From NCBI RefSeq assembly GCF_000426705.1, contig NZ_AUFW01000018.1, forward strand, positions 62,001-126,000: DNA of 64,000 nucleotides. Reading direction: 5' to 3'. The DNA comes from Spirochaeta cellobiosiphila DSM 17781 (GTDB lineage: Bacteria > Spirochaetota > Spirochaetia > DSM-17781). A program made the translations under genes and the position numbers. This document shows positions 1-64,000 of the stretch, in pieces; position 1 is the stretch's first letter, and every line of letters begins with the position of its first letter. The notes beneath the pieces are model-generated. The model worked only from the letters and a program-made list of their open reading frames with translations. It was not told where the DNA came from and made no database searches.

Positions 1-1592
1 CTAGTGAAACTGAAGACATTGTTATCTATGAATCAGGTCAATATATATCCTACTCTACTTGTGGAATGCCTTACCTAATAGGTAGGGAAGATGTAAATTT
101 ACAAAACCTAACCCCACGAGATCCTCAATGGTTTTTAGAACGTTACAATATTAATATAAAAATTAATCATGAAGTTTTGGAAATTACTCCAGACAATAAA
201 TCAATCCAAGTTAAAGATTTACAAACAAGTCAAATATTTACAGATTACTATGACACATTGATATTAGCTACTGGGAGCAAAGCTTCTCTACCACCAATAG
301 AAGGACTAGCTTTATCTCACGTTTTTACCATTAAAAATATGGACGATACGATCAAACTCCAAAAATATTTATCTAATCATAATATTGAAAACGCTTTGAT
401 CATGGGAGCAGGTTTTATAGGTATTGAAATCTTAGATAATCTTTTACAAAAGGGCATACGGACTTCTGTCATTGAAGCAGGTAAGCAATTAATGCCCCCC
501 CTTGATGATGACATGAGTATTTGGTTGGAAGATTATCTTACAAAGAAAGGGATTTCTTATCACCTTGACTCAAAAGTTACTCGAATAGATAAAAACAAAG
601 TAACTTTATCCAATAATCGAATCCTTCCAGCTGATTTAGTGGTTATAGCAGTGGGAATCACTCCGGAAGTATCTTTAGCTAATGCTATTGGAATAAAACT
701 CGGTAAAACAGGTGCCATACTAGTTGATGATAATATGAATACCTCCCATAAAAGCATAAAGGCAATAGGAGATTGTACAGAAATTTGGTCATCCATTGAT
801 CATCAGGCATTATACCGACCTATGGGTTCTACAGCTAATAAAATGGGAAGAATAAGTACAGGTTTATTATATGCACAGTATCCCCTAAATTTCAGAGGAG
901 TTTTAGGAACGGGAATCATGCAATTCAAAGAACTAACTATTGGATTTACAGGATATTCAGAAAAGCTAGCACGAGATTTTGGATATGATGTGGAAATTAT
1001 CCATAATATCAAGGAAAACCAAAGTAAGTACCTGCCAGAATCACGGGAAATGATAATAAAAGGAGTAGCTGATCGAAAGACAGGGCGTCTCTTAGGAGCA
1101 CAACTAATAGGAGAAAGAGGAGTCGATAAAAGACTAGATGTATTTGCTACTGCCATATCTTTCAAAGCAAAAGTAGAGGACCTATTTCATTTGGATCTAT
1201 CTTATGCACCACCCTATTCTACAACCAAAGATCCTGTCCACTATACTGGTATGATATTAGCTAATGCCATTTATGATTATCGAAAAATAATAACACCAAG
1301 TACACTTATAGGACATGAAGAGGAATATCTAATAATAGATGTGAGATCTCCTAAGGACTATGAAAAAGGACATATTTCCCAAGCTATCAATATTCCATTA
1401 GCTAAATTACGGTCACAACTTACAAGCTTGAATCCAAAAAAAGAAATTATAACCCATTGTAATAAAGGTGTGACAGGAAACGCTGCTCAAAACATACTAA
1501 TCAATAATGGATTTGATAAAGTATATAATCTGTCTGGTGGCTATAAAAACTATAGTTTATATTCTAAATACAGATCCAACAGGAATGATTAA
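1..1592 (+). CDS. CoA-disulfide reductase / NADH oxidase-like flavoprotein with C-terminal rhodanese domain (5' partial)
   Basis: The gene enters from the left edge: the frame is open from base 3, and the family's redox-active cysteine lies at 60-62 in an STCGMPYLIG context, upstream of the first ATG at 66. That ATG is therefore internal. Next come a pyridine-nucleotide disulfide oxidoreductase fold with a second dinucleotide motif (GAGFIGIEI) and the family's dimerisation motif YAPPYSTTKDP. A rhodanese domain follows, with its active-site cysteine at 1458-1460 (THCNKGVTG). Single-cysteine members reduce CoA disulfide, polysulfide or oxygen with NAD(P)H; the rhodanese-fused form is known from CoADR-RHD enzymes. 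The choice between CoA-disulfide, persulfide and NADH-oxidase activity cannot be made from sequence. The 3' end overlaps the convergent ABC ATPase gene by 36 bases. Confidence 0.88.
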   Translation, partial: SETEDIVIYESGQYISYSTCGMPYLIGREDVNLQNLTPRDPQWFLERYNINIKINHEVLEITPDNKSIQVKDLQTSQIFTDYYDTLILATGSKASLPPIEGLALSHVFTIKNMDDTIKLQKYLSNHNIENALIMGAGFIGIEILDNLLQKGIRTSVIEAGKQLMPPLDDDMSIWLEDYLTKKGISYHLDSKVTRIDKNKVTLSNNRILPADLVVIAVGITPEVSLANAIGIKLGKTGAILVDDNMNTSHKSIKAIGDCTEIWSSIDHQALYRPMGSTANKMGRISTGLLYAQYPLNFRGVLGTGIMQFKELTIGFTGYSEKLARDFGYDVEIIHNIKENQSKYLPESREMIIKGVADRKTGRLLGAQLIGERGVDKRLDVFATAISFKAKVEDLFHLDLSYAPPYSTTKDPVHYTGMILANAIYDYRKIITPSTLIGHEEEYLIIDVRSPKDYEKGHISQAINIPLAKLRSQLTSLNPKKEIITHCNKGVTGNAAQNILINNGFDKVYNLSGGYKNYSLYSKYRSNRND

Positions 1593-2339
1593 AGGAGTAT
1601 TGGTTATTGGATCATCTATAATATGAGCCTTAAGACTAAAGACTTCCTGTATAAAGAGGTGATCAACAACGTCTTTAGGATGGCCTACCTTTATGATTCG
1701 TCCTTCCTTCATTGCTATGATATGGTTAGCATATCGACAAGCCATATTTATATCATGCAAAACCAATATTATTGTACGACCATCTCTATTAAGCTTCTTT
1801 AATAGATCTAATATTTCTATTTGGTATTTTAAATCCAATGCACTTGTAGGTTCATCCATCATAAGAATTTCACTCTCTTGTGCGAGTGCCATGGCTATCC
1901 ATGCACGCTGTTTTTGTCCACCTGACAGATTATTAATATTACAATGTTTAATATCATTGAGATCACAAATTGATAGGGCCTCCCTCACAGTCTTCCTATC
2001 ACCTTCGTTCCATTTTGGGAAAAAGCCATGGTGTGCATATCTGCCTTGTCGAACTAACTCCTCGACTGTAAGCCCCTCAGGTGTCTGAGGATTTTGAGGA
2101 AGAATCCCTAATTGTCTGGCAATAGTCTTTCGTGATAAACCTTCCATCTCTTCGTTAAAAAGAAGTACGCTTCCTTTACTTGCTCTGATTAAATGAGATA
2201 AACCCTTTAATAGTGTTGATTTACCACAGCCATTAGAACCAACTAAGACAGTAAAAGATCCCTTAGTAATATTAAGATTTAAGGATTCAATAATAGTATT
2301 ATTTTCATATCCTAAAGTTAATGATTCAGCTGTTAACAT
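1557..2339 (-). CDS. ABC transporter ATP-binding protein, iron-siderophore type
   Basis: This 260-residue cytoplasmic ATPase belongs to the FepC/FhuC/BtuD group that powers uptake of ferric siderophores, heme or cobalamin. It has Walker A GSNGCGKST, the signature LSGGQKQR and Walker B ILMMDEPTSALD in the usual order and spacing, and its length is normal for the family. It is the last gene of a four-gene operon (binding protein, two permeases, ATPase); its start overlaps the preceding permease by 14 bases, which implies translational coupling. The ligand cannot be named from this subunit. Its 3' end runs 36 bases into the convergent flavoprotein gene. Confidence 0.93.
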   Translation of the reverse strand: MLTAESLTLGYENNTIIESLNLNITKGSFTVLVGSNGCGKSTLLKGLSHLIRASKGSVLLFNEEMEGLSRKTIARQLGILPQNPQTPEGLTVEELVRQGRYAHHGFFPKWNEGDRKTVREALSICDLNDIKHCNINNLSGGQKQRAWIAMALAQESEILMMDEPTSALDLKYQIEILDLLKKLNRDGRTIILVLHDINMACRYANHIIAMKEGRIIKVGHPKDVVDHLFIQEVFSLKAHIIDDPITNTPLIIPVGSVFRI

Positions 2340-3336
2340 TATATTGCCTCTTTTTAGTTAGTAAGATAATAAAATAAGGAGCCCCAATGAACGCAGTTAT
2401 GACACCAACAGGCATTTCAATTGGGGAAAAGATTATTTTTCCCAAGAGATCTGAAATAACGACTAACAAAGCACCTGTTAATCCTGACATCATTAATAAT
2501 GAAAAATGTTTTATTCCAACCATTTTACGACTTATGTGAGGTGATGCTAATCCAATAAACCCGATTGGCCCACAAATAGAAACTGCAACAGATGCTAATC
2601 CAATGGCGATTATTAAAAGTATACTGCGGAAAAGCTTAGTTGAACTGCCAACCGACATAGCAATATCATTTCCTAATGATAGGACATCTGCTTCGTGAGC
2701 TAATAACAAGGTCATTATAAACAGTATTATGATGGGTATAGCCAATATATATACATGTAACCACTTTCGACCATAGACACTACCACTCAACCAAGTTAAT
2801 GCCTGTTGAGCATTTTGTATTTCGCCAAAAGTAAGACATAATGTAATACCCGCACTAGTGATAGAAGAGATAGCAATCCCAATGAGAATCATTTTAAAAG
2901 AACTATCATGGAAGTGATTAGTTAATAAATAAATGACAGATACACTGATCAAGGCTCCTAAAAAGGAAAATAAAGGTAGCATTACAAGAAATGAATGGGA
3001 GGCCCCTAAAATAGTAATTCCAACAGCTGCTAAACCAGCACCAGAATTAATACCCAGGATACCAGGAGAAGCCAAAGGATTAAGAGATATGCTTTGAAGG
3101 ATAGCCCCAGAAACACCCAGTGCGCAGCCAACAAACAAAGAAGATAATAATCGGGGCAACCTAAGTATTCTAATTACCATATTTATGTCTGGAGTAGAAC
3201 TTCCGGGAGTCATAATACTCTTAATAACTTGATTGATAGATATGGAGTACTCCCCAATGCTGATATAAAATAGGGAAACTACAAGTAACAGCAAACCACA
3301 GCTTATCAACCAGAAAGAGCTTTTTCTTATTCTCAT
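2326..3336 (-). CDS. FecCD-family permease (second permease of the iron importer)
   Basis: This 336-residue protein has the alternating hydrophobic segments of FecCD permeases (about ten helices expected). It shows the family motifs NPLASPGILG near residue 85 and GPIGFIGLASPHISR, the region that couples to the ATPase, near residue 260. It pairs with the next permease upstream (3333-4334) to form a heterodimeric channel. It overlaps the neighbouring genes on both sides by a few bases. Substrate is probably a ferric siderophore, but heme or cobalamin systems look alike. Confidence 0.92.
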   Translation of the reverse strand: MRIRKSSFWLISCGLLLLVVSLFYISIGEYSISINQVIKSIMTPGSSTPDINMVIRILRLPRLLSSLFVGCALGVSGAILQSISLNPLASPGILGINSGAGLAAVGITILGASHSFLVMLPLFSFLGALISVSVIYLLTNHFHDSSFKMILIGIAISSITSAGITLCLTFGEIQNAQQALTWLSGSVYGRKWLHVYILAIPIIILFIMTLLLAHEADVLSLGNDIAMSVGSSTKLFRSILLIIAIGLASVAVSICGPIGFIGLASPHISRKMVGIKHFSLLMMSGLTGALLVVISDLLGKIIFSPIEMPVGVITAFIGAPYFIILLTKKRQYNVNS

Positions 3337-4334
3337 TCACTCACCTTCTTTTGGATAAGAAAAATAAAAATAGGCCCTCCAATAAGAGCTGTGACAACAC
3401 CAACAGGCAATTCAATGGGTCTAAGAATGGTACGGCTTAATAAATCGCAAAAAAGGAGGAATCCTGCTCCGACTATAGCTGAATAAGGAACAACCCATTT
3501 GTAATCATGACCTACAAAGAATCTCACAACATGAGGTATTACTAAACCGACAAAACCAATGGGACCAGCTAAGGCAACGGAAACACTGGACAAAATAATG
3601 ACAGCAACAAAAGCATAGATTTGAATAAGTAATGTATTTTGTCCTACCGATTTAGCAACGGAATCTCCCAATGATAATGTTGTTAGTTGGGGTGTTATCA
3701 ACAGGGCAAGAAATAATCCAATAAGGATAAAAGGGAGCAATTGTCCTATCATACTCATATCCCGTCCTCCTAAAGAACCTGCCAACCAAAATCTAACTTC
3801 TTCATATGTTCTTTGATTCAAAATGAGAAAAGCAGTCGTTAGAGAGGAAAGTAAGGACTTTACTATAGCACCAGCGATTGTCGTATTAAGTATACGATTC
3901 CTTCCTGAATACTCTTGCCCTAAACTTCCCAGCAAAAGAATAGAACAACCAGCAAATAAAGCACCAAGAAAAGCTATATAAATGTAATAGTTAAGATTAG
4001 TGATACTGAAATAATAAATCCCTATCACAATTCCCAATGAAGAACCCATATTTACGCCTAATAAACCAGGATCGGCCAAAGGGTTTCTAGTAAGAGCTTG
4101 AATGATGGATCCAGCTATTCCTAAAGCTGCTCCCACTAGTAAAGCACTAAGAACTCTTGGGGCTCTAATTGTTCTTAGTATAACTTGATGATTAGATTGA
4201 GAGTCATAAGAAACCAGACTCTCATACACATCCTTCCAGGATAAAGATACTGAACCAATAACCAAACAACATAGGGAAAGAAGAAATAACAGAATCACAA
4301 AAAAGAATAAAGTATTTTTTCTATTCTTAATCAT
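3333..4334 (-). CDS. FecCD-family permease (first permease of the iron importer)
   Basis: This 333-residue integral membrane protein has the FecCD hallmarks NPLADPGLLGVN and GPIGFVGLVIPHVVR. It is clearly homologous to the following permease gene, as expected for a FepD/FepG-type pair. It overlaps the binding-protein gene by 8 bases and the second permease by 4 bases, so the whole importer is translationally coupled. The first hydrophobic segment begins near residue 9. Confidence 0.92.
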   Translation of the reverse strand: MIKNRKNTLFFFVILLFLLSLCCLVIGSVSLSWKDVYESLVSYDSQSNHQVILRTIRAPRVLSALLVGAALGIAGSIIQALTRNPLADPGLLGVNMGSSLGIVIGIYYFSITNLNYYIYIAFLGALFAGCSILLLGSLGQEYSGRNRILNTTIAGAIVKSLLSSLTTAFLILNQRTYEEVRFWLAGSLGGRDMSMIGQLLPFILIGLFLALLITPQLTTLSLGDSVAKSVGQNTLLIQIYAFVAVIILSSVSVALAGPIGFVGLVIPHVVRFFVGHDYKWVVPYSAIVGAGFLLFCDLLSRTILRPIELPVGVVTALIGGPIFIFLIQKKVSE

Positions 4335-5283
4335 TTATAGATAACAAGGATTCAATATCATCCAGAATTAGATTGGCTCCTGTAATCGTCCATCCTCCAA
4401 TCCAAATATCAAAAGATACATTATATACCTTATCCTTTTTTACTGCTTCTAGATTGCTCCATAAAGGATTATCTTTCAGTTTGGATAAAATAGACGTGTT
4501 TTGGTTCGCTTGAATAGTAATTAAGATGTCACCATCAACAAGATCGATTTGTTCAGCAGATATAGCTTCACTCTTCCTATCTTTATCTTGGTATTCAGGT
4601 CGAAGAATTCCTGCATCATTAAGTACACTTCCAGCAAATATTTTCTTCTCATAGATCACTATTCTATTAGGATCAAAACGAACTACAGATACAGTGGGAA
4701 TCCTATTTAGACCTTTTATTTTTTGAGCAATATTAGTGGTTCGCTTGTCGTATTGTATTAAAAGTTCTTTTGCTTCAGCACTTTTATTAAGAGCCTCACC
4801 ATAAGCTAAAAATTGCCCTTTCCAACCACCTAAAGCCTTCTGGTCAACTAATACAGTAGGAGCTATAGCACTTAAAGTATCATATATTCCTTCATGTCTA
4901 TTCATTCGACCAAGTATAATATCCGGATGTAATGACATAATCATTTCAAGATTTGGTTGTTTATTATCACCTAACCAAGTAACATCACTCAAATCTTCAT
5001 TTGCTAGATAAGTAGGAAAACCTGCCTTTTCACCTGAAGCAGATCCCATCCAATTGGAAGCTCCAACAGGTTTTATACCTAAAGCTAATACATTATCCAT
5101 AGCATCAAGAACAACAACTCTTTCAGGATGTATGGGAACATCAACATTACCTAGATCAGTGGATATAGTTCTAGTTCTTGTTCCTTCATCGCTTTGTTTT
5201 TCAGAAGTACCATTGCCAAACACACTTAGAGCAAATATCAGGAACAAAAGGGATAACACTCCCTTTTTAAAAAAAATATACAT
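4327..5283 (-). CDS. Periplasmic iron-complex binding protein (FecB/FepB type)
   Basis: This 318-residue class III (helical-backbone) binding protein delivers the ligand to the FecCD permeases encoded directly downstream. It has a hydrophobic signal sequence ending near VFGNGTSE. There is no cysteine at the expected lipidation point, so it looks like a signal-peptidase-I substrate rather than a lipoprotein. The mature part shows PERVVVLD followed by ALGIKPVGAS, typical of the family. It is the first gene of the importer operon, with a good promoter 31-59 bases upstream. No convincing Fur-box palindrome is visible there. Confidence 0.9.
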   Translation of the reverse strand: MYIFFKKGVLSLLFLIFALSVFGNGTSEKQSDEGTRTRTISTDLGNVDVPIHPERVVVLDAMDNVLALGIKPVGASNWMGSASGEKAGFPTYLANEDLSDVTWLGDNKQPNLEMIMSLHPDIILGRMNRHEGIYDTLSAIAPTVLVDQKALGGWKGQFLAYGEALNKSAEAKELLIQYDKRTTNIAQKIKGLNRIPTVSVVRFDPNRIVIYEKKIFAGSVLNDAGILRPEYQDKDRKSEAISAEQIDLVDGDILITIQANQNTSILSKLKDNPLWSNLEAVKKDKVYNVSFDIWIGGWTITGANLILDDIESLLSIND

Positions 5284-5313
5284 TACTCATACTCTCATAA
5301 TAAGGTTAATGCA

Positions 5314-5342
5314 AACCTATCAGAGTCGATAATTAATGTCAA
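5314..5342 (-). promoter_or_regulatory. Sigma-70-type promoter of the iron importer operon
   Basis: Reading the minus strand, a perfect -35 TTGACA (5337-5342) is separated by 17 bases from -10 TAGGTT (5314-5319), about 30 bases before the binding-protein start codon. The -35 box includes the stop codon of the upstream carbonic-anhydrase-like gene, so the two units are packed without spacer. Confidence 0.6.
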
Positions 5343-5713
5343 TTAACAGATTTCACTTCCCACTCTCGATTTACCCATAAACCAATAAGAGAAGCTTTGT
5401 ATCCCCAGCTCCTAATAACTGTAATAGACTGCTTTATCTGTTGTTTTTGCTGAAACTCATCACTGGGATTTCCTGCACAATCGAAATGCCCAACAACAGC
5501 GATGAGGTCTGAACCATGATTGTAAACAGATATCTCTAAACGTTTCTTGATAGATGCAATAAGCTTCTTATCCTTATTTTCGCTTATTACTTTAATTGGT
5601 CCAGGTTCTGTAATCATATCTACCACATCTTTTTGAAAATGAGTCTTGATATAATCAATGATAGGGGTTTGTACACGACCATCCATACAATTGATTGCTG
5701 TGCCGAATTTCAT
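5339..5713 (-). CDS. Small beta-carbonic-anhydrase-like protein
   Basis: This 124-residue cytoplasmic protein keeps the zinc-site layout of beta-carbonic anhydrases: Cys9-x-Asp11-x-Arg13 at the N-terminus, then His76-x-x-Cys79 (GHFDCAG). It is much shorter than the usual 190-220 residues and lacks the C-terminal helices. It resembles the family annotated as putative (type 2) prokaryotic carbonic anhydrases, whose activity is unproven. A zinc site is likely; CO2 hydration is an inference. No Shine-Dalgarno sequence precedes the ATG, while a TACTAT -10 box lies only 6 bases before it, so the mRNA may be leaderless. Confidence 0.72.
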   Translation of the reverse strand: MKFGTAINCMDGRVQTPIIDYIKTHFQKDVVDMITEPGPIKVISENKDKKLIASIKKRLEISVYNHGSDLIAVVGHFDCAGNPSDEFQQKQQIKQSITVIRSWGYKASLIGLWVNREWEVKSVN

Positions 5714-5719
5714 AATTCT

Positions 5720-5748
5720 ATAGTATTGTGAATGATAAATGAAGAAAA
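5720..5748 (-). promoter_or_regulatory. Candidate leaderless promoter of the carbonic-anhydrase-like gene
   Basis: On the minus strand a -10 TACTAT (5720-5725) sits 6 bases before the ATG; the -35 at 17-base spacing is poor (TTTTCT, 5743-5748). Transcription would begin at or next to the start codon. Confidence 0.4.
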
Positions 5749-5774
5749 TGGTCTATAAACGTAACATTAAGTCA

Positions 5775-7000
5775 TTATTGGTCAAGTTTATATTTATATA
5801 AGAGGTCCCTTGCTTTATTAGGTAATAATGTGTCTTCTTTTGGGGTATAGGGGATATCTAAATATTCGGAAACAAATAATCGTACGGAGTCAGTACCAAT
5901 TTCTCCATACTCCACATTCCAATTCATTTTTTCTAAATCTTTAACTTTAAAATCTGGATTATTATCCAAACTAAAAGCAGTAGCCAGTATAGAAACGGGG
6001 ATTTTAAAACTATCCTCTATATCTTTTAATGTATAAGAACCTCTAATATCAGCAGGATTAGGAACCTCTTTATCCCCTTCTACTAATATTTTTGCAGGTA
6101 TTTTTTTTGATTCCGTATTCCATAAATTAAAAGCCATTGATCCACCAATACCAATAATAAAAAGAAACATGGTAAGAAACGCATTCTTTATAATAGTTAA
6201 TGAAAATCTCTGTCTATTAGCAATAATCATCGTATCTTCAACAGGACAGACTGCTTCTGAAGTACATTGGTAACAGACAATACATTGATGATTACTTATA
6301 CCATTAGATGTTGATAGAGGAATATTCATTGGACAAGCTTTATTACATTTCTTACAATGTATACAGGATTCTGCACTCCTTCTTACTTTAAAGGGCTTAA
6401 TCAAATTAGATAAACCTAACAAAGCACCATAGGGACACATATATTTGCAAAATGGTCTTTCAATAAACAAAGCCCCTAAAAGAATGACAGCTAATACCAA
6501 GTAGGCAGATAAAGCCACTTCATCTGTCCAAATATTAAAGAATGCATAATAGGGATCAATGTTTTGAAAAACTAACTGAGCAGACTGTGCAGTTTTTATT
6601 AATACCACAATAAGGAACCCATACCTTGAGAATCTAAGAATACTATCATATTTATAGGGAATAAAAGTATTATACTTCTTCTTAAATATTTTCTTCCCTA
6701 CTATACTAAAAGCTTCTTGAAATGAACCAAAGGGACATATCCATCCACAAAACACAGGTCCAACCAACAAAGCTAAACCTAGAACAATAAACATTAGAAT
6801 AAAGGAAGATTCATGGACTTTTTTTACATATCGTCCCGAGACGAAATATTCATATATTGAGACAACACCACCAAAGGGACATAACGCATGTATTGAGGCA
6901 GAGGGTAAAAACTCGATCCCTTGTTCTTCTAATGTATGAGAGATAGATATCAGCAATATCGATAAAAAAAAATGATTTGAACTGCTCTTCTCACCTTCAT
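5775..7000 (-). pseudogene. Membrane-bound polyferredoxin (NapH/CcoG-like 4Fe-4S protein), 5' end out of frame at a 9-A tract
   Basis: The main frame encodes several membrane helices with CPFGG and CGWICPFGSFQE motifs (the second pattern is CxxxCP-like), then two ferredoxin cysteine clusters (CIHCKKCNKACP and CIVCYQCTSEAVCP). A soluble tail follows with the DIRGSYTLKDI motif seen in other membrane polyferredoxins. Such proteins carry electrons across or along the membrane. In the open frame the only start is a TTG at 6954-6956 with no ribosome site. An ATG at 6998-7000, one base after the upstream stop, begins an ideal N-terminus (MKVRRAVQIIFFL). It joins the main frame only if the A run at 6964-6972 had ten bases instead of nine. 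This may be a sequencing slip, a slippery or phase-variable tract, or a true mutation; otherwise the gene is intact (stop at 5775). Confidence 0.8.
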
Positions 7001-7001
7001 T

Positions 7002-7559
7002 TTAATGTCCCAAGATCATTATTAAATAATTTTGACTAATATAATGAGCGGTATAAGCCTCTCCCTGACTAAGGATCTGTTTATTGAATGATTTAATATG
7101 ATTAATAGATCCATCTCTTAAATTAGTATAAGTTTGCAAAAGGTCTTTATTCCTAGTCTCTTGCATCAGTTTTTCTAAATCATAAATATCCAAGTCTTCA
7201 ACCATTGCCCCTATGGTAAAAGCAGAATACAAGCTTTCCTGTCCTTTTAATACAAAACTATCATAAGTAGCTTGAAGTTTTGAGTTCTTAAAAATTCCTG
7301 GGCTATCAATATCAATAGGATCAGGAATAGTATATTTTATCAGTAATTCTTTTACTCTATTCATATGGTTTTGTTCTGAACGGGATATATTCTCAAATAT
7401 CTTTACATTCCAGATATCGAATAATTTGGAATAAACATCTCTAGCCAATTTTTCTTCTTCTCTCATGAGTAGAAGTCCTTCTTTCTCACTAGAGTTTAGG
7501 CTTTGGGAATAAACATCAAAAGCAAAAAATAGGAAAAAAATAATCAGGTATGTTTTCAT
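7002..7559 (-). CDS. Exported ferritin-like DUF2202 protein
   Basis: This 185-residue protein has a signal peptide (about residues 1-18, cleavage near VYSQS) and a DUF2202 four-helix domain. Its motifs are REEEKLARDVY (Glu34-36), SRSEQNHM (Glu62, His65), GAMVEDLDI and SINHIKSF, which supply the carboxylates and histidines expected of a di-metal site. The family's function is not established; its fold suggests metal binding or redox. It lies one base upstream of the membrane polyferredoxin, so the two are probably made together, and the partner may exchange electrons with it. Confidence 0.8.
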   Translation of the reverse strand: MKTYLIIFFLFFAFDVYSQSLNSSEKEGLLLMREEEKLARDVYSKLFDIWNVKIFENISRSEQNHMNRVKELLIKYTIPDPIDIDSPGIFKNSKLQATYDSFVLKGQESLYSAFTIGAMVEDLDIYDLEKLMQETRNKDLLQTYTNLRDGSINHIKSFNKQILSQGEAYTAHYISQNYLIMILGH

Positions 7560-7932
7560 TAAGAATTACCTCTTCCCCTAAAGCATATTTATTATCTTGA
7601 ATTATTCCAGTGATTATTTGCATTAGGCTAAACCAATATTAGTTGGCCTACAAGATTATCCTTTTCTGACTATAACGATCTTATTTCGTGAACTCTAAGA
7701 TTATTATGAGCTCAATAAAATAGAACTTTTAAAAACACAAATCAGACAATCTATTAGCTTCATCACAGCTCATTATTGTATGTACTAAATATTTTTTTAT
7801 TAAATAAACGCAAAAAATCACTAGTAAAACAAAAATATTCAAGGAAGATCTAAAATATTTCCTATACTCGGTTTCAAATTTCCATGGGAGAATTATCAAC
7901 ACATTAATATTTCATTTTATAGGAGTTATTAG
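7560..7932. other. Divergent intergenic region between the ferritin-like gene and mglB
   Basis: This stretch of 373 very AT-rich bases must hold the promoters for both divergent units, but I see no strong -35/-10 pair. The mglB ribosome site AGGAG lies at 7921-7925. A weak inverted repeat (CCAA...TTGG with AGG...CCT flanks) spans about 7624-7649. No RNA gene or ORF is supported. Confidence 0.5.
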
Positions 7933-9135
<1,203 letters not shown>

Positions 9136-9152
9136 TATCTAAACTCAAACGG

Positions 9153-9197
9153 TTGAAAGCCTTTAAAGACGTCATGTCTTTATGGGCTTTCGTTCAA
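9153..9197 (+). promoter_or_regulatory. Long intercistronic hairpin between mglB and mglA
   Basis: TTGAAAGCCTTTAAAGAC (9153-9170) and GTCTTTA plus GGGCTTTCGTTCAA (9176-9197) form a long stem with a 5-base loop. No T-run follows, so it is not a classical terminator. Such stems protect the 3' end of an abundant binding-protein mRNA or attenuate downstream expression, as known between malE and malF; here that role is inferred. Confidence 0.65.
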
Positions 9198-9222
9198 TCT
9201 GATATCATAACAGAGGGGAATT

Positions 9223-10716
9223 ATGACTGATGTCGTACTAGAAATAAAAAATCTCTCTAAATCTTTTGCAAAAAATAGAGTTCTTAATGGAATCAACCTT
9301 GAAATAAAAGAAGGTTCAGTTATGGGACTTATGGGAGAAAATGGAGCCGGAAAATCGACAATGATGAAATGTTTATTCGGTATCTATGCTAAAGATGAGG
9401 GGCAGATATTTTTAGAGAATAAACCGGTTAACTTCAAGGATCCCAAAGAAGCATTAGAGAGCGGCGTGGCCATGGTTCATCAGGAACTGAACCAGTGCTT
9501 AGATCGAACTGTATCTGATAACTTATTCCTCGGTAGATATCCTAAAAAATTCGGTATCATTGATGAAGCTAGAATGCTCGAAGAAAGTATCGAACTCTTT
9601 TCCTCCTTGAAGATGAATGTAAATCCAGGCACTGTCATGCGAAGCATGTCTGTTTCACAAAGGCAAATGGTCGAAATAGCCAAAGCCATATCCTATGATG
9701 CAAAAATCATAGTGTTAGACGAACCAAGTTCATCATTGACAGAACCAGAAGTTGATAAATTATTCGCAATGATCAAAACATTGAAAAAGAAAGGAATTTC
9801 CTTTGTATATATATCTCACAAGATGGATGAAATATTCAAAATCTGTGATGAAATTTCCGTATTAAGAGACGGAAATATGGTACTAACCAAACATTCTGAT
9901 GAAACAAATATGACAGAACTAATCGCGGCCATGGTTGGTCGATCTTTAGATAAACGTTTTCCAGAGGTAGACAATATACCAGGAGAAGATTATTTAGAGA
10001 TACGTAATCTAAGTACCAAATATGAACCCTATCTAAAAGATATCTCTTTTACTGTCAAAAAAGGAGAGATCCTGGGATTATATGGTCTAGTTGGAGCTGG
10101 AAGAAGTGAGTTACTAGAAGCTTTATTTGGTATTAGAACGATAGCTTCAGGAGAAATTATACTCGAAGGGAAGACTCTACGCTTCAACAATAGTAAAGAT
10201 GCTATGTCTTATAACTTTGCCTTAGTTACGGAAGAAAGAAAAAGAGATGGAATGTTTGGTAAAGATACCATTCTATTTAATACAACCATAACCAACTTAA
10301 ACGGCTATAAAACTCATGGTATTTTATCACAGCAAAAATTACGTGAAGCCGCTGAACGAGAAGTAGAACTGATGAATACAAAATGTGTCTCAGTTGATCA
10401 GAATATTAGTGCCCTTAGTGGTGGAAATCAGCAAAAGGTTATCATCGGAAAATGGATTGAAAGAGAACCAGACGTGTTCCTTTTAGATGAACCTACAAGA
10501 GGGATTGATGTAGGAGCCAAATATGAAATATACCAGCTCATCATCAAAATGGCCAAAGAAGGTAAGACAGTAATAGTTGTATCAAGTGAAATGCCAGAAA
10601 TTCTAGGTATTACCAACCGAATTGCTGTTATATCGAATCATCGTTTAGCTGGGATAGTTAATACAAAAGAAACTGACCAGGAAGAGTTGCTGAAGTTATC
10701 AGCTAAATATTTATAA
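9223..10716 (+). CDS. mglA: Galactose/methyl-galactoside ABC transporter ATP-binding protein
   Basis: This 497-residue cytoplasmic protein contains two fused ABC ATPase halves, as in all sugar importers of the MglA/RbsA group. The first half has Walker A GENGAGKST and Walker B IIVLDEPSSSLTE. The second half has the degenerate Walker A GLVGAGRSE, a clear signature LSGGNQQKV and DEPTRGIDVGAKYEIY. A strong ribosome site GAGGGG precedes the ATG. It lies between the permuted binding protein and the permease, 12 bases from the latter. Confidence 0.95.
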   Translation: MTDVVLEIKNLSKSFAKNRVLNGINLEIKEGSVMGLMGENGAGKSTMMKCLFGIYAKDEGQIFLENKPVNFKDPKEALESGVAMVHQELNQCLDRTVSDNLFLGRYPKKFGIIDEARMLEESIELFSSLKMNVNPGTVMRSMSVSQRQMVEIAKAISYDAKIIVLDEPSSSLTEPEVDKLFAMIKTLKKKGISFVYISHKMDEIFKICDEISVLRDGNMVLTKHSDETNMTELIAAMVGRSLDKRFPEVDNIPGEDYLEIRNLSTKYEPYLKDISFTVKKGEILGLYGLVGAGRSELLEALFGIRTIASGEIILEGKTLRFNNSKDAMSYNFALVTEERKRDGMFGKDTILFNTTITNLNGYKTHGILSQQKLREAAEREVELMNTKCVSVDQNISALSGGNQQKVIIGKWIEREPDVFLLDEPTRGIDVGAKYEIYQLIIKMAKEGKTVIVVSSEMPEILGITNRIAVISNHRLAGIVNTKETDQEELLKLSAKYL

Positions 10717-10728
10717 CGGAGTTGACCA

Positions 10729-12441
10729 ATGGAAAACTACAGAGAGAAAATTGCTGAACTAAAACCTATAAAACTCAAGGAATTGGAAAATACTTCGCCT
10801 GATACTGAAGTAAAATCCTTGGAAGAAGATGAGCTACTCCCACTTTATCAGCAAGCCTTACATGATTTAAGAGAAGAGGGAGTCAACAAAGTACGTTCTC
10901 TATCACAGCATATCGTATCTGTTAAGAAAAATAGAATGCTAGAGTCAGAAGCAAAAGCCAAACAGATCGAACTAATGAAGGAAGAGATTAAAAAGGCTAA
11001 AGAAGTAGCAGCTACAAATAAAGCAGAAGAAAAGGAATTAGCAAAAGAAGCTGTGGACTATGCTAATAAAGTATCCGACTTATATATCAAGCATGTTACT
11101 TTGGTTGAAGATAAAAAAATTACTCAAGCAAAAAAAGAATATGAAGTAAAGAAGAAAGAAGTAAAAGAATCTTTTGCCAAAAGAATTGCGTCACTCAATA
11201 CGAAATCAGACATCAACATTGCAAAGTATGAACAAAAATCTGCTATGTTTGATATTAAAAATGAAATGGAAGCTCGGATTGATGACAGCAAAGCAGTAAA
11301 AAAACAAGCCTATGTCGATCATATTCAAACCAATAGAAGTCTACGAAATGGTAAAGCAAAATTAAGTGAAAACATGGCTCTTAATTTCAAGAATTATGTT
11401 TATGAGTTTAAAGTATCTAAGTTCTTCCTTGAAAATGGTTTGTACCTTGCAATAGGAGTCTTCTTCATTGTTTGCTTTATTGTGGCACCCTTAACAGGTA
11501 ACGGTAATTTACTTACCTTGCCAAACATCTTCACCCTCCTTGAACAAGCTTCTACAAGAATGTTTTATGCCTTAGGTGTCGCTGTTCTAATTTTACAAGC
11601 CGGAACCGACTTAAGTGTTGGGAGAATGGTCGCGGTTGGAGCCATAACTACTGGATTAATTCTACACCCAGGTATGAATATCGTTACTTTTATGGGAATG
11701 GGCCCATGGGATTTTACAGCTATTCCTATGATGGGTCGTTTAGGATTAGCTCTTTTATTATCTATTATTTTATGTACAGCTTTCAGTATGTTAGCTGGAT
11801 TCTTTACTGCAAAGTTTAAGATTCACCCTTTCATTTCTACCCTTGCTACTCAATTGATTATCTATGGTTTATTATTTTTCGGAACCAGTGGAACTCCAGT
11901 AGGATCTATTGACGGTGATATCAAAAATCTTATTGGCGGTCGATGGATATTAGGTATAGTTAATGGGGAGTTAGTAACTTTTCCAAAATTGATTATACCA
12001 GCTATAATTGCTATTTTTGTATCTTGGTTTATTTGGAATAAAACGACTTTTGGTAAATATATGTATGCTGTAGGTGGGAATCCCGAAGCTGCCAGTGTTA
12101 GTGGGATAAGCGTTTTTAAAGTCACAATGGGAGTCTTTGCCTTAGCGGGAATTTACTATGGAGCTGGTGCGTTTCTTGAAGCATTTAAAGCTAATGCAAG
12201 TGCTGGAACTGGACAAGGTTATGAGTTAGACGCGATTGCAGCATGTGTTGTTGGAGGTATATCCTTCTTTGGTGGTATTGGTAAAGTCAAAGGAGCTGTT
12301 ATAGGAGTTATCATTTTCACAGGCTTAACATACTGTTTAACTTTCCTAGGTATTGATACAAACCTGCAATTTGTTTTTAAAGGTTTTATCTTATTAGCAG
12401 CCGTAACGTTAGACAGTGTTAAATATGTAAAGAAGCGATAA
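10729..12441 (+). CDS. mglC: Galactose-type ABC transporter permease with long N-terminal coiled-coil extension
   Basis: This 570-residue protein is far longer than E. coli MglC (about 336). Residues about 235-570 are a normal BPD_transp_2 permease (first helix near FLENGLYLAIGVFFIVC, later DLSVGRMVAVGA and AYVVGG-like GGNPEAASVSGI). Residues 1-230 are highly charged, rich in Lys, Glu and Ala with heptad-like spacing, and should be cytoplasmic coiled coil. No start codon at the permease boundary has a ribosome site, whereas the chosen ATG follows GGAG, so the extension looks real. It may tether the importer to a cytoplasmic partner or organise oligomers; I know of no assigned function. Confidence 0.9.
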   Translation: MENYREKIAELKPIKLKELENTSPDTEVKSLEEDELLPLYQQALHDLREEGVNKVRSLSQHIVSVKKNRMLESEAKAKQIELMKEEIKKAKEVAATNKAEEKELAKEAVDYANKVSDLYIKHVTLVEDKKITQAKKEYEVKKKEVKESFAKRIASLNTKSDINIAKYEQKSAMFDIKNEMEARIDDSKAVKKQAYVDHIQTNRSLRNGKAKLSENMALNFKNYVYEFKVSKFFLENGLYLAIGVFFIVCFIVAPLTGNGNLLTLPNIFTLLEQASTRMFYALGVAVLILQAGTDLSVGRMVAVGAITTGLILHPGMNIVTFMGMGPWDFTAIPMMGRLGLALLLSIILCTAFSMLAGFFTAKFKIHPFISTLATQLIIYGLLFFGTSGTPVGSIDGDIKNLIGGRWILGIVNGELVTFPKLIIPAIIAIFVSWFIWNKTTFGKYMYAVGGNPEAASVSGISVFKVTMGVFALAGIYYGAGAFLEAFKANASAGTGQGYELDAIAACVVGGISFFGGIGKVKGAVIGVIIFTGLTYCLTFLGIDTNLQFVFKGFILLAAVTLDSVKYVKKR

Positions 12442-12484
12442 TTACTATTACCCATGTTATACTTGTAGTGTGAAGGACTTTATT

Positions 12485-13492
12485 GTGGTTAGAATTGTAC
12501 AGCTGATATTATGCATTTGTTTTGTAAGTACTTCCTTATTGGCCAATGGGATAAAGGATTCAGACTTACCTAATATCGGCTGTGCTATCTACAAGTTTGA
12601 TGACACATTTATGTCATGGGTTCGGGATTCTATTGTGACTGCGAGTCAGAATCGAGCCAAGGTCACAATAGTTGATTCCGAGAATAGCCAGGCTATTCAA
12701 AATGCAAAAGTGGAGCTCTTTCTCAACTTGGAAATGGACTGTCTTATCTTAAACCCAGTTGACCGGGTAGCTGCAGGAGTAGAAATAGATAAAGCAAAAA
12801 CGCAAGGTACACCAATAGTATTTGTCAATCGTATGCCCTTTAAAGAAGATATGGCCAAGTGGGATCAGGTATATTATGTGGGAACAAAAGCCGAGCAATC
12901 GGGTATACTAAGTGCTCAGATATTAGAAGATTATTGGATAAATCATCCAGAAGCAGATAAGAATAATGATGGAATTCTTCAGTACGTACTACTCAAAGGA
13001 GAACCTGGTCATCAAGATGCGGAACTACGTAGTGAATACTCAATCAAATACTTAGAAGATAAGGGTATCAAGGTAATGAAGTTAGCAGAAGATACTGGTA
13101 TGTGGGACCAGGTAAAGGGCCAGGAGAAAATGGCGTCCTTTCTAGCTTCCTATGGAGATCAAATAGAAGCAGTCATCTCTAATAATGATGATATGGCATT
13201 AGGGGCTATTGAGGCCTTAAAAGCTTATGGTTATTTTACCAATAGTAAATATATGCCCGTTATTGGAGTTGATGCAACAGAACCAGCCTTACATGCGCTT
13301 CAGGAAGGAACATTACTTGGTACTGTTCTCAATGATGCTCATAACCAGGCTAATGCGGCTGTAAATCTAGCTATCCAATTATCAACTGGAGCTCCTATCA
13401 ATGAGGAAAGTATTGGCTATCCCCTGGATGGGCACTATGTATGGATTCCCTATAAAAAAGTCACTCAAAGTAATTATAAAGAATATATGTAA
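12485..13492 (+). CDS. mglB: Glucose/galactose-binding protein of normal topology (second MglB)
   Basis: This 335-residue periplasmic binding protein is colinear with E. coli MglB. It has AIYKFDDTF, FVNRMPF, calcium loop DKNNDGILQ, GEPGHQDAELR, TGMWDQ, SNNDDMA, GVDATE and LNDAHNQ, so every sugar contact (Asp14, Phe16, Asn91, His152, Asp154, Arg158, Trp183, Asn211, Asp236, Asn256 in E. coli numbering) is kept. I place the start at GTG 12485 because GAAGGA lies 7 bases upstream and it gives a compact signal peptide; the in-frame GTG at 12470 has no ribosome site. It follows mglC by 43 bases. It may be an alternate transporter subunit or a chemoreceptor ligand carrier. Its stop directly abuts the stop of the convergent gene. 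Confidence 0.9.
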   Translation: MVRIVQLILCICFVSTSLLANGIKDSDLPNIGCAIYKFDDTFMSWVRDSIVTASQNRAKVTIVDSENSQAIQNAKVELFLNLEMDCLILNPVDRVAAGVEIDKAKTQGTPIVFVNRMPFKEDMAKWDQVYYVGTKAEQSGILSAQILEDYWINHPEADKNNDGILQYVLLKGEPGHQDAELRSEYSIKYLEDKGIKVMKLAEDTGMWDQVKGQEKMASFLASYGDQIEAVISNNDDMALGAIEALKAYGYFTNSKYMPVIGVDATEPALHALQEGTLLGTVLNDAHNQANAAVNLAIQLSTGAPINEESIGYPLDGHYVWIPYKKVTQSNYKEYM

Positions 13493-14461
13493 TTAGGGCA
13501 TGACAAAAAGTCTTTTTTGTACTTCTGGATCAAACATATTTTTCTTATTCACAATAGTATAATCAATCCCCAAGGGACTAATCTTTTGTTTATTCAAAAG
13601 TTTAACAGCCATGTTTATTGATTGATAACCAATAGCAAAAGAATTAATGACTAGGGAATAGTCCATTATTTCAGTTTCTATGGCTTCTATATTCATAAGA
13701 GAGTTGCCAGATCCTATCGTTAATATCTTATGATCAGGTTGATTGTCTTTCATAAATCTCACGAGAGCTTCAGAAGTTTCATCATTAAGAGCAAAAAATA
13801 AATTTATACTCTTATTTAAGCGGAAATTTCCCTTGATTTGATTATATATAGAATCAATATTTCGACCAGCCCATACGACACGGAATTCAACACCTGGTAC
13901 TTTTTTAATAATCTTCGTAAATCCTCTAGCCATGTATTGCTCAGAGGTTACAGTATCAAAACTACCTAAAATTATAGCGTTTATATAAGAGAAGTGATAC
14001 TGTCTTAATACTTCTTGAGCCATAGCGGCACCAGCGGGTTCCAAATCAGTCATATAAAACGAGGTAGAACTGCCTTTGCCTTTATCAAATTCATTATATA
14101 TTGATATCACTTTTATTCCCGCTCTTTCCGCTTCTTCTAAGGGTTTTTTGAGAAGATAGTAAGTGCCTGGTGTTATGACAATACATTCTGTTCCTTTGTT
14201 TATAGCTTCATATATATAATTAATTTGCCCGGTGACATCTGACGCATCTGCGGTAGAGTAGAAATCAACAATACTTCCTGTATCAGATCTGGCCTCTCTT
14301 GCTCCATTACGCATATCACTCCAAAATAAACCACCCTCTTTCATTCGAATAAAAGATATATGATGATTTGTTGGGTGGGATTCAGACCATAGGGAATAAC
14401 ACAATCCAGCACCGATTATGAGAACTAAAATGAATATGAAAAAAAACAATATCTTCTTCAT
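13493..14461 (-). CDS. Membrane-anchored periplasmic sugar-binding protein of the sensor system
   Basis: This 322-residue Peripla_BP_4-type protein (RbsB/YtfQ group) has one N-terminal hydrophobic segment (about residues 4-26) without a clear cleavage or lipid site, so it may be a signal anchor. Motifs include MRNGAREARSD, AINKGTECIVITP and EEAERAGIKVI. It overlaps the sensor-kinase gene by 4 bases, and the kinase overlaps the regulator gene likewise. Such trios use the binding protein to present a sugar to the kinase's outer domain; that is the likely role here, rather than transport. The ligand is unknown, but adjacency to mgl suggests a hexose. Confidence 0.82.
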   Translation of the reverse strand: MKKILFFFIFILVLIIGAGLCYSLWSESHPTNHHISFIRMKEGGLFWSDMRNGAREARSDTGSIVDFYSTADASDVTGQINYIYEAINKGTECIVITPGTYYLLKKPLEEAERAGIKVISIYNEFDKGKGSSTSFYMTDLEPAGAAMAQEVLRQYHFSYINAIILGSFDTVTSEQYMARGFTKIIKKVPGVEFRVVWAGRNIDSIYNQIKGNFRLNKSINLFFALNDETSEALVRFMKDNQPDHKILTIGSGNSLMNIEAIETEIMDYSLVINSFAIGYQSINMAVKLLNKQKISPLGIDYTIVNKKNMFDPEVQKRLFVMP

Positions 14462-16218
14462 ATCTTAACCAACTTGTTTACAGCTTTAATATCCTTCTGT
14501 TTGGGAATCCTTAATTCGAAAGTAGAGCCCTCGTCAATTTCGGATTGAATGGTAATTCCATAGAAATCTCCATAGGCTAACTTTATCCTTTTATTCACAT
14601 TAAACACTCCTATACCATTACCATGTCTTTCATGTTCTTTTTTATCTGTAGTTAATAAAGTAGCCTGCGTTTCTTTATCAATCCCTACCCCATTATCAAT
14701 AACTCTTATAATGATGTCTTCTTTATCTTCAAGAACTTCAATTCTTATATGGCCGGGATCCATAAGGTAGCGGATACCATGATAAATGGCATTTTCTACT
14801 ATCGGTTGAATAAGCAATTTAATTACCGGTTTATGTTTTAATTCCTCAGGTAAAAGGATTTTAAAAGTAAGCTTGTCGACAAATCGTTTTTCCTGAATAG
14901 TCAAATAGCATTCCACATGAGTCATTTCCTCTTCTAATGTAATGACTTCATGATCCTTGGAAATAGATATCCGAAAAAGCTGAGCCAGTGCTTTAACCAT
15001 TTCAATAACATTCTTATAATCATGGGACTCAGCGAACCAAACAATGGTATCTAAAGTATTATATAGAAAGTGAGGGTTAATCTTAGCCTGTAAAGCCTCC
15101 AACTCACTTTTACGGATTAGTTTTTGTTCTTCCACTATATCGTCCATCAATGTTTGCATACGTAATGCCATCTTAGTGAAGGAATTAGCTAAGGATCGAA
15201 CTTCCATACTGGGTTGTTTCAAATCTAAGGATCGAAAAGAGGTAATAGAAAAGTTTTCCATCTCCCTTTCCAGTTGTCTGATAGGAGAAGTAACATAATT
15301 AGATACAATACGCGAAAGTAAGAAACCAGCAACAATTATAACAAGGATTAATAATGACACTAGACTCAAAAAAGATAAAACCAAAGGAAGTCGTTCTTCA
15401 TTAGGATAGGATATTCCAATAATTTTCCAACCAGTGAAATCAATGGTATCAATAAAATTAAACCTTTTTACCCCCTGATAATTAAAATAGTACTTACCTA
15501 ATATATGGACCTTAAGAGATTCAATGTCCTCTACGAATTGACCTAAGTTGATTAAAGTTTGTTTAGGATGAAAAACGATGTTATAGTTTTTATCTACGAT
15601 AAAACAATACCCATTCTTTCCAATAGGAACAGATTCAATAATAGAATCGATAGAGTCTTGATTGATATCAATCAACAAAATAGCCGATTGTCTGTTGCCA
15701 TTCGAATCACTTAGCTTAATGACTTCTGAGAAGCTAATCACCCAAGGGTATTTAAGTGGAACTAACTGTTGAACATGAGGACTGGAAAAATAATAACTGT
15801 TTGTATGGGTCTGTGAGTACTTGAACCAATTTTGATCTATAATTTCTTTAGGAGAACGTAAATTAAAAGAACTAGTTCCATACAGAATATTTCCTTCCAA
15901 ATCAAAAATATCAATGGCGACAATATCGGATCGCGAATCCTCTATGACTTTCAAACTTTGATGGATCTGTTCTTTGTTAGAAGTATTATCAATAATATTC
16001 GGAACAGCAGATCCTATTTTTATAATACCCGTAATATAGGAGTTAACATTTTTTCTTAACTGATAAACAGTTTGCCTAGTAGAATCTTCTAAATTAGACT
16101 GAACTTGAGTTAAGAAATAGATAGTTACTACTATGGTCATGAATAAAGTTATAAGGCCAACTACAGATAATATAGCTGTTGCAAAGATATGTTGAATGCT
16201 TATGTCTCTAGAGGTCAT
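14458..16218 (-). CDS. YesM/LytS-type sensor histidine kinase
   Basis: This 586-residue membrane kinase has a first helix near residues 12-38 and an extracytoplasmic double-Cache-like domain (about 40-280, with PIGKNGYCFIVDKNYNIVFHP). A second helix follows near 285-305, then HAMP, a His_kinase domain with the phosphorylated histidine at 383 (INPHFLYNT), and a HATPase_c domain (ENAIYHGIRY, DNGVGID, GIGVFNV). It partners with the AraC-type regulator encoded 4 bases upstream-overlapping and with the sugar-binding protein downstream. The set probably reports external sugar and controls a sugar operon, most simply mgl. Confidence 0.92.
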   Translation of the reverse strand: MTSRDISIQHIFATAILSVVGLITLFMTIVVTIYFLTQVQSNLEDSTRQTVYQLRKNVNSYITGIIKIGSAVPNIIDNTSNKEQIHQSLKVIEDSRSDIVAIDIFDLEGNILYGTSSFNLRSPKEIIDQNWFKYSQTHTNSYYFSSPHVQQLVPLKYPWVISFSEVIKLSDSNGNRQSAILLIDINQDSIDSIIESVPIGKNGYCFIVDKNYNIVFHPKQTLINLGQFVEDIESLKVHILGKYYFNYQGVKRFNFIDTIDFTGWKIIGISYPNEERLPLVLSFLSLVSLLILVIIVAGFLLSRIVSNYVTSPIRQLEREMENFSITSFRSLDLKQPSMEVRSLANSFTKMALRMQTLMDDIVEEQKLIRKSELEALQAKINPHFLYNTLDTIVWFAESHDYKNVIEMVKALAQLFRISISKDHEVITLEEEMTHVECYLTIQEKRFVDKLTFKILLPEELKHKPVIKLLIQPIVENAIYHGIRYLMDPGHIRIEVLEDKEDIIIRVIDNGVGIDKETQATLLTTDKKEHERHGNGIGVFNVNKRIKLAYGDFYGITIQSEIDEGSTFELRIPKQKDIKAVNKLVKI

Positions 16219-17813
16219 GCACTATATGCTTTTCTTCTATATGTTTGTGGAGAAGTACCAGTAGTCTTTTTGAAACAAAAAGAAAAATAGTTAGCATCCG
16301 CAAAACCGACAGACTGGGCTATCTCATAAATTTTTAAATGGTCCTTCTTAAGGAGAGACTTTGCATGGTCTATTCTCGTATTGGTCAAAGCAGAGACAAA
16401 TGTAATACCACATTCCTTTTTAAATGCAGAACTAAAGTAAGATTCACTAACACCTAATTTATCACTGATACTATTTAAGGTAAAATTAACATCTCCATAG
16501 TTAAGTTCAATTAGTTTTTTTGCTTCCTCAACAAATTTCTTATTACTCTTATGTCGCTTTTGTGTGATTTCTTTATTCAACAAAATACATAATTTATGAA
16601 CTCTGTTTGATACAGTGTAAATGGTGTTGATATCAAAAACGATATCACTTAAAGAACTCCAAGTATCATCATTGCTAGTAATATCAATGTTGTATTCCAG
16701 TACAAGATTAGACAAAGTGGCTAATAACCTAAAGGTAAAAGCCCGCAATTGCTCCGTTTCCATTCCAATTTTACGGTTGAAAAGTTCCGTTACAGCTTGA
16801 TCAATACTTGTTTCATTCCCTAACTTGACTTCTGTTACTAATTGTTCCATTCCCTCTTCCATAGCTTGAGAGGATAGTAATGTTAAATCTTCCGATTCTA
16901 AATCCCCAATATAATATAAGTTATAGTGAGGATAGTATTGTTTATAGTTCAAAGCACAGATAGCTTGACGTCTGGATTCAGGTAAATCTGCTAGATTATT
17001 AACAATCCGACTCACACCTATAGAGCATTCTTTTTTAGTATAGAATTCAATATTTTTCCTTAAATTATCAATTTGATTTAGAGTTTTCTTCATAAATTGG
17101 CTTTCAGAGTCTTCTTTGTTGTCTTCTACAGAACTATAGTAGGTGATAAGATTATGTTCTTTTAGAATAGCATTGAAAGAATTGTCCCCTACTTTCCTAG
17201 TAGAATTAATGATTTCATTCACAGAGCCTAGATCGAGCTTGTCTCCCCTATCATAGGTTTCAATGACTGCTGTAATAAACATGTCTTGATCATAAGGCAA
17301 TTCATAGGATACTGCTTTAGACATTAACCCAGTTACAGTATGCTCAAATAATTCTACTAAGAATTGCTGTTTTAAATCATTTATTGCATTGTTATAAGCT
17401 TGTTCTAACTTTTTGTGGTTCGTTAAACTTTCTATCTTTTCATCCAGATGCTTTTTTAGGCGAACCAATAGATCAATGAAGTCGTCTTTTGATAAAGGCT
17501 TTAATGCATAGTAAGCTACATCTAACTGAATAGCTGTTTGGGCATAAGTAAATTCATCATATCCTGAAAAGATTATAACCGTCGTATTGGGATGGGAATC
17601 TCTTATCCGTCGTATTAAATCAATACCATCCATATATGGCATTTTAATATCTGTTATAACAATATCTGGATTTTTCTCTTGAATTATTTCTAATGCTTCC
17701 AGACCATTTTCTGCCTCATCAATAATCTGAAAACCATAGGCCTCCCAATCAATAGAAGTCTGAATCATACGACGAACTGGAACTTCGTCATCAACCAACA
17801 AAATTGAGTACAT
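16215..17813 (-). CDS. YesN-type response regulator (receiver plus AraC DNA-binding domain)
   Basis: This 532-residue protein has a receiver domain (residues 1-120) with acidic pocket VDDE and phospho-acceptor Asp55 (IVITDIKMPYMDG), a long middle region of the YesN kind, and a C-terminal AraC/XylS pair of helix-turn-helices (ISDKLGVSESYFSSAFKKE; IAQSVGFADANYFSFCFKK). It is the first gene of the sensor operon. There is no ribosome site; a perfect TATAAT box lies 5 bases before the ATG, so its mRNA is probably leaderless. An inverted repeat overlies the -35 side and could be its own binding site. Confidence 0.93.
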   Translation of the reverse strand: MYSILLVDDEVPVRRMIQTSIDWEAYGFQIIDEAENGLEALEIIQEKNPDIVITDIKMPYMDGIDLIRRIRDSHPNTTVIIFSGYDEFTYAQTAIQLDVAYYALKPLSKDDFIDLLVRLKKHLDEKIESLTNHKKLEQAYNNAINDLKQQFLVELFEHTVTGLMSKAVSYELPYDQDMFITAVIETYDRGDKLDLGSVNEIINSTRKVGDNSFNAILKEHNLITYYSSVEDNKEDSESQFMKKTLNQIDNLRKNIEFYTKKECSIGVSRIVNNLADLPESRRQAICALNYKQYYPHYNLYYIGDLESEDLTLLSSQAMEEGMEQLVTEVKLGNETSIDQAVTELFNRKIGMETEQLRAFTFRLLATLSNLVLEYNIDITSNDDTWSSLSDIVFDINTIYTVSNRVHKLCILLNKEITQKRHKSNKKFVEEAKKLIELNYGDVNFTLNSISDKLGVSESYFSSAFKKECGITFVSALTNTRIDHAKSLLKKDHLKIYEIAQSVGFADANYFSFCFKKTTGTSPQTYRRKAYSA

Positions 17814-17818
17814 ATCTT

Positions 17819-17847
17819 ATTATATACCAAAATCTTCATATTCCAAA
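17819..17847 (-). promoter_or_regulatory. Leaderless-type promoter of the sensor operon
   Basis: On the minus strand a perfect TATAAT (17819-17824), preceded by TGGTA, ends 5 bases before the regulator's ATG. The -35 at 17 bases is TTTGGA (17842-17847), weak enough to need an activator. Confidence 0.55.
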
Positions 17848-17863
17848 GAATATTATGAAGATT
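17831..17863. promoter_or_regulatory. Inverted repeat over the sensor-operon promoter
   Basis: AATCTTCATA (17831-17840) and TATGAAGATT (17854-17863) are perfect 10-base inverted copies, with inner TTC/GAA symmetry. The site covers the spacer and -35 of the promoter above, and ATTGATCAAT (17861-17870) beside it is a further palindrome. It is a good candidate operator; the regulator is unknown, autoregulation being simplest. Confidence 0.5.
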
Positions 17864-18159
17864 GATCAATGATATACGAGTTTAAATAATAAACAAGAAT
17901 TAAATTAGTTAACTCTGTTAAACATTTGATAGCCCAAAACCTTATACCAATAGAAATACTTTTTAGCATTAACACAAAGAATAGATTATTACATAATTAG
18001 ATATGGATAGATTTTAGCTTCGAATAAACAAGTGGTTTATTTTAATACTTAAAAACATCGATACACTTACGACTATTGATCATTTGCCTACAGGTCTTTA
18101 ACAAAACGTAAAAAATAAACTTTTTTCAGCCTTCAAAAAACTGACATCATGAACACTTC

Positions 18160-18195
18160 TTGCTCATTGAATAGTTATAGTTCAATAAATAGCAA
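18160..18195. promoter_or_regulatory. Inverted repeat upstream of the sugar kinase promoter
   Basis: TTGCT (18160-18164) pairs with AGCAA (18191-18195), and ATTGAA (18166-18171) with TTCAAT (18181-18186), around a 9-base centre. It ends 12 bases before the candidate -35 of the kinase gene, the usual place for an activator or an upstream operator. Confidence 0.4.
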
Positions 18196-18207
18196 TGAAC
18201 GCAAAAA

Positions 18208-18236
18208 TTGACAATATACAACAGTGATATTCTGAT
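18208..18236 (+). promoter_or_regulatory. Candidate promoter of the sugar kinase gene
   Basis: A perfect -35 TTGACA (18208-18213) is followed after 17 bases by a poor -10 TCTGAT (18231-18236). TTATAC at 18237-18242 is an alternative -10. The kinase ribosome site AAGGAG lies near 18258-18263. Confidence 0.4.
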
Positions 18237-18271
18237 TTATACATGGATCAATACCGGTAAGGAGTGACAAA

Positions 18272-19297
18272 ATGGGATCGATTGTTACCTTAGGAGAAAT
18301 GCTATTGAGACTAAAAAGTCAGGACAATCTCAGACTTTTTCAGACAAATAAATTGGAATCTACCTTTGGAGGTGGTGAAGTCAATATGGCAGTCTCATTA
18401 AGTTTATTGGGAGCATCAACCAGATTTGTTACAGCCTTACCAGACAATATAATTGGTGATAGCTGTATCAATGAACTTCATAAATACCAGATTGATACCA
18501 CAAGCATTGTCAGAACTGGTAAACGAGTGGGAATCTACTACTTAGAAGCTGGTGCGAATCAGAGGGCCACTAAAGTTATCTATGATCGTCAAGATTCCAG
18601 TATTAGTCATGTCACCCATGATGTTTTTAATTGGGATGCAGTATTTCAAAATGCTTCCTGGTTTATTATATCAGGTATCACTCCAGCTCTTTCAGAATCA
18701 GCTGCTGAATTAACAGTAAAAGCAGTTGACGAGGCCAAATCCAGAGGTATACATGTTTGTCTAGACTTTAATCATCGTAAGAATTTATGGAATTATGGTA
18801 AAAACATAGAAGAGGTAATGAGACCTTTGGTAAAAAAAGTAAATGTGATTATAGCCGGTACTTTGGATTGTCAGCAAACCTTGGGGGTGCCCTTAGATTC
18901 AGGGAGGATCAAAGGAGACCTAAATATGGAAGAACTAAAGCAATTAACCTCAAAAGTTATGGCTACTTATGATCTTTCAGGAATAGCTATAACTAAAAGA
19001 GATAATGTATCTGCCAATATAAACAACTGGACAGCATTCTATAATTGTGATGAAGGATTTTATACTAGTACTGAGTATAGGATTAATAATATAGTAGATC
19101 GTGTAGGTGGTGGTGATAGTTTCACCGCTGGTTTAATTTATGGATTAAATTACCTTAATTCACCGAAAGAAGCATTGGACTTTGCAACTGCTTTTAGCTG
19201 TCTAAAATTATCTTGTATGGGTGATTTTAATCTCACTACTCGTGATGATGTTTTAGCTTTGATATCAGGCGACATTTCTGGTCGGATACTGCGTTAA
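18272..19297 (+). CDS. kdgK: PfkB-family sugar kinase, probably 2-keto-3-deoxygluconate kinase
   Basis: This 341-residue ribokinase-fold enzyme has N-terminal TFGGGEVNMA, substrate-lid GIYYLEAGANQRATKVIYDR and the catalytic loop VGGGDSFTAG with the base Asp282. The motif GxYYLExGxxxRxSxVxYDR is characteristic of KDG kinases, which make 2-keto-3-deoxy-6-phosphogluconate for the Entner-Doudoroff or uronate route. Fructokinase or another 2-keto sugar kinase is possible. The ribosome site AAGGAG is good. No KDPG aldolase lies nearby in the window. A strong hairpin follows the stop. Confidence 0.8.
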   Translation: MGSIVTLGEMLLRLKSQDNLRLFQTNKLESTFGGGEVNMAVSLSLLGASTRFVTALPDNIIGDSCINELHKYQIDTTSIVRTGKRVGIYYLEAGANQRATKVIYDRQDSSISHVTHDVFNWDAVFQNASWFIISGITPALSESAAELTVKAVDEAKSRGIHVCLDFNHRKNLWNYGKNIEEVMRPLVKKVNVIIAGTLDCQQTLGVPLDSGRIKGDLNMEELKQLTSKVMATYDLSGIAITKRDNVSANINNWTAFYNCDEGFYTSTEYRINNIVDRVGGGDSFTAGLIYGLNYLNSPKEALDFATAFSCLKLSCMGDFNLTTRDDVLALISGDISGRILR

Positions 19298-19316
19298 TTG
19301 TATTACCTTTCCTTAG

Positions 19317-19352
19317 GCTCCCCCTGGTAGAACCACCTTCTACCGGGGGAGC
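19317..19352 (+). terminator. Hairpin after the sugar kinase
   Basis: GCTCCCCC-T-GGTAGAA and TTCTACC-GGGGGAGC form a 15-pair GC-rich stem with one bulged T and a 5-base loop. The following TATTTCATATT is only moderately T-rich, but the stem is the strongest in this region and sits 20 bases after the stop. Confidence 0.7.
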
Positions 19353-19361
19353 TATTTCATA

Positions 19362-19391
19362 TTGACCCTATTAAGTTATAAGTTTTACTAT
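19362..19391 (+). promoter_or_regulatory. Leaderless-type promoter of the 2-hydroxyacid dehydrogenase gene
   Basis: TTGACC (19362-19367), an 18-base spacer and TACTAT (19386-19391) end 6 bases before the ATG at 19398. No Shine-Dalgarno sequence is present. Transcription should start at or next to the start codon. Confidence 0.55.
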
Positions 19392-19397
19392 TTATCT

Positions 19398-20357
19398 ATG
19401 AAGAATATTGTAGTTTTAGATGGTATAACCATGGGTGATGATATTGATTTCACTTCACTAGAGAAATTGGGACAGGTAACTATCCATAGAATGACTGAAG
19501 AAGAACAGATTATTGATCGTTGTATTGATGCACAAATAATTATCACGAACAAAGTCTTTATTAGGGAATATCATTTTAGAAGTTTGCCCCAACTTGAATT
19601 AATCTGTTTAACTGCTACAGGTTATAACAATATTGATATAGAAAGTGCTCGCAAACATCATGTCTCGATTGCAAATGTATCAGGTTATTCGACCAATGCT
19701 GTAGCACAACATACTTTTGCTATGCTTTTCTACTTATGGGAAAGAAGCAGGTATTTCGATGATTATACACGTAGTGGTGATTATTGCAATAGTGAAATAT
19801 TTACACATTTATCAAGAAAATTTTATGAATTAAGCGGTAAAACCTGGGGTATAGTTGGTTTAGGAGCTATTGGGAAAAAAGTGGCTCAAATTGCAAAAGC
19901 TTTTGGTTGTAATATTATTTACTATTCAACTAGCGGAAAAAATAGTAATCAAGAATATACCAAAGTTGACCTGAAAACCCTATTACATAACTCAGATGTC
20001 ATATCAATTCATTCCCCGTTGAATGATAGAACAAAAGATTTGTTCACCTTAAGAGAGTTACAGCAAATGAAATCTACTAGCTATATTATTAATGTGGGTC
20101 GAGGAGGAATCATTAATGAAGAAGATTTAGTAGAAGCTTTGAATCTAAACCTTATCGCCGCAGCTTGTATTGATGTATTGACAACAGAGCCAATGGCTAT
20201 TTCCAGTCCATATCGAAATATAATTAATAAAGATAAATTATATATTACCCCCCACGTAGCCTGGGCACCCATAGAAACACGACAAAGAGTTATAGAAGAA
20301 GTGACTTTAAATATTCAAGCTTTCTTGAGTAATGAAAAAAGGAATATTGTTAATTAA
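19398..20357 (+). CDS. D-isomer-specific 2-hydroxyacid dehydrogenase
   Basis: This 319-residue cytoplasmic NAD(P)-dependent oxidoreductase has the Rossmann motif GLGAIGKK, NVGRGGIINEEDL with the substrate arginine, TTEPM with the catalytic-pair glutamate, and ITPHVAWAP with the catalytic histidine. These enzymes reduce 2-keto acids such as hydroxypyruvate, glyoxylate or pyruvate to D-2-hydroxy acids; glycerate dehydrogenase is the closest general type, but substrate is not certain. I reject the upstream TTG (19362) because it lies in the -35 box. It stands alone after the kinase hairpin. Confidence 0.87.
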   Translation: MKNIVVLDGITMGDDIDFTSLEKLGQVTIHRMTEEEQIIDRCIDAQIIITNKVFIREYHFRSLPQLELICLTATGYNNIDIESARKHHVSIANVSGYSTNAVAQHTFAMLFYLWERSRYFDDYTRSGDYCNSEIFTHLSRKFYELSGKTWGIVGLGAIGKKVAQIAKAFGCNIIYYSTSGKNSNQEYTKVDLKTLLHNSDVISIHSPLNDRTKDLFTLRELQQMKSTSYIINVGRGGIINEEDLVEALNLNLIAAACIDVLTTEPMAISSPYRNIINKDKLYITPHVAWAPIETRQRVIEEVTLNIQAFLSNEKRNIVN

Positions 20358-20361
20358 ATGT

Positions 20362-20391
20362 AAAATAAAAAGGACTCCGTGTAGGAGTCCT
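20362..20391 (-). terminator. Intrinsic terminator of flaA
   Basis: On the minus strand AGGACTCC-TACAC-GGAGTCCT forms a perfect 8-pair stem followed directly by TTTTATTTT. It lies about 30 bases after the flaA stop. On the plus strand the stem lacks a T-run, so it mainly serves flaA, although it may also stop the convergent dehydrogenase transcript. Confidence 0.85.
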
Positions 20392-20422
20392 CTCATCAGT
20401 TCATATTTAGTTACTAGACTAA

Positions 20423-21415
20423 TTATGGTGTTTGTGTTGGTGTTTCAGCTGCATTAGGATCTTCATCAGCAGACTGATCCATCTTCTTCTGTTCTAAATA
20501 TCTAAGAACTTGAAGATTACCAAGTCTTTGCATTTCAGCCTTTCTTCTTTCACTCTCTTTCTGATCCAAGATTCCCCATACGGACTCATCATCAACATCA
20601 GTTTCAAGGTCAAGAACAGCCTTATCATAAGTTACTTTAATATCCTTTACATAAGTTACGAAATCACCACCATCATCTGCGGCATCTCGTTGAATCAAGA
20701 TTCCCTTAAGTTTAACTAAGGGAGATGTTTTAGGATATAATGGTCTAGTATAAAGCTCTCTGTTTCGTACCTGATTAACATAATTTGGATTACTCCAAGA
20801 TAGTGTTCTCCATCCATCAAACTCCAAACTAGCAATAGGAAGTATTTCATCTTCACCATCCTCATTCTCAAGAACTACGGATAATTTGTGAGGGAAATTA
20901 CGACCCAATACACTAATAGTTAAGTTTTTCAGAACTCCCACATTCTTTACAACACCAAACCCAGTGAATTTCTCACCTCGTTCGGCTCCTTCAGTATTTT
21001 CATCTGTTGCATAAGCAGGAATTGTGAAGGGAGGTACAATCATTGCCCAAGAGTTAAAAGCTTCTTCTGGAAACTTTATCCTCACTCCCATAACTGTGCT
21101 TCCAGCGTACATCTTTGATGTTTCGCTTACAGGCGCTTCTTTAATTAGGGAGTTAGCTTGATTGTCGATGAAAGCTGAAGAGGAGGCTAAATCTACTTCC
21201 CAGTTTTCAATGGCCAAAGATATCTTCATCTCAGCTTTTTCTTCATCAGTGTAACTTGACCCTGCTACAGTACTGTAGTCAGTGACTGTTGGCTGATGCT
21301 CACCAGTATCGTCGGCTACAAGCTCGGCAAAGTCGATGAGAACGCTTTCCTCAGCAAAGGCCATTCCACTCAGTAGGAGAAACACACTCACTAAAATAAG
21401 GTAGAACCGTTTCAT
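20423..21415 (-). CDS. flaA: FlaA, outer-layer (sheath) protein of the periplasmic flagellar filament
   Basis: This 330-residue exported protein has signal peptide MKRFYLILVSVFLLLSGMAFA and a mature start EESVLIDF. It shows typical FlaA features: NWEVDLASSS, GVRIKFPEEAFNSWAMIVPPF, the GxFGVVKNVG-like region, VSVLGRNFPHKLSVVLE, DGWRTLSWSNPNYV and VYVKDIKV-like segments. FlaA coats the FlaB core in spirochaete endoflagella. I start at 21413-21415 because AAGGAG precedes it and because the promoter lies inside the longer frame (to 21472). The C-terminal tail is acidic and proline/threonine-rich. It has its own promoter and terminator, as expected of an abundant structural protein. Confidence 0.93.
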   Translation of the reverse strand: MKRFYLILVSVFLLLSGMAFAEESVLIDFAELVADDTGEHQPTVTDYSTVAGSSYTDEEKAEMKISLAIENWEVDLASSSAFIDNQANSLIKEAPVSETSKMYAGSTVMGVRIKFPEEAFNSWAMIVPPFTIPAYATDENTEGAERGEKFTGFGVVKNVGVLKNLTISVLGRNFPHKLSVVLENEDGEDEILPIASLEFDGWRTLSWSNPNYVNQVRNRELYTRPLYPKTSPLVKLKGILIQRDAADDGGDFVTYVKDIKVTYDKAVLDLETDVDDESVWGILDQKESERRKAEMQRLGNLQVLRYLEQKKMDQSADEDPNAAETPTQTP

Positions 21416-21455
21416 CCAGTGCTCCTTTAACGTAAAATCGTTCATTTTGTTTAAA

Positions 21456-21483
21456 GTATTACGGAAGGACAATCGTTTGTCAA
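21456..21483 (-). promoter_or_regulatory. Sigma-70-type promoter of flaA
   Basis: On the minus strand TTGACA (21478-21483), a 16-base spacer and TAATAC (21456-21461) lie about 40 bases before the flaA start. No sigma-28-like element is evident, which fits sigma-70 control of sheath genes in several spirochaetes. Confidence 0.7.
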
Positions 21484-21526
21484 CGAATAAAAATATTTTT
21501 CCCTCTGTATTTTCAACGTAAAAAAA

Positions 21527-22000
21527 TCAGCTACCATAAGGTCTTTCGAAGGGCGTTTGACCTTCAATTGTTATAACTATTTCCTTCACAGAAGGGAAGT
21601 TAAAACGTACTGTTTTTTCAATCCCATTGTAGACTTTATCTACATAAGAACTCTGATCCTCGTGACCGAGAATGACGGACTTTGATAAATCCAGATAGAG
21701 TTTCTTATCCCGTAATATGACAGCCTTCAGTTTTGATCCCCGGGGAACTAGCAATGTATTTTGATACTCAGCAGGTCCCAAGAACAGCTCTTTAACTACC
21801 AAACGGATTGCTTCTTCCCGGTCTTTCCTTTGTGGAACATACCGAACTTCTCCAATCAGTTCACGAGAAATCCCTCTAGGAAAAAATAACATCCTCCTAA
21901 CCCTTTTATCGTCGGATATGTTCATAAAAATCACACTAATTATAAGAAAAACAGAAAGAAATGACAAAATTGTCCAAAAAAGCTTTTTATCTTTAATCAC
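21527..22000 (-). CDS. GerMN-domain membrane-anchored protein
   Basis: This 157-residue protein has one N-terminal transmembrane segment (about residues 9-27) and a GerMN domain (about 37-150). Motifs are FFPRGISRELIGEVR, VVKELFLGP, PRGSKLKAV and KLYLDLS. GerMN domains occur in spore germination proteins and in envelope proteins of non-sporulating bacteria; their role is unclear, but association with peptidoglycan enzymes is common. It follows an N-acetylmuramoyl-L-alanine amidase gene by 3 bases, supporting a cell-wall role. It is the last gene of the long operon that begins at 29251. Confidence 0.8.
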   Translation of the reverse strand: MIKDKKLFWTILSFLSVFLIISVIFMNISDDKRVRRMLFFPRGISRELIGEVRYVPQRKDREEAIRLVVKELFLGPAEYQNTLLVPRGSKLKAVILRDKKLYLDLSKSVILGHEDQSSYVDKVYNGIEKTVRFNFPSVKEIVITIEGQTPFERPYGS

Positions 22001-22003
22001 TCA

Positions 22004-23050
22004 TTACTCCGTGAAGGCTTTTGATCGCTCAAAGTATTCCGTAAAATTAACGATGCCATTATAGAGGCCGGTACAGATTTTATTCAAGTACGAATCTTGA
22101 TGTAGTTTTAAGGCTTCTTCTTTGTTACTAATAAAACCTATTTCTACAAGTACTGACGGCATATTGGCTTTACGGACAACATACCAGCTTTCTTCTTTCA
22201 AACCTCTATTATTTGAAGCTTGACCTAGTTGGGATTCCATATTCTCCAATATGTTTTGTGCCAAGATAATTCCTTCAATGAAGAATTGATCTTCCATCAT
22301 GCTATTAAATATTGGGTAATAATCTTTAACCTTTTCCTCTAGACTACTAGGGTCCAAAACTTCTCGTCTATAATCAGTAGGTAAATGCCAAACTTCGAAT
22401 CCAGTAGATTTAGGGTTCAGACTAGCATTCACATGAACTGATATGTATATTATTGCTTGATTAGAAGCTAGATTTTGCTTATTAGCTAACTCTACCCTAT
22501 CTTCCAATGTTGGATAGACATCTTTATTTCTAGTTAACAGAATCTTTTTGTCCGGATACTTCTTTTTCAATCTATTAAATAGATCCAGAGATACTTGCAG
22601 GACAATGTCCTTTTCTTTCATTACCACTTTTTTGTGCTCTATCTCATAAGTTCTCATAGCCCCAGAGTCTTTACCACCGTGCCCCGGATCTATGATAATT
22701 ACTGCTATTTCAGGAGACAAAGTGTTATTTGAATGGTCATTAGTAGTAATCTCACCTAATTGAAAATATTCACGAATCTTACTTTGAGTCCTGTCATCAA
22801 TGATGATCCGCCCATCCTGGATCCTAACATTACTTCCTTCCCATAAGGTTTGCCCCATCAGTAAAAAAGGATTGTTCCATTGTCCATTCAATTGCTTATG
22901 ACTATCAGATAGAGTAAACATATATGATAGGGGCTGAATTAACAATTCTAGTCCATTTTGTTGTGAAAAATATTCTAAATCTACATCAGCCCCAAAAACA
23001 TTTCCTACATATAGTAGAAAAAGAAAAAAAGGGATAATTAACTTACCCAT
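22004..23050 (-). CDS. N-acetylmuramoyl-L-alanine amidase (Amidase_3)
   Basis: This 348-residue exported zinc hydrolase cleaves the amide bond between MurNAc and the peptide stem. It has a signal peptide (to about residue 20, near VFGA-DVD) and a spacer to about 110. The Amidase_3 domain contains IIIDPGHGGKDSG (zinc His), MKEKDIVLQVS (zinc Glu), ISVHVNAS (zinc His) and SVLVEIGFISN (catalytic Glu). It belongs to the AmiC/CwlM group. It lies 9 bases after the ATP-grasp gene and is coupled to the GerMN gene. Flagellar insertion or cell division are plausible uses. Confidence 0.92.
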   Translation of the reverse strand: MGKLIIPFFLFLLYVGNVFGADVDLEYFSQQNGLELLIQPLSYMFTLSDSHKQLNGQWNNPFLLMGQTLWEGSNVRIQDGRIIIDDRTQSKIREYFQLGEITTNDHSNNTLSPEIAVIIIDPGHGGKDSGAMRTYEIEHKKVVMKEKDIVLQVSLDLFNRLKKKYPDKKILLTRNKDVYPTLEDRVELANKQNLASNQAIIYISVHVNASLNPKSTGFEVWHLPTDYRREVLDPSSLEEKVKDYYPIFNSMMEDQFFIEGIILAQNILENMESQLGQASNNRGLKEESWYVVRKANMPSVLVEIGFISNKEEALKLHQDSYLNKICTGLYNGIVNFTEYFERSKAFTE

Positions 23051-23059
23051 ATTGATAAT

Positions 23060-24538
23060 TTACCTTCTTTTCTTCCACCTGTCTATAAACCAAAGGCCCC
23101 CTTGAACACTTCCACGTAAAACAGATTGGCTAAATCCCACTGGTAATACAGCTCCTACTTTTTGAGGTAAACCAGTAATCCTAGATAATTGTTCCAAGGA
23201 TTCACTAAGGCTTCTCCCTTGCCAATCCAGACGTCCTTCAGGTTTCATGTAATAAGGTATAAATTGTAGAAACGCATCCTCTTTTTCAACACATAATGAG
23301 AGAGAAAGAGGGTAATTAGGATGCAAAGGTCTTTTACTACCAAGTAAATATTCATAAGTCAAATCATTGTCTGTATCTAAACGTGGTACGACGCGACTAG
23401 CTAGTTCTTTAGCAGAACGAACATCAGCGCATCTAAAAATGAAATTTATACACTTTTGAACATTGTTAACAGGAAAATGAACATCACTACCCACTGGCTT
23501 TTGAATAAAATGATCCATATACAAATGATCTTTAGTAATCTCGTCTAACCCAATGTAATCAATGACCGTACCTGGTAGACTAATAATGGCTCTCTCCTGG
23601 ATACTCTGATAGCTGTCCGCCTGAGGTTCTTCTGGATTTTTACCTAAAGCCAGGTCCATAGCAACTTCCGTAGGTGATACACCAGAATGATAAGGATACG
23701 TCCACCCAGACATATATCCTCCAGACAATCGAGCAGCGATCTCACCAATATAAGCTTTTCCTTTGTACCATTTTAGATCTCCTTTAGCTGCACCTCTACT
23801 TATACCTAAAGCAAGTGCCGCTTGATGAAGAGCTGTCCATAATTCCTTTTGTACAGCTTCATTAGCATGACTTGGGAAATTGTGACCCATTTCAATAAAA
23901 TAAGGAGGAAACTGAATATCACGATCAGCCAAACCACAAGGAAGGAAATGGCCTTCATAAATAAGGCTATCCAGACTAAACTCAGGACCATCCATATATT
24001 CTTCTACGATGACTTGACCAGAAGCAGAGAAAACAAGGGCTTCAGAAATACCTTGTGATAATTCTTCATCAGAATTAACGAGTATAACTCCCCTAGCACC
24101 CATATTATCAACTGGTTTTACAACAAGAGGAAAAGGAATATCAACCCTATCGTTAGGCGAATAGACTATCCTATATTCCGGCACATTCAGTCCATTTTTT
24201 TTAAGAATCTTACGCATTATTCCTTTGTCTTTGGCACCTAAAGCCACTTCAAAAGGAATACCGGGCAAATCTAAATCTTCTGCTATCCATGCAACAGTAG
24301 TAGAGAAGTCGGTTCCTGCTGTAAACACACCATCTAAGGCATGCAGACGATGTAATTCTCTGGCTTTTAATAAACTAGCATCTCGATCACTAATATCAAT
24401 TGTATAGAATTCATCAGCTTTATCCTTACATACTGCATTTTGATTACCATCAAAAGCTATTGTTTTATAGCCTTTACTTCGAGCAATATCATAAATAGGA
24501 GCTTGCATTGAACCAGCTCCAAGAACAAGTAAAATCAC
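23060..24538 (-). CDS. ATP-grasp ligase of unknown substrate
   Basis: This 492-residue cytoplasmic enzyme has an N-terminal pre-ATP-grasp Rossmann part (LVLGAGSMQAPIYDIARSKGY), the ATP-grasp core (PLVVKPVDNMGARGVI, VIVEEYMDGPEFSLDSL) and the metal-binding GEIAARLSGGYMSG. The organisation is that of carboxylate-amine or carboxylate-thiol ligases such as PurK, CarB-like and amino-acid ligases. The last 180 residues do not resemble a standard partner domain. The gene overlaps the PseG/methyltransferase fusion by 4 bases, which suggests it adds a carboxylate group, perhaps an amino acid, in sugar-nucleotide or glycan modification. Substrate not assignable. Confidence 0.75.
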   Translation of the reverse strand: MILLVLGAGSMQAPIYDIARSKGYKTIAFDGNQNAVCKDKADEFYTIDISDRDASLLKARELHRLHALDGVFTAGTDFSTTVAWIAEDLDLPGIPFEVALGAKDKGIMRKILKKNGLNVPEYRIVYSPNDRVDIPFPLVVKPVDNMGARGVILVNSDEELSQGISEALVFSASGQVIVEEYMDGPEFSLDSLIYEGHFLPCGLADRDIQFPPYFIEMGHNFPSHANEAVQKELWTALHQAALALGISRGAAKGDLKWYKGKAYIGEIAARLSGGYMSGWTYPYHSGVSPTEVAMDLALGKNPEEPQADSYQSIQERAIISLPGTVIDYIGLDEITKDHLYMDHFIQKPVGSDVHFPVNNVQKCINFIFRCADVRSAKELASRVVPRLDTDNDLTYEYLLGSKRPLHPNYPLSLSLCVEKEDAFLQFIPYYMKPEGRLDWQGRSLSESLEQLSRITGLPQKVGAVLPVGFSQSVLRGSVQGGLWFIDRWKKRR

Positions 24539-26220
24539 TTAATTTTTTCTCCATAAACTTCAAAAGTATCGCCTAGTCCAAATATTTGACTCACGGCAGA
24601 CTTAAAAGGTATACACTTAGGAAATCTTTCAGGATGGTGTCCTGTAATCCTAATATGTCTAACTTTAAAGCCATAATCCATTAAAATCTTTTTACATAAA
24701 GAAGGTTCCCAAATAGTAAAATGATCGTCTGGGCTAGCTTGTAAAAAATTTTTCAGATTTATTTTTCGACTGATTCCTTCTCCATTTGGTGTCGAAAAAC
24801 AAAAGAATCCACCTAAAGGAAGAAGCGACCTAACTTTATTAAGAAGAGCACGCAAATCCCTGAAATGCTCAATAACATACCACATCGTAACCCCTTGTAA
24901 CTCTATATTCCGATTCCAATCTAATATATTGTCTTGATAAGCTTCTATTCCAAGACCTTTTGTCACATAATCTACAGCATCTTGAGCTATATCCATACCG
25001 ACCGGGTTAAAACCCTGATCTTTTAAAGCCTTTACAAAGGGTCCATAAGCACATCCAATATCTAATACATTCTTTTTTTCATCTATAGTCCAAAATTTTT
25101 TTATAATTTGGATACGATCTAAACCCATTTTATGTATATGTTCAAAATCATCGAGATAGGTTTTTCCATATTGCTTTTCATAATCTTTAAAGAAATAATC
25201 CTTTGAATAAATCTTTTCTTTCTGTCCTAAGTAATTCAAATATAAAAAACCGCAATCACTACAGCGATAATAGTTTTTGACAGGGAAACGTTGTAGAACT
25301 CGTGCATTATTACTATGACAATGGGGGCAAGTATTCATGGTTATATTTAACTCTCCTATTAACTGTTTGATTGATCTATGATTTTTAAAAGAATCTTTCC
25401 ATATACCTTCAGGAACCTCTAGATCATTCCATAATTGATAAAATTTTTTCTCTGTTGGTATAGACTGACCTAATGAAGGAATCCCCTGCATTTTTGTAAT
25501 TTCTTCATGATAAGAAGAAGGATTTAAAGCCAAAACAGGTGTGTTATTAGCCAAACTATTAATCAAAGTCAAACCATAACTCATTATACCTCTACTATAA
25601 TCACTAACTTTGTTATCTAAGTCTTTTATATAAGATAGGATTTCCCATTTATGCGGAAGGATATCAGGTTTATTCTCTGAAAGGTCTTTACTTATCCAGG
25701 TGACCTTTGTTTTCTTTAGTGGCCAAGAGAGAGCCTCATAATAAAGCTGCCGTGTTAATTGCTGATGATCTTCACCACCTAGAAAAACTAAAACTCCCTT
25801 ATCGTGTTGCCCGTTTCCTTTTTTAATATTCCAAGATACTTGTATGCTGTTAGCCTGATAGATAAAGGGAGGAATCGTATCAACGACATATTGAGCCCAA
25901 TATCTAAGTTCGGTATTACCTTCATCCAAAGCAACTAAAGGACCATGATTTCTCCATAAATGATAATCATCTAAAGGACACTCTCTTTGGTCCATTATTA
26001 TAATATCACCTTCTATAGGGTCCCTTATTATATGAGCTTTATCAATAAGTTCCGGAAACCGTTCGTTCCAATAATCTAGTCCATATTTATCTTTCGTAGT
26101 CAATAGAGGTATGTAAATATACCAATGATACTTAGCTGACCATCGAAGACAACGTACTAAATGACCGGTCCCATTATCCTTCCTTATAGAAGGAACAAGT
26201 ACTACTGTTGAATCAACCAA
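24535..26220 (-). CDS. PseG-like glycosyltransferase-fold domain fused to zinc-ribbon SAM methyltransferase
   Basis: This 561-residue fusion has an N-terminal part (about 1-290) matching PseG-type UDP-sugar hydrolases of the GT-B fold: GTGHLVRCLRWS (PseG GTGHxxRCL), GVLVFLGGEDHQQLTRQ (VSFGGSDP region) and TLINSLANNTPVLAL. A four-cysteine ribbon follows (TCPHCHSN, YRCSDCGFLYL). A class I SAM methyltransferase comes last, with motif I VLDIGCAYGPFVKAL and motif GMDIAQDAVDYV, plus MWYVIEHFRDLRALL. PseG removes UDP in pseudaminic acid synthesis; other Pse genes are absent, so the substrate is probably different. It overlaps the SpsF-like gene by 19 bases and the ATP-grasp gene by 4. Confidence 0.78.
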   Translation of the reverse strand: MVDSTVVLVPSIRKDNGTGHLVRCLRWSAKYHWYIYIPLLTTKDKYGLDYWNERFPELIDKAHIIRDPIEGDIIIMDQRECPLDDYHLWRNHGPLVALDEGNTELRYWAQYVVDTIPPFIYQANSIQVSWNIKKGNGQHDKGVLVFLGGEDHQQLTRQLYYEALSWPLKKTKVTWISKDLSENKPDILPHKWEILSYIKDLDNKVSDYSRGIMSYGLTLINSLANNTPVLALNPSSYHEEITKMQGIPSLGQSIPTEKKFYQLWNDLEVPEGIWKDSFKNHRSIKQLIGELNITMNTCPHCHSNNARVLQRFPVKNYYRCSDCGFLYLNYLGQKEKIYSKDYFFKDYEKQYGKTYLDDFEHIHKMGLDRIQIIKKFWTIDEKKNVLDIGCAYGPFVKALKDQGFNPVGMDIAQDAVDYVTKGLGIEAYQDNILDWNRNIELQGVTMWYVIEHFRDLRALLNKVRSLLPLGGFFCFSTPNGEGISRKINLKNFLQASPDDHFTIWEPSLCKKILMDYGFKVRHIRITGHHPERFPKCIPFKSAVSQIFGLGDTFEVYGEKIK

Positions 26221-26870
26221 TGCTGTAAATCCTCGAAACTTATAGGTTCTTTATGATACAAGGAGTTAAATATTTTCTTTATATAGTCATAGTCTTCCTG
26301 AGTATCCATAGTTACAGAACTATTCCACAAACGATATCTAACATCAACAAGTGGTTTGTGGATTCTAAACTTATCCGGATTCTCATAGAGATAAGGCATA
26401 ACATGTTCGCGATGATAAGGTTGTGTGCTTTCCGTCCAGGCCCTCTTTAAGGCAGAGGCCTTAACAACTTCTACACCAGTACCAATAGGAAGACCTTGAT
26501 AACCGCAGTAATCGGCGTCCTTTAATTGCCTTTGTTCAATAGCTTTGATAGCCCATTCATAACTGACAAGAGGATTGTCGCCCGTAGCACGTATTATCTC
26601 TTCTACTTCATAAGTTAATGAAGCTTTATAGTATCTGTCCAAAACATCACTCTTACTCCCAATATAGAGATCCCAGCCCTCATTATTAACAATATCTGCT
26701 AATGCGGATTGGGAATCTTCCGTTGTCAACACTACATGATAATCTGTTGGAATTAAAGATAAACTTCTCATGGCATGAACAACTGCTGGAATACCCATAA
26801 TAGGTTTTAAGGCTTTATTCGGTAATCTTGTAGAATCTAAACGCACCTGTAAGAAAACAGCATTACTCAT
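26202..26870 (-). CDS. SpsF-type cytidylyltransferase (CMP-sugar synthetase family)
   Basis: This 222-residue GT-A-fold nucleotidyltransferase belongs to the SpsF/CMP-KDO-synthetase group. It has N-terminal FLQVRLDSTRLPNKAL (nucleotide-binding RxxSxRLPxK), YIGSKSDVLDRYY, and the metal-binding ATGDNPLVS. PIGTGVEVVKASAL and HVMPYLYENPDKFRIH match SpsF proteins. It should activate an acidic or modified sugar as a CMP derivative. It overlaps its neighbours by 8 and 19 bases. It is presumably a step in glycan synthesis encoded by this operon. Confidence 0.85.
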   Translation of the reverse strand: MSNAVFLQVRLDSTRLPNKALKPIMGIPAVVHAMRSLSLIPTDYHVVLTTEDSQSALADIVNNEGWDLYIGSKSDVLDRYYKASLTYEVEEIIRATGDNPLVSYEWAIKAIEQRQLKDADYCGYQGLPIGTGVEVVKASALKRAWTESTQPYHREHVMPYLYENPDKFRIHKPLVDVRYRLWNSSVTMDTQEDYDYIKKIFNSLYHKEPISFEDLQHWLIQQ

Positions 26871-27825
26871 TATTTGCTCCCCACAACTCTACTACATTGC
26901 GCGAGTCTCTCATGAACCTATATTTATATAATTCGACCCATTTTCTGGTATTCATAAATAATTGCCAATCATGATACAGTTGTCCTTTAAGACCAAACAA
27001 GAAAGGCAACAGATTGTTCATATGTATAATACCATGATCTCCTTGATAGGATACGGCAAGGTTTTTTAGGTAAAAAAGTTTATATTCCTGATCTAAAGTT
27101 GTATCTTCCTGAAAGCTGTCCTCCATATAACTAAATCGTAGTTCACGTCCCCAGCGAATGCTCTTCCCCCACATATAAGCTCTAAATCCAAAATCCATCC
27201 TTTGCCAGTAAGAATTAGCAAATCGAACATCAAAACCTCCTAGTTCTATATAGTCATCTTTGTTGTACAGCCCAATATAATCAAAAGGATATAAGGTTGA
27301 GAAATCATTACCGCCAGGTGTGAGAAATAGTGTTTTAAGTTGTTTTTTGTAGTTAGCAGGAGCAACAAAAGAAGGGAGGAGTTCTTCTTTTGAATTAAAT
27401 AATTGAGGCACCATACATAACTCTTTGTGCTTGATTAGACGATCAAAAATCTTATCTGTCATCAGATGAGGACGTATTTGAAGATCATTCCACACCACCA
27501 AAGCATAAGGTGCTTTTATTTCTAGAAAGGCGATATTTAAAGCTTCTCCAACAGAAATAACTTTAGGAATATTTACAAAACGTAATCGATTATAAGAGGA
27601 TGATAATTCCTCAAGGTCAGTATGTATTTTATTTATTTCAATAGATAAGATTTCACTGAAACAAAGTCGATGTAGTTCTTCAAAGTAATCTTTTCTGAAC
27701 GGGGCACCTCCTCTACTGAGAACAATTAAGGCAGGATTATTATTACTATCTTGTAATGTGAGATCACCAATTACTGTATACACAGTGTTCTCATTCTTAA
27801 AAGTTGAATGTATAATATTCATCAC
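26863..27825 (-). CDS. GT-A-type glycosyltransferase-like protein
   Basis: This 320-residue cytoplasmic protein resembles family-2 glycosyltransferases. It has an N-terminal strand/nucleotide region (PALIVLSRGGAPF), NIPKVISVGEALNIAFLEIKAPYALVVWNDLQI (a D-x-Q in place of the usual DxD), and then a galactosyltransferase-C-like GGFDVRFANSYWQRMDFGFRAYMWGK. It overlaps the spiro-SPASM gene by 29 bases. An in-frame ATG one codon in (27822) is an equal start. Donor and acceptor are unknown; a role in decorating a surface or flagellar component is inferred from the operon. Confidence 0.7.
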   Translation of the reverse strand: MMNIIHSTFKNENTVYTVIGDLTLQDSNNNPALIVLSRGGAPFRKDYFEELHRLCFSEILSIEINKIHTDLEELSSSYNRLRFVNIPKVISVGEALNIAFLEIKAPYALVVWNDLQIRPHLMTDKIFDRLIKHKELCMVPQLFNSKEELLPSFVAPANYKKQLKTLFLTPGGNDFSTLYPFDYIGLYNKDDYIELGGFDVRFANSYWQRMDFGFRAYMWGKSIRWGRELRFSYMEDSFQEDTTLDQEYKLFYLKNLAVSYQGDHGIIHMNNLLPFLFGLKGQLYHDWQLFMNTRKWVELYKYRFMRDSRNVVELWGANNE

Positions 27826-29251
27826 ATTCCTTACATAATGAGGGATATTTTTTATTTACTTGAAGCTGATAATACTCATCACCTTTATTCCAAATATTAG
27901 TTAGGTTGTCGTTGAATATATTACCGAGAACAAAATCTCCTTCAAAGGAATCCTTACAGGGCAGACCAGAGCCATCAACCATAAAATACAATTCCCGTTT
28001 AACATGCCAACAAACTCTTCTTATTAAAGGAGATAAATCAGTCACTTTTCGCTCTTTTAATCGATGACTATAGTGATTATATTTTTGAATAATAATATTC
28101 TCTGTTTTCTCTCGCCATCGACGAAAGAAAGGTTCGAGATGCTCTTCATATTCTTGGAGCCTTGTTACCTGAATATAGAACTCATTAGGATTGTGGGTAA
28201 GCATATAATCACAAAATTGAATAGCCGCATCTAATTTACAGCCACGTATTTTTTCATATAAAGAAGGAACATCAGAATCAAGATAAAGAATCCACTTTAA
28301 TCTAGGAATTGATCCTCCTTTATATAATTCATTTAATAAATCTATATCCCAGGAGGTTCCATTCGTTTCAATAACTAGTTCAATCGTTGGAAATCCCAGA
28401 GTCATCCTAATAATGTCATAAATATGGGGATGTAAAGCCGGTTCCCCCCATAAACCCAAGGTAATAACAGCCTTCGGAGTTAGTCCAACTATACCTTCAA
28501 GAATTGTTTGCCATTGATCTATTGCTATATGCTTTTGCGATTTTAAATGATCAGGAAATTTCTTGTAATAGATATCATATTCCGGATCTTGATTATTGCC
28601 TTGATATATCTGAAAGACATAATGAGAGGGTAAACCTCTTAACAGATATTGATATTCTTCTAAATGATTAATAATTTTTTCATGGTCTTCATTAGTTGCA
28701 GCAGCCAATCGCTCAGCAACAGTAAAATTTTGTAGATTATTACATGTAAGATTTAAACGCAAATATCGATAGTCTATCCCAGATATCTTTGTTTCTATAT
28801 CAAAGGAGTTGATATCAATCATTAAGGTTTCAAAAAAACTATTTCGTTCTATACTTCGCTCTTTCTTCGCTAATTTTTCTAATTGAGGAAGTATAGAAAC
28901 GGATATTATTTCGGGAGAGAGTCCAATGGGATATCCATCAGCAAAACTATATTCTGCAAAATATTTAAAATGGTTATCTAACATCTCCTTAGTTAGATTG
29001 CTATCATAGAAAGGTGAATCGCTAAAACAGTACAAGATAGCATCATAACCTTGTGATATTTCCATCAGCTTTCTTAATAATTCGTCGAACGTTTTTATAT
29101 TTTCTTCTAATGTCTCTACACCTGTTACTTGTTCCAGATCTTTGATATAAGAAAGAACCCTATCAAATGAAGAATCCCCCTTGTTAAACGATTGATGGAT
29201 TAATTGTTGATTGAATCCTATGTTATTAATTACTGCTAATATTTTCATCAT
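27797..29251 (-). CDS. Spiro-SPASM protein: nucleotidyltransferase-like N-domain plus radical-SAM/SPASM-like C-domain lacking the cluster motif
   Basis: This 484-residue protein leads the seven-gene operon. Residues 1-200 resemble the GT-A nucleotidyltransferase fold: YCFSDSPFYD at 74-83 corresponds to the DxP metal motif, and ADGYPIGLSPEI at 104-115 matches the PIGTGVEV region of the SpsF protein two genes on. Residues 208-410 look like a radical-SAM barrel: GLWGEPALHPH (266-276) is its GGEP-type motif. Yet the first strand (PSHYVFQIYQGNNQ) has no CxxxCxxC, so no canonical 4Fe-4S/SAM site is visible. A SPASM-type end follows with Cys414, Cys432, Cys473 and Cys476 and LGNIFNDNLTNIWN. Spiro-SPASM proteins are known as a spirochaete-restricted family; function unknown. 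Confidence 0.82.
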   Translation of the reverse strand: MMKILAVINNIGFNQQLIHQSFNKGDSSFDRVLSYIKDLEQVTGVETLEENIKTFDELLRKLMEISQGYDAILYCFSDSPFYDSNLTKEMLDNHFKYFAEYSFADGYPIGLSPEIISVSILPQLEKLAKKERSIERNSFFETLMIDINSFDIETKISGIDYRYLRLNLTCNNLQNFTVAERLAAATNEDHEKIINHLEEYQYLLRGLPSHYVFQIYQGNNQDPEYDIYYKKFPDHLKSQKHIAIDQWQTILEGIVGLTPKAVITLGLWGEPALHPHIYDIIRMTLGFPTIELVIETNGTSWDIDLLNELYKGGSIPRLKWILYLDSDVPSLYEKIRGCKLDAAIQFCDYMLTHNPNEFYIQVTRLQEYEEHLEPFFRRWREKTENIIIQKYNHYSHRLKERKVTDLSPLIRRVCWHVKRELYFMVDGSGLPCKDSFEGDFVLGNIFNDNLTNIWNKGDEYYQLQVNKKYPSLCKECDEYYTFNF

Positions 29252-29274
29252 ACTTTACCTATCGGTGTTTTCCC

Positions 29275-29304
29275 TTGACAGATTGATTGGTTCATTTCTA
29301 GACT
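29275..29304 (+). promoter_or_regulatory. Promoter of the 29332 lipoprotein gene
   Basis: TTGACA (29275-29280), an 18-base spacer and TAGACT (29299-29304) precede a strong ribosome site GGGAGG (about 29322-29327). Confidence 0.55.
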
Positions 29305-29331
29305 CATATATATTCCCATAAGGGAGGTAAA

Positions 29332-29811
29332 ATGTCACTTATATTGGCTTTTTTATGCATTTTTTTTATAGGATCCTGTCATCAGGACGGTCCTTCTTAT
29401 GATCGACATGTTAAATATCAACTCAAAACCTTGGGCTTTCCTTATCAGATCGATGATGATGGAGATTTTCTTATCTATAGAGCTTTACCTGAAGGTAGGA
29501 AACAAAATGTTTGGGTTTCCTCTGTTCGAGAAAAAGATAGTGGTATTGTCTACAGAGAAATTTTTTCTATGGCTAAAGACTATAAAGGATTAGCGCCCTT
29601 AGAAGTCTCCAATAATTTGCTAATCCAAAATTATTCCGAAAATCGTCTTGGAGCATGGAGTCTACTACAAGTGGATAATTATTATATTTTACTTTATATA
29701 GTTAGGATCCCAGTGAACAACGACTCGAATTGGCTATATACAGCGATTACAGAAACAGCATTATCTGCTGATGATATGGAAAGAAGGCTATCTGATATAG
29801 ATCAATACTAA
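29332..29811 (+). CDS. Small lipoprotein of unknown function
   Basis: This 159-residue protein has a short signal with lipobox IGSC (Cys15). The rest is a compact alpha/beta domain (FPYQIDDDGDFLIYRALPEGRKQNVWVSSV, YREIFSMAKDYKG, LGAWSLLQVDNYYILLYIVRIP) that recalls the YbjN/type-III-chaperone-like fold. I could not match it firmly. It has its own promoter and ribosome site and precedes dsbD by 40 bases, but dsbD seems to have its own promoter too. Confidence 0.7.
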   Translation: MSLILAFLCIFFIGSCHQDGPSYDRHVKYQLKTLGFPYQIDDDGDFLIYRALPEGRKQNVWVSSVREKDSGIVYREIFSMAKDYKGLAPLEVSNNLLIQNYSENRLGAWSLLQVDNYYILLYIVRIPVNNDSNWLYTAITETALSADDMERRLSDIDQY

Positions 29812-29816
29812 GGAAG

Positions 29817-29845
29817 TTGATTACCTTCAATATTCATATTATTCT
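29817..29845 (+). promoter_or_regulatory. Leaderless-type promoter of dsbD
   Basis: TTGATT (29817-29822), a 17-base spacer and TATTCT (29840-29845) end 6 bases before the dsbD ATG (29852). No Shine-Dalgarno sequence lies close to that ATG. Confidence 0.5.
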
Positions 29846-29851
29846 ATATAA

Positions 29852-31522
29852 ATGAACAGACTTACATTTACGCTCATTTTATTTTTTGGTTTTATTTATA
29901 CAGTTTTTTCTCAAACTATTGAATTAGTAGATTACTCTATCTTACATCAGGATGAATACGATTATCTCATGACTGTCGATGTTACAATACCTGAAGGGCT
30001 ATACCAAGGAGAGGATAGACAGTTCTTCAATATCTCTAGTCCAGAAAATAGTCCATGGTTGATCAAAAACATTGTGTATCCTTCAACAAATACAGTAAAA
30101 CATGGTATTCCCTATTATGAAGGAACTATTAGTTTAGAAGTAGAACTTCGTTATATTCCATCAGATACTAGCTCAGAAACAAATTCAGTAAATCTCAATT
30201 ATCAACTCTGTACAGATAAAGGTATTTGCTATTTCCCCAAGGGCTATGAAATAGCGATAGATATAAATCCTACCATAGACACAGGATCAAATAATCTATT
30301 GTACTATTTTCTTTTAGCCTTTATTGGTGGATTAATTCTTAATTTAATGCCTTGTGTCTTTCCCCTATTAACAATAAGAGTGTTGTCCTTTGTTAAAACA
30401 AAAGACGCCAAACCTTTAGAACGGGTTTTCCAGGCAAGCTTATACGGGATTGGGATTGTCATCACCTTTATACTTTTGGCTTTAATAATCATATTACTAA
30501 AAAACACAGGACAATTGGTAGGATGGGGATTTCAATTTCAAAATCCATGGTTTGTCTTTTTCCTTTCATTAGGAATATTTATTTTTAGTCTATCTCTATT
30601 TGATATGTATCACTGGGATTTTTCCCTAATGTCTAAACCACTACAAAAGAAAACATCAGGAAGATGGGGATCTTTTTTCTCAGGGATATTCGCAGTTATT
30701 GTTGCAACGCCATGTACAGCACCATTTATGGGTACAGCATTAGCTTTTGCTTTCACCCAATCAACCCTTATCATCTTAGGAATATTTATTTTTATGGGAA
30801 TAGGTATGATGTTGCCCTATTTGCTACTAAGCTTTTTTCCACAACTGGTAAATAAGCTACCTAAATCTGGTGCCTGGATGGACATCTTTAAGAACATTAT
30901 GGGTTTTATGTTGTTAGGTGTTAGTCTCTACCTACTAAACACCTTAATTTATCTTATAGAACCCAACCAATTTATCAAATCATTATTTTTTATCTTCATA
31001 ATATACATGGAAATGTGGATAGGCAAACGCATATTTACTCCAAAGCATAAAGGAAGAACGAAAATAATAACATTTATTTTTTTACTTATAATAACAATAG
31101 GTTCCGCAGGAACTTTACTTAATTTTCATACCCTTAATGACCAGACTACAGATGTTGAATTAAGTCTCAGACCAGGCTGGAAAGTCTTTTCTGAGAAAGA
31201 ATTTGACAGGTTAAGACAGATGGATACTCCAGTATTTGTTGATTTTTATGCTCAATGGTGTACTAATTGCAAATTTAATGAACTTGCTGTATTCAATACA
31301 GAGAGAGCAGATAATTTATTTAAAGTACTTGGAATACAACCGATGAAGGGAGATTTCACTAAATATGATCCAGTTATTGCAAAATGGTTAAATCAATGGG
31401 GAAAAATAGGACTTCCTGCTTATGGCTTGTATGTTCCAGGACAAGACGAACCAATTTTATTGCCTGAGATACTAACTTTTGATAATTTTGAAGATATTCT
31501 AAGAAAAGGAATGAAGCTATGA
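29852..31522 (+). CDS. dsbD: Thiol:disulfide interchange protein DsbD
   Basis: This 556-residue membrane protein carries reducing power from cytoplasmic thioredoxin to the periplasm. All three parts are present. A signal peptide leads into a periplasmic alpha domain (about 20-140, with QLCTDKGICYFP cysteines). An eight-helix core has paired cysteines LMPCVFPL and ATPCTAPFMG. A C-terminal thioredoxin-like domain (about 440-556) has active site QWCTNCKF. Length is normal (565 in E. coli). It overlaps the rhomboid protease gene by 4 bases. Confidence 0.94.
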   Translation: MNRLTFTLILFFGFIYTVFSQTIELVDYSILHQDEYDYLMTVDVTIPEGLYQGEDRQFFNISSPENSPWLIKNIVYPSTNTVKHGIPYYEGTISLEVELRYIPSDTSSETNSVNLNYQLCTDKGICYFPKGYEIAIDINPTIDTGSNNLLYYFLLAFIGGLILNLMPCVFPLLTIRVLSFVKTKDAKPLERVFQASLYGIGIVITFILLALIIILLKNTGQLVGWGFQFQNPWFVFFLSLGIFIFSLSLFDMYHWDFSLMSKPLQKKTSGRWGSFFSGIFAVIVATPCTAPFMGTALAFAFTQSTLIILGIFIFMGIGMMLPYLLLSFFPQLVNKLPKSGAWMDIFKNIMGFMLLGVSLYLLNTLIYLIEPNQFIKSLFFIFIIYMEMWIGKRIFTPKHKGRTKIITFIFLLIITIGSAGTLLNFHTLNDQTTDVELSLRPGWKVFSEKEFDRLRQMDTPVFVDFYAQWCTNCKFNELAVFNTERADNLFKVLGIQPMKGDFTKYDPVIAKWLNQWGKIGLPAYGLYVPGQDEPILLPEILTFDNFEDILRKGMKL

Positions 31523-32091
31523 AAATAAAATATAATGCACCAATAACTCTTAATTTTGCCTTTATAGCAACTATTGTTTTACTATTGAACTCCTCCGTTT
31601 TACCTGGACTAACAGAAGGTTTATTTGTAGTACCCGGTCAAGGGGGGTTTGCTATTACAAATCCCTTAAGTTATCTAAGGCTATTTACTCATGTGATAGG
31701 TCATGCTAATTGGTCACATCTTCTTGGGAATTTTACTTTTATCTTATTATTAGGACCTGGTCTTGAGGAAAAGTATGGAAGTACAGATCTAATGGTTATG
31801 ATTCTGATAACAGCTTTTATCACAGGAGCTCTTAATTCAATTCTATTCCCTACAGGATTATTAGGAGCCAGTGGAGTCGTTTTTATGATGATTTTATTAA
31901 GCTCATTTACCAATATTCGATCAGGAGAAATTCCCCTGACCTTCATATTGATTTTTTTACTATTCCTTTTAAAAGAAGTGATTAATGCTTTTCAAACAAA
32001 TGACATAAGTGAATTCGCTCACATAGGTGGTGGTATTATAGGAAGCTTGTTCGGCTTTTTTAATCCTTCCAAGGAAAAATCAAATTCTTAA
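31519..32091 (+). CDS. Rhomboid-family intramembrane serine protease
   Basis: This 190-residue protein has six hydrophobic segments and the rhomboid catalytic dyad: Ser118 in GASG and His168 in EFAHIGGG. It also has the HxxxN motif (HLLGN) of the second helix and EKYGS in the next loop. It cleaves membrane-spanning substrates; none can be named. It is coupled to dsbD (ATGA overlap). Its 3' end overlaps the convergent membrane-protein gene by 32 bases. Confidence 0.92.
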   Translation: MKIKYNAPITLNFAFIATIVLLLNSSVLPGLTEGLFVVPGQGGFAITNPLSYLRLFTHVIGHANWSHLLGNFTFILLLGPGLEEKYGSTDLMVMILITAFITGALNSILFPTGLLGASGVVFMMILLSSFTNIRSGEIPLTFILIFLLFLLKEVINAFQTNDISEFAHIGGGIIGSLFGFFNPSKEKSNS

Positions 32092-32836
32092 TAGTTCGAT
32101 GTCCAATCTCTTCTTTATCTTCCATTAATATAATTTTCCATGGGACTTTTTTAGAATTAGTCCCTGGATTCTCTTCTAAATAATCATATTTCTTCATTCT
32201 CATTTTTACGGCTTCTTGTTGAAAGTGGAAGATAGCAGAAATACCAGGAATTAATAGTGCAGTAAAGAGACTAACTAAAAAAATAAATATGCTTACAATA
32301 AAGACTGATATCGAAAAGAAAGTATTATCCATAAAAAAGAGGAAAGCCCTTTTTAGTACGGGTTTAGCTTTATCCTGTGCCTGTATATACATAGGAATAT
32401 AAAACTGAAACACTAATGTAAATAATACAGCTAACCAAACAACCACTACAGCTGCTACTGCGGGCAATAAACCCTCCATTGAAGTATAAAAAGGAAGGCT
32501 AACAAAAGTGACTACAACAAATAAACCAATAAGTAATAGACTCCTAAAAGTTTTACCCATAGTTTGCTTGATATAAGGAAAAAGCTTTGCTAATTCGAAT
32601 CTTCGGCCACCACCGGTAGTATCAAACATCATAAAAGATACACCGCCAGCATACAAGAAAGTAAAAATAATACCAGATACAGTTATAGCAACGGCTAAAG
32701 GAGGTATATTAATCACTAACCGTGGCACTAAAAATGTATAAGCACCAATTAGCATAAAACCTAGATTTAGGAATGCAGCAGAAAACAAGTTATCCCAAAA
32801 GTCATAAAAACTCTTCTTTATCAATAATCCAAACAT
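32060..32836 (-). CDS. Integral membrane protein of unknown function
   Basis: This 258-residue protein has about six transmembrane segments (residues 18-40, 45-70, 100-118, 128-150, 170-200 and others), then a charged cytoplasmic tail ending GHRTIKNLIFPWKD. The layout is reminiscent of YesL/DUF624-like proteins, but I cannot assign it. It lies 36 bases after the queuosine-precursor transporter gene and may be co-transcribed. Its start codon sits at the foot of a hairpin that would hide a GGGGG ribosome site. Confidence 0.7.
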   Translation of the reverse strand: MFGLLIKKSFYDFWDNLFSAAFLNLGFMLIGAYTFLVPRLVINIPPLAVAITVSGIIFTFLYAGGVSFMMFDTTGGGRRFELAKLFPYIKQTMGKTFRSLLLIGLFVVVTFVSLPFYTSMEGLLPAVAAVVVVWLAVLFTLVFQFYIPMYIQAQDKAKPVLKRAFLFFMDNTFFSISVFIVSIFIFLVSLFTALLIPGISAIFHFQQEAVKMRMKKYDYLEENPGTNSKKVPWKIILMEDKEEIGHRTIKNLIFPWKD

Positions 32837-32862
32837 AGGGGAAATATATCACGTCCCCCTAT
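32835..32862 (-). promoter_or_regulatory. Hairpin enclosing ribosome site and start of the 32836 gene
   Basis: On the minus strand ATAGGGG (32856-32862) and CCCCTAT (32835-32841) are inverted copies with a 14-base loop. The 5' arm contains the only purine-rich ribosome-site candidate, and the 3' arm runs into the ATG. The fold could throttle translation. Confidence 0.4.
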
Positions 32863-32872
32863 CGATGGCAAG

Positions 32873-33580
32873 TTAGACTTCTTTAATAATCCCTGATCGT
32901 TTCCAATGTGAAGATAAGTAAACAAGTGGGGTGTCCAATGCAGCAACTATCCACTTAAACAGATATGTTGTAATAAATATTTGCCAAAAAACACTTAGGG
33001 GATATACCCCCCAAAAAGCTATAAAGGTGAATACAGTCGTATCGATTAATTGACTAATCATTGTGCTTGCGTTATTACGCACCCATATATACTTTGTTTG
33101 AGGTAGCCTCTTTTTCCACATATTGTAGCTCCATATGTCATGAAGCTGTGACAACACATAGGCAATAAGACTAGCACCCACAACTCTTGGGAAAAAACCA
33201 AACAAGGTTACTAAACTCTCTTGAGAAAAGTCCGAAGATTCTGGTGTAAACCAAAGAGCGATATTCATAAGTAAAGTGATGCTTACCAACGATATGAAAC
33301 CTAATATGACCGCCCTACGGGCATCTTTTTCATTATAGTTCTCGCTTAATATGTCTGTGACAAGAAAACTTGAAGCATAAACAATATTGCCCAAAGTGGT
33401 TGTCAAACCAAATAATTCAACTGTTTTAAGAACCTGAATATTTGCAACAATAGCGGATATAGGTACCCACATAAACAACCCTAATCGACCAAATAAACGG
33501 TACAATAATAAAATAAAACCAAAATTTACAGCTAGCATTATTACCCAAAGGACTTCATTGGGCATTGAAATGAGAGACAT
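32873..33580 (-). CDS. yhhQ: Queuosine precursor transporter, VUT/YhhQ family
   Basis: This 235-residue membrane protein has six helices and the YhhQ landmarks ASSFLVTDILSENYNEKDARRAV and RNNASTMISQLIDTTVFTFIAFWG. The family imports preQ0/preQ1 or queuine for tRNA modification. The ribosome site GGAGG (33588-33592) lies 7 bases from the ATG and is part of a preQ1-I riboswitch directly upstream, which independently supports the function. Confidence 0.92.
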   Translation of the reverse strand: MSLISMPNEVLWVIMLAVNFGFILLLYRLFGRLGLFMWVPISAIVANIQVLKTVELFGLTTTLGNIVYASSFLVTDILSENYNEKDARRAVILGFISLVSITLLMNIALWFTPESSDFSQESLVTLFGFFPRVVGASLIAYVLSQLHDIWSYNMWKKRLPQTKYIWVRNNASTMISQLIDTTVFTFIAFWGVYPLSVFWQIFITTYLFKWIVAALDTPLVYLSSHWKRSGIIKEV

Positions 33581-33585
33581 AAGTA

Positions 33586-33636
33586 TTCCTCCGTCGTTTT
33601 GTTAAGGCGGGTAACTGCGACCGCCGGGGAATACTT
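33586..33636 (-). promoter_or_regulatory. PreQ1-I riboswitch controlling yhhQ
   Basis: Read on the minus strand: stem P1 GGCGG (33621-33625) pairs with CCGCC (33606-33610). Its loop holds TCGCAGTTACC, and the A-rich tail TTAACAAAACGACGG leads into the ribosome site GGAGG. The loop and tail closely match the class I aptamer known from Thermoanaerobacter tengcongensis (UCGCAGU...UUAACAAAAC). Control should be translational, preQ1 binding hiding the ribosome site. A further perfect inverted repeat, AAGTATTCC (33628-33636) with GGAATACTT (33581-33589), encloses the aptamer. Confidence 0.9.
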
Positions 33637-33662
33637 ATGCCATGAAATCAAAAAAGGTACAA
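33634..33662 (-). promoter_or_regulatory. Candidate promoter of the yhhQ riboswitch transcript
   Basis: On the minus strand TTGTAC (33657-33662), a 17-base spacer and CATAAG (33634-33639) lie just upstream of the aptamer, within 10 bases before the tex stop. If used, transcription would begin within the 5' arm of the outer inverted repeat. Confidence 0.4.
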
Positions 33663-33666
33663 GGAC

Positions 33667-35745
33667 TCAACCCTTCATGGATAAAGAAATTCTATGACGC
33701 TCAACTTCTACAGTCAGGATTTTGACCTCGACTTTATCTCCCACCTTGACAATCTCTGTGGGATCATTGACATAAGAATTCGATAATTGACTGATATGAA
33801 CTAAGCCATCTTGATGTACCCCAATATCGACAAAGGCACCAAAAGCAGTCACATTTGTGATGATACCTGTGAGAGACATTCCCTTCTCAAGATCTTCTAT
33901 GGTATTAATACCATCAGCAAAAGAAATGATTTCAAACTCAGCCCGAGGATCTCTACCTGGTTTTATCAGTTCTTCTACAATGTCTTGAGCCGTATATTTA
34001 CCAATTGTATCTGATAAAATATTCATTAATTTACCCTGTATCAACTCATTTTGACGAATATCGTCTAATGTAATATTGAGGGTATTAAGGGCCTTATTAA
34101 TTTGTTCATACTGTTCAGGATGCACTCCTGTTTTATCCAGGATATTCAAACTTTCAGGTATTCTCAGAAAACCAGCTGCCTGCTCAAAAGCTTTGGGGCC
34201 GATGCCTGATACCTTTTTTATTCCCTCTTTTGAAGTAAATGATCCCTTATCCCTTCTATAATGAACTATATTATTAGCTGTTTTATTATTAAGACCAGCT
34301 ATATGTTTTAATAAACTCTCACTTGCAGTGTTAATATCAATACCCACTCTATTGACACAGGAATCGACCACAAAATCCAAGGCTTGAGAAAGATCCTTTT
34401 GATTAACATCATGTTGATACTGTCCCACTCCTAAACTTTTTGGTTCAATTTTAACTAATTCGGCTAAAGGATCCTGAAAACGTCTACCTATAGATACAGC
34501 ACCTCTTACAGTAATGTCATAATCGGGAAACTCACGACGGGCTTCTTCAGAAGCTGAATAAATACTTGCACCACTTTCATTTACCATTACACAGGGAACT
34601 GATAAGTTTAAATCTTTAAGGAATTTTTCTAGTTCACGACCTCCCGTTCCATTACCAAATGCTATTGCACTAATTTTTGCTCGTTTCATGAGATCTTCCA
34701 ATATATTCTGTGCTTCAATTTGTTTATTATGTGGTTCTAAAGGATATATGGTTCTATTTGCCAGCAAATCACCATTATCACTCAATAGTACAACCTTGCA
34801 ACCTGTTCTAAAGCCTGGATCAATACCAATAATTGCTTTATTACCAAAGGGAGAAGATAATAATAGGTTCTCCAAATTCTTCCTAAATATAGTAATAGAT
34901 TCCAAATCAGCTCGTTCTTTTAGTATATTAAGATACTCTTTTTCCAAGCTGGGTTGTAATAGTCTTTTATACCCATCTTGATAAGAGGTTTCAATCAATG
35001 CCCAAGAAGGATGTTTTTCTCTCTTATTAAGATTTTTTTTAATTATTTGAAAGGCAAGCTCGTCCTCTGGGGATAATTTTAATTTAAGATAACCTTCTGA
35101 TTCTCCTCTAAATAGAGCTAAAATTCTATGAGCTGGTTGATTATGAATGGATCCTTCATAATCAAAGTAATCTTTATATTTTTGGGCCTCAGGTTCTTTG
35201 ATTTTCTTTTTATTGACAATAGCCTTAATTACACTTTCCTGTTGAAAACATTGTCTTAAATCATTCTTAATTATTTGATCATGGCTTATCCATTCGGCAA
35301 TAATATGAACGACACCTTCTGATTCTTTCTCAGATAAAACAATCCCGTCTTTCTGTTGAAATATATCAATAGCAGATTGTTCATACCCAGCTTCCCTAGC
35401 TAAATCAGCCTTTGTTTTTTTACGTCTTTTATATGGAGCGTAAAGATCTTCCAAAGCATTTAGAGATTCTGCTTCATTTATTTGTTTTTTTAAGGAATCA
35501 GTAAGTTGACCTTGTTCATTGATTGCTTTAATTATTGCTTCTTTTCGTTTAACTAGAGAATGAAATAACTCTCTATATTTCATTATCTTTTCTAATTCTA
35601 CTTCATCCAAGTTCCCTGTAACTTCTTTTCTATAACGGGCAATAAAGGGTATAGTACAATCCTCATCAAACAGCTTCAAGGATGCCTTAACACCTGATAG
35701 GGATAAATTTGTTCTCTTAACAATAAAATTTTCCATAAAAAGCAT
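33667..35745 (-). CDS. tex: Tex-family RNA-binding protein
   Basis: This 692-residue cytoplasmic protein has the Tex domain order. The helical N-terminus contains TIPFIARYRKEVTGNLDEVEL and ALEDLYAPYKRRKKTKA. A RuvC-like YqgF domain follows (IIGIDPGFRTGCKVVLL, AFGNGTGGRE). Next are helix-hairpin-helix motifs (NIVHYRRDKGSF, KVSGIGPKAFEQ) and a C-terminal S1 domain (VTAFGAFVDIGVHQDGLVHISQ, RHRISLSMKG). Tex is linked to transcription and RNA turnover. It is slightly shorter than the usual 720-780. The ATG at 35734-35736 (MENFIVKRTNL) is an equally good start. Confidence 0.95.
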   Translation of the reverse strand: MLFMENFIVKRTNLSLSGVKASLKLFDEDCTIPFIARYRKEVTGNLDEVELEKIMKYRELFHSLVKRKEAIIKAINEQGQLTDSLKKQINEAESLNALEDLYAPYKRRKKTKADLAREAGYEQSAIDIFQQKDGIVLSEKESEGVVHIIAEWISHDQIIKNDLRQCFQQESVIKAIVNKKKIKEPEAQKYKDYFDYEGSIHNQPAHRILALFRGESEGYLKLKLSPEDELAFQIIKKNLNKREKHPSWALIETSYQDGYKRLLQPSLEKEYLNILKERADLESITIFRKNLENLLLSSPFGNKAIIGIDPGFRTGCKVVLLSDNGDLLANRTIYPLEPHNKQIEAQNILEDLMKRAKISAIAFGNGTGGRELEKFLKDLNLSVPCVMVNESGASIYSASEEARREFPDYDITVRGAVSIGRRFQDPLAELVKIEPKSLGVGQYQHDVNQKDLSQALDFVVDSCVNRVGIDINTASESLLKHIAGLNNKTANNIVHYRRDKGSFTSKEGIKKVSGIGPKAFEQAAGFLRIPESLNILDKTGVHPEQYEQINKALNTLNITLDDIRQNELIQGKLMNILSDTIGKYTAQDIVEELIKPGRDPRAEFEIISFADGINTIEDLEKGMSLTGIITNVTAFGAFVDIGVHQDGLVHISQLSNSYVNDPTEIVKVGDKVEVKILTVEVERHRISLSMKG

Positions 35746-35765
35746 ACTAACCTAAAAAAGACAGC

Positions 35766-35794
35766 TTCGCCAACGCAAAGTTTTTTGTTATTAT
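35766..35794 (+). promoter_or_regulatory. Leaderless-type promoter of xseA
   Basis: TATTAT (35789-35794) ends 7 bases before the xseA ATG. At 17 bases upstream is TTCGCC (35766-35771), a weak -35. No Shine-Dalgarno sequence is present between the -10 and the start codon. Confidence 0.45.
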
Positions 35795-35801
35795 AGAACT
35801 T

Positions 35802-37013
35802 ATGTTCTCATCAACAAAAGCACTTCAGGTAAGTGAGCTGACGCAAATCATTCAAAAATTATTAGAAGAAAATCTAAACGATATATGTCTTGAAGGTGAA
35901 ATATCAAATTATCGCCCAGCATCTTCTGGGCATGTTTATTTTACTCTTAAAGATAATCATTCAGTTATCAGTGCAGTTATGTTCAGATCATCAGCCTCTG
36001 CTTTAAGATTTCGCCCCAAGGATGGGGATTTTGTCAAAGTGACGGGACGATTAAGTGTATATCCACCTCGAGGATCTTATCAAATAGTTTGTGATACAAT
36101 GGATTTGGCTGGAGAAGGCCAATTATTAGCCATATTAGAACAGCGTAAACAAAGATTCGCTCAACTAGGTTATTTTGATGCAAATAAAAAGAAGCAGATT
36201 CCTTCCTATCCCGAACGAATTGCCATTATTACATCACCTACTGGAGCAGCTATCAGAGACATTCAACGTGTTATTAAAAGCCGATATGATAACGTCCATC
36301 TTATTGTAGTTCCGTCGCTAGTACAAGGTAATGAAGCGGGAGATGCCCTGGCTAAAAGAGTCAGACAAATTAATAGACTAGGTCTAGCTGATGTCATTAT
36401 TTTAACAAGAGGTGGTGGCTCCTTAGAAGATCTAATCTGTTTTAGTGAAGAAATCCTGGTTCAAGCAGTAGTGGACTCAAGAATACCTATTATAAGTGCA
36501 GTAGGTCATGAAATAGACTGGGCACTAACAGATTTTGCAGCTGATTATAGGGCTGCAACACCATCAGCAGCAGCAGAAAAAGTCACTGAGAACTGGCTAA
36601 ATTTTTATGATCGACTTTATTCGGCATCTCAGGATATGAGGTATTTTGTACAAAATCAAATTGATCAAGTCCGTAAAATGACTGGAATATTTAGTAAACA
36701 AGATATTCAGCGTTCTTTTCAAATATACCTCCAGCCTTTCCAGCAACGCCTAGATGAAGCCAAAGAACAACTCATGAGACATATAAAACAAAATTTAGAT
36801 GATAAGTGTAACTGGCTGAATATAAGACTAGCCCAACTTGAAGAATTTAACCCTCAAAAAATCATTAGAAGAGGGTATTCTCTTATAAAGGATGAAGAAG
36901 GAAATATTGTTTCAACATCAAAAATAGTTAATCCACAAGATCGATTAACTATTCACTTACAAGATGGTCATATTGAAACAGTTGTGCAAGGAGTTACAAA
37001 TGAAGAACAATAG
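35802..37013 (+). CDS. xseA: Exodeoxyribonuclease VII large subunit
   Basis: This 403-residue subunit has an N-terminal OB fold (VSELTQIIQKLLEENL, LEGEISNYRPASSGHVYFTLKD) and the catalytic domain (RIAIITSPTGAAIRDI, IILTRGGGSLEDL, PIISAVGHEIDWALTDFAADYRAATPSAAAE). A coiled coil and a C-terminal PQKIIRRGYSLI element follow. With XseB it digests single-stranded DNA. It has no ribosome site and probably makes a leaderless mRNA. It overlaps xseB by 14 bases. Confidence 0.96.
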   Translation: MFSSTKALQVSELTQIIQKLLEENLNDICLEGEISNYRPASSGHVYFTLKDNHSVISAVMFRSSASALRFRPKDGDFVKVTGRLSVYPPRGSYQIVCDTMDLAGEGQLLAILEQRKQRFAQLGYFDANKKKQIPSYPERIAIITSPTGAAIRDIQRVIKSRYDNVHLIVVPSLVQGNEAGDALAKRVRQINRLGLADVIILTRGGGSLEDLICFSEEILVQAVVDSRIPIISAVGHEIDWALTDFAADYRAATPSAAAEKVTENWLNFYDRLYSASQDMRYFVQNQIDQVRKMTGIFSKQDIQRSFQIYLQPFQQRLDEAKEQLMRHIKQNLDDKCNWLNIRLAQLEEFNPQKIIRRGYSLIKDEEGNIVSTSKIVNPQDRLTIHLQDGHIETVVQGVTNEEQ

Positions 37014-37239
37014 CTTTGAAGATAGATTAACACGGCTTGAAGAAATAAGTAATCTAATTAAGACAGGTCAAATCCCATTAGATGAAGCAGTTGATTCCTT
37101 TGAAGAAGGGATGAAATTAGCTACCTCTTTAGAAAAAGACCTAAAAAAGATTGAAAAAAAAGTAGAAATACTTATGAATCCGATTGAGGATAAAACAAAT
37201 GATGCCGAAATCGGTTTATTTGATGATATTGTAGAATAG
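37000..37239 (+). CDS. xseB: Exodeoxyribonuclease VII small subunit
   Basis: This 79-residue helical-hairpin protein has the family motifs FEDRLTRLEEISNLIKTGQIPLDEAV and FEEGMKLA. I start at ATG 37000, which has AAGGAG at 36988-36993; the longer frame (36964) runs into xseA coding sequence and lacks a ribosome site. The acidic tail is normal. It sits 5 bases before the following gene. Confidence 0.93.
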   Translation: MKNNSFEDRLTRLEEISNLIKTGQIPLDEAVDSFEEGMKLATSLEKDLKKIEKKVEILMNPIEDKTNDAEIGLFDDIVE

Positions 37240-37244
37240 GGGTC

Positions 37245-38780
37245 ATGATGTTTCATCATAGAGAAGATTTAACAGTTGATGAGATTAATAGCTATCTAGA
37301 AGAAAATCTAAGCCAGCTCTTTTCTTATTATAAATATCTAAAAGCAGGTAGAACCAGAATATTAAATAGCTTGTTAATATCAAAAATATTAAATGAATCA
37401 ACCAGAATTGAAGAAGTTTTGGATTTGTTTGGAGCAAAAAGTAATACTAAGTGGTTTCCCTTTAGGGAAGCTAATAGTGCTGTCAAGCGCTTCTCAAATG
37501 TTCTCTATATTTTCTTACATGTCCATGCCAATTACAAAAGATACAAACTAAAGAGTGATTCAAAGGACTTTTATCCTTTGACAGGGCAATCGCTGCATAA
37601 GGCTGGCCAAATATTGCTAGACTCATTAGACCAATGGTATGCCTATGGACAAGAGATAAAATTAACTTTTTTAGAAATATCATTACCCAAGAATATTGAA
37701 TCAAAATTACCACTTAACAAGTTAAATCATACTCGTAAAAAACTTAATATCAAATCCCCAGATAGATATATCGTAAACATGGCTACTTCTTTTTTGAATT
37801 TATTTACAAATACAGAGGTTTTAGAACTATGTCCCAGTGGAGAATGTGATTATGCAAGTTTTATCCCAGAACAAATTAGTGAAAAAGACTTAAGATCATT
37901 AGAAACAGAATTCCATAATTTACAAAGCTTTTATGACACAAATATTGGTTTTACCAGTGTTGAAGATTATGATGATGATCTCCCCTTAATTAGAGGGCAT
38001 GCCTCAATAATCTTTCATCTCCTGGAAGGGGCCACAGATTTAATCCATTATTATGAAAGACATATGATGGAGTTTATTGGAAAAACAAAAACACATAATC
38101 CTATGAACATAAGTCAGGAAGATGTTCTCAGCTTACTTTTTGACTATTGTCTAAAGTATTCAAGGCTTTTTTTAGATCAATCCATTAGCCTGTGCCAATC
38201 TGTTATTGCGGCCTATGCACACAAAACAACTATAGAAGTACCTGTACCTGTATATAGAGGTTTTCATGTACGGCCTTCTACTCTTATAGCAAAGATTGTT
38301 CAACATTATGGTAGTCAAATATGGGTATATATGGATGATTTTAAATGTAATGCCGCTGTTCCTTTAGACCTATTTCGCTTGAATGAAAAAATAAATGCAG
38401 TAAAAAGAAAAAATATATCAAACACTATCATGCAATTAGACTCATTACATGATGATGAACTAATGCCATTAGAACAACGCATCCATAGAGCATTCCAAGA
38501 ATTAATGGAAAAAGAGCTTATTATAAGCTATTCCTTAGTCCCACATATTCCTGAATGTAAAAAAGTAGTTGAAGAATCCTTTGGAGAATATATAAACAGG
38601 ATAATTGCCTATATGTTAGCAGAAGGTAAAATAGATATTAGGACCGATATAAAAGTTAAATTTGAAGGAGATTCAAGAGTTCTCAAAGACATCAAAATTC
38701 TGGCAGAGAATGGATACGGAGAAGATGAATTCGGTAATAACATTATATTGCCAAAAGAATTGTCCTATCTTAGACGTTAG
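37245..38780 (+). CDS. Large cytoplasmic protein with an internal HPr-like domain
   Basis: This 511-residue protein is mostly of unknown fold. Residues about 333-400 match the phosphocarrier HPr: VPVPVYRGFHVRPSTLIAKIV keeps the phosphorylatable histidine (His341) and following arginine of GLHARPA. The segment CNAAVPLDLFRL aligns with NAKSIMGLMSL, where the regulatory Ser46 is not conserved. The N-terminal 330 residues are alpha-helical with no motif I recognise, and the C-terminal 110 are charged. No PTS enzyme I or HPr kinase is in the window. The HPr-like part may act as a phospho-switch within a larger regulator. It follows xseB by 5 bases. Confidence 0.75.
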   Translation: MMFHHREDLTVDEINSYLEENLSQLFSYYKYLKAGRTRILNSLLISKILNESTRIEEVLDLFGAKSNTKWFPFREANSAVKRFSNVLYIFLHVHANYKRYKLKSDSKDFYPLTGQSLHKAGQILLDSLDQWYAYGQEIKLTFLEISLPKNIESKLPLNKLNHTRKKLNIKSPDRYIVNMATSFLNLFTNTEVLELCPSGECDYASFIPEQISEKDLRSLETEFHNLQSFYDTNIGFTSVEDYDDDLPLIRGHASIIFHLLEGATDLIHYYERHMMEFIGKTKTHNPMNISQEDVLSLLFDYCLKYSRLFLDQSISLCQSVIAAYAHKTTIEVPVPVYRGFHVRPSTLIAKIVQHYGSQIWVYMDDFKCNAAVPLDLFRLNEKINAVKRKNISNTIMQLDSLHDDELMPLEQRIHRAFQELMEKELIISYSLVPHIPECKKVVEESFGEYINRIIAYMLAEGKIDIRTDIKVKFEGDSRVLKDIKILAENGYGEDEFGNNIILPKELSYLRR

Positions 38781-39211
38781 GGAAGATTAAACTCTAACCT
38801 ATCTCCTACTTTGATACCTTTTTTTTCAAAATAACCTTGATTCATCTCCAGGGCATATTGGACGGAATAGGCAGAGTTAGTTGTTTTTTCCGTTAAAGGA
38901 GACATTGTATGTATTTCCTTTATAACTTTCTCTTTGTTAATATAAGCAATAGATAAGGGTAAATAGGTGTTTTTCATCCAAAAATGTAATTGCTTTTCAG
39001 TATCAAAGACAAAAAGCATTCCATGATCAAATTCCATCTTTTTTCTATACATCAAGCCTTTTTCTCTTTTGCTGTCTGTATCTGCAATTTCAGCTTGTAT
39101 TATATTATCACCAATTTTTATCTCTACAATATCTGCATTGGTACAGCTATTAAGTATTAAACTAAAATTTATTAAGAAAATTACCCTTATTAACATCTTC
39201 ATAAGCTTCAT
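38777..39211 (-). CDS. DUF192-family lipoprotein
   Basis: This 144-residue protein has a lipobox (LNSC, Cys23) and a full DUF192 domain (ADTDSKREKGLMYRKKM, DHGMLFVFDTEKQLHFWMKNTYLPLSIAYI, YALEMNQGYFEKKGIKVGD). DUF192 proteins are widespread envelope proteins without established function. It is the last gene of the six-gene operon that begins at 48442 and overlaps the preceding gene by 50 bases. Its stop overlaps the stop of the convergent HPr-like gene by 4 bases. Confidence 0.88.
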   Translation of the reverse strand: MKLMKMLIRVIFLINFSLILNSCTNADIVEIKIGDNIIQAEIADTDSKREKGLMYRKKMEFDHGMLFVFDTEKQLHFWMKNTYLPLSIAYINKEKVIKEIHTMSPLTEKTTNSAYSVQYALEMNQGYFEKKGIKVGDRLEFNLP

Positions 39212-39695
39212 TCGCTCTCCCCTGTTGTAACAATTGTTGTTGAATTAAACGATCAACGTATTTAACAGTTAGTGGTCTTTCTAAACTTAAAATAATATTA
39301 TCCCCAATCCAGCGAACGGCTTCAGGATCTAGTTCTGTAGATTCTCCATACTTTCTCACTAAAGTGGTGTACATTGTATAATGGTCTGTTTCTTCTGGAT
39401 TTAATTCCAATGTAATTATATATAACTTATTATCTATAAATTGAAAAGAAGCCCAGTTGATATAGGAAAAACCACGACATTCTATCAAAGTTGTATTGGG
39501 TTCATCAAGTAAACTTACATCAGGAGATCCTCTATAGTTAAAAAGATTATTTTCAGTCAGTTTTTGTTGTACCAGCTCAAAACTGTCTCCCATGAAAATA
39601 TTATCAAACCCTTTCGATAATTGATCAGAATCCTGGGCATGAATGGAACCAGTAAAAACAATAAACACTAGAAGAAGTAAAACAAATCTTCCCAT
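39162..39695 (-). CDS. Exported protein of unknown function
   Basis: This 177-residue protein has a clear signal peptide (cleavage near SIHAQDSD). The mature part, SKGFDNIFMGDSFELVQQKL, SLLDEPNTTLIECRGFSYI and LYIITLELNPEETDHYTMYTTLVRKYG, resembles small periplasmic proteins that follow mRNA-level neighbours in spirochaetes; I can give no function. It overlaps the DUF192 gene by 50 bases, unusually long for a same-strand pair. Confidence 0.72.
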   Translation of the reverse strand: MGRFVLLLLVFIVFTGSIHAQDSDQLSKGFDNIFMGDSFELVQQKLTENNLFNYRGSPDVSLLDEPNTTLIECRGFSYINWASFQFIDNKLYIITLELNPEETDHYTMYTTLVRKYGESTELDPEAVRWIGDNIILSLERPLTVKYVDRLIQQQLLQQGRANEAYEDVNKGNFLNKF

Positions 39696-39696
39696 A

Positions 39697-40020
39697 TTAC
39701 GACCTTAGGTATAATAATGCTAATAGAACAAAAAGAATAACTAAAATGGGTAAGGTTATCAAAAAGACAATATCCCTTTTATTCACTGCTAGTTTAGCTT
39801 TTTGTTGTTTTTGCTTAAGAGATAAAGCAGGTGCCATATGCCCACAAACAGGGCATCCTCTTGAAAAAAACTTAGCTTCATTTGAATAATGACATTCCGG
39901 ACACATTACCTTTGTAAAAGAGGTACGACAGGAGGGACAAATTTCAGCATTAAAGGGCACTTCTTTACCACATTTTGAACAATAAAAATGCGGTTTCTCT
40001 CTGTCTTTTGTTTTTTTCAT
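39697..40020 (-). CDS. Double zinc-ribbon protein with C-terminal membrane anchor
   Basis: This 107-residue protein has two four-cysteine ribbons (FYCSKCGKEVPFNAEICPSC and VMCPECHYSNEA...RGCPVCGH) followed by a basic stretch and one hydrophobic segment (about residues 85-104). It should sit on the inner membrane with the ribbons in the cytoplasm. It overlaps the upstream gene by 4 bases. Role unknown; within this operon it may be an adaptor for the large sensor phosphatase. Confidence 0.8.
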   Translation of the reverse strand: MKKTKDREKPHFYCSKCGKEVPFNAEICPSCRTSFTKVMCPECHYSNEAKFFSRGCPVCGHMAPALSLKQKQQKAKLAVNKRDIVFLITLPILVILFVLLALLYLRS

Positions 40021-40919
40021 TTTAAATATTCAAAATCCTCCCAGTATAAAGTAATAATGAAAAACTCTTCCCTATAGCTGTCCATAGATCTTGAATAAGT
40101 CAAATCAAGAGATAAACCTTCTTTATTAACAATACTATCCAATTGAGATATATTGATTTCAATTTCAAGATTTTCAATCCCATCATAATAATATCCAATT
40201 ATATCGTGGATTTTCTCCTTCACATTCCATAGATAGATTGGGCCTTGTTTTACTTGATTAGGAATTTCTATCACATATTTCGCTGATTCAGACCTATCAT
40301 GATACAGATACAAATAGTAGGGACCTTCCCTAACAGCATCACTATCACGATTGACTAACATAAAGAGACTATTCTGAAATGTTTTAGCTTTTATACTATT
40401 TGGTAGCTGTTCACGATAGTCTTCAGCATCATTTATATCGAAAGTAGCGATATTATTATCAGACTCTCTAGTATAAACAGTAGGTATAAAATCTTCACTA
40501 AATATTGATAATGCAGGAATGGTCAGCCAATCGCGAGAATCACCGTCTAAAATAATGGGAGGATAAGAAACTGTAGGTAATTTATCCCAGAGAATATAAG
40601 AGGGGGTTACCTCTTCACTCCATAGATCCAAGACAATCATCTTATCTTTTTCATATTGTTCAAGATCAAGAATATAGACTTCTTGTTCTTTCGTTGTAGA
40701 TTCTCCAAAATATCCGATTAAATACTTTTTTGCATTGATTAGATGTCGTGTTTCTCCTCCATAAATCCAATGCCAGCTTGAATCATGATCTAAACTATTA
40801 AGATTAATGTCATCAGTTAAGAAAAACGAAAAAACACTATCTTCAGGATTATTAATGTCTAAGGAGAAACTATTAACTGTCATTAGTATAAAGAGGGGTA
40901 AGAATAACTTTCTCATCAT
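40017..40919 (-). CDS. Exported protein of unknown function
   Basis: This 300-residue protein has a signal sequence (cleavage near NSFS-LDI). The mature part is beta-rich: DSSWHWIYGGETRHLINAKKYLIGYFGEST, ILDGDSRDWLTIPALSIF and PYYLYLYHDRSESAKYVIEIP. The DGDSRDW segment resembles the start of carbohydrate-binding (CBM9-like) domains. I do not recognise a family. It begins directly after the stop of the 1508-residue sensor phosphatase and is probably a periplasmic partner of it. Confidence 0.7.
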   Translation of the reverse strand: MMRKLFLPLFILMTVNSFSLDINNPEDSVFSFFLTDDINLNSLDHDSSWHWIYGGETRHLINAKKYLIGYFGESTTKEQEVYILDLEQYEKDKMIVLDLWSEEVTPSYILWDKLPTVSYPPIILDGDSRDWLTIPALSIFSEDFIPTVYTRESDNNIATFDINDAEDYREQLPNSIKAKTFQNSLFMLVNRDSDAVREGPYYLYLYHDRSESAKYVIEIPNQVKQGPIYLWNVKEKIHDIIGYYYDGIENLEIEINISQLDSIVNKEGLSLDLTYSRSMDSYREEFFIITLYWEDFEYLK

Positions 40920-43900
40920 TTATTTCCTTTGTATTCCTAATATGGTTAGATCGTCATACTGTTCATCTTCTTTAATGTATGAATAATATCTGTATTCCTG
41001 TAAATCAGTATAATCAAGCGGATAACCAAAATATTCTTCATATTGAACAAAATGCTCTCTTAAAAAATCATCTACTTTCACATCAATCCTTATTTTATCA
41101 TTAATAGAGGCTTTTGGATCGGGATATAACCTGAAAACCTTCTCCAATGAGACCATGGCTAAAACGACTTCTTGAATAGTACCATTGCAACTTGAAAAAT
41201 CAAAGTCCAAAGGAGAATCCTCACCTAAAGGATTGTGATACTTAAATAATTGATATTTTTGTCGATTCATTACAGAATCTATGACTTGATGTAGACGTTC
41301 CAAACTAAACTCTTCTGTATCTTTACCTGCCAAGTGTGTAATTAATGTACCTTCTCTTTGATGATCAGGATTACTACACACTTCGATCTCATATTTAGAA
41401 TTTCTTAAATGGCGTTGTGCCTCTTCGAGTCCATCTGTAAAGAAAAATAACATATCACCACGATTAAGTATAATCTTTTGTTGCTTAAAACCACTCTGCA
41501 TTTCTACTAGCATTGATGGAAATACTCCTGCGGCAGGTGTTTCAGTCATATGTTTTTGGTAACTAATGCCTTTTTGAGCGTCCCATCCATGAATTGTTTT
41601 ATCTCCAGCATGACAAAAATAGGCTTCACCAGTTCTGATATTTAATATCCCCAAATTGAATGCGGCAAAGCGTCCTTTAAATCCTCTTTCTTCTAAGAGA
41701 TCATTTATCCTATAAACTAGAGGAGGCAAATTAACTTTTTGTTTTGTATTATACTCACGAAAATGATTAAGAAATATAGTAGCAACTTCTACCATAATAA
41801 GGGAAGCAGGAACACCTTTTCCAGCAACATCACATTTAATTAATGCGTAATGTTCATTATCTAATTTTCGATAATCAAAATAATCACCCGAGACCCCCTT
41901 AGCCCCTTCATAATACCCAAAAAAGTCAGCATACTTTGTAGATTCCCCACCAGTTGTCATTTTACGCCCAGAATCATCCGAATCTAAGGGAATAAACATT
42001 TTTTGCACTTCTTTACCAACAGTTAATTCTTTGTTAGCTTCTGCAGCTTTTACCAAACCTTTTGTCATTTGATTTATAGTCTGAGCTAAGAGTTCTAGTT
42101 CGTCTTTTGAAGTAATATCTATCTTATGGTTTTTAAGTTCACTCTTATCTTCTGTATCCCTTATTATTTCTATTCCTTTAACAAGTTTTTTAATGGGATT
42201 TACAGTTATTGAAGAGAGTATAATAGAGCCAACTATTCCTAATGTTATGGCAATAAGAGCTATTATACCTGTTCGTTTGATTAGCTCATTTCGGCTTGCC
42301 CTGATTTCTTCCCTTATACGTTCAGTGGATACAACAACACGTACTGTTCCTCTATAATAAGTATCTTCCCCTCTTCTAGCATAAGTTATGGGTTTGTAGA
42401 ATAAATACGATGGAATACTTAGATCTAAGTGTTCTGTATCAAAATTAGGATAGGTGCCTGTATATTTTGATAAATTATCAAGAATATTATTTCTCAAACT
42501 ATCTAATTCATATATCTGATCAAATAAATCACTTCTAATCCTAGTTGAATTTTGATCAGTTCCAGTATGAAGACTCGCTTCTTGAGTCAATCTATCGATC
42601 TCAGAGGATATATCTTGTAATGAAGCCTTTCCTTCCTGGTTTATCCTTAAAGCTAAGTCATTAATCTGATTAGTTATTTCATCTTCATAGGTACTTATTC
42701 CTTGAACATAATTATCTGTATTAATATTATCTTTGAGATAGGAGCTATCAAAGTTACTTACACCCCATACATGATTATATTCAGAACGGTTTTCACGACC
42801 AGGTCCAGTTATTACACTAAATTGGGCATCTGACATAGCTGACATTTGCTGAGGAATGAGACTCAATTCCAGCTCGCTTTCTGAAGGCAAATAATTAGAA
42901 GCGGACTTAGAAAATCCTGTCATCAGAACTTCAGCTTGTTGTTTCAAAGCACTGGCAAGATTTTCTTGTTGATTACCAATCATGAAAAAACCTAGTGCTA
43001 ACGAAATCATCAATAATACTGTTGTCAGCAAAATGAGAATAGAGAAAGCAAACTTGAATCTTAATCCGAAACCTTTACGCTTCAATTCATTAATCCTTGT
43101 TCTTTTTTCTTCGGCAGAAAGATGTCCTTTCTGTACGAGGATAAGCATATCACCGGCTAATCTATTTTCTTTTATAGGATAGACAAATATTTGACCAAAA
43201 CTAAAAAGAGTCACTATTGCCAATAAACACAATATTACAATAGATACTAAATAATTCGCATTTAAAACAAAACGATGTTGGGGAAGAGAGATAAAACCAG
43301 GTTCTTCCCAGGAGAAATCTCCAAATTTTACAGTTCCTGAAGGCTGAATATAAAGATAGGATTTAGCAAAATAGGTTCCTCTTCTTGGATGAACTAACCC
43401 AATTCTATATTTTCCCTCAGGGATATCACTTATAACTAGATCTCGTATTTGTTTATCTGAACTAATTTGGTAAGAACCATCAGATATATTATAAGTATAA
43501 TCGAAAGGAGCAATACCATCCCGGTCTAAGTAGATAGAAGAAACAGCCCCACCTTCAAGAAATCCCCTTCCAATAATATGAATAGAGATTCTACCAAAAT
43601 CATCCTGGTTTGAATCAATCCAGGAGATATAAGTTACTGGTTGATATTTATTAACTCGAAATAAAGTGGAGGCAATGGGTCCACTATTACCTACAGAGTC
43701 AAAAGCCTTGACCTTTAAGGCATATAAACCATTATCCATATTATTAAAAGTGATAGACCCTTTTTTATTATTAATAATAGTGCCAGGATCTGTACCTGAA
43801 AAACTAGGATTTATGATTGTACTAGGCTCTCCTAAATAATTAAGCTTGTAACTATAACCTTGTAGATAGGGTTCATTGATTGTCCAATTAATTTTAGGTG

Positions 43901-45446
43901 AATTATTGATGAGAAAGCCTTCATTATCATAATCAAGCTTACTAAATTTAACCATAGGTGGTGATGTAGTATCTCTGTATACAGAGAGAACCTTTTCTTC
44001 AGACCAATTACCAGCATAGTCTTTTGCTCTTATGTGGAAGTACCATTCACCATCTTCATCAGCAATGAATTTTCCTTGATTTTGATTATTTAAATAAGTT
44101 AAAACAGGAGGAACACTATCATCCGGATTTTGATTCCATAAGAAATTGTATCCTTCAATTCCACTTGAGTCAGGTGGAACTGACCATTGTATTTGATAAG
44201 TACTCAAACGACTTCTTTCAGTATTTTTAAAATTAACCGCTCTTGGGACAGGTGCAGACACAGACCTATCAGGCTCCAGTTGATATATACGGATAATGTT
44301 CCCTTGAGTATTCTCCCAAAACACAAAAATATCATTCTCATCATGTACAATTTTTGGAAAAGTTGAAGTTCCACTAATAATACTCAAATCACTGATTTTC
44401 CATGTGTACTCTTCTTTTGTTCCTAACTTTATATGGAAATCACCCTTTTGATTGTCAAACCAAAGGATATTTAACTTTTGTTTGAATTCAAAAAGTTGAG
44501 GTCCACCACTAGTATATAAACTACGAGTGACAGATTCCCAATTTTCTATTGTTTGATTGGCGATTATTCCAATATAAATTTGATTTGGATTACTTAATAA
44601 GTTTCTTTCCCATGAAATATAGAGAATTCCTCCATAGCTATATATATTGGGTCTCTGATTATTGTAGTTTGATGAATCATCGTTTTTACTTTTCCCATCA
44701 GAAAAATTAGTAATCCATTGACTGTTAGACCAACTTTGACCACCATCTTCAGAAGTTTTCATGTATAGTTGATAATTGGCCCTTTCCCCTGAATGTTGTG
44801 ATTGAAACACAATATAGTCCTTTCCATTATGCTGGGTTCCATAAGGACTAAAATTTAAATTTAGATTTTCATCATCCTTTATAAGAGCTTGAGGAGAGGT
44901 CCAACTACTACCACTACTTGTATATGTATAAAAGATGCTAATACTCGTTTCGAATCCTTGGCTAAATAATAGATACATTCCCTTTTGGGAAGTGAATATT
45001 TTAGGAGATAGAGCATCAGTACCTGTTGAGATTAGGCTGATTTCTTTAAATTCGATATTATCATAATCAGAATGAAGGATAGCGATAATACTATCACTTT
45101 TTATGTAGGCAATATAAATACCATTATCATTCAAGGTTAGACTAGCTATAGGACTTTCTTCTCCAAAGTAAGGAATATTATTAATGATGTTATTAAACTT
45201 TTTCCATGATTGCCCTTTCTTTTTAATTGCTATCGAAAGATTTAAATCACCATTATTACTGTTTGCGTTGGAAAAATCCTGCCATAGCAAAGCAAATGTA
45301 CCGTTGTATGAATCAACCATAGGAAAGCGACTTCTATTCCCAGCAAAACTTTCAGGGTTTTCCCAGTAATATTCTTGTCCATAAATCAAAGATCCTGTAA
45401 TGAGTAAAAAAATGAAAATGATTCCTTTTATAGATCTATGTATCAT
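40920..45446 (-). CDS. Giant transmembrane sensor phosphatase: beta-propeller, Ig-like region, HAMP, SpoIIE/PP2C domain
   Basis: This 1508-residue protein starts with a signal peptide. Next is a sialidase-type beta-propeller (about 25-390) with an Asp-box (SEDGGQSW) and sialidase-like LLWQD/ISWERN strands, then fibronectin/Ig-like repeats (about 400-700, for example WYFHIRAKDYAGNWSEE). Membrane helices lie near 732-755, 799-823 and 1057-1080, with a second periplasmic domain between the last two, followed by HAMP. A SpoIIE/RsbU-type PPM phosphatase (about 1165-1400) has the metal aspartates in SGDYFDYR, CDVAGKGVPAS and FFTDGLEEAQ. Such phosphatases dephosphorylate anti-sigma antagonists; none is encoded nearby. 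It overlaps the TPR lipoprotein gene by 4 bases. Confidence 0.88.
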   Translation of the reverse strand: MIHRSIKGIIFIFLLITGSLIYGQEYYWENPESFAGNRSRFPMVDSYNGTFALLWQDFSNANSNNGDLNLSIAIKKKGQSWKKFNNIINNIPYFGEESPIASLTLNDNGIYIAYIKSDSIIAILHSDYDNIEFKEISLISTGTDALSPKIFTSQKGMYLLFSQGFETSISIFYTYTSSGSSWTSPQALIKDDENLNLNFSPYGTQHNGKDYIVFQSQHSGERANYQLYMKTSEDGGQSWSNSQWITNFSDGKSKNDDSSNYNNQRPNIYSYGGILYISWERNLLSNPNQIYIGIIANQTIENWESVTRSLYTSGGPQLFEFKQKLNILWFDNQKGDFHIKLGTKEEYTWKISDLSIISGTSTFPKIVHDENDIFVFWENTQGNIIRIYQLEPDRSVSAPVPRAVNFKNTERSRLSTYQIQWSVPPDSSGIEGYNFLWNQNPDDSVPPVLTYLNNQNQGKFIADEDGEWYFHIRAKDYAGNWSEEKVLSVYRDTTSPPMVKFSKLDYDNEGFLINNSPKINWTINEPYLQGYSYKLNYLGEPSTIINPSFSGTDPGTIINNKKGSITFNNMDNGLYALKVKAFDSVGNSGPIASTLFRVNKYQPVTYISWIDSNQDDFGRISIHIIGRGFLEGGAVSSIYLDRDGIAPFDYTYNISDGSYQISSDKQIRDLVISDIPEGKYRIGLVHPRRGTYFAKSYLYIQPSGTVKFGDFSWEEPGFISLPQHRFVLNANYLVSIVILCLLAIVTLFSFGQIFVYPIKENRLAGDMLILVQKGHLSAEEKRTRINELKRKGFGLRFKFAFSILILLTTVLLMISLALGFFMIGNQQENLASALKQQAEVLMTGFSKSASNYLPSESELELSLIPQQMSAMSDAQFSVITGPGRENRSEYNHVWGVSNFDSSYLKDNINTDNYVQGISTYEDEITNQINDLALRINQEGKASLQDISSEIDRLTQEASLHTGTDQNSTRIRSDLFDQIYELDSLRNNILDNLSKYTGTYPNFDTEHLDLSIPSYLFYKPITYARRGEDTYYRGTVRVVVSTERIREEIRASRNELIKRTGIIALIAITLGIVGSIILSSITVNPIKKLVKGIEIIRDTEDKSELKNHKIDITSKDELELLAQTINQMTKGLVKAAEANKELTVGKEVQKMFIPLDSDDSGRKMTTGGESTKYADFFGYYEGAKGVSGDYFDYRKLDNEHYALIKCDVAGKGVPASLIMVEVATIFLNHFREYNTKQKVNLPPLVYRINDLLEERGFKGRFAAFNLGILNIRTGEAYFCHAGDKTIHGWDAQKGISYQKHMTETPAAGVFPSMLVEMQSGFKQQKIILNRGDMLFFFTDGLEEAQRHLRNSKYEIEVCSNPDHQREGTLITHLAGKDTEEFSLERLHQVIDSVMNRQKYQLFKYHNPLGEDSPLDFDFSSCNGTIQEVVLAMVSLEKVFRLYPDPKASINDKIRIDVKVDDFLREHFVQYEEYFGYPLDYTDLQEYRYYSYIKEDEQYDDLTILGIQRK

Positions 45447-48442
45447 AATTGAGAGTCAATTCGCTCCTGTAATTCTAATAAGGGAGAGTATTTGCGATTA
45501 TTTGCATCCTCCATCAACCTATCAACAATAAGTTTAGCCTCTAACAAACGTCCCTGAGTAAATTTTTCTACAGCTTCTCGGTACTGTTGTTGCGCTAAAC
45601 TGGACAAGGTTAAAGAGGTTCTCTCTCCTGCTTCTACACGTAAACGATCTAACAATCTGACAATATTCTGGTTATCAGGGTCAAGCTCATTGGCTTTTTT
45701 TAATTGTGATAATGCTACAGGGAATTGTGCAGATATATTACGCTGAACTATAGCATAAGCTTGATCATATAAAGCTTTGGCCTGCCTTATAGATTGAGGG
45801 TCAGGTTCGGGAACTCTAATGCCTAATAATATCTCAACTCTATAAATAGTATCTTTTAATCCTGGAAATTGAGAATTAATTTCTCTGAGATCTGTTAAAT
45901 CAATATAGGCTTGTCGAGGATCTGCGCTTATCTCATTTTGGGCCTGCTGAAATTTTTGTTTAAATAATTCACCAAAAGCGTCTGCGTCTTTGATTTGTAA
46001 TATCCGCAATGACAAAATACTCACCTCTTGATTAAGAGGAAAGGGCAATCTTACTTTTGTAATTTTATCTTCAGCATCCTCTAACAGTCTAAGAGCATCA
46101 ACGCGCTGATTCTGATTAAGCATTTTTTTTGCTCCTTCAAAATCTTCCCAAGCCAAGTTTAATAATTGTCGTATTTCAGGATAAAGCGGATCTGTAACAG
46201 GGATATCCCTTCCCGTCTGTACACTAAGGGCTGTCCTGCTCAAACTTAACCAACGTTCTATTTCATTATTCTCTTCTGTACTTACAGATGACCACAGATT
46301 TTGAGCTCTAACAAGAACTTCTTCAGCTTGACCAAACGAGGATTGTAGATAGAAAGATTTACCTTTATTGATATCTTCACGAACTTGAACGACTGCGATT
46401 TTAAAACGTTCATCTATAATTCGTTTAGATAAAGAATTCACAAGTTCATCAATCTCTTCTCTAAAAGTAATATTTTCCTGAATATCAAGTGAGTCCAAAA
46501 ACTTATCTCGTGCAAGTTCTATTTGTTGTTCAGCATTGTCAAAATCTAAATTTCTTAAAGACGTCTCTGTTTGCTGGATTCTAAAATATCCCTCATTCTT
46601 TAATTTAGTTGCAGTAAAAATCTGTTCTTCTGCTTGAGTTATTAAATTAGCTCTTTGAATTTGAAATGACCTCAATTGATCTATATCTTTATTAAGGGTA
46701 TTAATCCATTGGATCATGTTAGCATCAGTCTGTATGTAATCATCTTTATCTTCAATTCGGCTTTGTAACTTAACCAGCTCTGAAATAACATCATTTAAAG
46801 AATCATTTTCCTGTATCAGAATGTCTCTAGAACGATCAGGATAATGTGATACTATTTGTTGACTTCCATTATTAATACTTTGAGGTACTCCTTCTAGGTA
46901 ATTAACAGCTTGAGATAATTGTTTCTCTCTTTGATTGATTTTGGGTTCTAGAGTTTTATATACTAAATCAATTTCTTTTAAACTCAGATCAATAGCCCTG
47001 TTTTGCCATAAAGAATATTGAATATTGATATCTCTTTCTAAATTTGTATATATAGTATTATATTCATTTAAGGTAACAAAAGCCCCTTTATTTAATTGGG
47101 TCCACTGATTTTTCTCTAATCGCAACCGTTCTTTTAATGAGCCAAGATCACTCAATAATTTACTTACTTGTTCTTGCTTTTGAACAACCGATTCTTCTGT
47201 GTCTAAGGAATTCAAAGCCAATGCTTCTTGCTGGTTTGCAATTTGAATCACTGATAAGTACTCTTTACCTAGTTCATTATGAGCTTTAACTAAATATTGT
47301 AAAGGTAAGTATTTAATCACTAGTTTTTTATCTTTGTCAAATATATTATATTGGTCTTTTAACAAGACCCTACTATTCCAAAGATTTAAAATACTATGAT
47401 CTATATCATAATTATCAAGTAAATCTTCAAATTTTCTTAATCCATCTGTATACTGCCCAAGTTCAAAGGCGTTAACCCCTGACGCATATAGCTTGTCACT
47501 CCTTTCAATTATTATCTGGCTTATCTCTTCCAAACTTTTATCATGATAACGCTCAATAACTCCTAACATCCCTTCTCTGTAGTCAACCAGTTCTCTTCCT
47601 TGTGTAAATAATTCAGCATAACTTAAAAAGAAATCTGGAGAGTTATCAGTTGAATTACTTTTAATTATCTGATTTTGTTCACTAAATACTAGTGCAGCTT
47701 CTTGAACTCTTCTTCTTAACTGTTGGATTTCCTGTATTTGCTCTATATAACGATTAATTGAAGTGGGGTCTAATGACTTAACTTCAGTCGCAACCTTTTC
47801 ATAATTACCTAACTGATTTAGAAATGTGGTAATTGCTTTGTTCATATCATCCAAAGAAGCGATTACCATATTTTTGATAAGGTCTCCATAAGGATTTTCA
47901 TCAAATTCAAATCGATGTAGCTCATAACCTTCAGAATATATGGCAACAGCTCTTTGATAATTATTTTTATCTAGTTCGATTAAAGCATTGGCCATTATCT
48001 CCCTAAATCTTTTTCTAGAAACGACCAACTCAACGTTTCTTTGGGCTCGATTGATAAAAGCTGTGGTTTCCTTGTTGGGGTTCTTATCACGATTTTTCAT
48101 TTCTGCAATACTTTCTCTTGCAGCCTCAGCATCTTCATTAGCTAAATGATCCAAAGTTTCATAAGCCAAATCGACGTATTCACTTCTAAGTTTTTCGATT
48201 TTTTGAATATAAGGAATGGCCTGATCTCGACGATCAGGATAATTCTCAACCATTTCAGAGAGGACAAGTAGAGCTTCATTTAACTGTTGATTATTAATAT
48301 ACTCTTTTGCTAAAGCAATGGATTCTTTTGGCGATAGCTCTCCTGATGAGGTTTCTTGAGTACCACCACAATACAAAGGTCTACCAAGAACCATAATAAA
48401 GGAGAAAAACAATAAATTGAACGATTTTCCAAAGTTTATCAA
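45443..48442 (-). CDS. Large TPR / coiled-coil lipoprotein
   Basis: This 999-residue protein has a signal with lipobox-like RPLYC (Cys25, then GGTQE). The N-terminal half carries TPR-like helices (KEYINNQQLNEALLVLSEMVENYPDR; YSEGYELHRFEF), the middle is long alpha-helical coiled coil, and further TPR units follow at the end (AQFPVALSQLKKANELDPDNQNIVRLLDRL; EKFTQGRLLEAKLIVDRLM). It starts at a TTG, the only plausible start after an in-frame stop. It heads the operon and directly precedes the giant sensor phosphatase, so a scaffold or ligand-presenting role in the periplasm is likely. Confidence 0.83.
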   Translation of the reverse strand: MINFGKSFNLLFFSFIMVLGRPLYCGGTQETSSGELSPKESIALAKEYINNQQLNEALLVLSEMVENYPDRRDQAIPYIQKIEKLRSEYVDLAYETLDHLANEDAEAARESIAEMKNRDKNPNKETTAFINRAQRNVELVVSRKRFREIMANALIELDKNNYQRAVAIYSEGYELHRFEFDENPYGDLIKNMVIASLDDMNKAITTFLNQLGNYEKVATEVKSLDPTSINRYIEQIQEIQQLRRRVQEAALVFSEQNQIIKSNSTDNSPDFFLSYAELFTQGRELVDYREGMLGVIERYHDKSLEEISQIIIERSDKLYASGVNAFELGQYTDGLRKFEDLLDNYDIDHSILNLWNSRVLLKDQYNIFDKDKKLVIKYLPLQYLVKAHNELGKEYLSVIQIANQQEALALNSLDTEESVVQKQEQVSKLLSDLGSLKERLRLEKNQWTQLNKGAFVTLNEYNTIYTNLERDINIQYSLWQNRAIDLSLKEIDLVYKTLEPKINQREKQLSQAVNYLEGVPQSINNGSQQIVSHYPDRSRDILIQENDSLNDVISELVKLQSRIEDKDDYIQTDANMIQWINTLNKDIDQLRSFQIQRANLITQAEEQIFTATKLKNEGYFRIQQTETSLRNLDFDNAEQQIELARDKFLDSLDIQENITFREEIDELVNSLSKRIIDERFKIAVVQVREDINKGKSFYLQSSFGQAEEVLVRAQNLWSSVSTEENNEIERWLSLSRTALSVQTGRDIPVTDPLYPEIRQLLNLAWEDFEGAKKMLNQNQRVDALRLLEDAEDKITKVRLPFPLNQEVSILSLRILQIKDADAFGELFKQKFQQAQNEISADPRQAYIDLTDLREINSQFPGLKDTIYRVEILLGIRVPEPDPQSIRQAKALYDQAYAIVQRNISAQFPVALSQLKKANELDPDNQNIVRLLDRLRVEAGERTSLTLSSLAQQQYREAVEKFTQGRLLEAKLIVDRLMEDANNRKYSPLLELQERIDSQL

Positions 48443-48538
48443 TCTTTCTCTTTCAATAGTCTACCACCTTCTACTAATATCGTCATAACTTTAAAGTCAT
48501 ATAGATAATTTGGTGGAGAAATTGTATATTTAAAGGGT

Positions 48539-49855
48539 ATGAGATCACTACTTATAGGAATCATTTTGACTATTATGTCCTCAATTACTTTTGGTATCGA
48601 CCTAGATTACCAGAATTTTCTTTATAATGTCATAGATGAAACCGGTATTGATCCCAATGCAGGTCAAACGACTTTTCTCACTCTTCTGGTTCCCATGGGT
48701 GGTCGTTATGAAGCCATGGGTACAGCCTATACTGCAGTACCCAAGGATACAGGTTTTATCAATGCTAATCCAGCTGGTTCTAGTTTACTTGAAAATACAG
48801 AGCTTTCTCTCTTTCATAATGACTGGATTGCTGATTCCTCAATGGAGTCTTTATCCTATTCTATTCGTTTTAACCAACTCGGGTTGGGATTTGGAGGAAA
48901 ATGGTTCAGAGTTCCTTTTACAGCTTATGATGAATTTGGAGAAAGAAGAAATACTGTAGATGGTATAGGTAAGGGTAATTATATGGAATTTTTAGGCACA
49001 GCGAATATAAGCTATAATGTTCTGCATTCTTACTACTATAATGGCCTATCTATTGGAATGAACATTACAAGTGGCTATCGTTACATTCCCAAGAGTACCT
49101 ATGCACAGGCTAGTGATAGAAATTCCGTTGCAATAGCTTCTACAGATCAAAATGCTTTAACAATCATGGCCGATATGGGGCTAATGTCCCAATTTAATCT
49201 ATTTAAATTTTACTATGACTTAGGTAAAAACTTTACACTTGGTCTATCTATTCAAAATGTCGGACCAAATGTCGATGGAGATCCTCTTCCAACTCGAGCA
49301 CGAGCAGGTCTTTCCTGGTCTCCAATAAAACCTGTTCTTTTAAGTTTTGATTATGCTTATCCCTTTTTTACCCCTTTGAGTTACTCTTCTGACAGAAATG
49401 ATAGTATAACCCCTGAAGCACCACATATTGCTTTTGGTAATAGTATCAATTTAACTGATTTCTATAGTATTCAGAGTGGTATACTAATAAAGAAGGGGCT
49501 TCCTCGTATGAGTCTGGGTTCAGCCTTTAATTTCAAGGCTTGGGAAGTAATCGTCAATTATACACTTGATTTAACAACACAAATATCCTCCTTAGATAGA
49601 TTCAGTATTGAAGCCAAGATCAACCTTGGAGATCTTGGCCGTATGGCACGTCAAGAGGAAGCACAAGATTTATATTTAAAGGGCCTACAGGAATATGCAC
49701 AAGGTAACATTTATTCTGCTATAGATCTTTGGGAGAAATCTCTTGATTTGAATCCATCCTTTGAACCTGCTAAAGAAATACTAGAAACAGCACGTAGAAC
49801 AGCAGAATTACAAAAACAGATTGAAGAGCTAGAAAAAATAGAAAACGAAGAATAG
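48539..49855 (+). CDS. UPF0164 FadL-like outer-membrane protein with C-terminal TPR
   Basis: This 438-residue protein has a signal peptide (to about residue 19, SITFG-IDLDY). A beta-barrel-like region contains the FadL/PorV landmarks GGRYEAMGTAYTAVPKDTGFINANPAGSS and many alternating strands, and a C-terminal helical/TPR part (YLKGLQEYAQGNIYSAIDLWEKSLDLNPSFEPA) follows. It matches the UPF0164 group of T. pallidum (several FadL-like proteins), thought to bring fatty acids or other hydrophobic nutrients across the outer membrane. An AAAGGG ribosome site lies right before the ATG. It diverges from the TPR/phosphatase operon. Confidence 0.85.
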   Translation: MRSLLIGIILTIMSSITFGIDLDYQNFLYNVIDETGIDPNAGQTTFLTLLVPMGGRYEAMGTAYTAVPKDTGFINANPAGSSLLENTELSLFHNDWIADSSMESLSYSIRFNQLGLGFGGKWFRVPFTAYDEFGERRNTVDGIGKGNYMEFLGTANISYNVLHSYYYNGLSIGMNITSGYRYIPKSTYAQASDRNSVAIASTDQNALTIMADMGLMSQFNLFKFYYDLGKNFTLGLSIQNVGPNVDGDPLPTRARAGLSWSPIKPVLLSFDYAYPFFTPLSYSSDRNDSITPEAPHIAFGNSINLTDFYSIQSGILIKKGLPRMSLGSAFNFKAWEVIVNYTLDLTTQISSLDRFSIEAKINLGDLGRMARQEEAQDLYLKGLQEYAQGNIYSAIDLWEKSLDLNPSFEPAKEILETARRTAELQKQIEELEKIENEE

Positions 49856-49858
49856 TAA

Positions 49859-50575
49859 CTAATTACTATCCAACAACTTATAAGTTTGAATCAAAGGATT
49901 AGAGGGCTTCATTACTTTACTTGTTTTATGATCTTCCATGTATTTTTTTAATTTATTTTTATTTATTTTTAAGTTATGAACAAGTAAATGTTCGATACAA
50001 TCGGTCAAATGCGTTTTATTCTCCTGATTCCATTTGTGAAGAAAATCAAGATCAAACGTTATATCATTCAATGTCTTATCTGGAGACTCTTCAAACTTTT
50101 GATATATTTGCTCCAATTGTTTCAGATATGGATCTGGAACAAACCTTATTTTATCTATCTTTTCACGTAATTTCATACGCCATTTAAGAGTCTCTTGTGT
50201 ATTTTGTTGCCTTTGGTTTAAAAACACATTTAAACCTACACTAGCCAGAGTTGATACCAGTAATTCATCTAACATAGGAATTGGATCTCTAATAAAGAGA
50301 GATAAAAAAAGATATAGGATAACAAAAACAAAGGCAGATATTAAAAAATTAAAAACAAATTTCTGCTCATTTACAGAATTGTTTATTCCTTTATCAATTA
50401 TCTTATATAATTCATTTTTAAGAAGTGTAAAGGCTTCAACTCGAGGTTCGTCTCCATAAAAACCGAAAATTTCATCAGATTCCATAGATTTTAATGAATT
50501 ATTATCAGTTCCAATGCTATGTAGAAATAAGGGGGTGCCTTCTTTGGTTTTTAAATGAAATATATATAATGCCAT
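49859..50575 (-). CDS. Membrane protein of unknown function
   Basis: This 238-residue protein has an N-terminal soluble part (about 1-65: YIFHLKTKEGTPLFLHSIGTDN, EPRVEAFTLLKNELYKI), two transmembrane segments (about 72-90 and 100-118) and a charged helical C-terminal half. I do not recognise a family. It follows the ankyrin-repeat gene by 11 bases, and the two are probably co-transcribed. Its stop lies 3 bases from the convergent FadL-like gene. Confidence 0.65.
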   Translation of the reverse strand: MALYIFHLKTKEGTPLFLHSIGTDNNSLKSMESDEIFGFYGDEPRVEAFTLLKNELYKIIDKGINNSVNEQKFVFNFLISAFVFVILYLFLSLFIRDPIPMLDELLVSTLASVGLNVFLNQRQQNTQETLKWRMKLREKIDKIRFVPDPYLKQLEQIYQKFEESPDKTLNDITFDLDFLHKWNQENKTHLTDCIEHLLVHNLKINKNKLKKYMEDHKTSKVMKPSNPLIQTYKLLDSN

Positions 50576-50586
50576 GCCTTATAACA

Positions 50587-51510
50587 TTAATTCCCTTCAA
50601 TTAAAGGGTCAAGATATTTTAATATCTCATCATGTTTAAATAATTTACAATAAGTAAGAGCATCCATCCCTAACTTATCTTTTAAAAGATAATTAGCACC
50701 AGCATCTATTAATTTTTTAGCTATATCATAATGACCTTGTCCTATAGCCAGCATAAGAGCAGATTGCCCATTTTTACTCACATGATCTACTTCAGCGCCC
50801 CAGCTTAAAAGAAGCTCTAAAATGTCAATCTGATTTTCTGCGGCAGCATCCATAACCGGAGTGTTACTCCTATCTTCACTTGGTTGATTAAGCTTACAAC
50901 CTCTATTAAGTAGAAACTCTACAAGTTGATAGTGACCTTTTCTTACAGCTTCATTGACAAGAAAAACACCTTTAGTATTTTTTGTATTTTCAGAGAACCC
51001 AGCTTCTAGAAAAGCTTCAACAACAGCCAAATTGCCACTGGCAACAGCTTCAAATAAGGAGTAAGAAGAGACTTCTATGCCCAAATCATGTAATCTGTTG
51101 ACTCCTACTATCCTACGCTGTTCTTTTTGCCATTCTTTTTGAAGTGTTTTTAATTCGGTAAATAAATCCATTGTGTTACTAATAAAAAGAAACTCAGGCC
51201 AATTTTCTGGTAGTAGATCAGCTTGGGCAGGCATCATCATTATTATCTTACGAAGACGGCCGACAAAGACACCAATTAAGAAGTGTGATATATTACCTTG
51301 AATCTGTAATTGATCCGATATAATTAAAAGATGATCAACTTCTCTAATAAGTTCATCTAGACGGGTACGGGAATAGATATCCCAATCACGATCCCAAGGT
51401 AGTTTTGTTATCTTGATCCCCAGTGATTTGCAATTGTTTTCGACCAAATTGAGATTATTTAATTGTAAACTGTTATATATTACTAATAGATGCATATCTT
51501 TCTTATACAT
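50587..51510 (-). CDS. Ankyrin-repeat protein with TIR-like or receiver-like N-terminal domain
   Basis: This protein of about 307 residues has a first 115-residue domain with alternating strands and helices (HLLVIYNSLQLNN, LGIKITKLPWDRD, DHLLIISDQL, FLIGVFVGRLRKIIMMMP). This hints at a TIR/flavodoxin-like fold, but catalytic residues are not evident. About five ankyrin repeats follow (SLFEAVASGNLAVVEAFLEAGF; VNEAVRKGHYQLVEFLLNRGC; PVMDAAAENQIDILELLLSWGAEV; ALMLAIGQGHYDIAKKLIDAGA). The start is uncertain; ATG at 51510 or 51495 gives a soluble protein. Protein-protein interaction is the safe inference. Confidence 0.72.
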   Translation of the reverse strand: MYKKDMHLLVIYNSLQLNNLNLVENNCKSLGIKITKLPWDRDWDIYSRTRLDELIREVDHLLIISDQLQIQGNISHFLIGVFVGRLRKIIMMMPAQADLLPENWPEFLFISNTMDLFTELKTLQKEWQKEQRRIVGVNRLHDLGIEVSSYSLFEAVASGNLAVVEAFLEAGFSENTKNTKGVFLVNEAVRKGHYQLVEFLLNRGCKLNQPSEDRSNTPVMDAAAENQIDILELLLSWGAEVDHVSKNGQSALMLAIGQGHYDIAKKLIDAGANYLLKDKLGMDALTYCKLFKHDEILKYLDPLIEGN

Positions 51511-51577
51511 TATATCGACAAAAAGAAATATTAAGTTAATTCCCATAAGCGTTTTTTATATGTAATATATTAATACT

Positions 51578-51889
51578 ATGGATAAAGAAATAACATTTGA
51601 GTTCGTCAAAGACCCTGATTACAAAATGATAGCTATTAATGGAGCTTGGGGAGGAGTAACTCCTCGTGGTGAAATAAAATTTGATCTATTTTTTGAACAC
51701 GTTGATTTTCCTGAAGAAGTCAGTTATATGACGACACCAGACGGCTTAGGCCCGGAAGTAAGTCGAGATCCCGTTAAATCAAGTATTATAAGAGAAGTGA
51801 TGATGGGTATCGTAATGACCCCTGAGAATGCAGCAAATCTTGGGCATTGGTTAATAGAGAAGTCGAATCAAGCAACCCCAAAAAAATGA
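51578..51889 (+). CDS. Small DUF3467-like protein
   Basis: This 103-residue soluble protein (FEFVKDPDYKMIAINGAWGGVTPRGEIKFDLFFE ends with IREVMMGIVMTPENAANLGHWLIEKS; read as separate N- and C-terminal motifs) has the feel of DUF3467 proteins, which show a strand-rich body and an SPxxAKxLxxLL end. The match is weak. It heads a six-gene operon and overlaps the next gene by 4 bases. No ribosome site is seen; TATATT (51566-51571) lies 6 bases before the ATG, so its mRNA may be leaderless. Confidence 0.65.
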   Translation: MDKEITFEFVKDPDYKMIAINGAWGGVTPRGEIKFDLFFEHVDFPEEVSYMTTPDGLGPEVSRDPVKSSIIREVMMGIVMTPENAANLGHWLIEKSNQATPKK

Positions 51890-52677
51890 AAAAATTAATT
51901 TATACCCTTCTTTATTTTATGTTGACAGCTTATTCTTGGGGACAAAGTTATACTTGGAATATTCAACCAGAATCACATAAATTTGAAAAAGGTAAAACGT
52001 TAATTGAAGTGGTTACTGGAAACTGGAATGGAAATAGTTTTAAGGCCTATAGAAACTTAGCAATGGTGAACAATAATTACCCTGATATCAATATTATTGT
52101 TTACCACTGGGGAGACTATTTTGAACTTTCTGATACAAGATCCTATATCAATGGAATAGGAACACTAAAAGTCATTCCAGGAGCTATAGTAAATAGAAAA
52201 GGACTAGACTTTAAATCAACAGATAATTGGTTAAGTATGGTAAAAGTAGCACAGAAAAATGACTACCCTATTTCCTTTTACTTTGAATCAGGTAGAGGTC
52301 CAGATTGGTCACTATATATAAAATTTGAACGGGAAATAAAAAATAGTAAACTTATGATTTTACTTGTTGAAGATCCGATATCCGAGATTATTTTGGAAAA
52401 TCCTTATCCCTATGTATCTACCATGGATTACTTCATAAGTGAAGATAAAATTTTAACAACTGATATCCCTTCTGTTTTAAGAGATTTTATACTCCCTCCA
52501 GAAGGGGTATCATTAACTTTCCCAGAGGGATGGTCTCCAATACTTACTGTCAAATATAATTTTAATGTTACTCTAAGTCCCGATTGGGACAAAAACAATA
52601 TTTCAATCGTGGCTTTTATCTTCGATCAAAACCAAGTCTATGGTTCAATAAAAACTCCTTTATTTAGTAAGGACTAA
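51886..52677 (+). CDS. Exported protein of unknown function
   Basis: This 263-residue protein has signal peptide MKKLIYTLLYFMLTAYSWG followed by QSYTWNIQ. The mature protein is beta-rich with no motif I know (LAMVNNNYPDINIIVYHWGDYFEL; FYFESGRGPDWSLYIKFERE). I start at 51886, which overlaps the previous stop (ATGA) and begins the signal peptide; the earlier in-frame start at 51847 would bury it. It sits 7 bases before the TPR membrane-protein gene. Confidence 0.72.
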   Translation: MKKLIYTLLYFMLTAYSWGQSYTWNIQPESHKFEKGKTLIEVVTGNWNGNSFKAYRNLAMVNNNYPDINIIVYHWGDYFELSDTRSYINGIGTLKVIPGAIVNRKGLDFKSTDNWLSMVKVAQKNDYPISFYFESGRGPDWSLYIKFEREIKNSKLMILLVEDPISEIILENPYPYVSTMDYFISEDKILTTDIPSVLRDFILPPEGVSLTFPEGWSPILTVKYNFNVTLSPDWDKNNISIVAFIFDQNQVYGSIKTPLFSKD

Positions 52678-52684
52678 TTATAAT

Positions 52685-53923
52685 ATGGCTCAACAAGATG
52701 ACGCACTAAAAAGATATCTACATATTCTTAGTGAGGCTTATGAGACTAATAACAATATATCCATAGAGCAAATAAAATTACTTCAAGAAGATTTAGCAGA
52801 AACAGACCTATTTTACTTGAACAACCAAATATTAGATTGCTTAGATAAAGGGGACTCTTACAAACAACAAGGCCAATGGAAGGCAGCCAAAAAAGAATAT
52901 GAAAAGGCAATAAAAACAGATATAACAAATCCAGATTTATATCATCGATTAGCCCAATTATATTGGGATAACTACCGAATAAAAAAAGATAAGTCCTTAC
53001 TTAATAGAATTAAGGAACTGAATAGTCATGCCCTTTATTACGAAAAAAATCATTATCCCACCCAAAAATTAAAAAAGGACATGAGGAGAACCAAAGTATT
53101 CACACTATTAGTTATCCTTTTTCTATTACTTATAAGTTCTATAAGTGGTGCAATATGGTACAATTCTGAACACAAAAAGGAAAAAATATCAAACTTTGTC
53201 TTTTCGAAAGACTTAAAAGTAAATATACCCATTTATTATGATGAATCCACAAGTCCTAATACTATTGAATGGGAACAAGTAAGAAGTTACAGAGAATGGG
53301 TCGGTAATAAATGGACATACTCAGGTTTAGGATATTTTGTAAATCACAATGACCTTATTGATATGATACAAGGTACAATAAAAGGCTTTAGCCAATCAGG
53401 GATTACCATATTTACACAGAATTTCACTCTTGATGGACCTCTATTAGCAGAAAGTAAAATAAGCTATAATCCTTTAATACCTGAGTACCTTGACTTGACA
53501 CAGGTATCGCGACTTTTGATCTCTATATCCCAACCTGACCCTTCTGTAATTAACTCATATGTAAAAAAAGAAATGTCCATCTTATCAGATAAACCTAGAT
53601 TAGATGGAGTTAGTTTAAAAGGAGTGAGCTACTGGCAAGCACCAGAGGTAAATTTGGATGCTTACAAATTAAATCTAATACTTTCTATCAAGAATGAGGG
53701 AAGAAGAAACTTAACTCTTTTAGAAGGAAGCTTAGAATGGGATATTAATATACCAGGATACAATCAAGATTATTCTTTAGTGAGTAGTACTACACCAGAA
53801 TTAAAACCAGGTGAAAGTGTTACCTTTACTATTTATAGAGAGTTTCCCTTTAATCAGTTCGCAGATCAGTCAAATTTACCAGAAAATATAACATTTAGAT
53901 TAAAGGAGTTACAGGCAAAATGA
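52685..53923 (+). CDS. TPR protein with single membrane span and periplasmic domain
   Basis: This 412-residue protein has cytoplasmic TPR-like helices (about 40-110, GDSYKQQGQWKAAKKEYEKAIK and DLYHRLAQLYWDNY), a basic segment, one transmembrane helix (about 140-158, VFTLLVILFLLLISSISGAIW), and a periplasmic beta-rich C-terminal domain (NLILSIKNEGRRNLTLLEGSLEWDI; PGESVTFTIYREF) of fibronectin/DUF-like character. No enzyme motif. It overlaps the Nudix gene by 4 bases. Confidence 0.7.
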   Translation: MAQQDDALKRYLHILSEAYETNNNISIEQIKLLQEDLAETDLFYLNNQILDCLDKGDSYKQQGQWKAAKKEYEKAIKTDITNPDLYHRLAQLYWDNYRIKKDKSLLNRIKELNSHALYYEKNHYPTQKLKKDMRRTKVFTLLVILFLLLISSISGAIWYNSEHKKEKISNFVFSKDLKVNIPIYYDESTSPNTIEWEQVRSYREWVGNKWTYSGLGYFVNHNDLIDMIQGTIKGFSQSGITIFTQNFTLDGPLLAESKISYNPLIPEYLDLTQVSRLLISISQPDPSVINSYVKKEMSILSDKPRLDGVSLKGVSYWQAPEVNLDAYKLNLILSIKNEGRRNLTLLEGSLEWDINIPGYNQDYSLVSSTTPELKPGESVTFTIYREFPFNQFADQSNLPENITFRLKELQAK

Positions 53924-54423
53924 TTGATTGGACAAAATGGATCCCCAAAGAACAAGCCGTACTTTGTTTTATACGACAAAATGACCAATTATTATTAATG
54001 ATAAAGAAAAGAGGATTAGGAAAAGGAAAAGTAAATGCACCTGGCGGGAGAATTGAAGCTAATGAAACACCTGTGAATGCGGCAATTAGAGAATGCGAGG
54101 AAGAAGTTGGATTAACACCACACAATTTACTTAAATACTGTCATCTATCTTTTGATTTTAAAGATGGATATTCCCTGTTTTGTTATGTTTATTTTGCTGA
54201 TAGTTTTGATGGGGAACTGATAGAAACAGAGGAAGCCGATCCTTTCTGGTGTAAAATTGAAGATATCCCTTGGGATAAAATGTGGGAAGATGATAGGCAT
54301 TGGCTTCCAGAGTTACTAAAAGGTAACACCTTAAGTTGTCGTTTCGTTTTTGAGGAAGATAGAATGTTGTACAAAGATATTTACAACGGTTACAGGGAAG
54401 AGAGCTTTTTATTAGATGATTAA
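53920..54423 (+). CDS. Nudix hydrolase, MTH1-like (oxidised purine nucleoside triphosphate diphosphatase)
   Basis: This 167-residue enzyme has a complete Nudix box, GGRIEANETPVNAAIREC followed by EEEVGL, fitting Gx5Ex7REUxEExGU. The approach GKGKVNAPGG and the later DPFWCKIEDIPWDKMWEDDRHWLPELLKG resemble the MTH1/NUDT1 branch (MWPDDSYWFPLLL in the human enzyme) more than E. coli MutT. It should hydrolyse 8-oxo-dGTP and 2-hydroxy-dATP type damage, preventing mutation. It overlaps neighbours on both sides (4 and 8 bases), in an operon of otherwise unknown proteins. Confidence 0.88.
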   Translation: MIDWTKWIPKEQAVLCFIRQNDQLLLMIKKRGLGKGKVNAPGGRIEANETPVNAAIRECEEEVGLTPHNLLKYCHLSFDFKDGYSLFCYVYFADSFDGELIETEEADPFWCKIEDIPWDKMWEDDRHWLPELLKGNTLSCRFVFEEDRMLYKDIYNGYREESFLLDD

Positions 54424-55882
54424 TATCTTAACGAACTATACCTATTGGTTATGGTTTGGGTTATTATTGTTTGTCCCCATTATAATTAGGAAAATTTTGA
54501 TGATCATTATTTTATCTATAGGGGAAAGGTTTTACACCAAGCAATTGCAAAAAGATACAGGTCGTGAGTGGAAAACAGCCAAAGATAGAATGGTTTTAAA
54601 GGAAATGGTCCAACTATTAAAACCAAGACTAAAAGGCTCCTTTGTTTTGTCACAAGCCATTCAAGAAGATTCTTTTCAACTTATTCGATTGATGGACAAA
54701 TATTGTGACGGAAATACAAAGCTAGACAATCAAATTCAGTTCAAATTTAGTCTGAAACGTTTATTACTTATTTCTTTTTTAGCTTTTGAAGAAATTTATG
54801 AATCAATTAAACTTCATCCGATGTTTAAGTTTCTCCAATATAGGAAAATTATCTGGTTTGATAGATTTATTGGATATGGTCAATTTTACTCTTCTCTTAT
54901 AGGAAAAATCCCATTCATCAAAAGTCTCAGTAAGTCTCCCCTTCCGGGATTTATAATACGTTTATTGTTAACACCCTTGTTAGGAATACCTAGTTTAATA
55001 TGGTATAATATAAGAACATTTCTTATTGGTTTTCTCTCTGAGGGTACTTTTCGTTTTTTTTATGTCATCACCTTCATGAGAATTGCCCGTTATGGACTTG
55101 TTTTGTATGGGGAGCCTAATCCACATATTGAAGAACAAATGAAAAAATATGATAAAGAAGGACTACGCAAATATTATAATAAGCTAGATTTTGAAATAAC
55201 TATTTTTGACACTACTCCTAAAAGCACTGAATATGAAACAGCAATAATATACTATCAGGACCTACTCAACCAGTTTAATCTCCATCAGGACAAACAATAC
55301 CAATCTATGAGTAAGGATAAGGAATGGTTAGACAAAATTAGCCAATTCTTTAATTCAGATAACACAGAAAATAACCTAAAACCATTTTTCCATAAATTAT
55401 TACATTCCATTCCTAATATTTATGGCTATAAAAAGGAAAAATCCTATATGCACTTACGCCTAGGTGATTACCTGCGCTTCGGATATAGACTTTCTCTTCA
55501 AGGTATATATTACTTGATAACAACCCCAGGATTAGAACAGTTATCGGAGGTACCTATAAATATGATGATTAAGTTACAAACAATCACTAAAAAAGACATC
55601 TTCACCAATATCATGCCACATGCTAAATCTTTATATACTCATTATAAAGGTTATAGTAAAGTTCAAAAACTACTCAAATTCATAACAAGAAAATCTGGAG
55701 GACTATCATTAGCCTGGTCAGTGAGTAGTCCTATTATCATAGGACATTTACGTCGATACTATACTTCTTTTATTGCCCATAGGATATCAAGATTATGGAT
55801 AATGAGTTGGGAAGAAAATAAACAAGGAAAATCTCCAAGTTTCAATCTTTATTATGAAGGAAATAATGATGAACCTACCTGA
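54416..55882 (+). CDS. Membrane-associated protein of unknown function
   Basis: This 488-residue protein has an N-terminal membrane helix (about 10-35), further hydrophobic segments around residues 115-130 and 180-230 (FIIRLLLTPLLGIPSLIW; FRFFYVITFMRIARYGL), and long helical, basic stretches in between. It has no motif I recognise. It overlaps the Nudix gene by 8 bases and the following hydrolase by 29 bases, so the three are made together. Lipid or envelope work is a guess from the hydrolase neighbour. Confidence 0.65.
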   Translation: MINILTNYTYWLWFGLLLFVPIIIRKILMIIILSIGERFYTKQLQKDTGREWKTAKDRMVLKEMVQLLKPRLKGSFVLSQAIQEDSFQLIRLMDKYCDGNTKLDNQIQFKFSLKRLLLISFLAFEEIYESIKLHPMFKFLQYRKIIWFDRFIGYGQFYSSLIGKIPFIKSLSKSPLPGFIIRLLLTPLLGIPSLIWYNIRTFLIGFLSEGTFRFFYVITFMRIARYGLVLYGEPNPHIEEQMKKYDKEGLRKYYNKLDFEITIFDTTPKSTEYETAIIYYQDLLNQFNLHQDKQYQSMSKDKEWLDKISQFFNSDNTENNLKPFFHKLLHSIPNIYGYKKEKSYMHLRLGDYLRFGYRLSLQGIYYLITTPGLEQLSEVPINMMIKLQTITKKDIFTNIMPHAKSLYTHYKGYSKVQKLLKFITRKSGGLSLAWSVSSPIIIGHLRRYYTSFIAHRISRLWIMSWEENKQGKSPSFNLYYEGNNDEPT

Positions 55883-56648
55883 AATCAACCAAAAGACAAA
55901 AATAATTAAACAAGGATTACCACGTTTTTATCATGGAAACTCTACATGCATTATGCTTATTCATGGATGGACAGGTTGTCCAGAAGATTTAAATTCTATA
56001 GGTCAAAAATTAAATACGGAAGGGGGATATACTGTCGATATTCCAAGATTACCTGGTCATGGTACTAATTTAAAGGATATGGAGAATACGGGAGCTAATA
56101 TTTGGCTTCGATATGTAATGGACCGTTACCTGGAATTATCATATAAATACGAAGATATATACATGGCAGGAGAATCCATGGGTGGACTTATATGTCTACT
56201 TAGTGCAATACAATTTAAAATTCCCAAAATAGTATTATTTGCACCTGCCATTGCAACAATATCAAAAGGAGTGTATTGGGCTCCATTACTAAAACATATA
56301 ATAAAACGAGTCCCCTCCAAGGTAGATCGTCATGAACAGGATGATGAAGATACTCTACTCTATAAATCAGAATATAAACAGAACACCAGTGTTCAAACTG
56401 TGGCAGAATTAAACAAATTGATTAAGCTGACAAGACATAATCTAAGCAGGCTACAATCAAAAGCACTTGTCTTTTGGAGCAAAAAAGATAAATCAGTGTC
56501 TTCTAAAGCATTAGACATACTAAATAATAAAACCCCTAAAACAAATATTCAGTATGTAATCCTCGAAGAAAGTGGTCACCTAGTCACAAATGGTCCGGAA
56601 AAGGAAATTGTACTAAAAAAAACTTTGGATTTTTTTAAACAAGGTTAA
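55854..56648 (+). CDS. Alpha/beta-hydrolase, carboxylesterase / monoacylglycerol lipase type
   Basis: This 264-residue enzyme is close to the Est30/Est1E-type carboxylesterases. It has MLIHGWTGCPEDL (oxyanion region), nucleophile elbow AGESMGG (Ser about 108) and a late ESGHLVT histidine; the acid is likely the aspartate in FWSKKDKSV. It has no signal peptide, so it is cytoplasmic. Short acyl esters or monoglycerides are likely substrates. It ends the six-gene operon and its TTAA stop is shared with the convergent TrpR-like gene. Confidence 0.87.
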   Translation: MKEIMMNLPEINQKTKIIKQGLPRFYHGNSTCIMLIHGWTGCPEDLNSIGQKLNTEGGYTVDIPRLPGHGTNLKDMENTGANIWLRYVMDRYLELSYKYEDIYMAGESMGGLICLLSAIQFKIPKIVLFAPAIATISKGVYWAPLLKHIIKRVPSKVDRHEQDDEDTLLYKSEYKQNTSVQTVAELNKLIKLTRHNLSRLQSKALVFWSKKDKSVSSKALDILNNKTPKTNIQYVILEESGHLVTNGPEKEIVLKKTLDFFKQG

Positions 56649-56932
56649 CCCAAATATCTATCAATCATCTTTCGAAAGGGAGATTCGTCTTTCTTTAATT
56701 CCTTAGAACCTCTTGTAATCTTACATAGACTTAGTCCCAGATTATCAGCCACCTTTCGTTGACTCATACCTGAATCTATAAGTCGAACTAAAGCCCAACG
56801 ATCTGAAACAGCTTTCAACTCAGATGAGGTTAGTAAGCTATTTAAAAAATTTTCTATATCTGTAGGATCATCAGTCAAGGATAAGGCTTTACATAATTCT
56901 TTTATTGGGTCTTCTTTAAACACTGTTTGCAT
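56645..56932 (-). CDS. TrpR-family (YerC/TrpR-like) transcriptional regulator
   Basis: This 95-residue helical DNA-binding protein has the TrpR core: LTSSELKAVSDRWALVRLI, then helix-turn-helix MSQRKVADNLGLSLCKITRGSKELK (E. coli TrpR has [21 protein letters not shown]). No trp genes lie in the window. A near-perfect promoter lies upstream, with a GTAC-AGCCC-GTAC repeat in its spacer, suggesting self-repression. No ribosome site; the -10 box is 9 bases from the ATG. Tryptophan or another ligand as co-repressor is unproven. Confidence 0.85.
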   Translation of the reverse strand: MQTVFKEDPIKELCKALSLTDDPTDIENFLNSLLTSSELKAVSDRWALVRLIDSGMSQRKVADNLGLSLCKITRGSKELKKDESPFRKMIDRYLG

Positions 56933-56941
56933 TGTATTATT

Positions 56942-56970
56942 AATATAGGAGTACGGGCTGTACCTGTCAA
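56942..56970 (-). promoter_or_regulatory. Promoter and candidate operator of the TrpR-like gene
   Basis: On the minus strand TTGACA (56965-56970), a 17-base spacer and TATATT (56942-56947). The spacer contains GTAC-AGCCC-GTAC, a repeat of two GTAC palindromes 9 bases apart centre to centre. The site also lies upstream of divergent galM, so both could be controlled. Confidence 0.6.
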
Positions 56971-56993
56971 TAGAAACAAATAAGGAGAAATGT

Positions 56994-58013
56994 ATGGAAT
57001 ATAATATTATAAAATGGGACTCAAATCATAAGGTAGATTTAATTACGATCTCTAATTCTAACGGACTCACCATTAAAGTGATGAATTGGGGGGCTACTTT
57101 AGTAGATGTCCAATCACCAGACAGCCAGGGAAATATTGATTCAATCATTGCTGGTTATGACAATTTTGAAGATTATTATAAAACAAATTTTTATTTTGGA
57201 TCTAGTGTAGGTAGATATGCTAACCGTATAGGTAAAGCTGAATTTGAACTAAATAGCAAACTATATAAATTAACAGCTAATGACAACGAAAATACTTTAC
57301 ATGGAGGGCCTCAAGGTTATCATCGTAGACTATTCGAATATACGATTGAAGAAACAAAGACTTCAATAAAGGTAACTTTCACGAGATTAAGCCCTGATGG
57401 AGAAGAAGGCTATCCAGGTAATGTCAATGTAAGCTTTTCCTATACATTAAATGAAGAAAATGATTTAATTCTGGATTTTGATGCTAAATCGGATACAGAT
57501 ACCTATATAAATCTTACAAACCATGCGTACTGGAATCTGGAAGGTTTTGGTACCGACATACTAAATCAAGAACTGAGAATTGATGCAGATAGTTATGTAG
57601 AAATTGACACAGACTGTATTCCAACAGGCCAAATATCTTCAACAACCAATAGTTCTTTTGATTTTAAAAGCCCCATAACATTCAAGCAAGCCTTCAGCAA
57701 ACAATCTAAGGGATTTGATCATTGTTTTATTCTTAATGAAAGGCCTAAGGATAAAGTTCAGATAGAAGCTTACTCACCTAAAACAGGAAGGAAACTATCG
57801 ATTTGGACAGATCAACCAGGGGTACAACTATATACCTGCTCAAATTTTGATAGAGCACAGTTACGAGGAAAGAAAGATCTTACTGTTAATGGAGCTTTTT
57901 GTTTAGAAGTTCAAGGGCTACCAGATAGTATGCATCACAATAATTTTCCACAATGTCTGGTCAAAGCTGGTGAAACGTATAGTAAACAGGGTATACACAA
58001 ATTTAGCTGGTAA
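56994..58013 (+). CDS. galM: Aldose 1-epimerase (mutarotase)
   Basis: This 339-residue cytoplasmic enzyme interconverts alpha and beta anomers of glucose and galactose. It has SVGRYANRIGKAEF, NTLHGGPQGYHRR, catalytic His in NLTNHAYWNL and catalytic Glu in FCLEVQGLPDS. Length is normal. Ribosome site AAGGAG (56982-56987) is good. It fits with the Mgl galactose/glucose importer 44 kb away, although they are not linked. It is divergent from the TrpR-like gene. Confidence 0.95.
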   Translation: MEYNIIKWDSNHKVDLITISNSNGLTIKVMNWGATLVDVQSPDSQGNIDSIIAGYDNFEDYYKTNFYFGSSVGRYANRIGKAEFELNSKLYKLTANDNENTLHGGPQGYHRRLFEYTIEETKTSIKVTFTRLSPDGEEGYPGNVNVSFSYTLNEENDLILDFDAKSDTDTYINLTNHAYWNLEGFGTDILNQELRIDADSYVEIDTDCIPTGQISSTTNSSFDFKSPITFKQAFSKQSKGFDHCFILNERPKDKVQIEAYSPKTGRKLSIWTDQPGVQLYTCSNFDRAQLRGKKDLTVNGAFCLEVQGLPDSMHHNNFPQCLVKAGETYSKQGIHKFSW

Positions 58014-58034
58014 CCATTTATCGATATATTTTTA

Positions 58035-58063
58035 TTGACATTTCCCAAATCTACCTCTAACAT
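58035..58063 (+). promoter_or_regulatory. Promoter of the hydrogenase maturation operon
   Basis: TTGACA (58035-58040), a 17-base spacer and TAACAT (58058-58063). The mRNA would have a leader of about 60 bases, containing a repeated CCAAGGTGT / CCAAAGGTGT; the second copy is the ribosome site of the first gene. Confidence 0.65.
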
Positions 58064-58131
58064 GCTGTTAACTACGGGCAAGGACTACTGAACCCAAGGT
58101 GTAATTTGATTCTGATCCAAAGGTGTGTCTA

Positions 58132-58404
58132 ATGGAAAAGAGAATAGGAATACTAGCAATACTTGTAGAAACTAAGGAATGTATACCGAGTTTAAATAAA
58201 ATTTTAGGCCAATACTCGGATATAGTCCTAAGTCGACAAGGACTACCCTTACCTCAATATCACATCAATCTCATATCTATAATGGTAAAAGGAACAAACG
58301 ATCAAATAGGCGCTTTGTCTGGAAAATTAGGTAGATTGCCCGGGTTAACAGTAAAATCTGTTTTAACTAAATTTCGGGAGAATAGTGATGAGAGTAGATT
58401 TTGA
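58132..58404 (+). CDS. TM1266-type iron-only hydrogenase system regulator
   Basis: This 90-residue ACT/NikR-C-like protein has EKRIGILAILVETKE, SRQGLPLP, HINLISIMVKGTNDQIGALSGKLGRLPGLTVKS. The family is annotated as a putative regulator of iron-only hydrogenase genes and commonly precedes hydG/hydE. I start at ATG 58132 with AAAGGTG upstream; the in-frame GTG at 58123 is part of that ribosome site. It overlaps hydG by about 17 bases. Confidence 0.88.
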   Translation: MEKRIGILAILVETKECIPSLNKILGQYSDIVLSRQGLPLPQYHINLISIMVKGTNDQIGALSGKLGRLPGLTVKSVLTKFRENSDESRF

Positions 58405-59761
58405 TAAGTATAAAGAATGGACAAGTAAAGAAAGCCCAACAGAAGCAGAGTTTAATCAAGTATTAGAGAAAGCCAAGGAACTAAAAGGCTTAACTCTAGA
58501 GGAAGCCGCCGTTCTTCTAAGAATTGAGGATCACCAACAAATACAAAAGCTTATGGATGTGGCATCCTATGTTAAAAAAGAAATATATGGTAAAAGGATG
58601 GTATTATTCGCCCCTTTATATACTGGAAATGTTTGCTGTAATAACTGTTTGTACTGTGGTTTTAGAAAAGATAACAAAGAACTCAAGAGAGTTGTTCTAA
58701 CACAAGACCAAATATCATCACAAGTACAATCAATATTAGAATCTGGCCATAAAAGATTACTCATCATATGTGGGGAGGAAGGCAAGAATACTCTTCCCAA
58801 TATAGTAAAATCGATTAGAACAGCTTATGCTGTTGAATACAAAGGGCAGCATATACGTCGAATAAATGTTGAGATAGCCCCCCTTAGTGTTGAAGAGTTC
58901 AAAGAATTAAAGAAAGAACAAATCGGGACTTATATCTGTTTTCAAGAAACCTATGATCCTGAATTATATTCCCATTATCATATCTCTGGACCGAAAAAAG
59001 ATTATCAATACCGACTAGATGTTATGGATAGAGCTATGGAAGCTGGTATTGATGATGTTGGAATTGGTGCATTATTCGGACTTGCAGACTATAAAGCAGA
59101 AGTTTTATCTTTGTTAGCTCATGCAGAACATTTAGAAAAAACGTTTGGTTGCGGACCTCATACAGTATCTGTGCCAAGAATTGAACCTGCACCAGGTACT
59201 CCCTTTTCCGAAGCTGTTCCCTTTCCTGTGTCAGATGATGACTTTAGAAAAATAGTTGCCATATTAAGAGTAGCTTTACCATATACAGGAATTATATTAA
59301 GTACACGGGAGAGTGAACAATTAAGAAAGGAATTATTTGCCTATGGTGTAAGTCAAATATCGGCTGGAAGTAAAACCAATCCTGGAGGATATGGTAAGGA
59401 AGATAGTTCTAATGACAATCAATTTTCTTTAGGAGATCATAGATCTCTCGAACAAGTTATCGAAAACCTAGTAGATCAAGATTTTATACCAAGTTTTTGT
59501 ACTGGTTGTTATCGTCTAGGACGTGTGGGTAATGATTTTATGGATATGGCAAAACCTGGATTAATAAAATGTTTTTGTTTACCCAATGGAATGACTAGCT
59601 TCGCAGAATACCTGCATGATTTTGCTAATAAAGATTTACAGAAAAAAGGATTCGATGTCATTGATCGGATGATGGTTGATTTACCAAACTCAGAATCTGT
59701 AACCCATATGAAAGAAGCGTTAACTAAGATGGAAAAAGGAGAAAGAGATATATATCTCTAA
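58388..59761 (+). CDS. hydG: [FeFe]-hydrogenase maturase HydG (radical SAM tyrosine lyase)
   Basis: This 457-residue enzyme cleaves tyrosine to make the CO and cyanide ligands of the H-cluster. The radical-SAM motif is CNNCLYC after an extra Cys (NVCCNNCLYC, giving CxxxCxxC). The C-terminal auxiliary cluster cysteines are in FCTGCYRLGR and IKCFC. YTGNVCCN and GxEPAPGTPF-like RIEPAPGTPFSEA are characteristic. ATG 58388 lies 8 bases from GGGAG. It precedes hydE by 5 bases. Confidence 0.95.
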   Translation: MRVDFDKYKEWTSKESPTEAEFNQVLEKAKELKGLTLEEAAVLLRIEDHQQIQKLMDVASYVKKEIYGKRMVLFAPLYTGNVCCNNCLYCGFRKDNKELKRVVLTQDQISSQVQSILESGHKRLLIICGEEGKNTLPNIVKSIRTAYAVEYKGQHIRRINVEIAPLSVEEFKELKKEQIGTYICFQETYDPELYSHYHISGPKKDYQYRLDVMDRAMEAGIDDVGIGALFGLADYKAEVLSLLAHAEHLEKTFGCGPHTVSVPRIEPAPGTPFSEAVPFPVSDDDFRKIVAILRVALPYTGIILSTRESEQLRKELFAYGVSQISAGSKTNPGGYGKEDSSNDNQFSLGDHRSLEQVIENLVDQDFIPSFCTGCYRLGRVGNDFMDMAKPGLIKCFCLPNGMTSFAEYLHDFANKDLQKKGFDVIDRMMVDLPNSESVTHMKEALTKMEKGERDIYL

Positions 59762-59766
59762 TTCAT

Positions 59767-60789
59767 ATGTTATCAACCTCCTCTGCAATAGAATACTATA
59801 AAAATGACCCATCACTTTTATATAAAGAAGCTTACGATATATGCCAGGAAGTTTTCCAAGACAAAGTATATATAAGAGGTCTGATCGAATATACCAATTA
59901 CTGTACATGTGATTGTCAGTACTGCGGAATCAGAAGATCAAATTCTAAAGTTAATAGGTACAGACTATCTATTGAATCAATTCTAAACGTCATAGATGAG
60001 GGTGTGAAGAAGGGAATTAAGACTTTTGTGCTTCAAGGAGGTGAAGATCCTGAATTTAATACCAAACAAATGCTTTTACTCCTGACTCAAATACGGAAAA
60101 AATATGGTAATAGTCTAGCAATTACATTAAGTTGTGGTCAAAAAACAAAGCAAGATTATCAAGATCTTTTTGAAGCTGGCGCAAACCGTTATTTGATGAG
60201 ATTTGAAACGTCAAATCAAAAGCTATATGAGAGAATGAAGAATGGACAAAAACTCAGCTCTCGACTTAATGCTTTGGAGAATCTCAAAGCAATTGGCTAT
60301 GAAACAGGTTCAGGATATATGACAGGTCTGCCTAGTGAAACAGATGAGGTAAGAATCAACAATGCCCTTATGTCTAAAGAATTTGGTTTTGATATGTTAG
60401 GAATTGGGCCCTTTATTCCTCACCCAGACACTCCTTTAGGAACAGCGAAACAGGAACCTTTGGAATATGCTATAAGAGGAACTGCTTTATTGCGAGTTTT
60501 ATTACCATATAGCAATATTCCAGCCACAACAGCAGCAGGAACACTAGAACAAAATGGAAGAGAACAAATGCTTAAAGCAGGAGCCAATGTTCTTATGCCT
60601 AACTTGACGCCTACGGATAATAAAAAGGATTACCTTTTGTATCCCAATAAAATTTGTATCGATGAAAGTGGTTTTCAGTGTATTGGATGTATGACAATTA
60701 GAACCTTGTCAATCGGTAAAAAGATATCTCTAGATAGAGGAGATAGCCAAGAATTCCATAGGAGACAAAATGTTCAAGAGCCAAACTAA
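59767..60789 (+). CDS. hydE: [FeFe]-hydrogenase maturase HydE (radical SAM)
   Basis: This 340-residue enzyme supports assembly of the dithiomethylamine-bridged 2Fe precursor. Radical-SAM motif CTCDCQYC (CxxxCxxC) occurs in RGLIEYTNYCTCDCQYCGIRRSN, followed by FVLQGGEDPEF, LMRFETSNQ and GIGPFIPHPDTPLG, all typical. Cysteines near the end (QCIGCM) are spaced as in some HydE optional cluster sites. The 3' end overlaps the next gene by 20 bases. Confidence 0.95.
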   Translation: MLSTSSAIEYYKNDPSLLYKEAYDICQEVFQDKVYIRGLIEYTNYCTCDCQYCGIRRSNSKVNRYRLSIESILNVIDEGVKKGIKTFVLQGGEDPEFNTKQMLLLLTQIRKKYGNSLAITLSCGQKTKQDYQDLFEAGANRYLMRFETSNQKLYERMKNGQKLSSRLNALENLKAIGYETGSGYMTGLPSETDEVRINNALMSKEFGFDMLGIGPFIPHPDTPLGTAKQEPLEYAIRGTALLRVLLPYSNIPATTAAGTLEQNGREQMLKAGANVLMPNLTPTDNKKDYLLYPNKICIDESGFQCIGCMTIRTLSIGKKISLDRGDSQEFHRRQNVQEPN

Positions 60790-62092
60790 AGCAGCAAATC
60801 AACTGTATGGAAAGGAACAAACTCCAAGACAATTTATAAGATCCTTAGGATATGTAAAATTAGCGACCTTTAAAGCTAGTATGGAACTAAATTCATCTCT
60901 GCCACCAGAAACATGTCTACATATAGAATCTATTATGGGAGACGTGATTAAAGGTGTCTATGATGAATATTTCACCCTCCCCCTTGAACAGGGGGGGGCT
61001 GGAACTAGTCTACATATTAATTACATGGAAACAATTGGATCTATATTAAAGGAAAAATATAGTATTGATATAGATATTTTTGAAGCTCTAAATATATATC
61101 AATCAACAAACGATGTTATACCATCAGCTTTTGTAATCATGATATTGGAAGGCTTGGAAGAGATTGAACAGAAAGTTATAAAACTACAAGAAAACTTAGT
61201 TTTGTGGGAGCAAAAAACATCTAACCACCTTATTTGGGGGTATACAGAATTACAAAGGGCATTGCCTATACAATTAGGACAAGTATTTGCTTCTTGGGCA
61301 GGTGCTATTGAACGTGATAGATGGAGAATCAGCAAATTACAAGAAAGATCCAGAATGATCCCACTAGGAGGAACAGCTTTAGGAACTTCTTTTTTTGCAC
61401 CACAGAAATATATTTTCAAAGCCGAACAGTATCTACGACAATTAACAGGATTAGCGCTTAGTAGGAGTCAGAATCTACCTGATTCTATTAGTAATTGGGA
61501 CTGGTTAACAGAAGTTGTTAATGGCTATTCTCTTATTGCAGATAATCTCTATAAAATATCATCTGATATAAGTCTATATATGCAATCAGATATAAACATA
61601 TTGCAACATCCTAATATAACATTCGGTTCCTCAATCATGGGGATAAAACAAAATCCTGTAATACTTGAATTTGTAAGAGGGTTATCTTTGTCCATTTCAA
61701 ATGGAAGTAAATTAATCGGAGAATATAGTAAATTGGGGCAATGGCAATTGAACCCCTTTCTACCATTTATGATATCCACATTTATTGACATACATGATAA
61801 AACTAAAAAGACCTTACATTCTCTCAATGATAACCTTCTTCCGCAAATGGAGATAAATACATTTGAGGAAGATTCTTATCTGTTTTCTAAACCAGAAATT
61901 CTAAATTTATTAAGACCTGTATGCCATTACATTGATATCAAGAATATTCAAAAGTTATATAAAAGAGCAGAAGTTAAAACTAAAAATGATCTGGTTCAGT
62001 TTCTTCAAAAACATATACCGAAAGCTGATGATTTCTGGGAAAAATATTTTAGCTACAACCATATTACAGGGCCATTGAGGTATGATAAATGA
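60770..62092 (+). CDS. Aspartase/fumarase-superfamily lyase in the hyd operon
   Basis: This 440-residue protein resembles aspartate ammonia-lyase: LPLEQGGAGTSLHINYME (AspA QGGAGTSxNMNxNE), HLIWGYTELQRALPIQLGQ and the signature loop GSSIMGIKQNP (consensus GSSxMPxKxNP with Pro-Gly replaced by Gly-Ile). Aspartase genes are found in other hydEF clusters, where ammonia from aspartate has been suggested to supply the H-cluster bridge nitrogen. Substrate is not certain given the loop change. A G8 tract at 60991-60998 codes the QGG segment. Ribosome site AGGAGA is present; it overlaps hydF by 4 bases. Confidence 0.82.
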   Translation: MFKSQTKAANQLYGKEQTPRQFIRSLGYVKLATFKASMELNSSLPPETCLHIESIMGDVIKGVYDEYFTLPLEQGGAGTSLHINYMETIGSILKEKYSIDIDIFEALNIYQSTNDVIPSAFVIMILEGLEEIEQKVIKLQENLVLWEQKTSNHLIWGYTELQRALPIQLGQVFASWAGAIERDRWRISKLQERSRMIPLGGTALGTSFFAPQKYIFKAEQYLRQLTGLALSRSQNLPDSISNWDWLTEVVNGYSLIADNLYKISSDISLYMQSDINILQHPNITFGSSIMGIKQNPVILEFVRGLSLSISNGSKLIGEYSKLGQWQLNPFLPFMISTFIDIHDKTKKTLHSLNDNLLPQMEINTFEEDSYLFSKPEILNLLRPVCHYIDIKNIQKLYKRAEVKTKNDLVQFLQKHIPKADDFWEKYFSYNHITGPLRYDK

Positions 62093-63321
62093 AATCTATT
62101 AAAACCCCTTTAAGTGAAATACCCAATATTACTATTGTTGGTATGCCAAACGTCGGTAAGAGTTCTCTTATTAATAATATTCTGGGTAAAGAAGTATCAA
62201 TAATGAGTTCAATACCTGGAACAACTACAGACCCCGTTTATAAAAGATTTGAACTAGGAAAGGCAGGAGCTGTATCAATAACTGATACAGCAGGTCTTTA
62301 TGAAGAAGGTCATTTAGGTCAAAAAAGAGGAGATATAAGCTTAAAAAAGATAGTCGAAGCAGACATTATAATCTTCGTTACAGCTATAAACACACCACTA
62401 TCGGATTATGAAAAACAAATTTACAACAAACTATTAGAAAACAAAGAGACAATTATTGTGGCAACATTTTATGATTGTTCACCCAACCAGGAAAAGTTAA
62501 AATGGTTAGAAGATAAATATTTTTTAAAAATAGCAAATGTTAATAAATCTGGTATTACGGCCTTGATAGAACAAATGGAAAAACTACTTGCCAAAAAAGA
62601 ACCAGAGTTAACACCTGTAGAGAATTTAGTAAAAGAAGGCGATTTAGCAGTATTAGTCACCCCAATTGATCTAGCAGCACCAAAAGGAAGATTGATACTA
62701 CCTCAGGTTGAAACAATTCGAGATTTACTAGATCGAGATTGTATGAGTCTTGTTGTAAAGGAAAGGGAACTAAAATTTGCATTCTCGAATCTTATTAAAC
62801 CTCCCCGATTAGTAATTACAGACTCTCAATCTTTTCACAAAGTGGCTGCAGATATACCTAAGGAGCAAGCTTTAACTAGTTTCTCTATACTTTTTGCAAG
62901 AAAGAAAGGAGACCTTAGTCTTTTTATCAAAGGAGTCAAGGCTTTAGAAAATTTACCTCCAAAACCTCATATTCTGATGATGGAAGCATGTAGCCATCAC
63001 CGACAGGCTGACGATATTGGTACTGTAAAAATACCAAGATTAATAAAACAATTAATTGATATAGACAGTCATTTTACTTTTACTCGTCAACTTCCATCGG
63101 ATGATGAACTAAAATCTGTGAATTTGATTGTTCACTGTGGAGCCTGTATGATAACTCGGAATCAAATGATATCTAAAATAAAGCAAATAGATGAATTTAA
63201 AATTCCCCTTGTCAATTATGGTATGTTTTTAGCTTGGGCCAATGGATTATTACCCCGTGCGTTAGAACCTATTCCTGAGGCAATTGATATATGGAATACC
63301 TTGGAGGATAGCCAAATATAA
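62089..63321 (+). CDS. hydF: [FeFe]-hydrogenase maturation GTPase HydF
   Basis: This 410-residue scaffold has an N-terminal Era-like GTPase (GMPNVGKSSLINNI, DTAGLYEEG) and a middle dimerisation region. The C-terminal cluster domain has MEACSHHRQADDIG and VHCGACM, i.e. the CxHH and HCGxC cluster ligands. HydF carries the 2Fe precursor to HydA. The structural hydrogenase itself is not in the window. It closes the hyd set. Confidence 0.95.
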   Translation: MKSIKTPLSEIPNITIVGMPNVGKSSLINNILGKEVSIMSSIPGTTTDPVYKRFELGKAGAVSITDTAGLYEEGHLGQKRGDISLKKIVEADIIIFVTAINTPLSDYEKQIYNKLLENKETIIVATFYDCSPNQEKLKWLEDKYFLKIANVNKSGITALIEQMEKLLAKKEPELTPVENLVKEGDLAVLVTPIDLAAPKGRLILPQVETIRDLLDRDCMSLVVKERELKFAFSNLIKPPRLVITDSQSFHKVAADIPKEQALTSFSILFARKKGDLSLFIKGVKALENLPPKPHILMMEACSHHRQADDIGTVKIPRLIKQLIDIDSHFTFTRQLPSDDELKSVNLIVHCGACMITRNQMISKIKQIDEFKIPLVNYGMFLAWANGLLPRALEPIPEAIDIWNTLEDSQI

Positions 63322-63345
63322 TGTATCCTAAGTTGGGAGGGCATT

Positions 63346-64000
63346 ATGTCGAATCTAACTTTTTATCTTGATTCACAAGACAACTCGTTACCTATTCAAT
63401 TATGCATAGACGAAGAAATTACTGTGGGGAGACTTCCAACAAATACGATCCAAATCACAGAAAAGTCAGTATCCAGAAAACACGCACACATAATATACAC
63501 AGAAGGAGCCTTTATACTTACGGATTTAAAAAGTACAAATGGAACTTTTGTTAATGGGCATAGAATAACGGAAATACAGCTAAATTCTCAAGATAGCATT
63601 AGGTTCGGCACGAGAGAGTATATATATAAAATAAAAGAGAAAGATGATAAGAGAGAAAAAACTCTCCCACCAGAAGACACAGTAATATTAGAACAGAAAA
63701 TTCAGGAACTAATAAAAACCGTTAAAGACAAAAAAACTGTTGAAAAATTACAAGATATCAAGAAGGGTTTTGATAGACGTAAAAAAGATCTAATGGATAT
63801 AGCGTATAAAGATGGACTAACAAATCTATATAATCGTAGGTATTTCGATAAAGTAATTAGTGACGAGTTTCATAGAAGTCAACGATATAATCGACATTTA
63901 GCCTTAATCATGGCAGATATCGATTTTTTCAAAAAATTCAATGATAATTATGGACATCAAAAAGGGGATTCTGTACTAAGAACAACAGCATCTATTTTAA
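63346..64000 (+). CDS. FHA-domain diguanylate cyclase-like (GGDEF) protein, 3' partial
   Basis: The reading frame is open from ATG 63346 (ribosome site GGGAGG at 63335-63340) to the right edge, 218 codons. It starts with an FHA domain (VGRLPTNTIQI, KSVSRKHAHII, DLKSTNGTFVNG), a helical linker (KTVEKLQDIKKGFDRRKKDL), then the opening of a GGDEF domain (DIAYKDGLTNLYNRRYFD, MADIDFFKKFNDNYGHQKGD). The GGDEF loop lies outside the window, so activity cannot be judged. FHA-GGDEF proteins link phospho-threonine signalling to cyclic di-GMP. It follows hydF by 24 bases. Confidence 0.92.
   Translation, partial: MSNLTFYLDSQDNSLPIQLCIDEEITVGRLPTNTIQITEKSVSRKHAHIIYTEGAFILTDLKSTNGTFVNGHRITEIQLNSQDSIRFGTREYIYKIKEKDDKREKTLPPEDTVILEQKIQELIKTVKDKKTVEKLQDIKKGFDRRKKDLMDIAYKDGLTNLYNRRYFDKVISDEFHRSQRYNRHLALIMADIDFFKKFNDNYGHQKGDSVLRTTASIL

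Follow-up and report, generated by a model that had tools for sequence, protein, structure and literature searches.

Among the closest described systems is flagellin glycosylation in Treponema denticola, whose FlaB proteins bear a glycan of 450.2 Da (Kurniyati 2017) that is indispensable for assembly and motility (PMC9481697), with glycosylation sites in the sequences VEVSQL and DRIAS (PMC7431986). The mass of this O-glycan fits an acylated, methylated nonulosonic acid (NulO), as proposed here, and T. denticola possesses the same NeuB, Maf and spiro-SPASM/glycosyltransferase (GT)/SpsF-PseG-methyltransferase (MT) genes as the organism studied here; it differs in that its ATP-grasp gene lies elsewhere and its SpsF is fused to PseG-MT. 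To our knowledge, no genes have been assigned to the addition of the acyl group in this species. In Bacillus subtilis, the Sps legionaminic acid pathway (SpsM/C/D/G/E/F) combines an SpsF-type CMP synthetase with an SpsG/PseG hydrolase working on UDP-linked precursors, and both are also found here (PMC7439481). However, the Sps target is the spore crust whereas the target proposed here is flagellin, the SpsD acetyltransferase step has no counterpart, and the block studied here adds ATP-grasp, methyltransferase, spiro-SPASM and flaA genes. The Pse pathway of Campylobacter jejuni and Helicobacter pylori (PseB-C-H-G-I-F) with Maf resembles our proposal in its general scheme and in the transfer to flagellin by Maf, but here no PseH was detected above the cut-off, PseG is fused to a methyltransferase, and SpsF stands in place of PseF.

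Here we analysed a window of Spirochaeta cellobiosiphila, i.e. the whole stretch of 64,000 nucleotides, in which a sequence-only reading had proposed a sugar-modification operon. In our view this gene block is likely dedicated to the second half of a spirochaete flagellin O-glycosylation pathway, which makes and activates an N-acylated NulO and places it on FlaB.

A packed gene block next to flaA

Seven ORFs are packed on the minus strand of the window (29251-21527); four neighbouring pairs overlap, by 29, 8, 19 and 4 bp, and two are separated by 9 and 3 bp. The gene for FlaA, the flagellar filament outer-layer (sheath) protein (21472-20423, minus strand; PF04620, 5e-76), starts 54 bp past the seventh ORF and closes the conserved block. 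All of the seven tightly overlapping genes that the sequence-only reading had placed beside flaA were present.

The first ORF (27797..29251, minus strand, as are all that follow) encodes a spiro-SPASM protein (TIGR04321), which by profile, motif and model comprises a degenerate cytidylyltransferase, a radical-SAM-like barrel without CxxxCxxC and a four-cysteine SPASM domain. The second (26863..27825) encodes a glycosyltransferase-like protein. It has no Pfam match of its own, but three of 46 homologues match Glycos_transf_2 and its AlphaFold model (pLDDT 86.2) adopts a GT-A fold, with polypeptide GalNAc-transferases as the closest solved folds (TM about 0.6), in agreement with the GT-A transferase named from the sequence. 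The third (26202..26870) is an SpsF-type CMP-sugar synthetase (CTP_transf_3, PF02348, 6e-26), in which RLDSTRLPNK corresponds to the motif RxxSxRLPxK; its STRLPNK meets SxRxPxK, which is kept in 81 of 96 SpsF proteins.

The fourth ORF (24535..26220) joins a PseG/SpsG-like UDP-sugar hydrolase part to a zinc-ribbon class I methyltransferase (Methyltransf_23). Such a fusion had been suggested beforehand, and its PseG half is backed by the catalytic histidine motif GxGHxxR (here GTGHLVR), kept in 97 of 101 homologues, but less so by the profile TIGR03590, to which it is a remote relative only (12.7 bits, E 0.07, under the 153.55-bit cut-off). The last three ORFs encode an LAL-like ATP-grasp carboxylate-amine ligase (23060..24538; Pfam ATP-grasp), our proposed substitute for PseH, a predicted secreted N-acetylmuramoyl-L-alanine amidase (22004..23050; Amidase_3) and a predicted membrane-anchored GerMN domain protein (21527..22000; Germane). 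In the scan of the seven ORFs CTP_transf_3, Methyltransf_23, ATP-grasp, Amidase_3 and Germane each exceeded the Pfam cut-off, which upholds the corresponding earlier assignments. An Rfam scan of the window gave zero matches.

A KDG-kinase-like PfkB protein and a D-2-hydroxyacid dehydrogenase are encoded on the other strand (18272-20357) and converge on flaA. As a source of the acyl acid these two were rejected, since they occur near the block in only 3/180 and 0/180 loci, respectively. Elsewhere the window holds two very long neighbouring ORFs (40920-48442), one of 1508 aa containing a SpoIIE phosphatase domain and one of 999 aa with no Pfam match, and also the FeFe-hydrogenase maturation genes for a Radical SAM/BATS protein and HydF (58385-63321).

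Conservation of the block across Spirochaetota

Approximately 78 regions from most families and 80 named GTDB loci were sampled. The GTDB loci were retrieved with an alignment query; a single window protein as query gave no match. Of 393 genomes sampled from the phylum, 320 contained a TIGR04321 match, which exceeded the cut-off in 291. The complete order SPASM-GT-SpsF-PseG/MT-ATP-grasp-amidase-GerMN-FlaA was found in 66 of the 157 loci compared, a count that takes in six loci with an SpsF-PseG-MT fusion and one in which flaA is split, while many of the incomplete loci break off at a contig end or lie outside the class. Outside the class the arrangements were SPASM-SpsF, SPASM alone, or SPASM-SpsF-PseG/MT-amidase-GerMN-FlaA. 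The neighbours that the block has in the window are not kept beside it elsewhere (180 loci). As flanking genes vary while the order of the block persists, selection seems to hold the block together. Conservation of the gene neighbourhood had been set beforehand as a check on the operon, and the full order in these 66 loci bears the operon out.

Genome G165, which we take to be T. denticola ATCC 35405, and genome G056 both retain the first part of the block with SpsF-PseG-MT fused and the ATP-grasp gene elsewhere. The amidase and FlaA genes, like ATP-grasp, do not adjoin spiro-SPASM in T. denticola and T. pallidum, which counts against the proposed pathway unit. Identification of G056 as T. pallidum fits the map position of its SPASM protein, TPASS_0285 (listed in PMC4403809). 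In four treponeme loci of termite-gut type (L145, L153, L159 and L180), SPASM-GT-SpsF-amidase-GerMN-FlaA is kept and PseG/MT and ATP-grasp are absent from the block, which suggests a simpler glycan or relocation of these genes.

The spiro-SPASM protein

The window protein covers nearly the full TIGR04321 model (461.8 bits, cut-off 250). No literature on spiro-SPASM function was found, and in the sources consulted TIGR04321 is an established family to which no function is assigned. The structure model (pLDDT 90.8) shows an N-terminal cytidylyltransferase fold closest to 6oew of Leptospira, and a radical-SAM/SPASM fold resembling the radical SAM-SPASM enzymes BtrN and anSME. Unlike these enzymes, and differing in this respect from the family it otherwise resembles over almost the whole model, the window protein has no CxxxCxxC, with N, P and D at those positions. 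Radical SAM chemistry is hence not expected, and the reading of spiro-SPASM as a functional radical SAM enzyme in S. cellobiosiphila was rejected. The CMP-sugar synthetase motif SxRxPxK is likewise missing from the N-terminal domain in 150 of 155 spiro-SPASM proteins, the window member included. The nucleotidyltransferase/SPASM fusion read from the sequence thus stands as a family assignment, but neither an intact nucleotidyltransferase motif nor CxxxCxxC goes with it.

Across the family, CxxxCxxC is retained in 111 of 155 proteins; if it is ancestral, the tree of these proteins implies 19 to 21 losses. The SPASM cysteines C413, C431, C472 and C475 are conserved in 155, 154, 155 and 155 of the 155, respectively. 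Repeated loss of the one motif while the SPASM site stays fixed speaks for a shared role without need of radical chemistry. Probably spiro-SPASM acts as a partner protein that does no catalysis or does so only occasionally. It may serve SpsF or the GT as a scaffold, and a role as scaffold or regulator would be the simplest reading of these motif patterns. Approximately 20 independent losses of the radical SAM site beside a practically invariant SPASM site are an unusual evolutionary pattern, raising the question of what the SPASM site does without radical chemistry.

Nonulosonic acid genes outside the block

The sequence-only reading held that the standard pseudaminic/legionaminic genes were missing and that the sugar should therefore be a different one. 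This was overturned by the genome-wide search, which detected two NeuB, one PseC-like, one PseB-like and four Maf proteins (PF01973, MptE-like), all encoded outside the block. One NeuB (about 360-400 aa, with a SAF domain) is conserved across the class. The second (L113, 7504-9548; G000:C10) lies in a polysaccharide cluster, next to a fusion of a cytidylyltransferase and a KDN-9-phosphatase-like domain, and this cluster is a predicted separate sialic/KDN-type pathway. As this NeuB belongs to another polysaccharide cluster, presence of NeuB alone is not specific. The PseC-like aminotransferase gene adjoins that of the PseB-like dehydratase in 8 of 12 pathway genomes, the window genome (G000:C27:72910-75079) among them. 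The PseB and PseC equivalog cut-offs were exceeded in no searched spirochaete and the PseI cut-off of 340.25 bits was not reached (229.7 bits), hence we name the sugar neither pseudaminic nor legionaminic.

Lineages without a flagellum and Borrelia-like genomes have lost the pathway along with the operon. A strong NeuB match was present in all spiro-SPASM-positive genomes searched (46/46), as was Maf (41/41). The 13 genomes without a good spiro-SPASM match (f12, n = 9; f9-g13, n = 3; G363) possess no flagellin and no Maf, with merely distant NeuB matches in f12; those of their relatives that have flagellin also have spiro-SPASM. Borrelia-like genomes (f5) have flagellin and lack spiro-SPASM and Maf, and searches for NeuB and PseC in two of them gave no match for either. 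Two MAGs (G317 and G321) contain flagellin and Maf with only weak spiro-SPASM matches, which are probable candidates for assembly gaps.

Flagellins were gathered by phmmer and aligned for acceptor sites. The FlaBs of most pathway genomes, including the window genome, G165 and G056, keep the serines of VEVSQL and DRIAS, the exceptions being single paralogues in G078, G026 and G317. In all six Borrelia-like FlaBs these serines are replaced by Glu and Asp. Conservation of the acceptor serines points to FlaB as the target. In one FlaB copy of G317 (L255), whose genome has a weak spiro-SPASM match, the second acceptor serine is replaced by Glu.

The ATP-grasp ligase and the acyl group

PseH was found above the cut-off in none of 17 genomes, with no PseH match of any kind in G056, while the ATP-grasp gene was found in all 14 genomes tested. 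The window protein matches ATP-grasp_4 (1e-10) and, weakly, LAL_C2 (0.0096; up to 2e-18 in orthologues), and among solved structures it comes closest to 4dim and the L-amino acid ligase 3vot. Three families, f30, f35 and f26, have orthologues in which the ligase is joined to an FMN-dependent 2-hydroxyacid dehydrogenase domain. The closest stand-alone relative found of this domain is encoded in G056 (L073, 14841-15719), downstream of the glycan block with one gene between. These fusions and the G056 neighbourhood provide independent support for a hydroxy acid as the predicted substrate of the ligase.

The T. denticola glycan is reportedly a monoacetylated Pse-type NulO with an N7 2-methoxy-4,5,6-trihydroxyhexanoyl group. 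The residue mass computed from this formula, 450.185, matches the published 450.2 Da and thereby supports the structure. As a methoxy-hydroxyhexanoyl group requires an amide-forming enzyme and an O-methyltransferase, the extra genes of the block could supply both.

Proposed pathway and alternatives

From gene content, order and co-occurrence, motif conservation and loss, and acceptor-site conservation, all of them observed, we infer every enzymatic step and the acyl group as follows. The unlinked PseB-like dehydratase and PseC-like aminotransferase would convert UDP-GlcNAc to a UDP-4-amino-4,6-dideoxy sugar. In place of PseH, the ATP-grasp ligase would then form an amide between the 4-amino group of this sugar (the future N7) and a small hydroxy-carboxylic acid, the acyl part being O-methylated, and so capped, by the fused methyltransferase. 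The fused PseG-like domain would remove UDP, the unlinked NeuB would condense the sugar with phosphoenolpyruvate, and SpsF would produce CMP-NulO. Finally, the unlinked Maf transferases would place the NulO onto the conserved serines of the FlaB core flagellins, with FlaA, the sheath protein that would meet the glycosylated core, co-encoded. The earlier idea of activation, trimming, methylation and carboxylate addition to an acidic sugar with a flagellar link thus gains support from the conserved neighbourhood, as far as these presumed steps go.

The amidase and GerMN genes belong to the conserved block and could mark an envelope role, in which case the product of the operon, a NulO or a similar acidic sugar, would go into a glycan of the cell wall or outer sheath and the linkage of the operon to flaA would be incidental; Leptospira express NulOs as well, with their clusters studied as surface sugars (PMC3438082). 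However, loss of the operon follows loss of flagellin in three lineages, non-flagellated relatives retain their envelope but not the operon, and Borrelia-like genomes lose the pathway, Maf and the FlaB acceptor serines together, hence we regard an envelope glycan as improbable. FlaA itself, the target favoured by the sequence-only reading, has in its favour that flaA closes the block across the class, but is a very improbable substrate in view of the conserved FlaB serines. In cryo-EM of Leptospira, furthermore, FlaB1 carries densities resembling glycans where core and sheath meet (PMC13144727), and according to the title of Wyss 1998, as it stands in the reference list of the same paper, the glycosylated proteins in T. 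pallidum and oral spirochaetes are the flagellins and not those of the sheath. A sheath protein co-encoded with glycan enzymes would be consistent with a glycan at the core-sheath interface.

Within the flagellin pathway itself, the ATP-grasp enzyme may attach an amino acid instead of a hydroxy acid, giving a peptidyl-sugar. The LAL_C2 domain and the closest solved relatives, 3vot among them, make such a substrate conceivable, but fusion to and neighbourhood with the FMN-dependent 2-hydroxyacid dehydrogenase speak against it, as does the T. denticola glycan mass, which fits a methoxy-hydroxy acyl group, and on balance we think it unlikely. We therefore favour the N-acylated NulO on FlaB with a hydroxy-acyl group. 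A bolder version is offered tentatively, and we lean slightly towards doubting it. In this version spiro-SPASM would be a pseudo-enzyme with a dead cytidylyltransferase, a radical-SAM barrel repeatedly without its cluster and an invariant SPASM metal site. Although without catalysis of its own, it would be an indispensable subunit of a flagellin NulO pathway spanning the phylum, and the hydroxy-acyl group bridging flagellar core and sheath would be added in this pathway by an ATP-grasp ligase instead of an acetyltransferase.

Our proposal would tie the chemistry of spirochaete flagellin glycosylation to a specific, conserved gene set and puts forward a candidate for the missing N-acylation enzyme. 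This gene set also covers genes of T. pallidum which are annotated merely as "hypothetical" or "SPASM".
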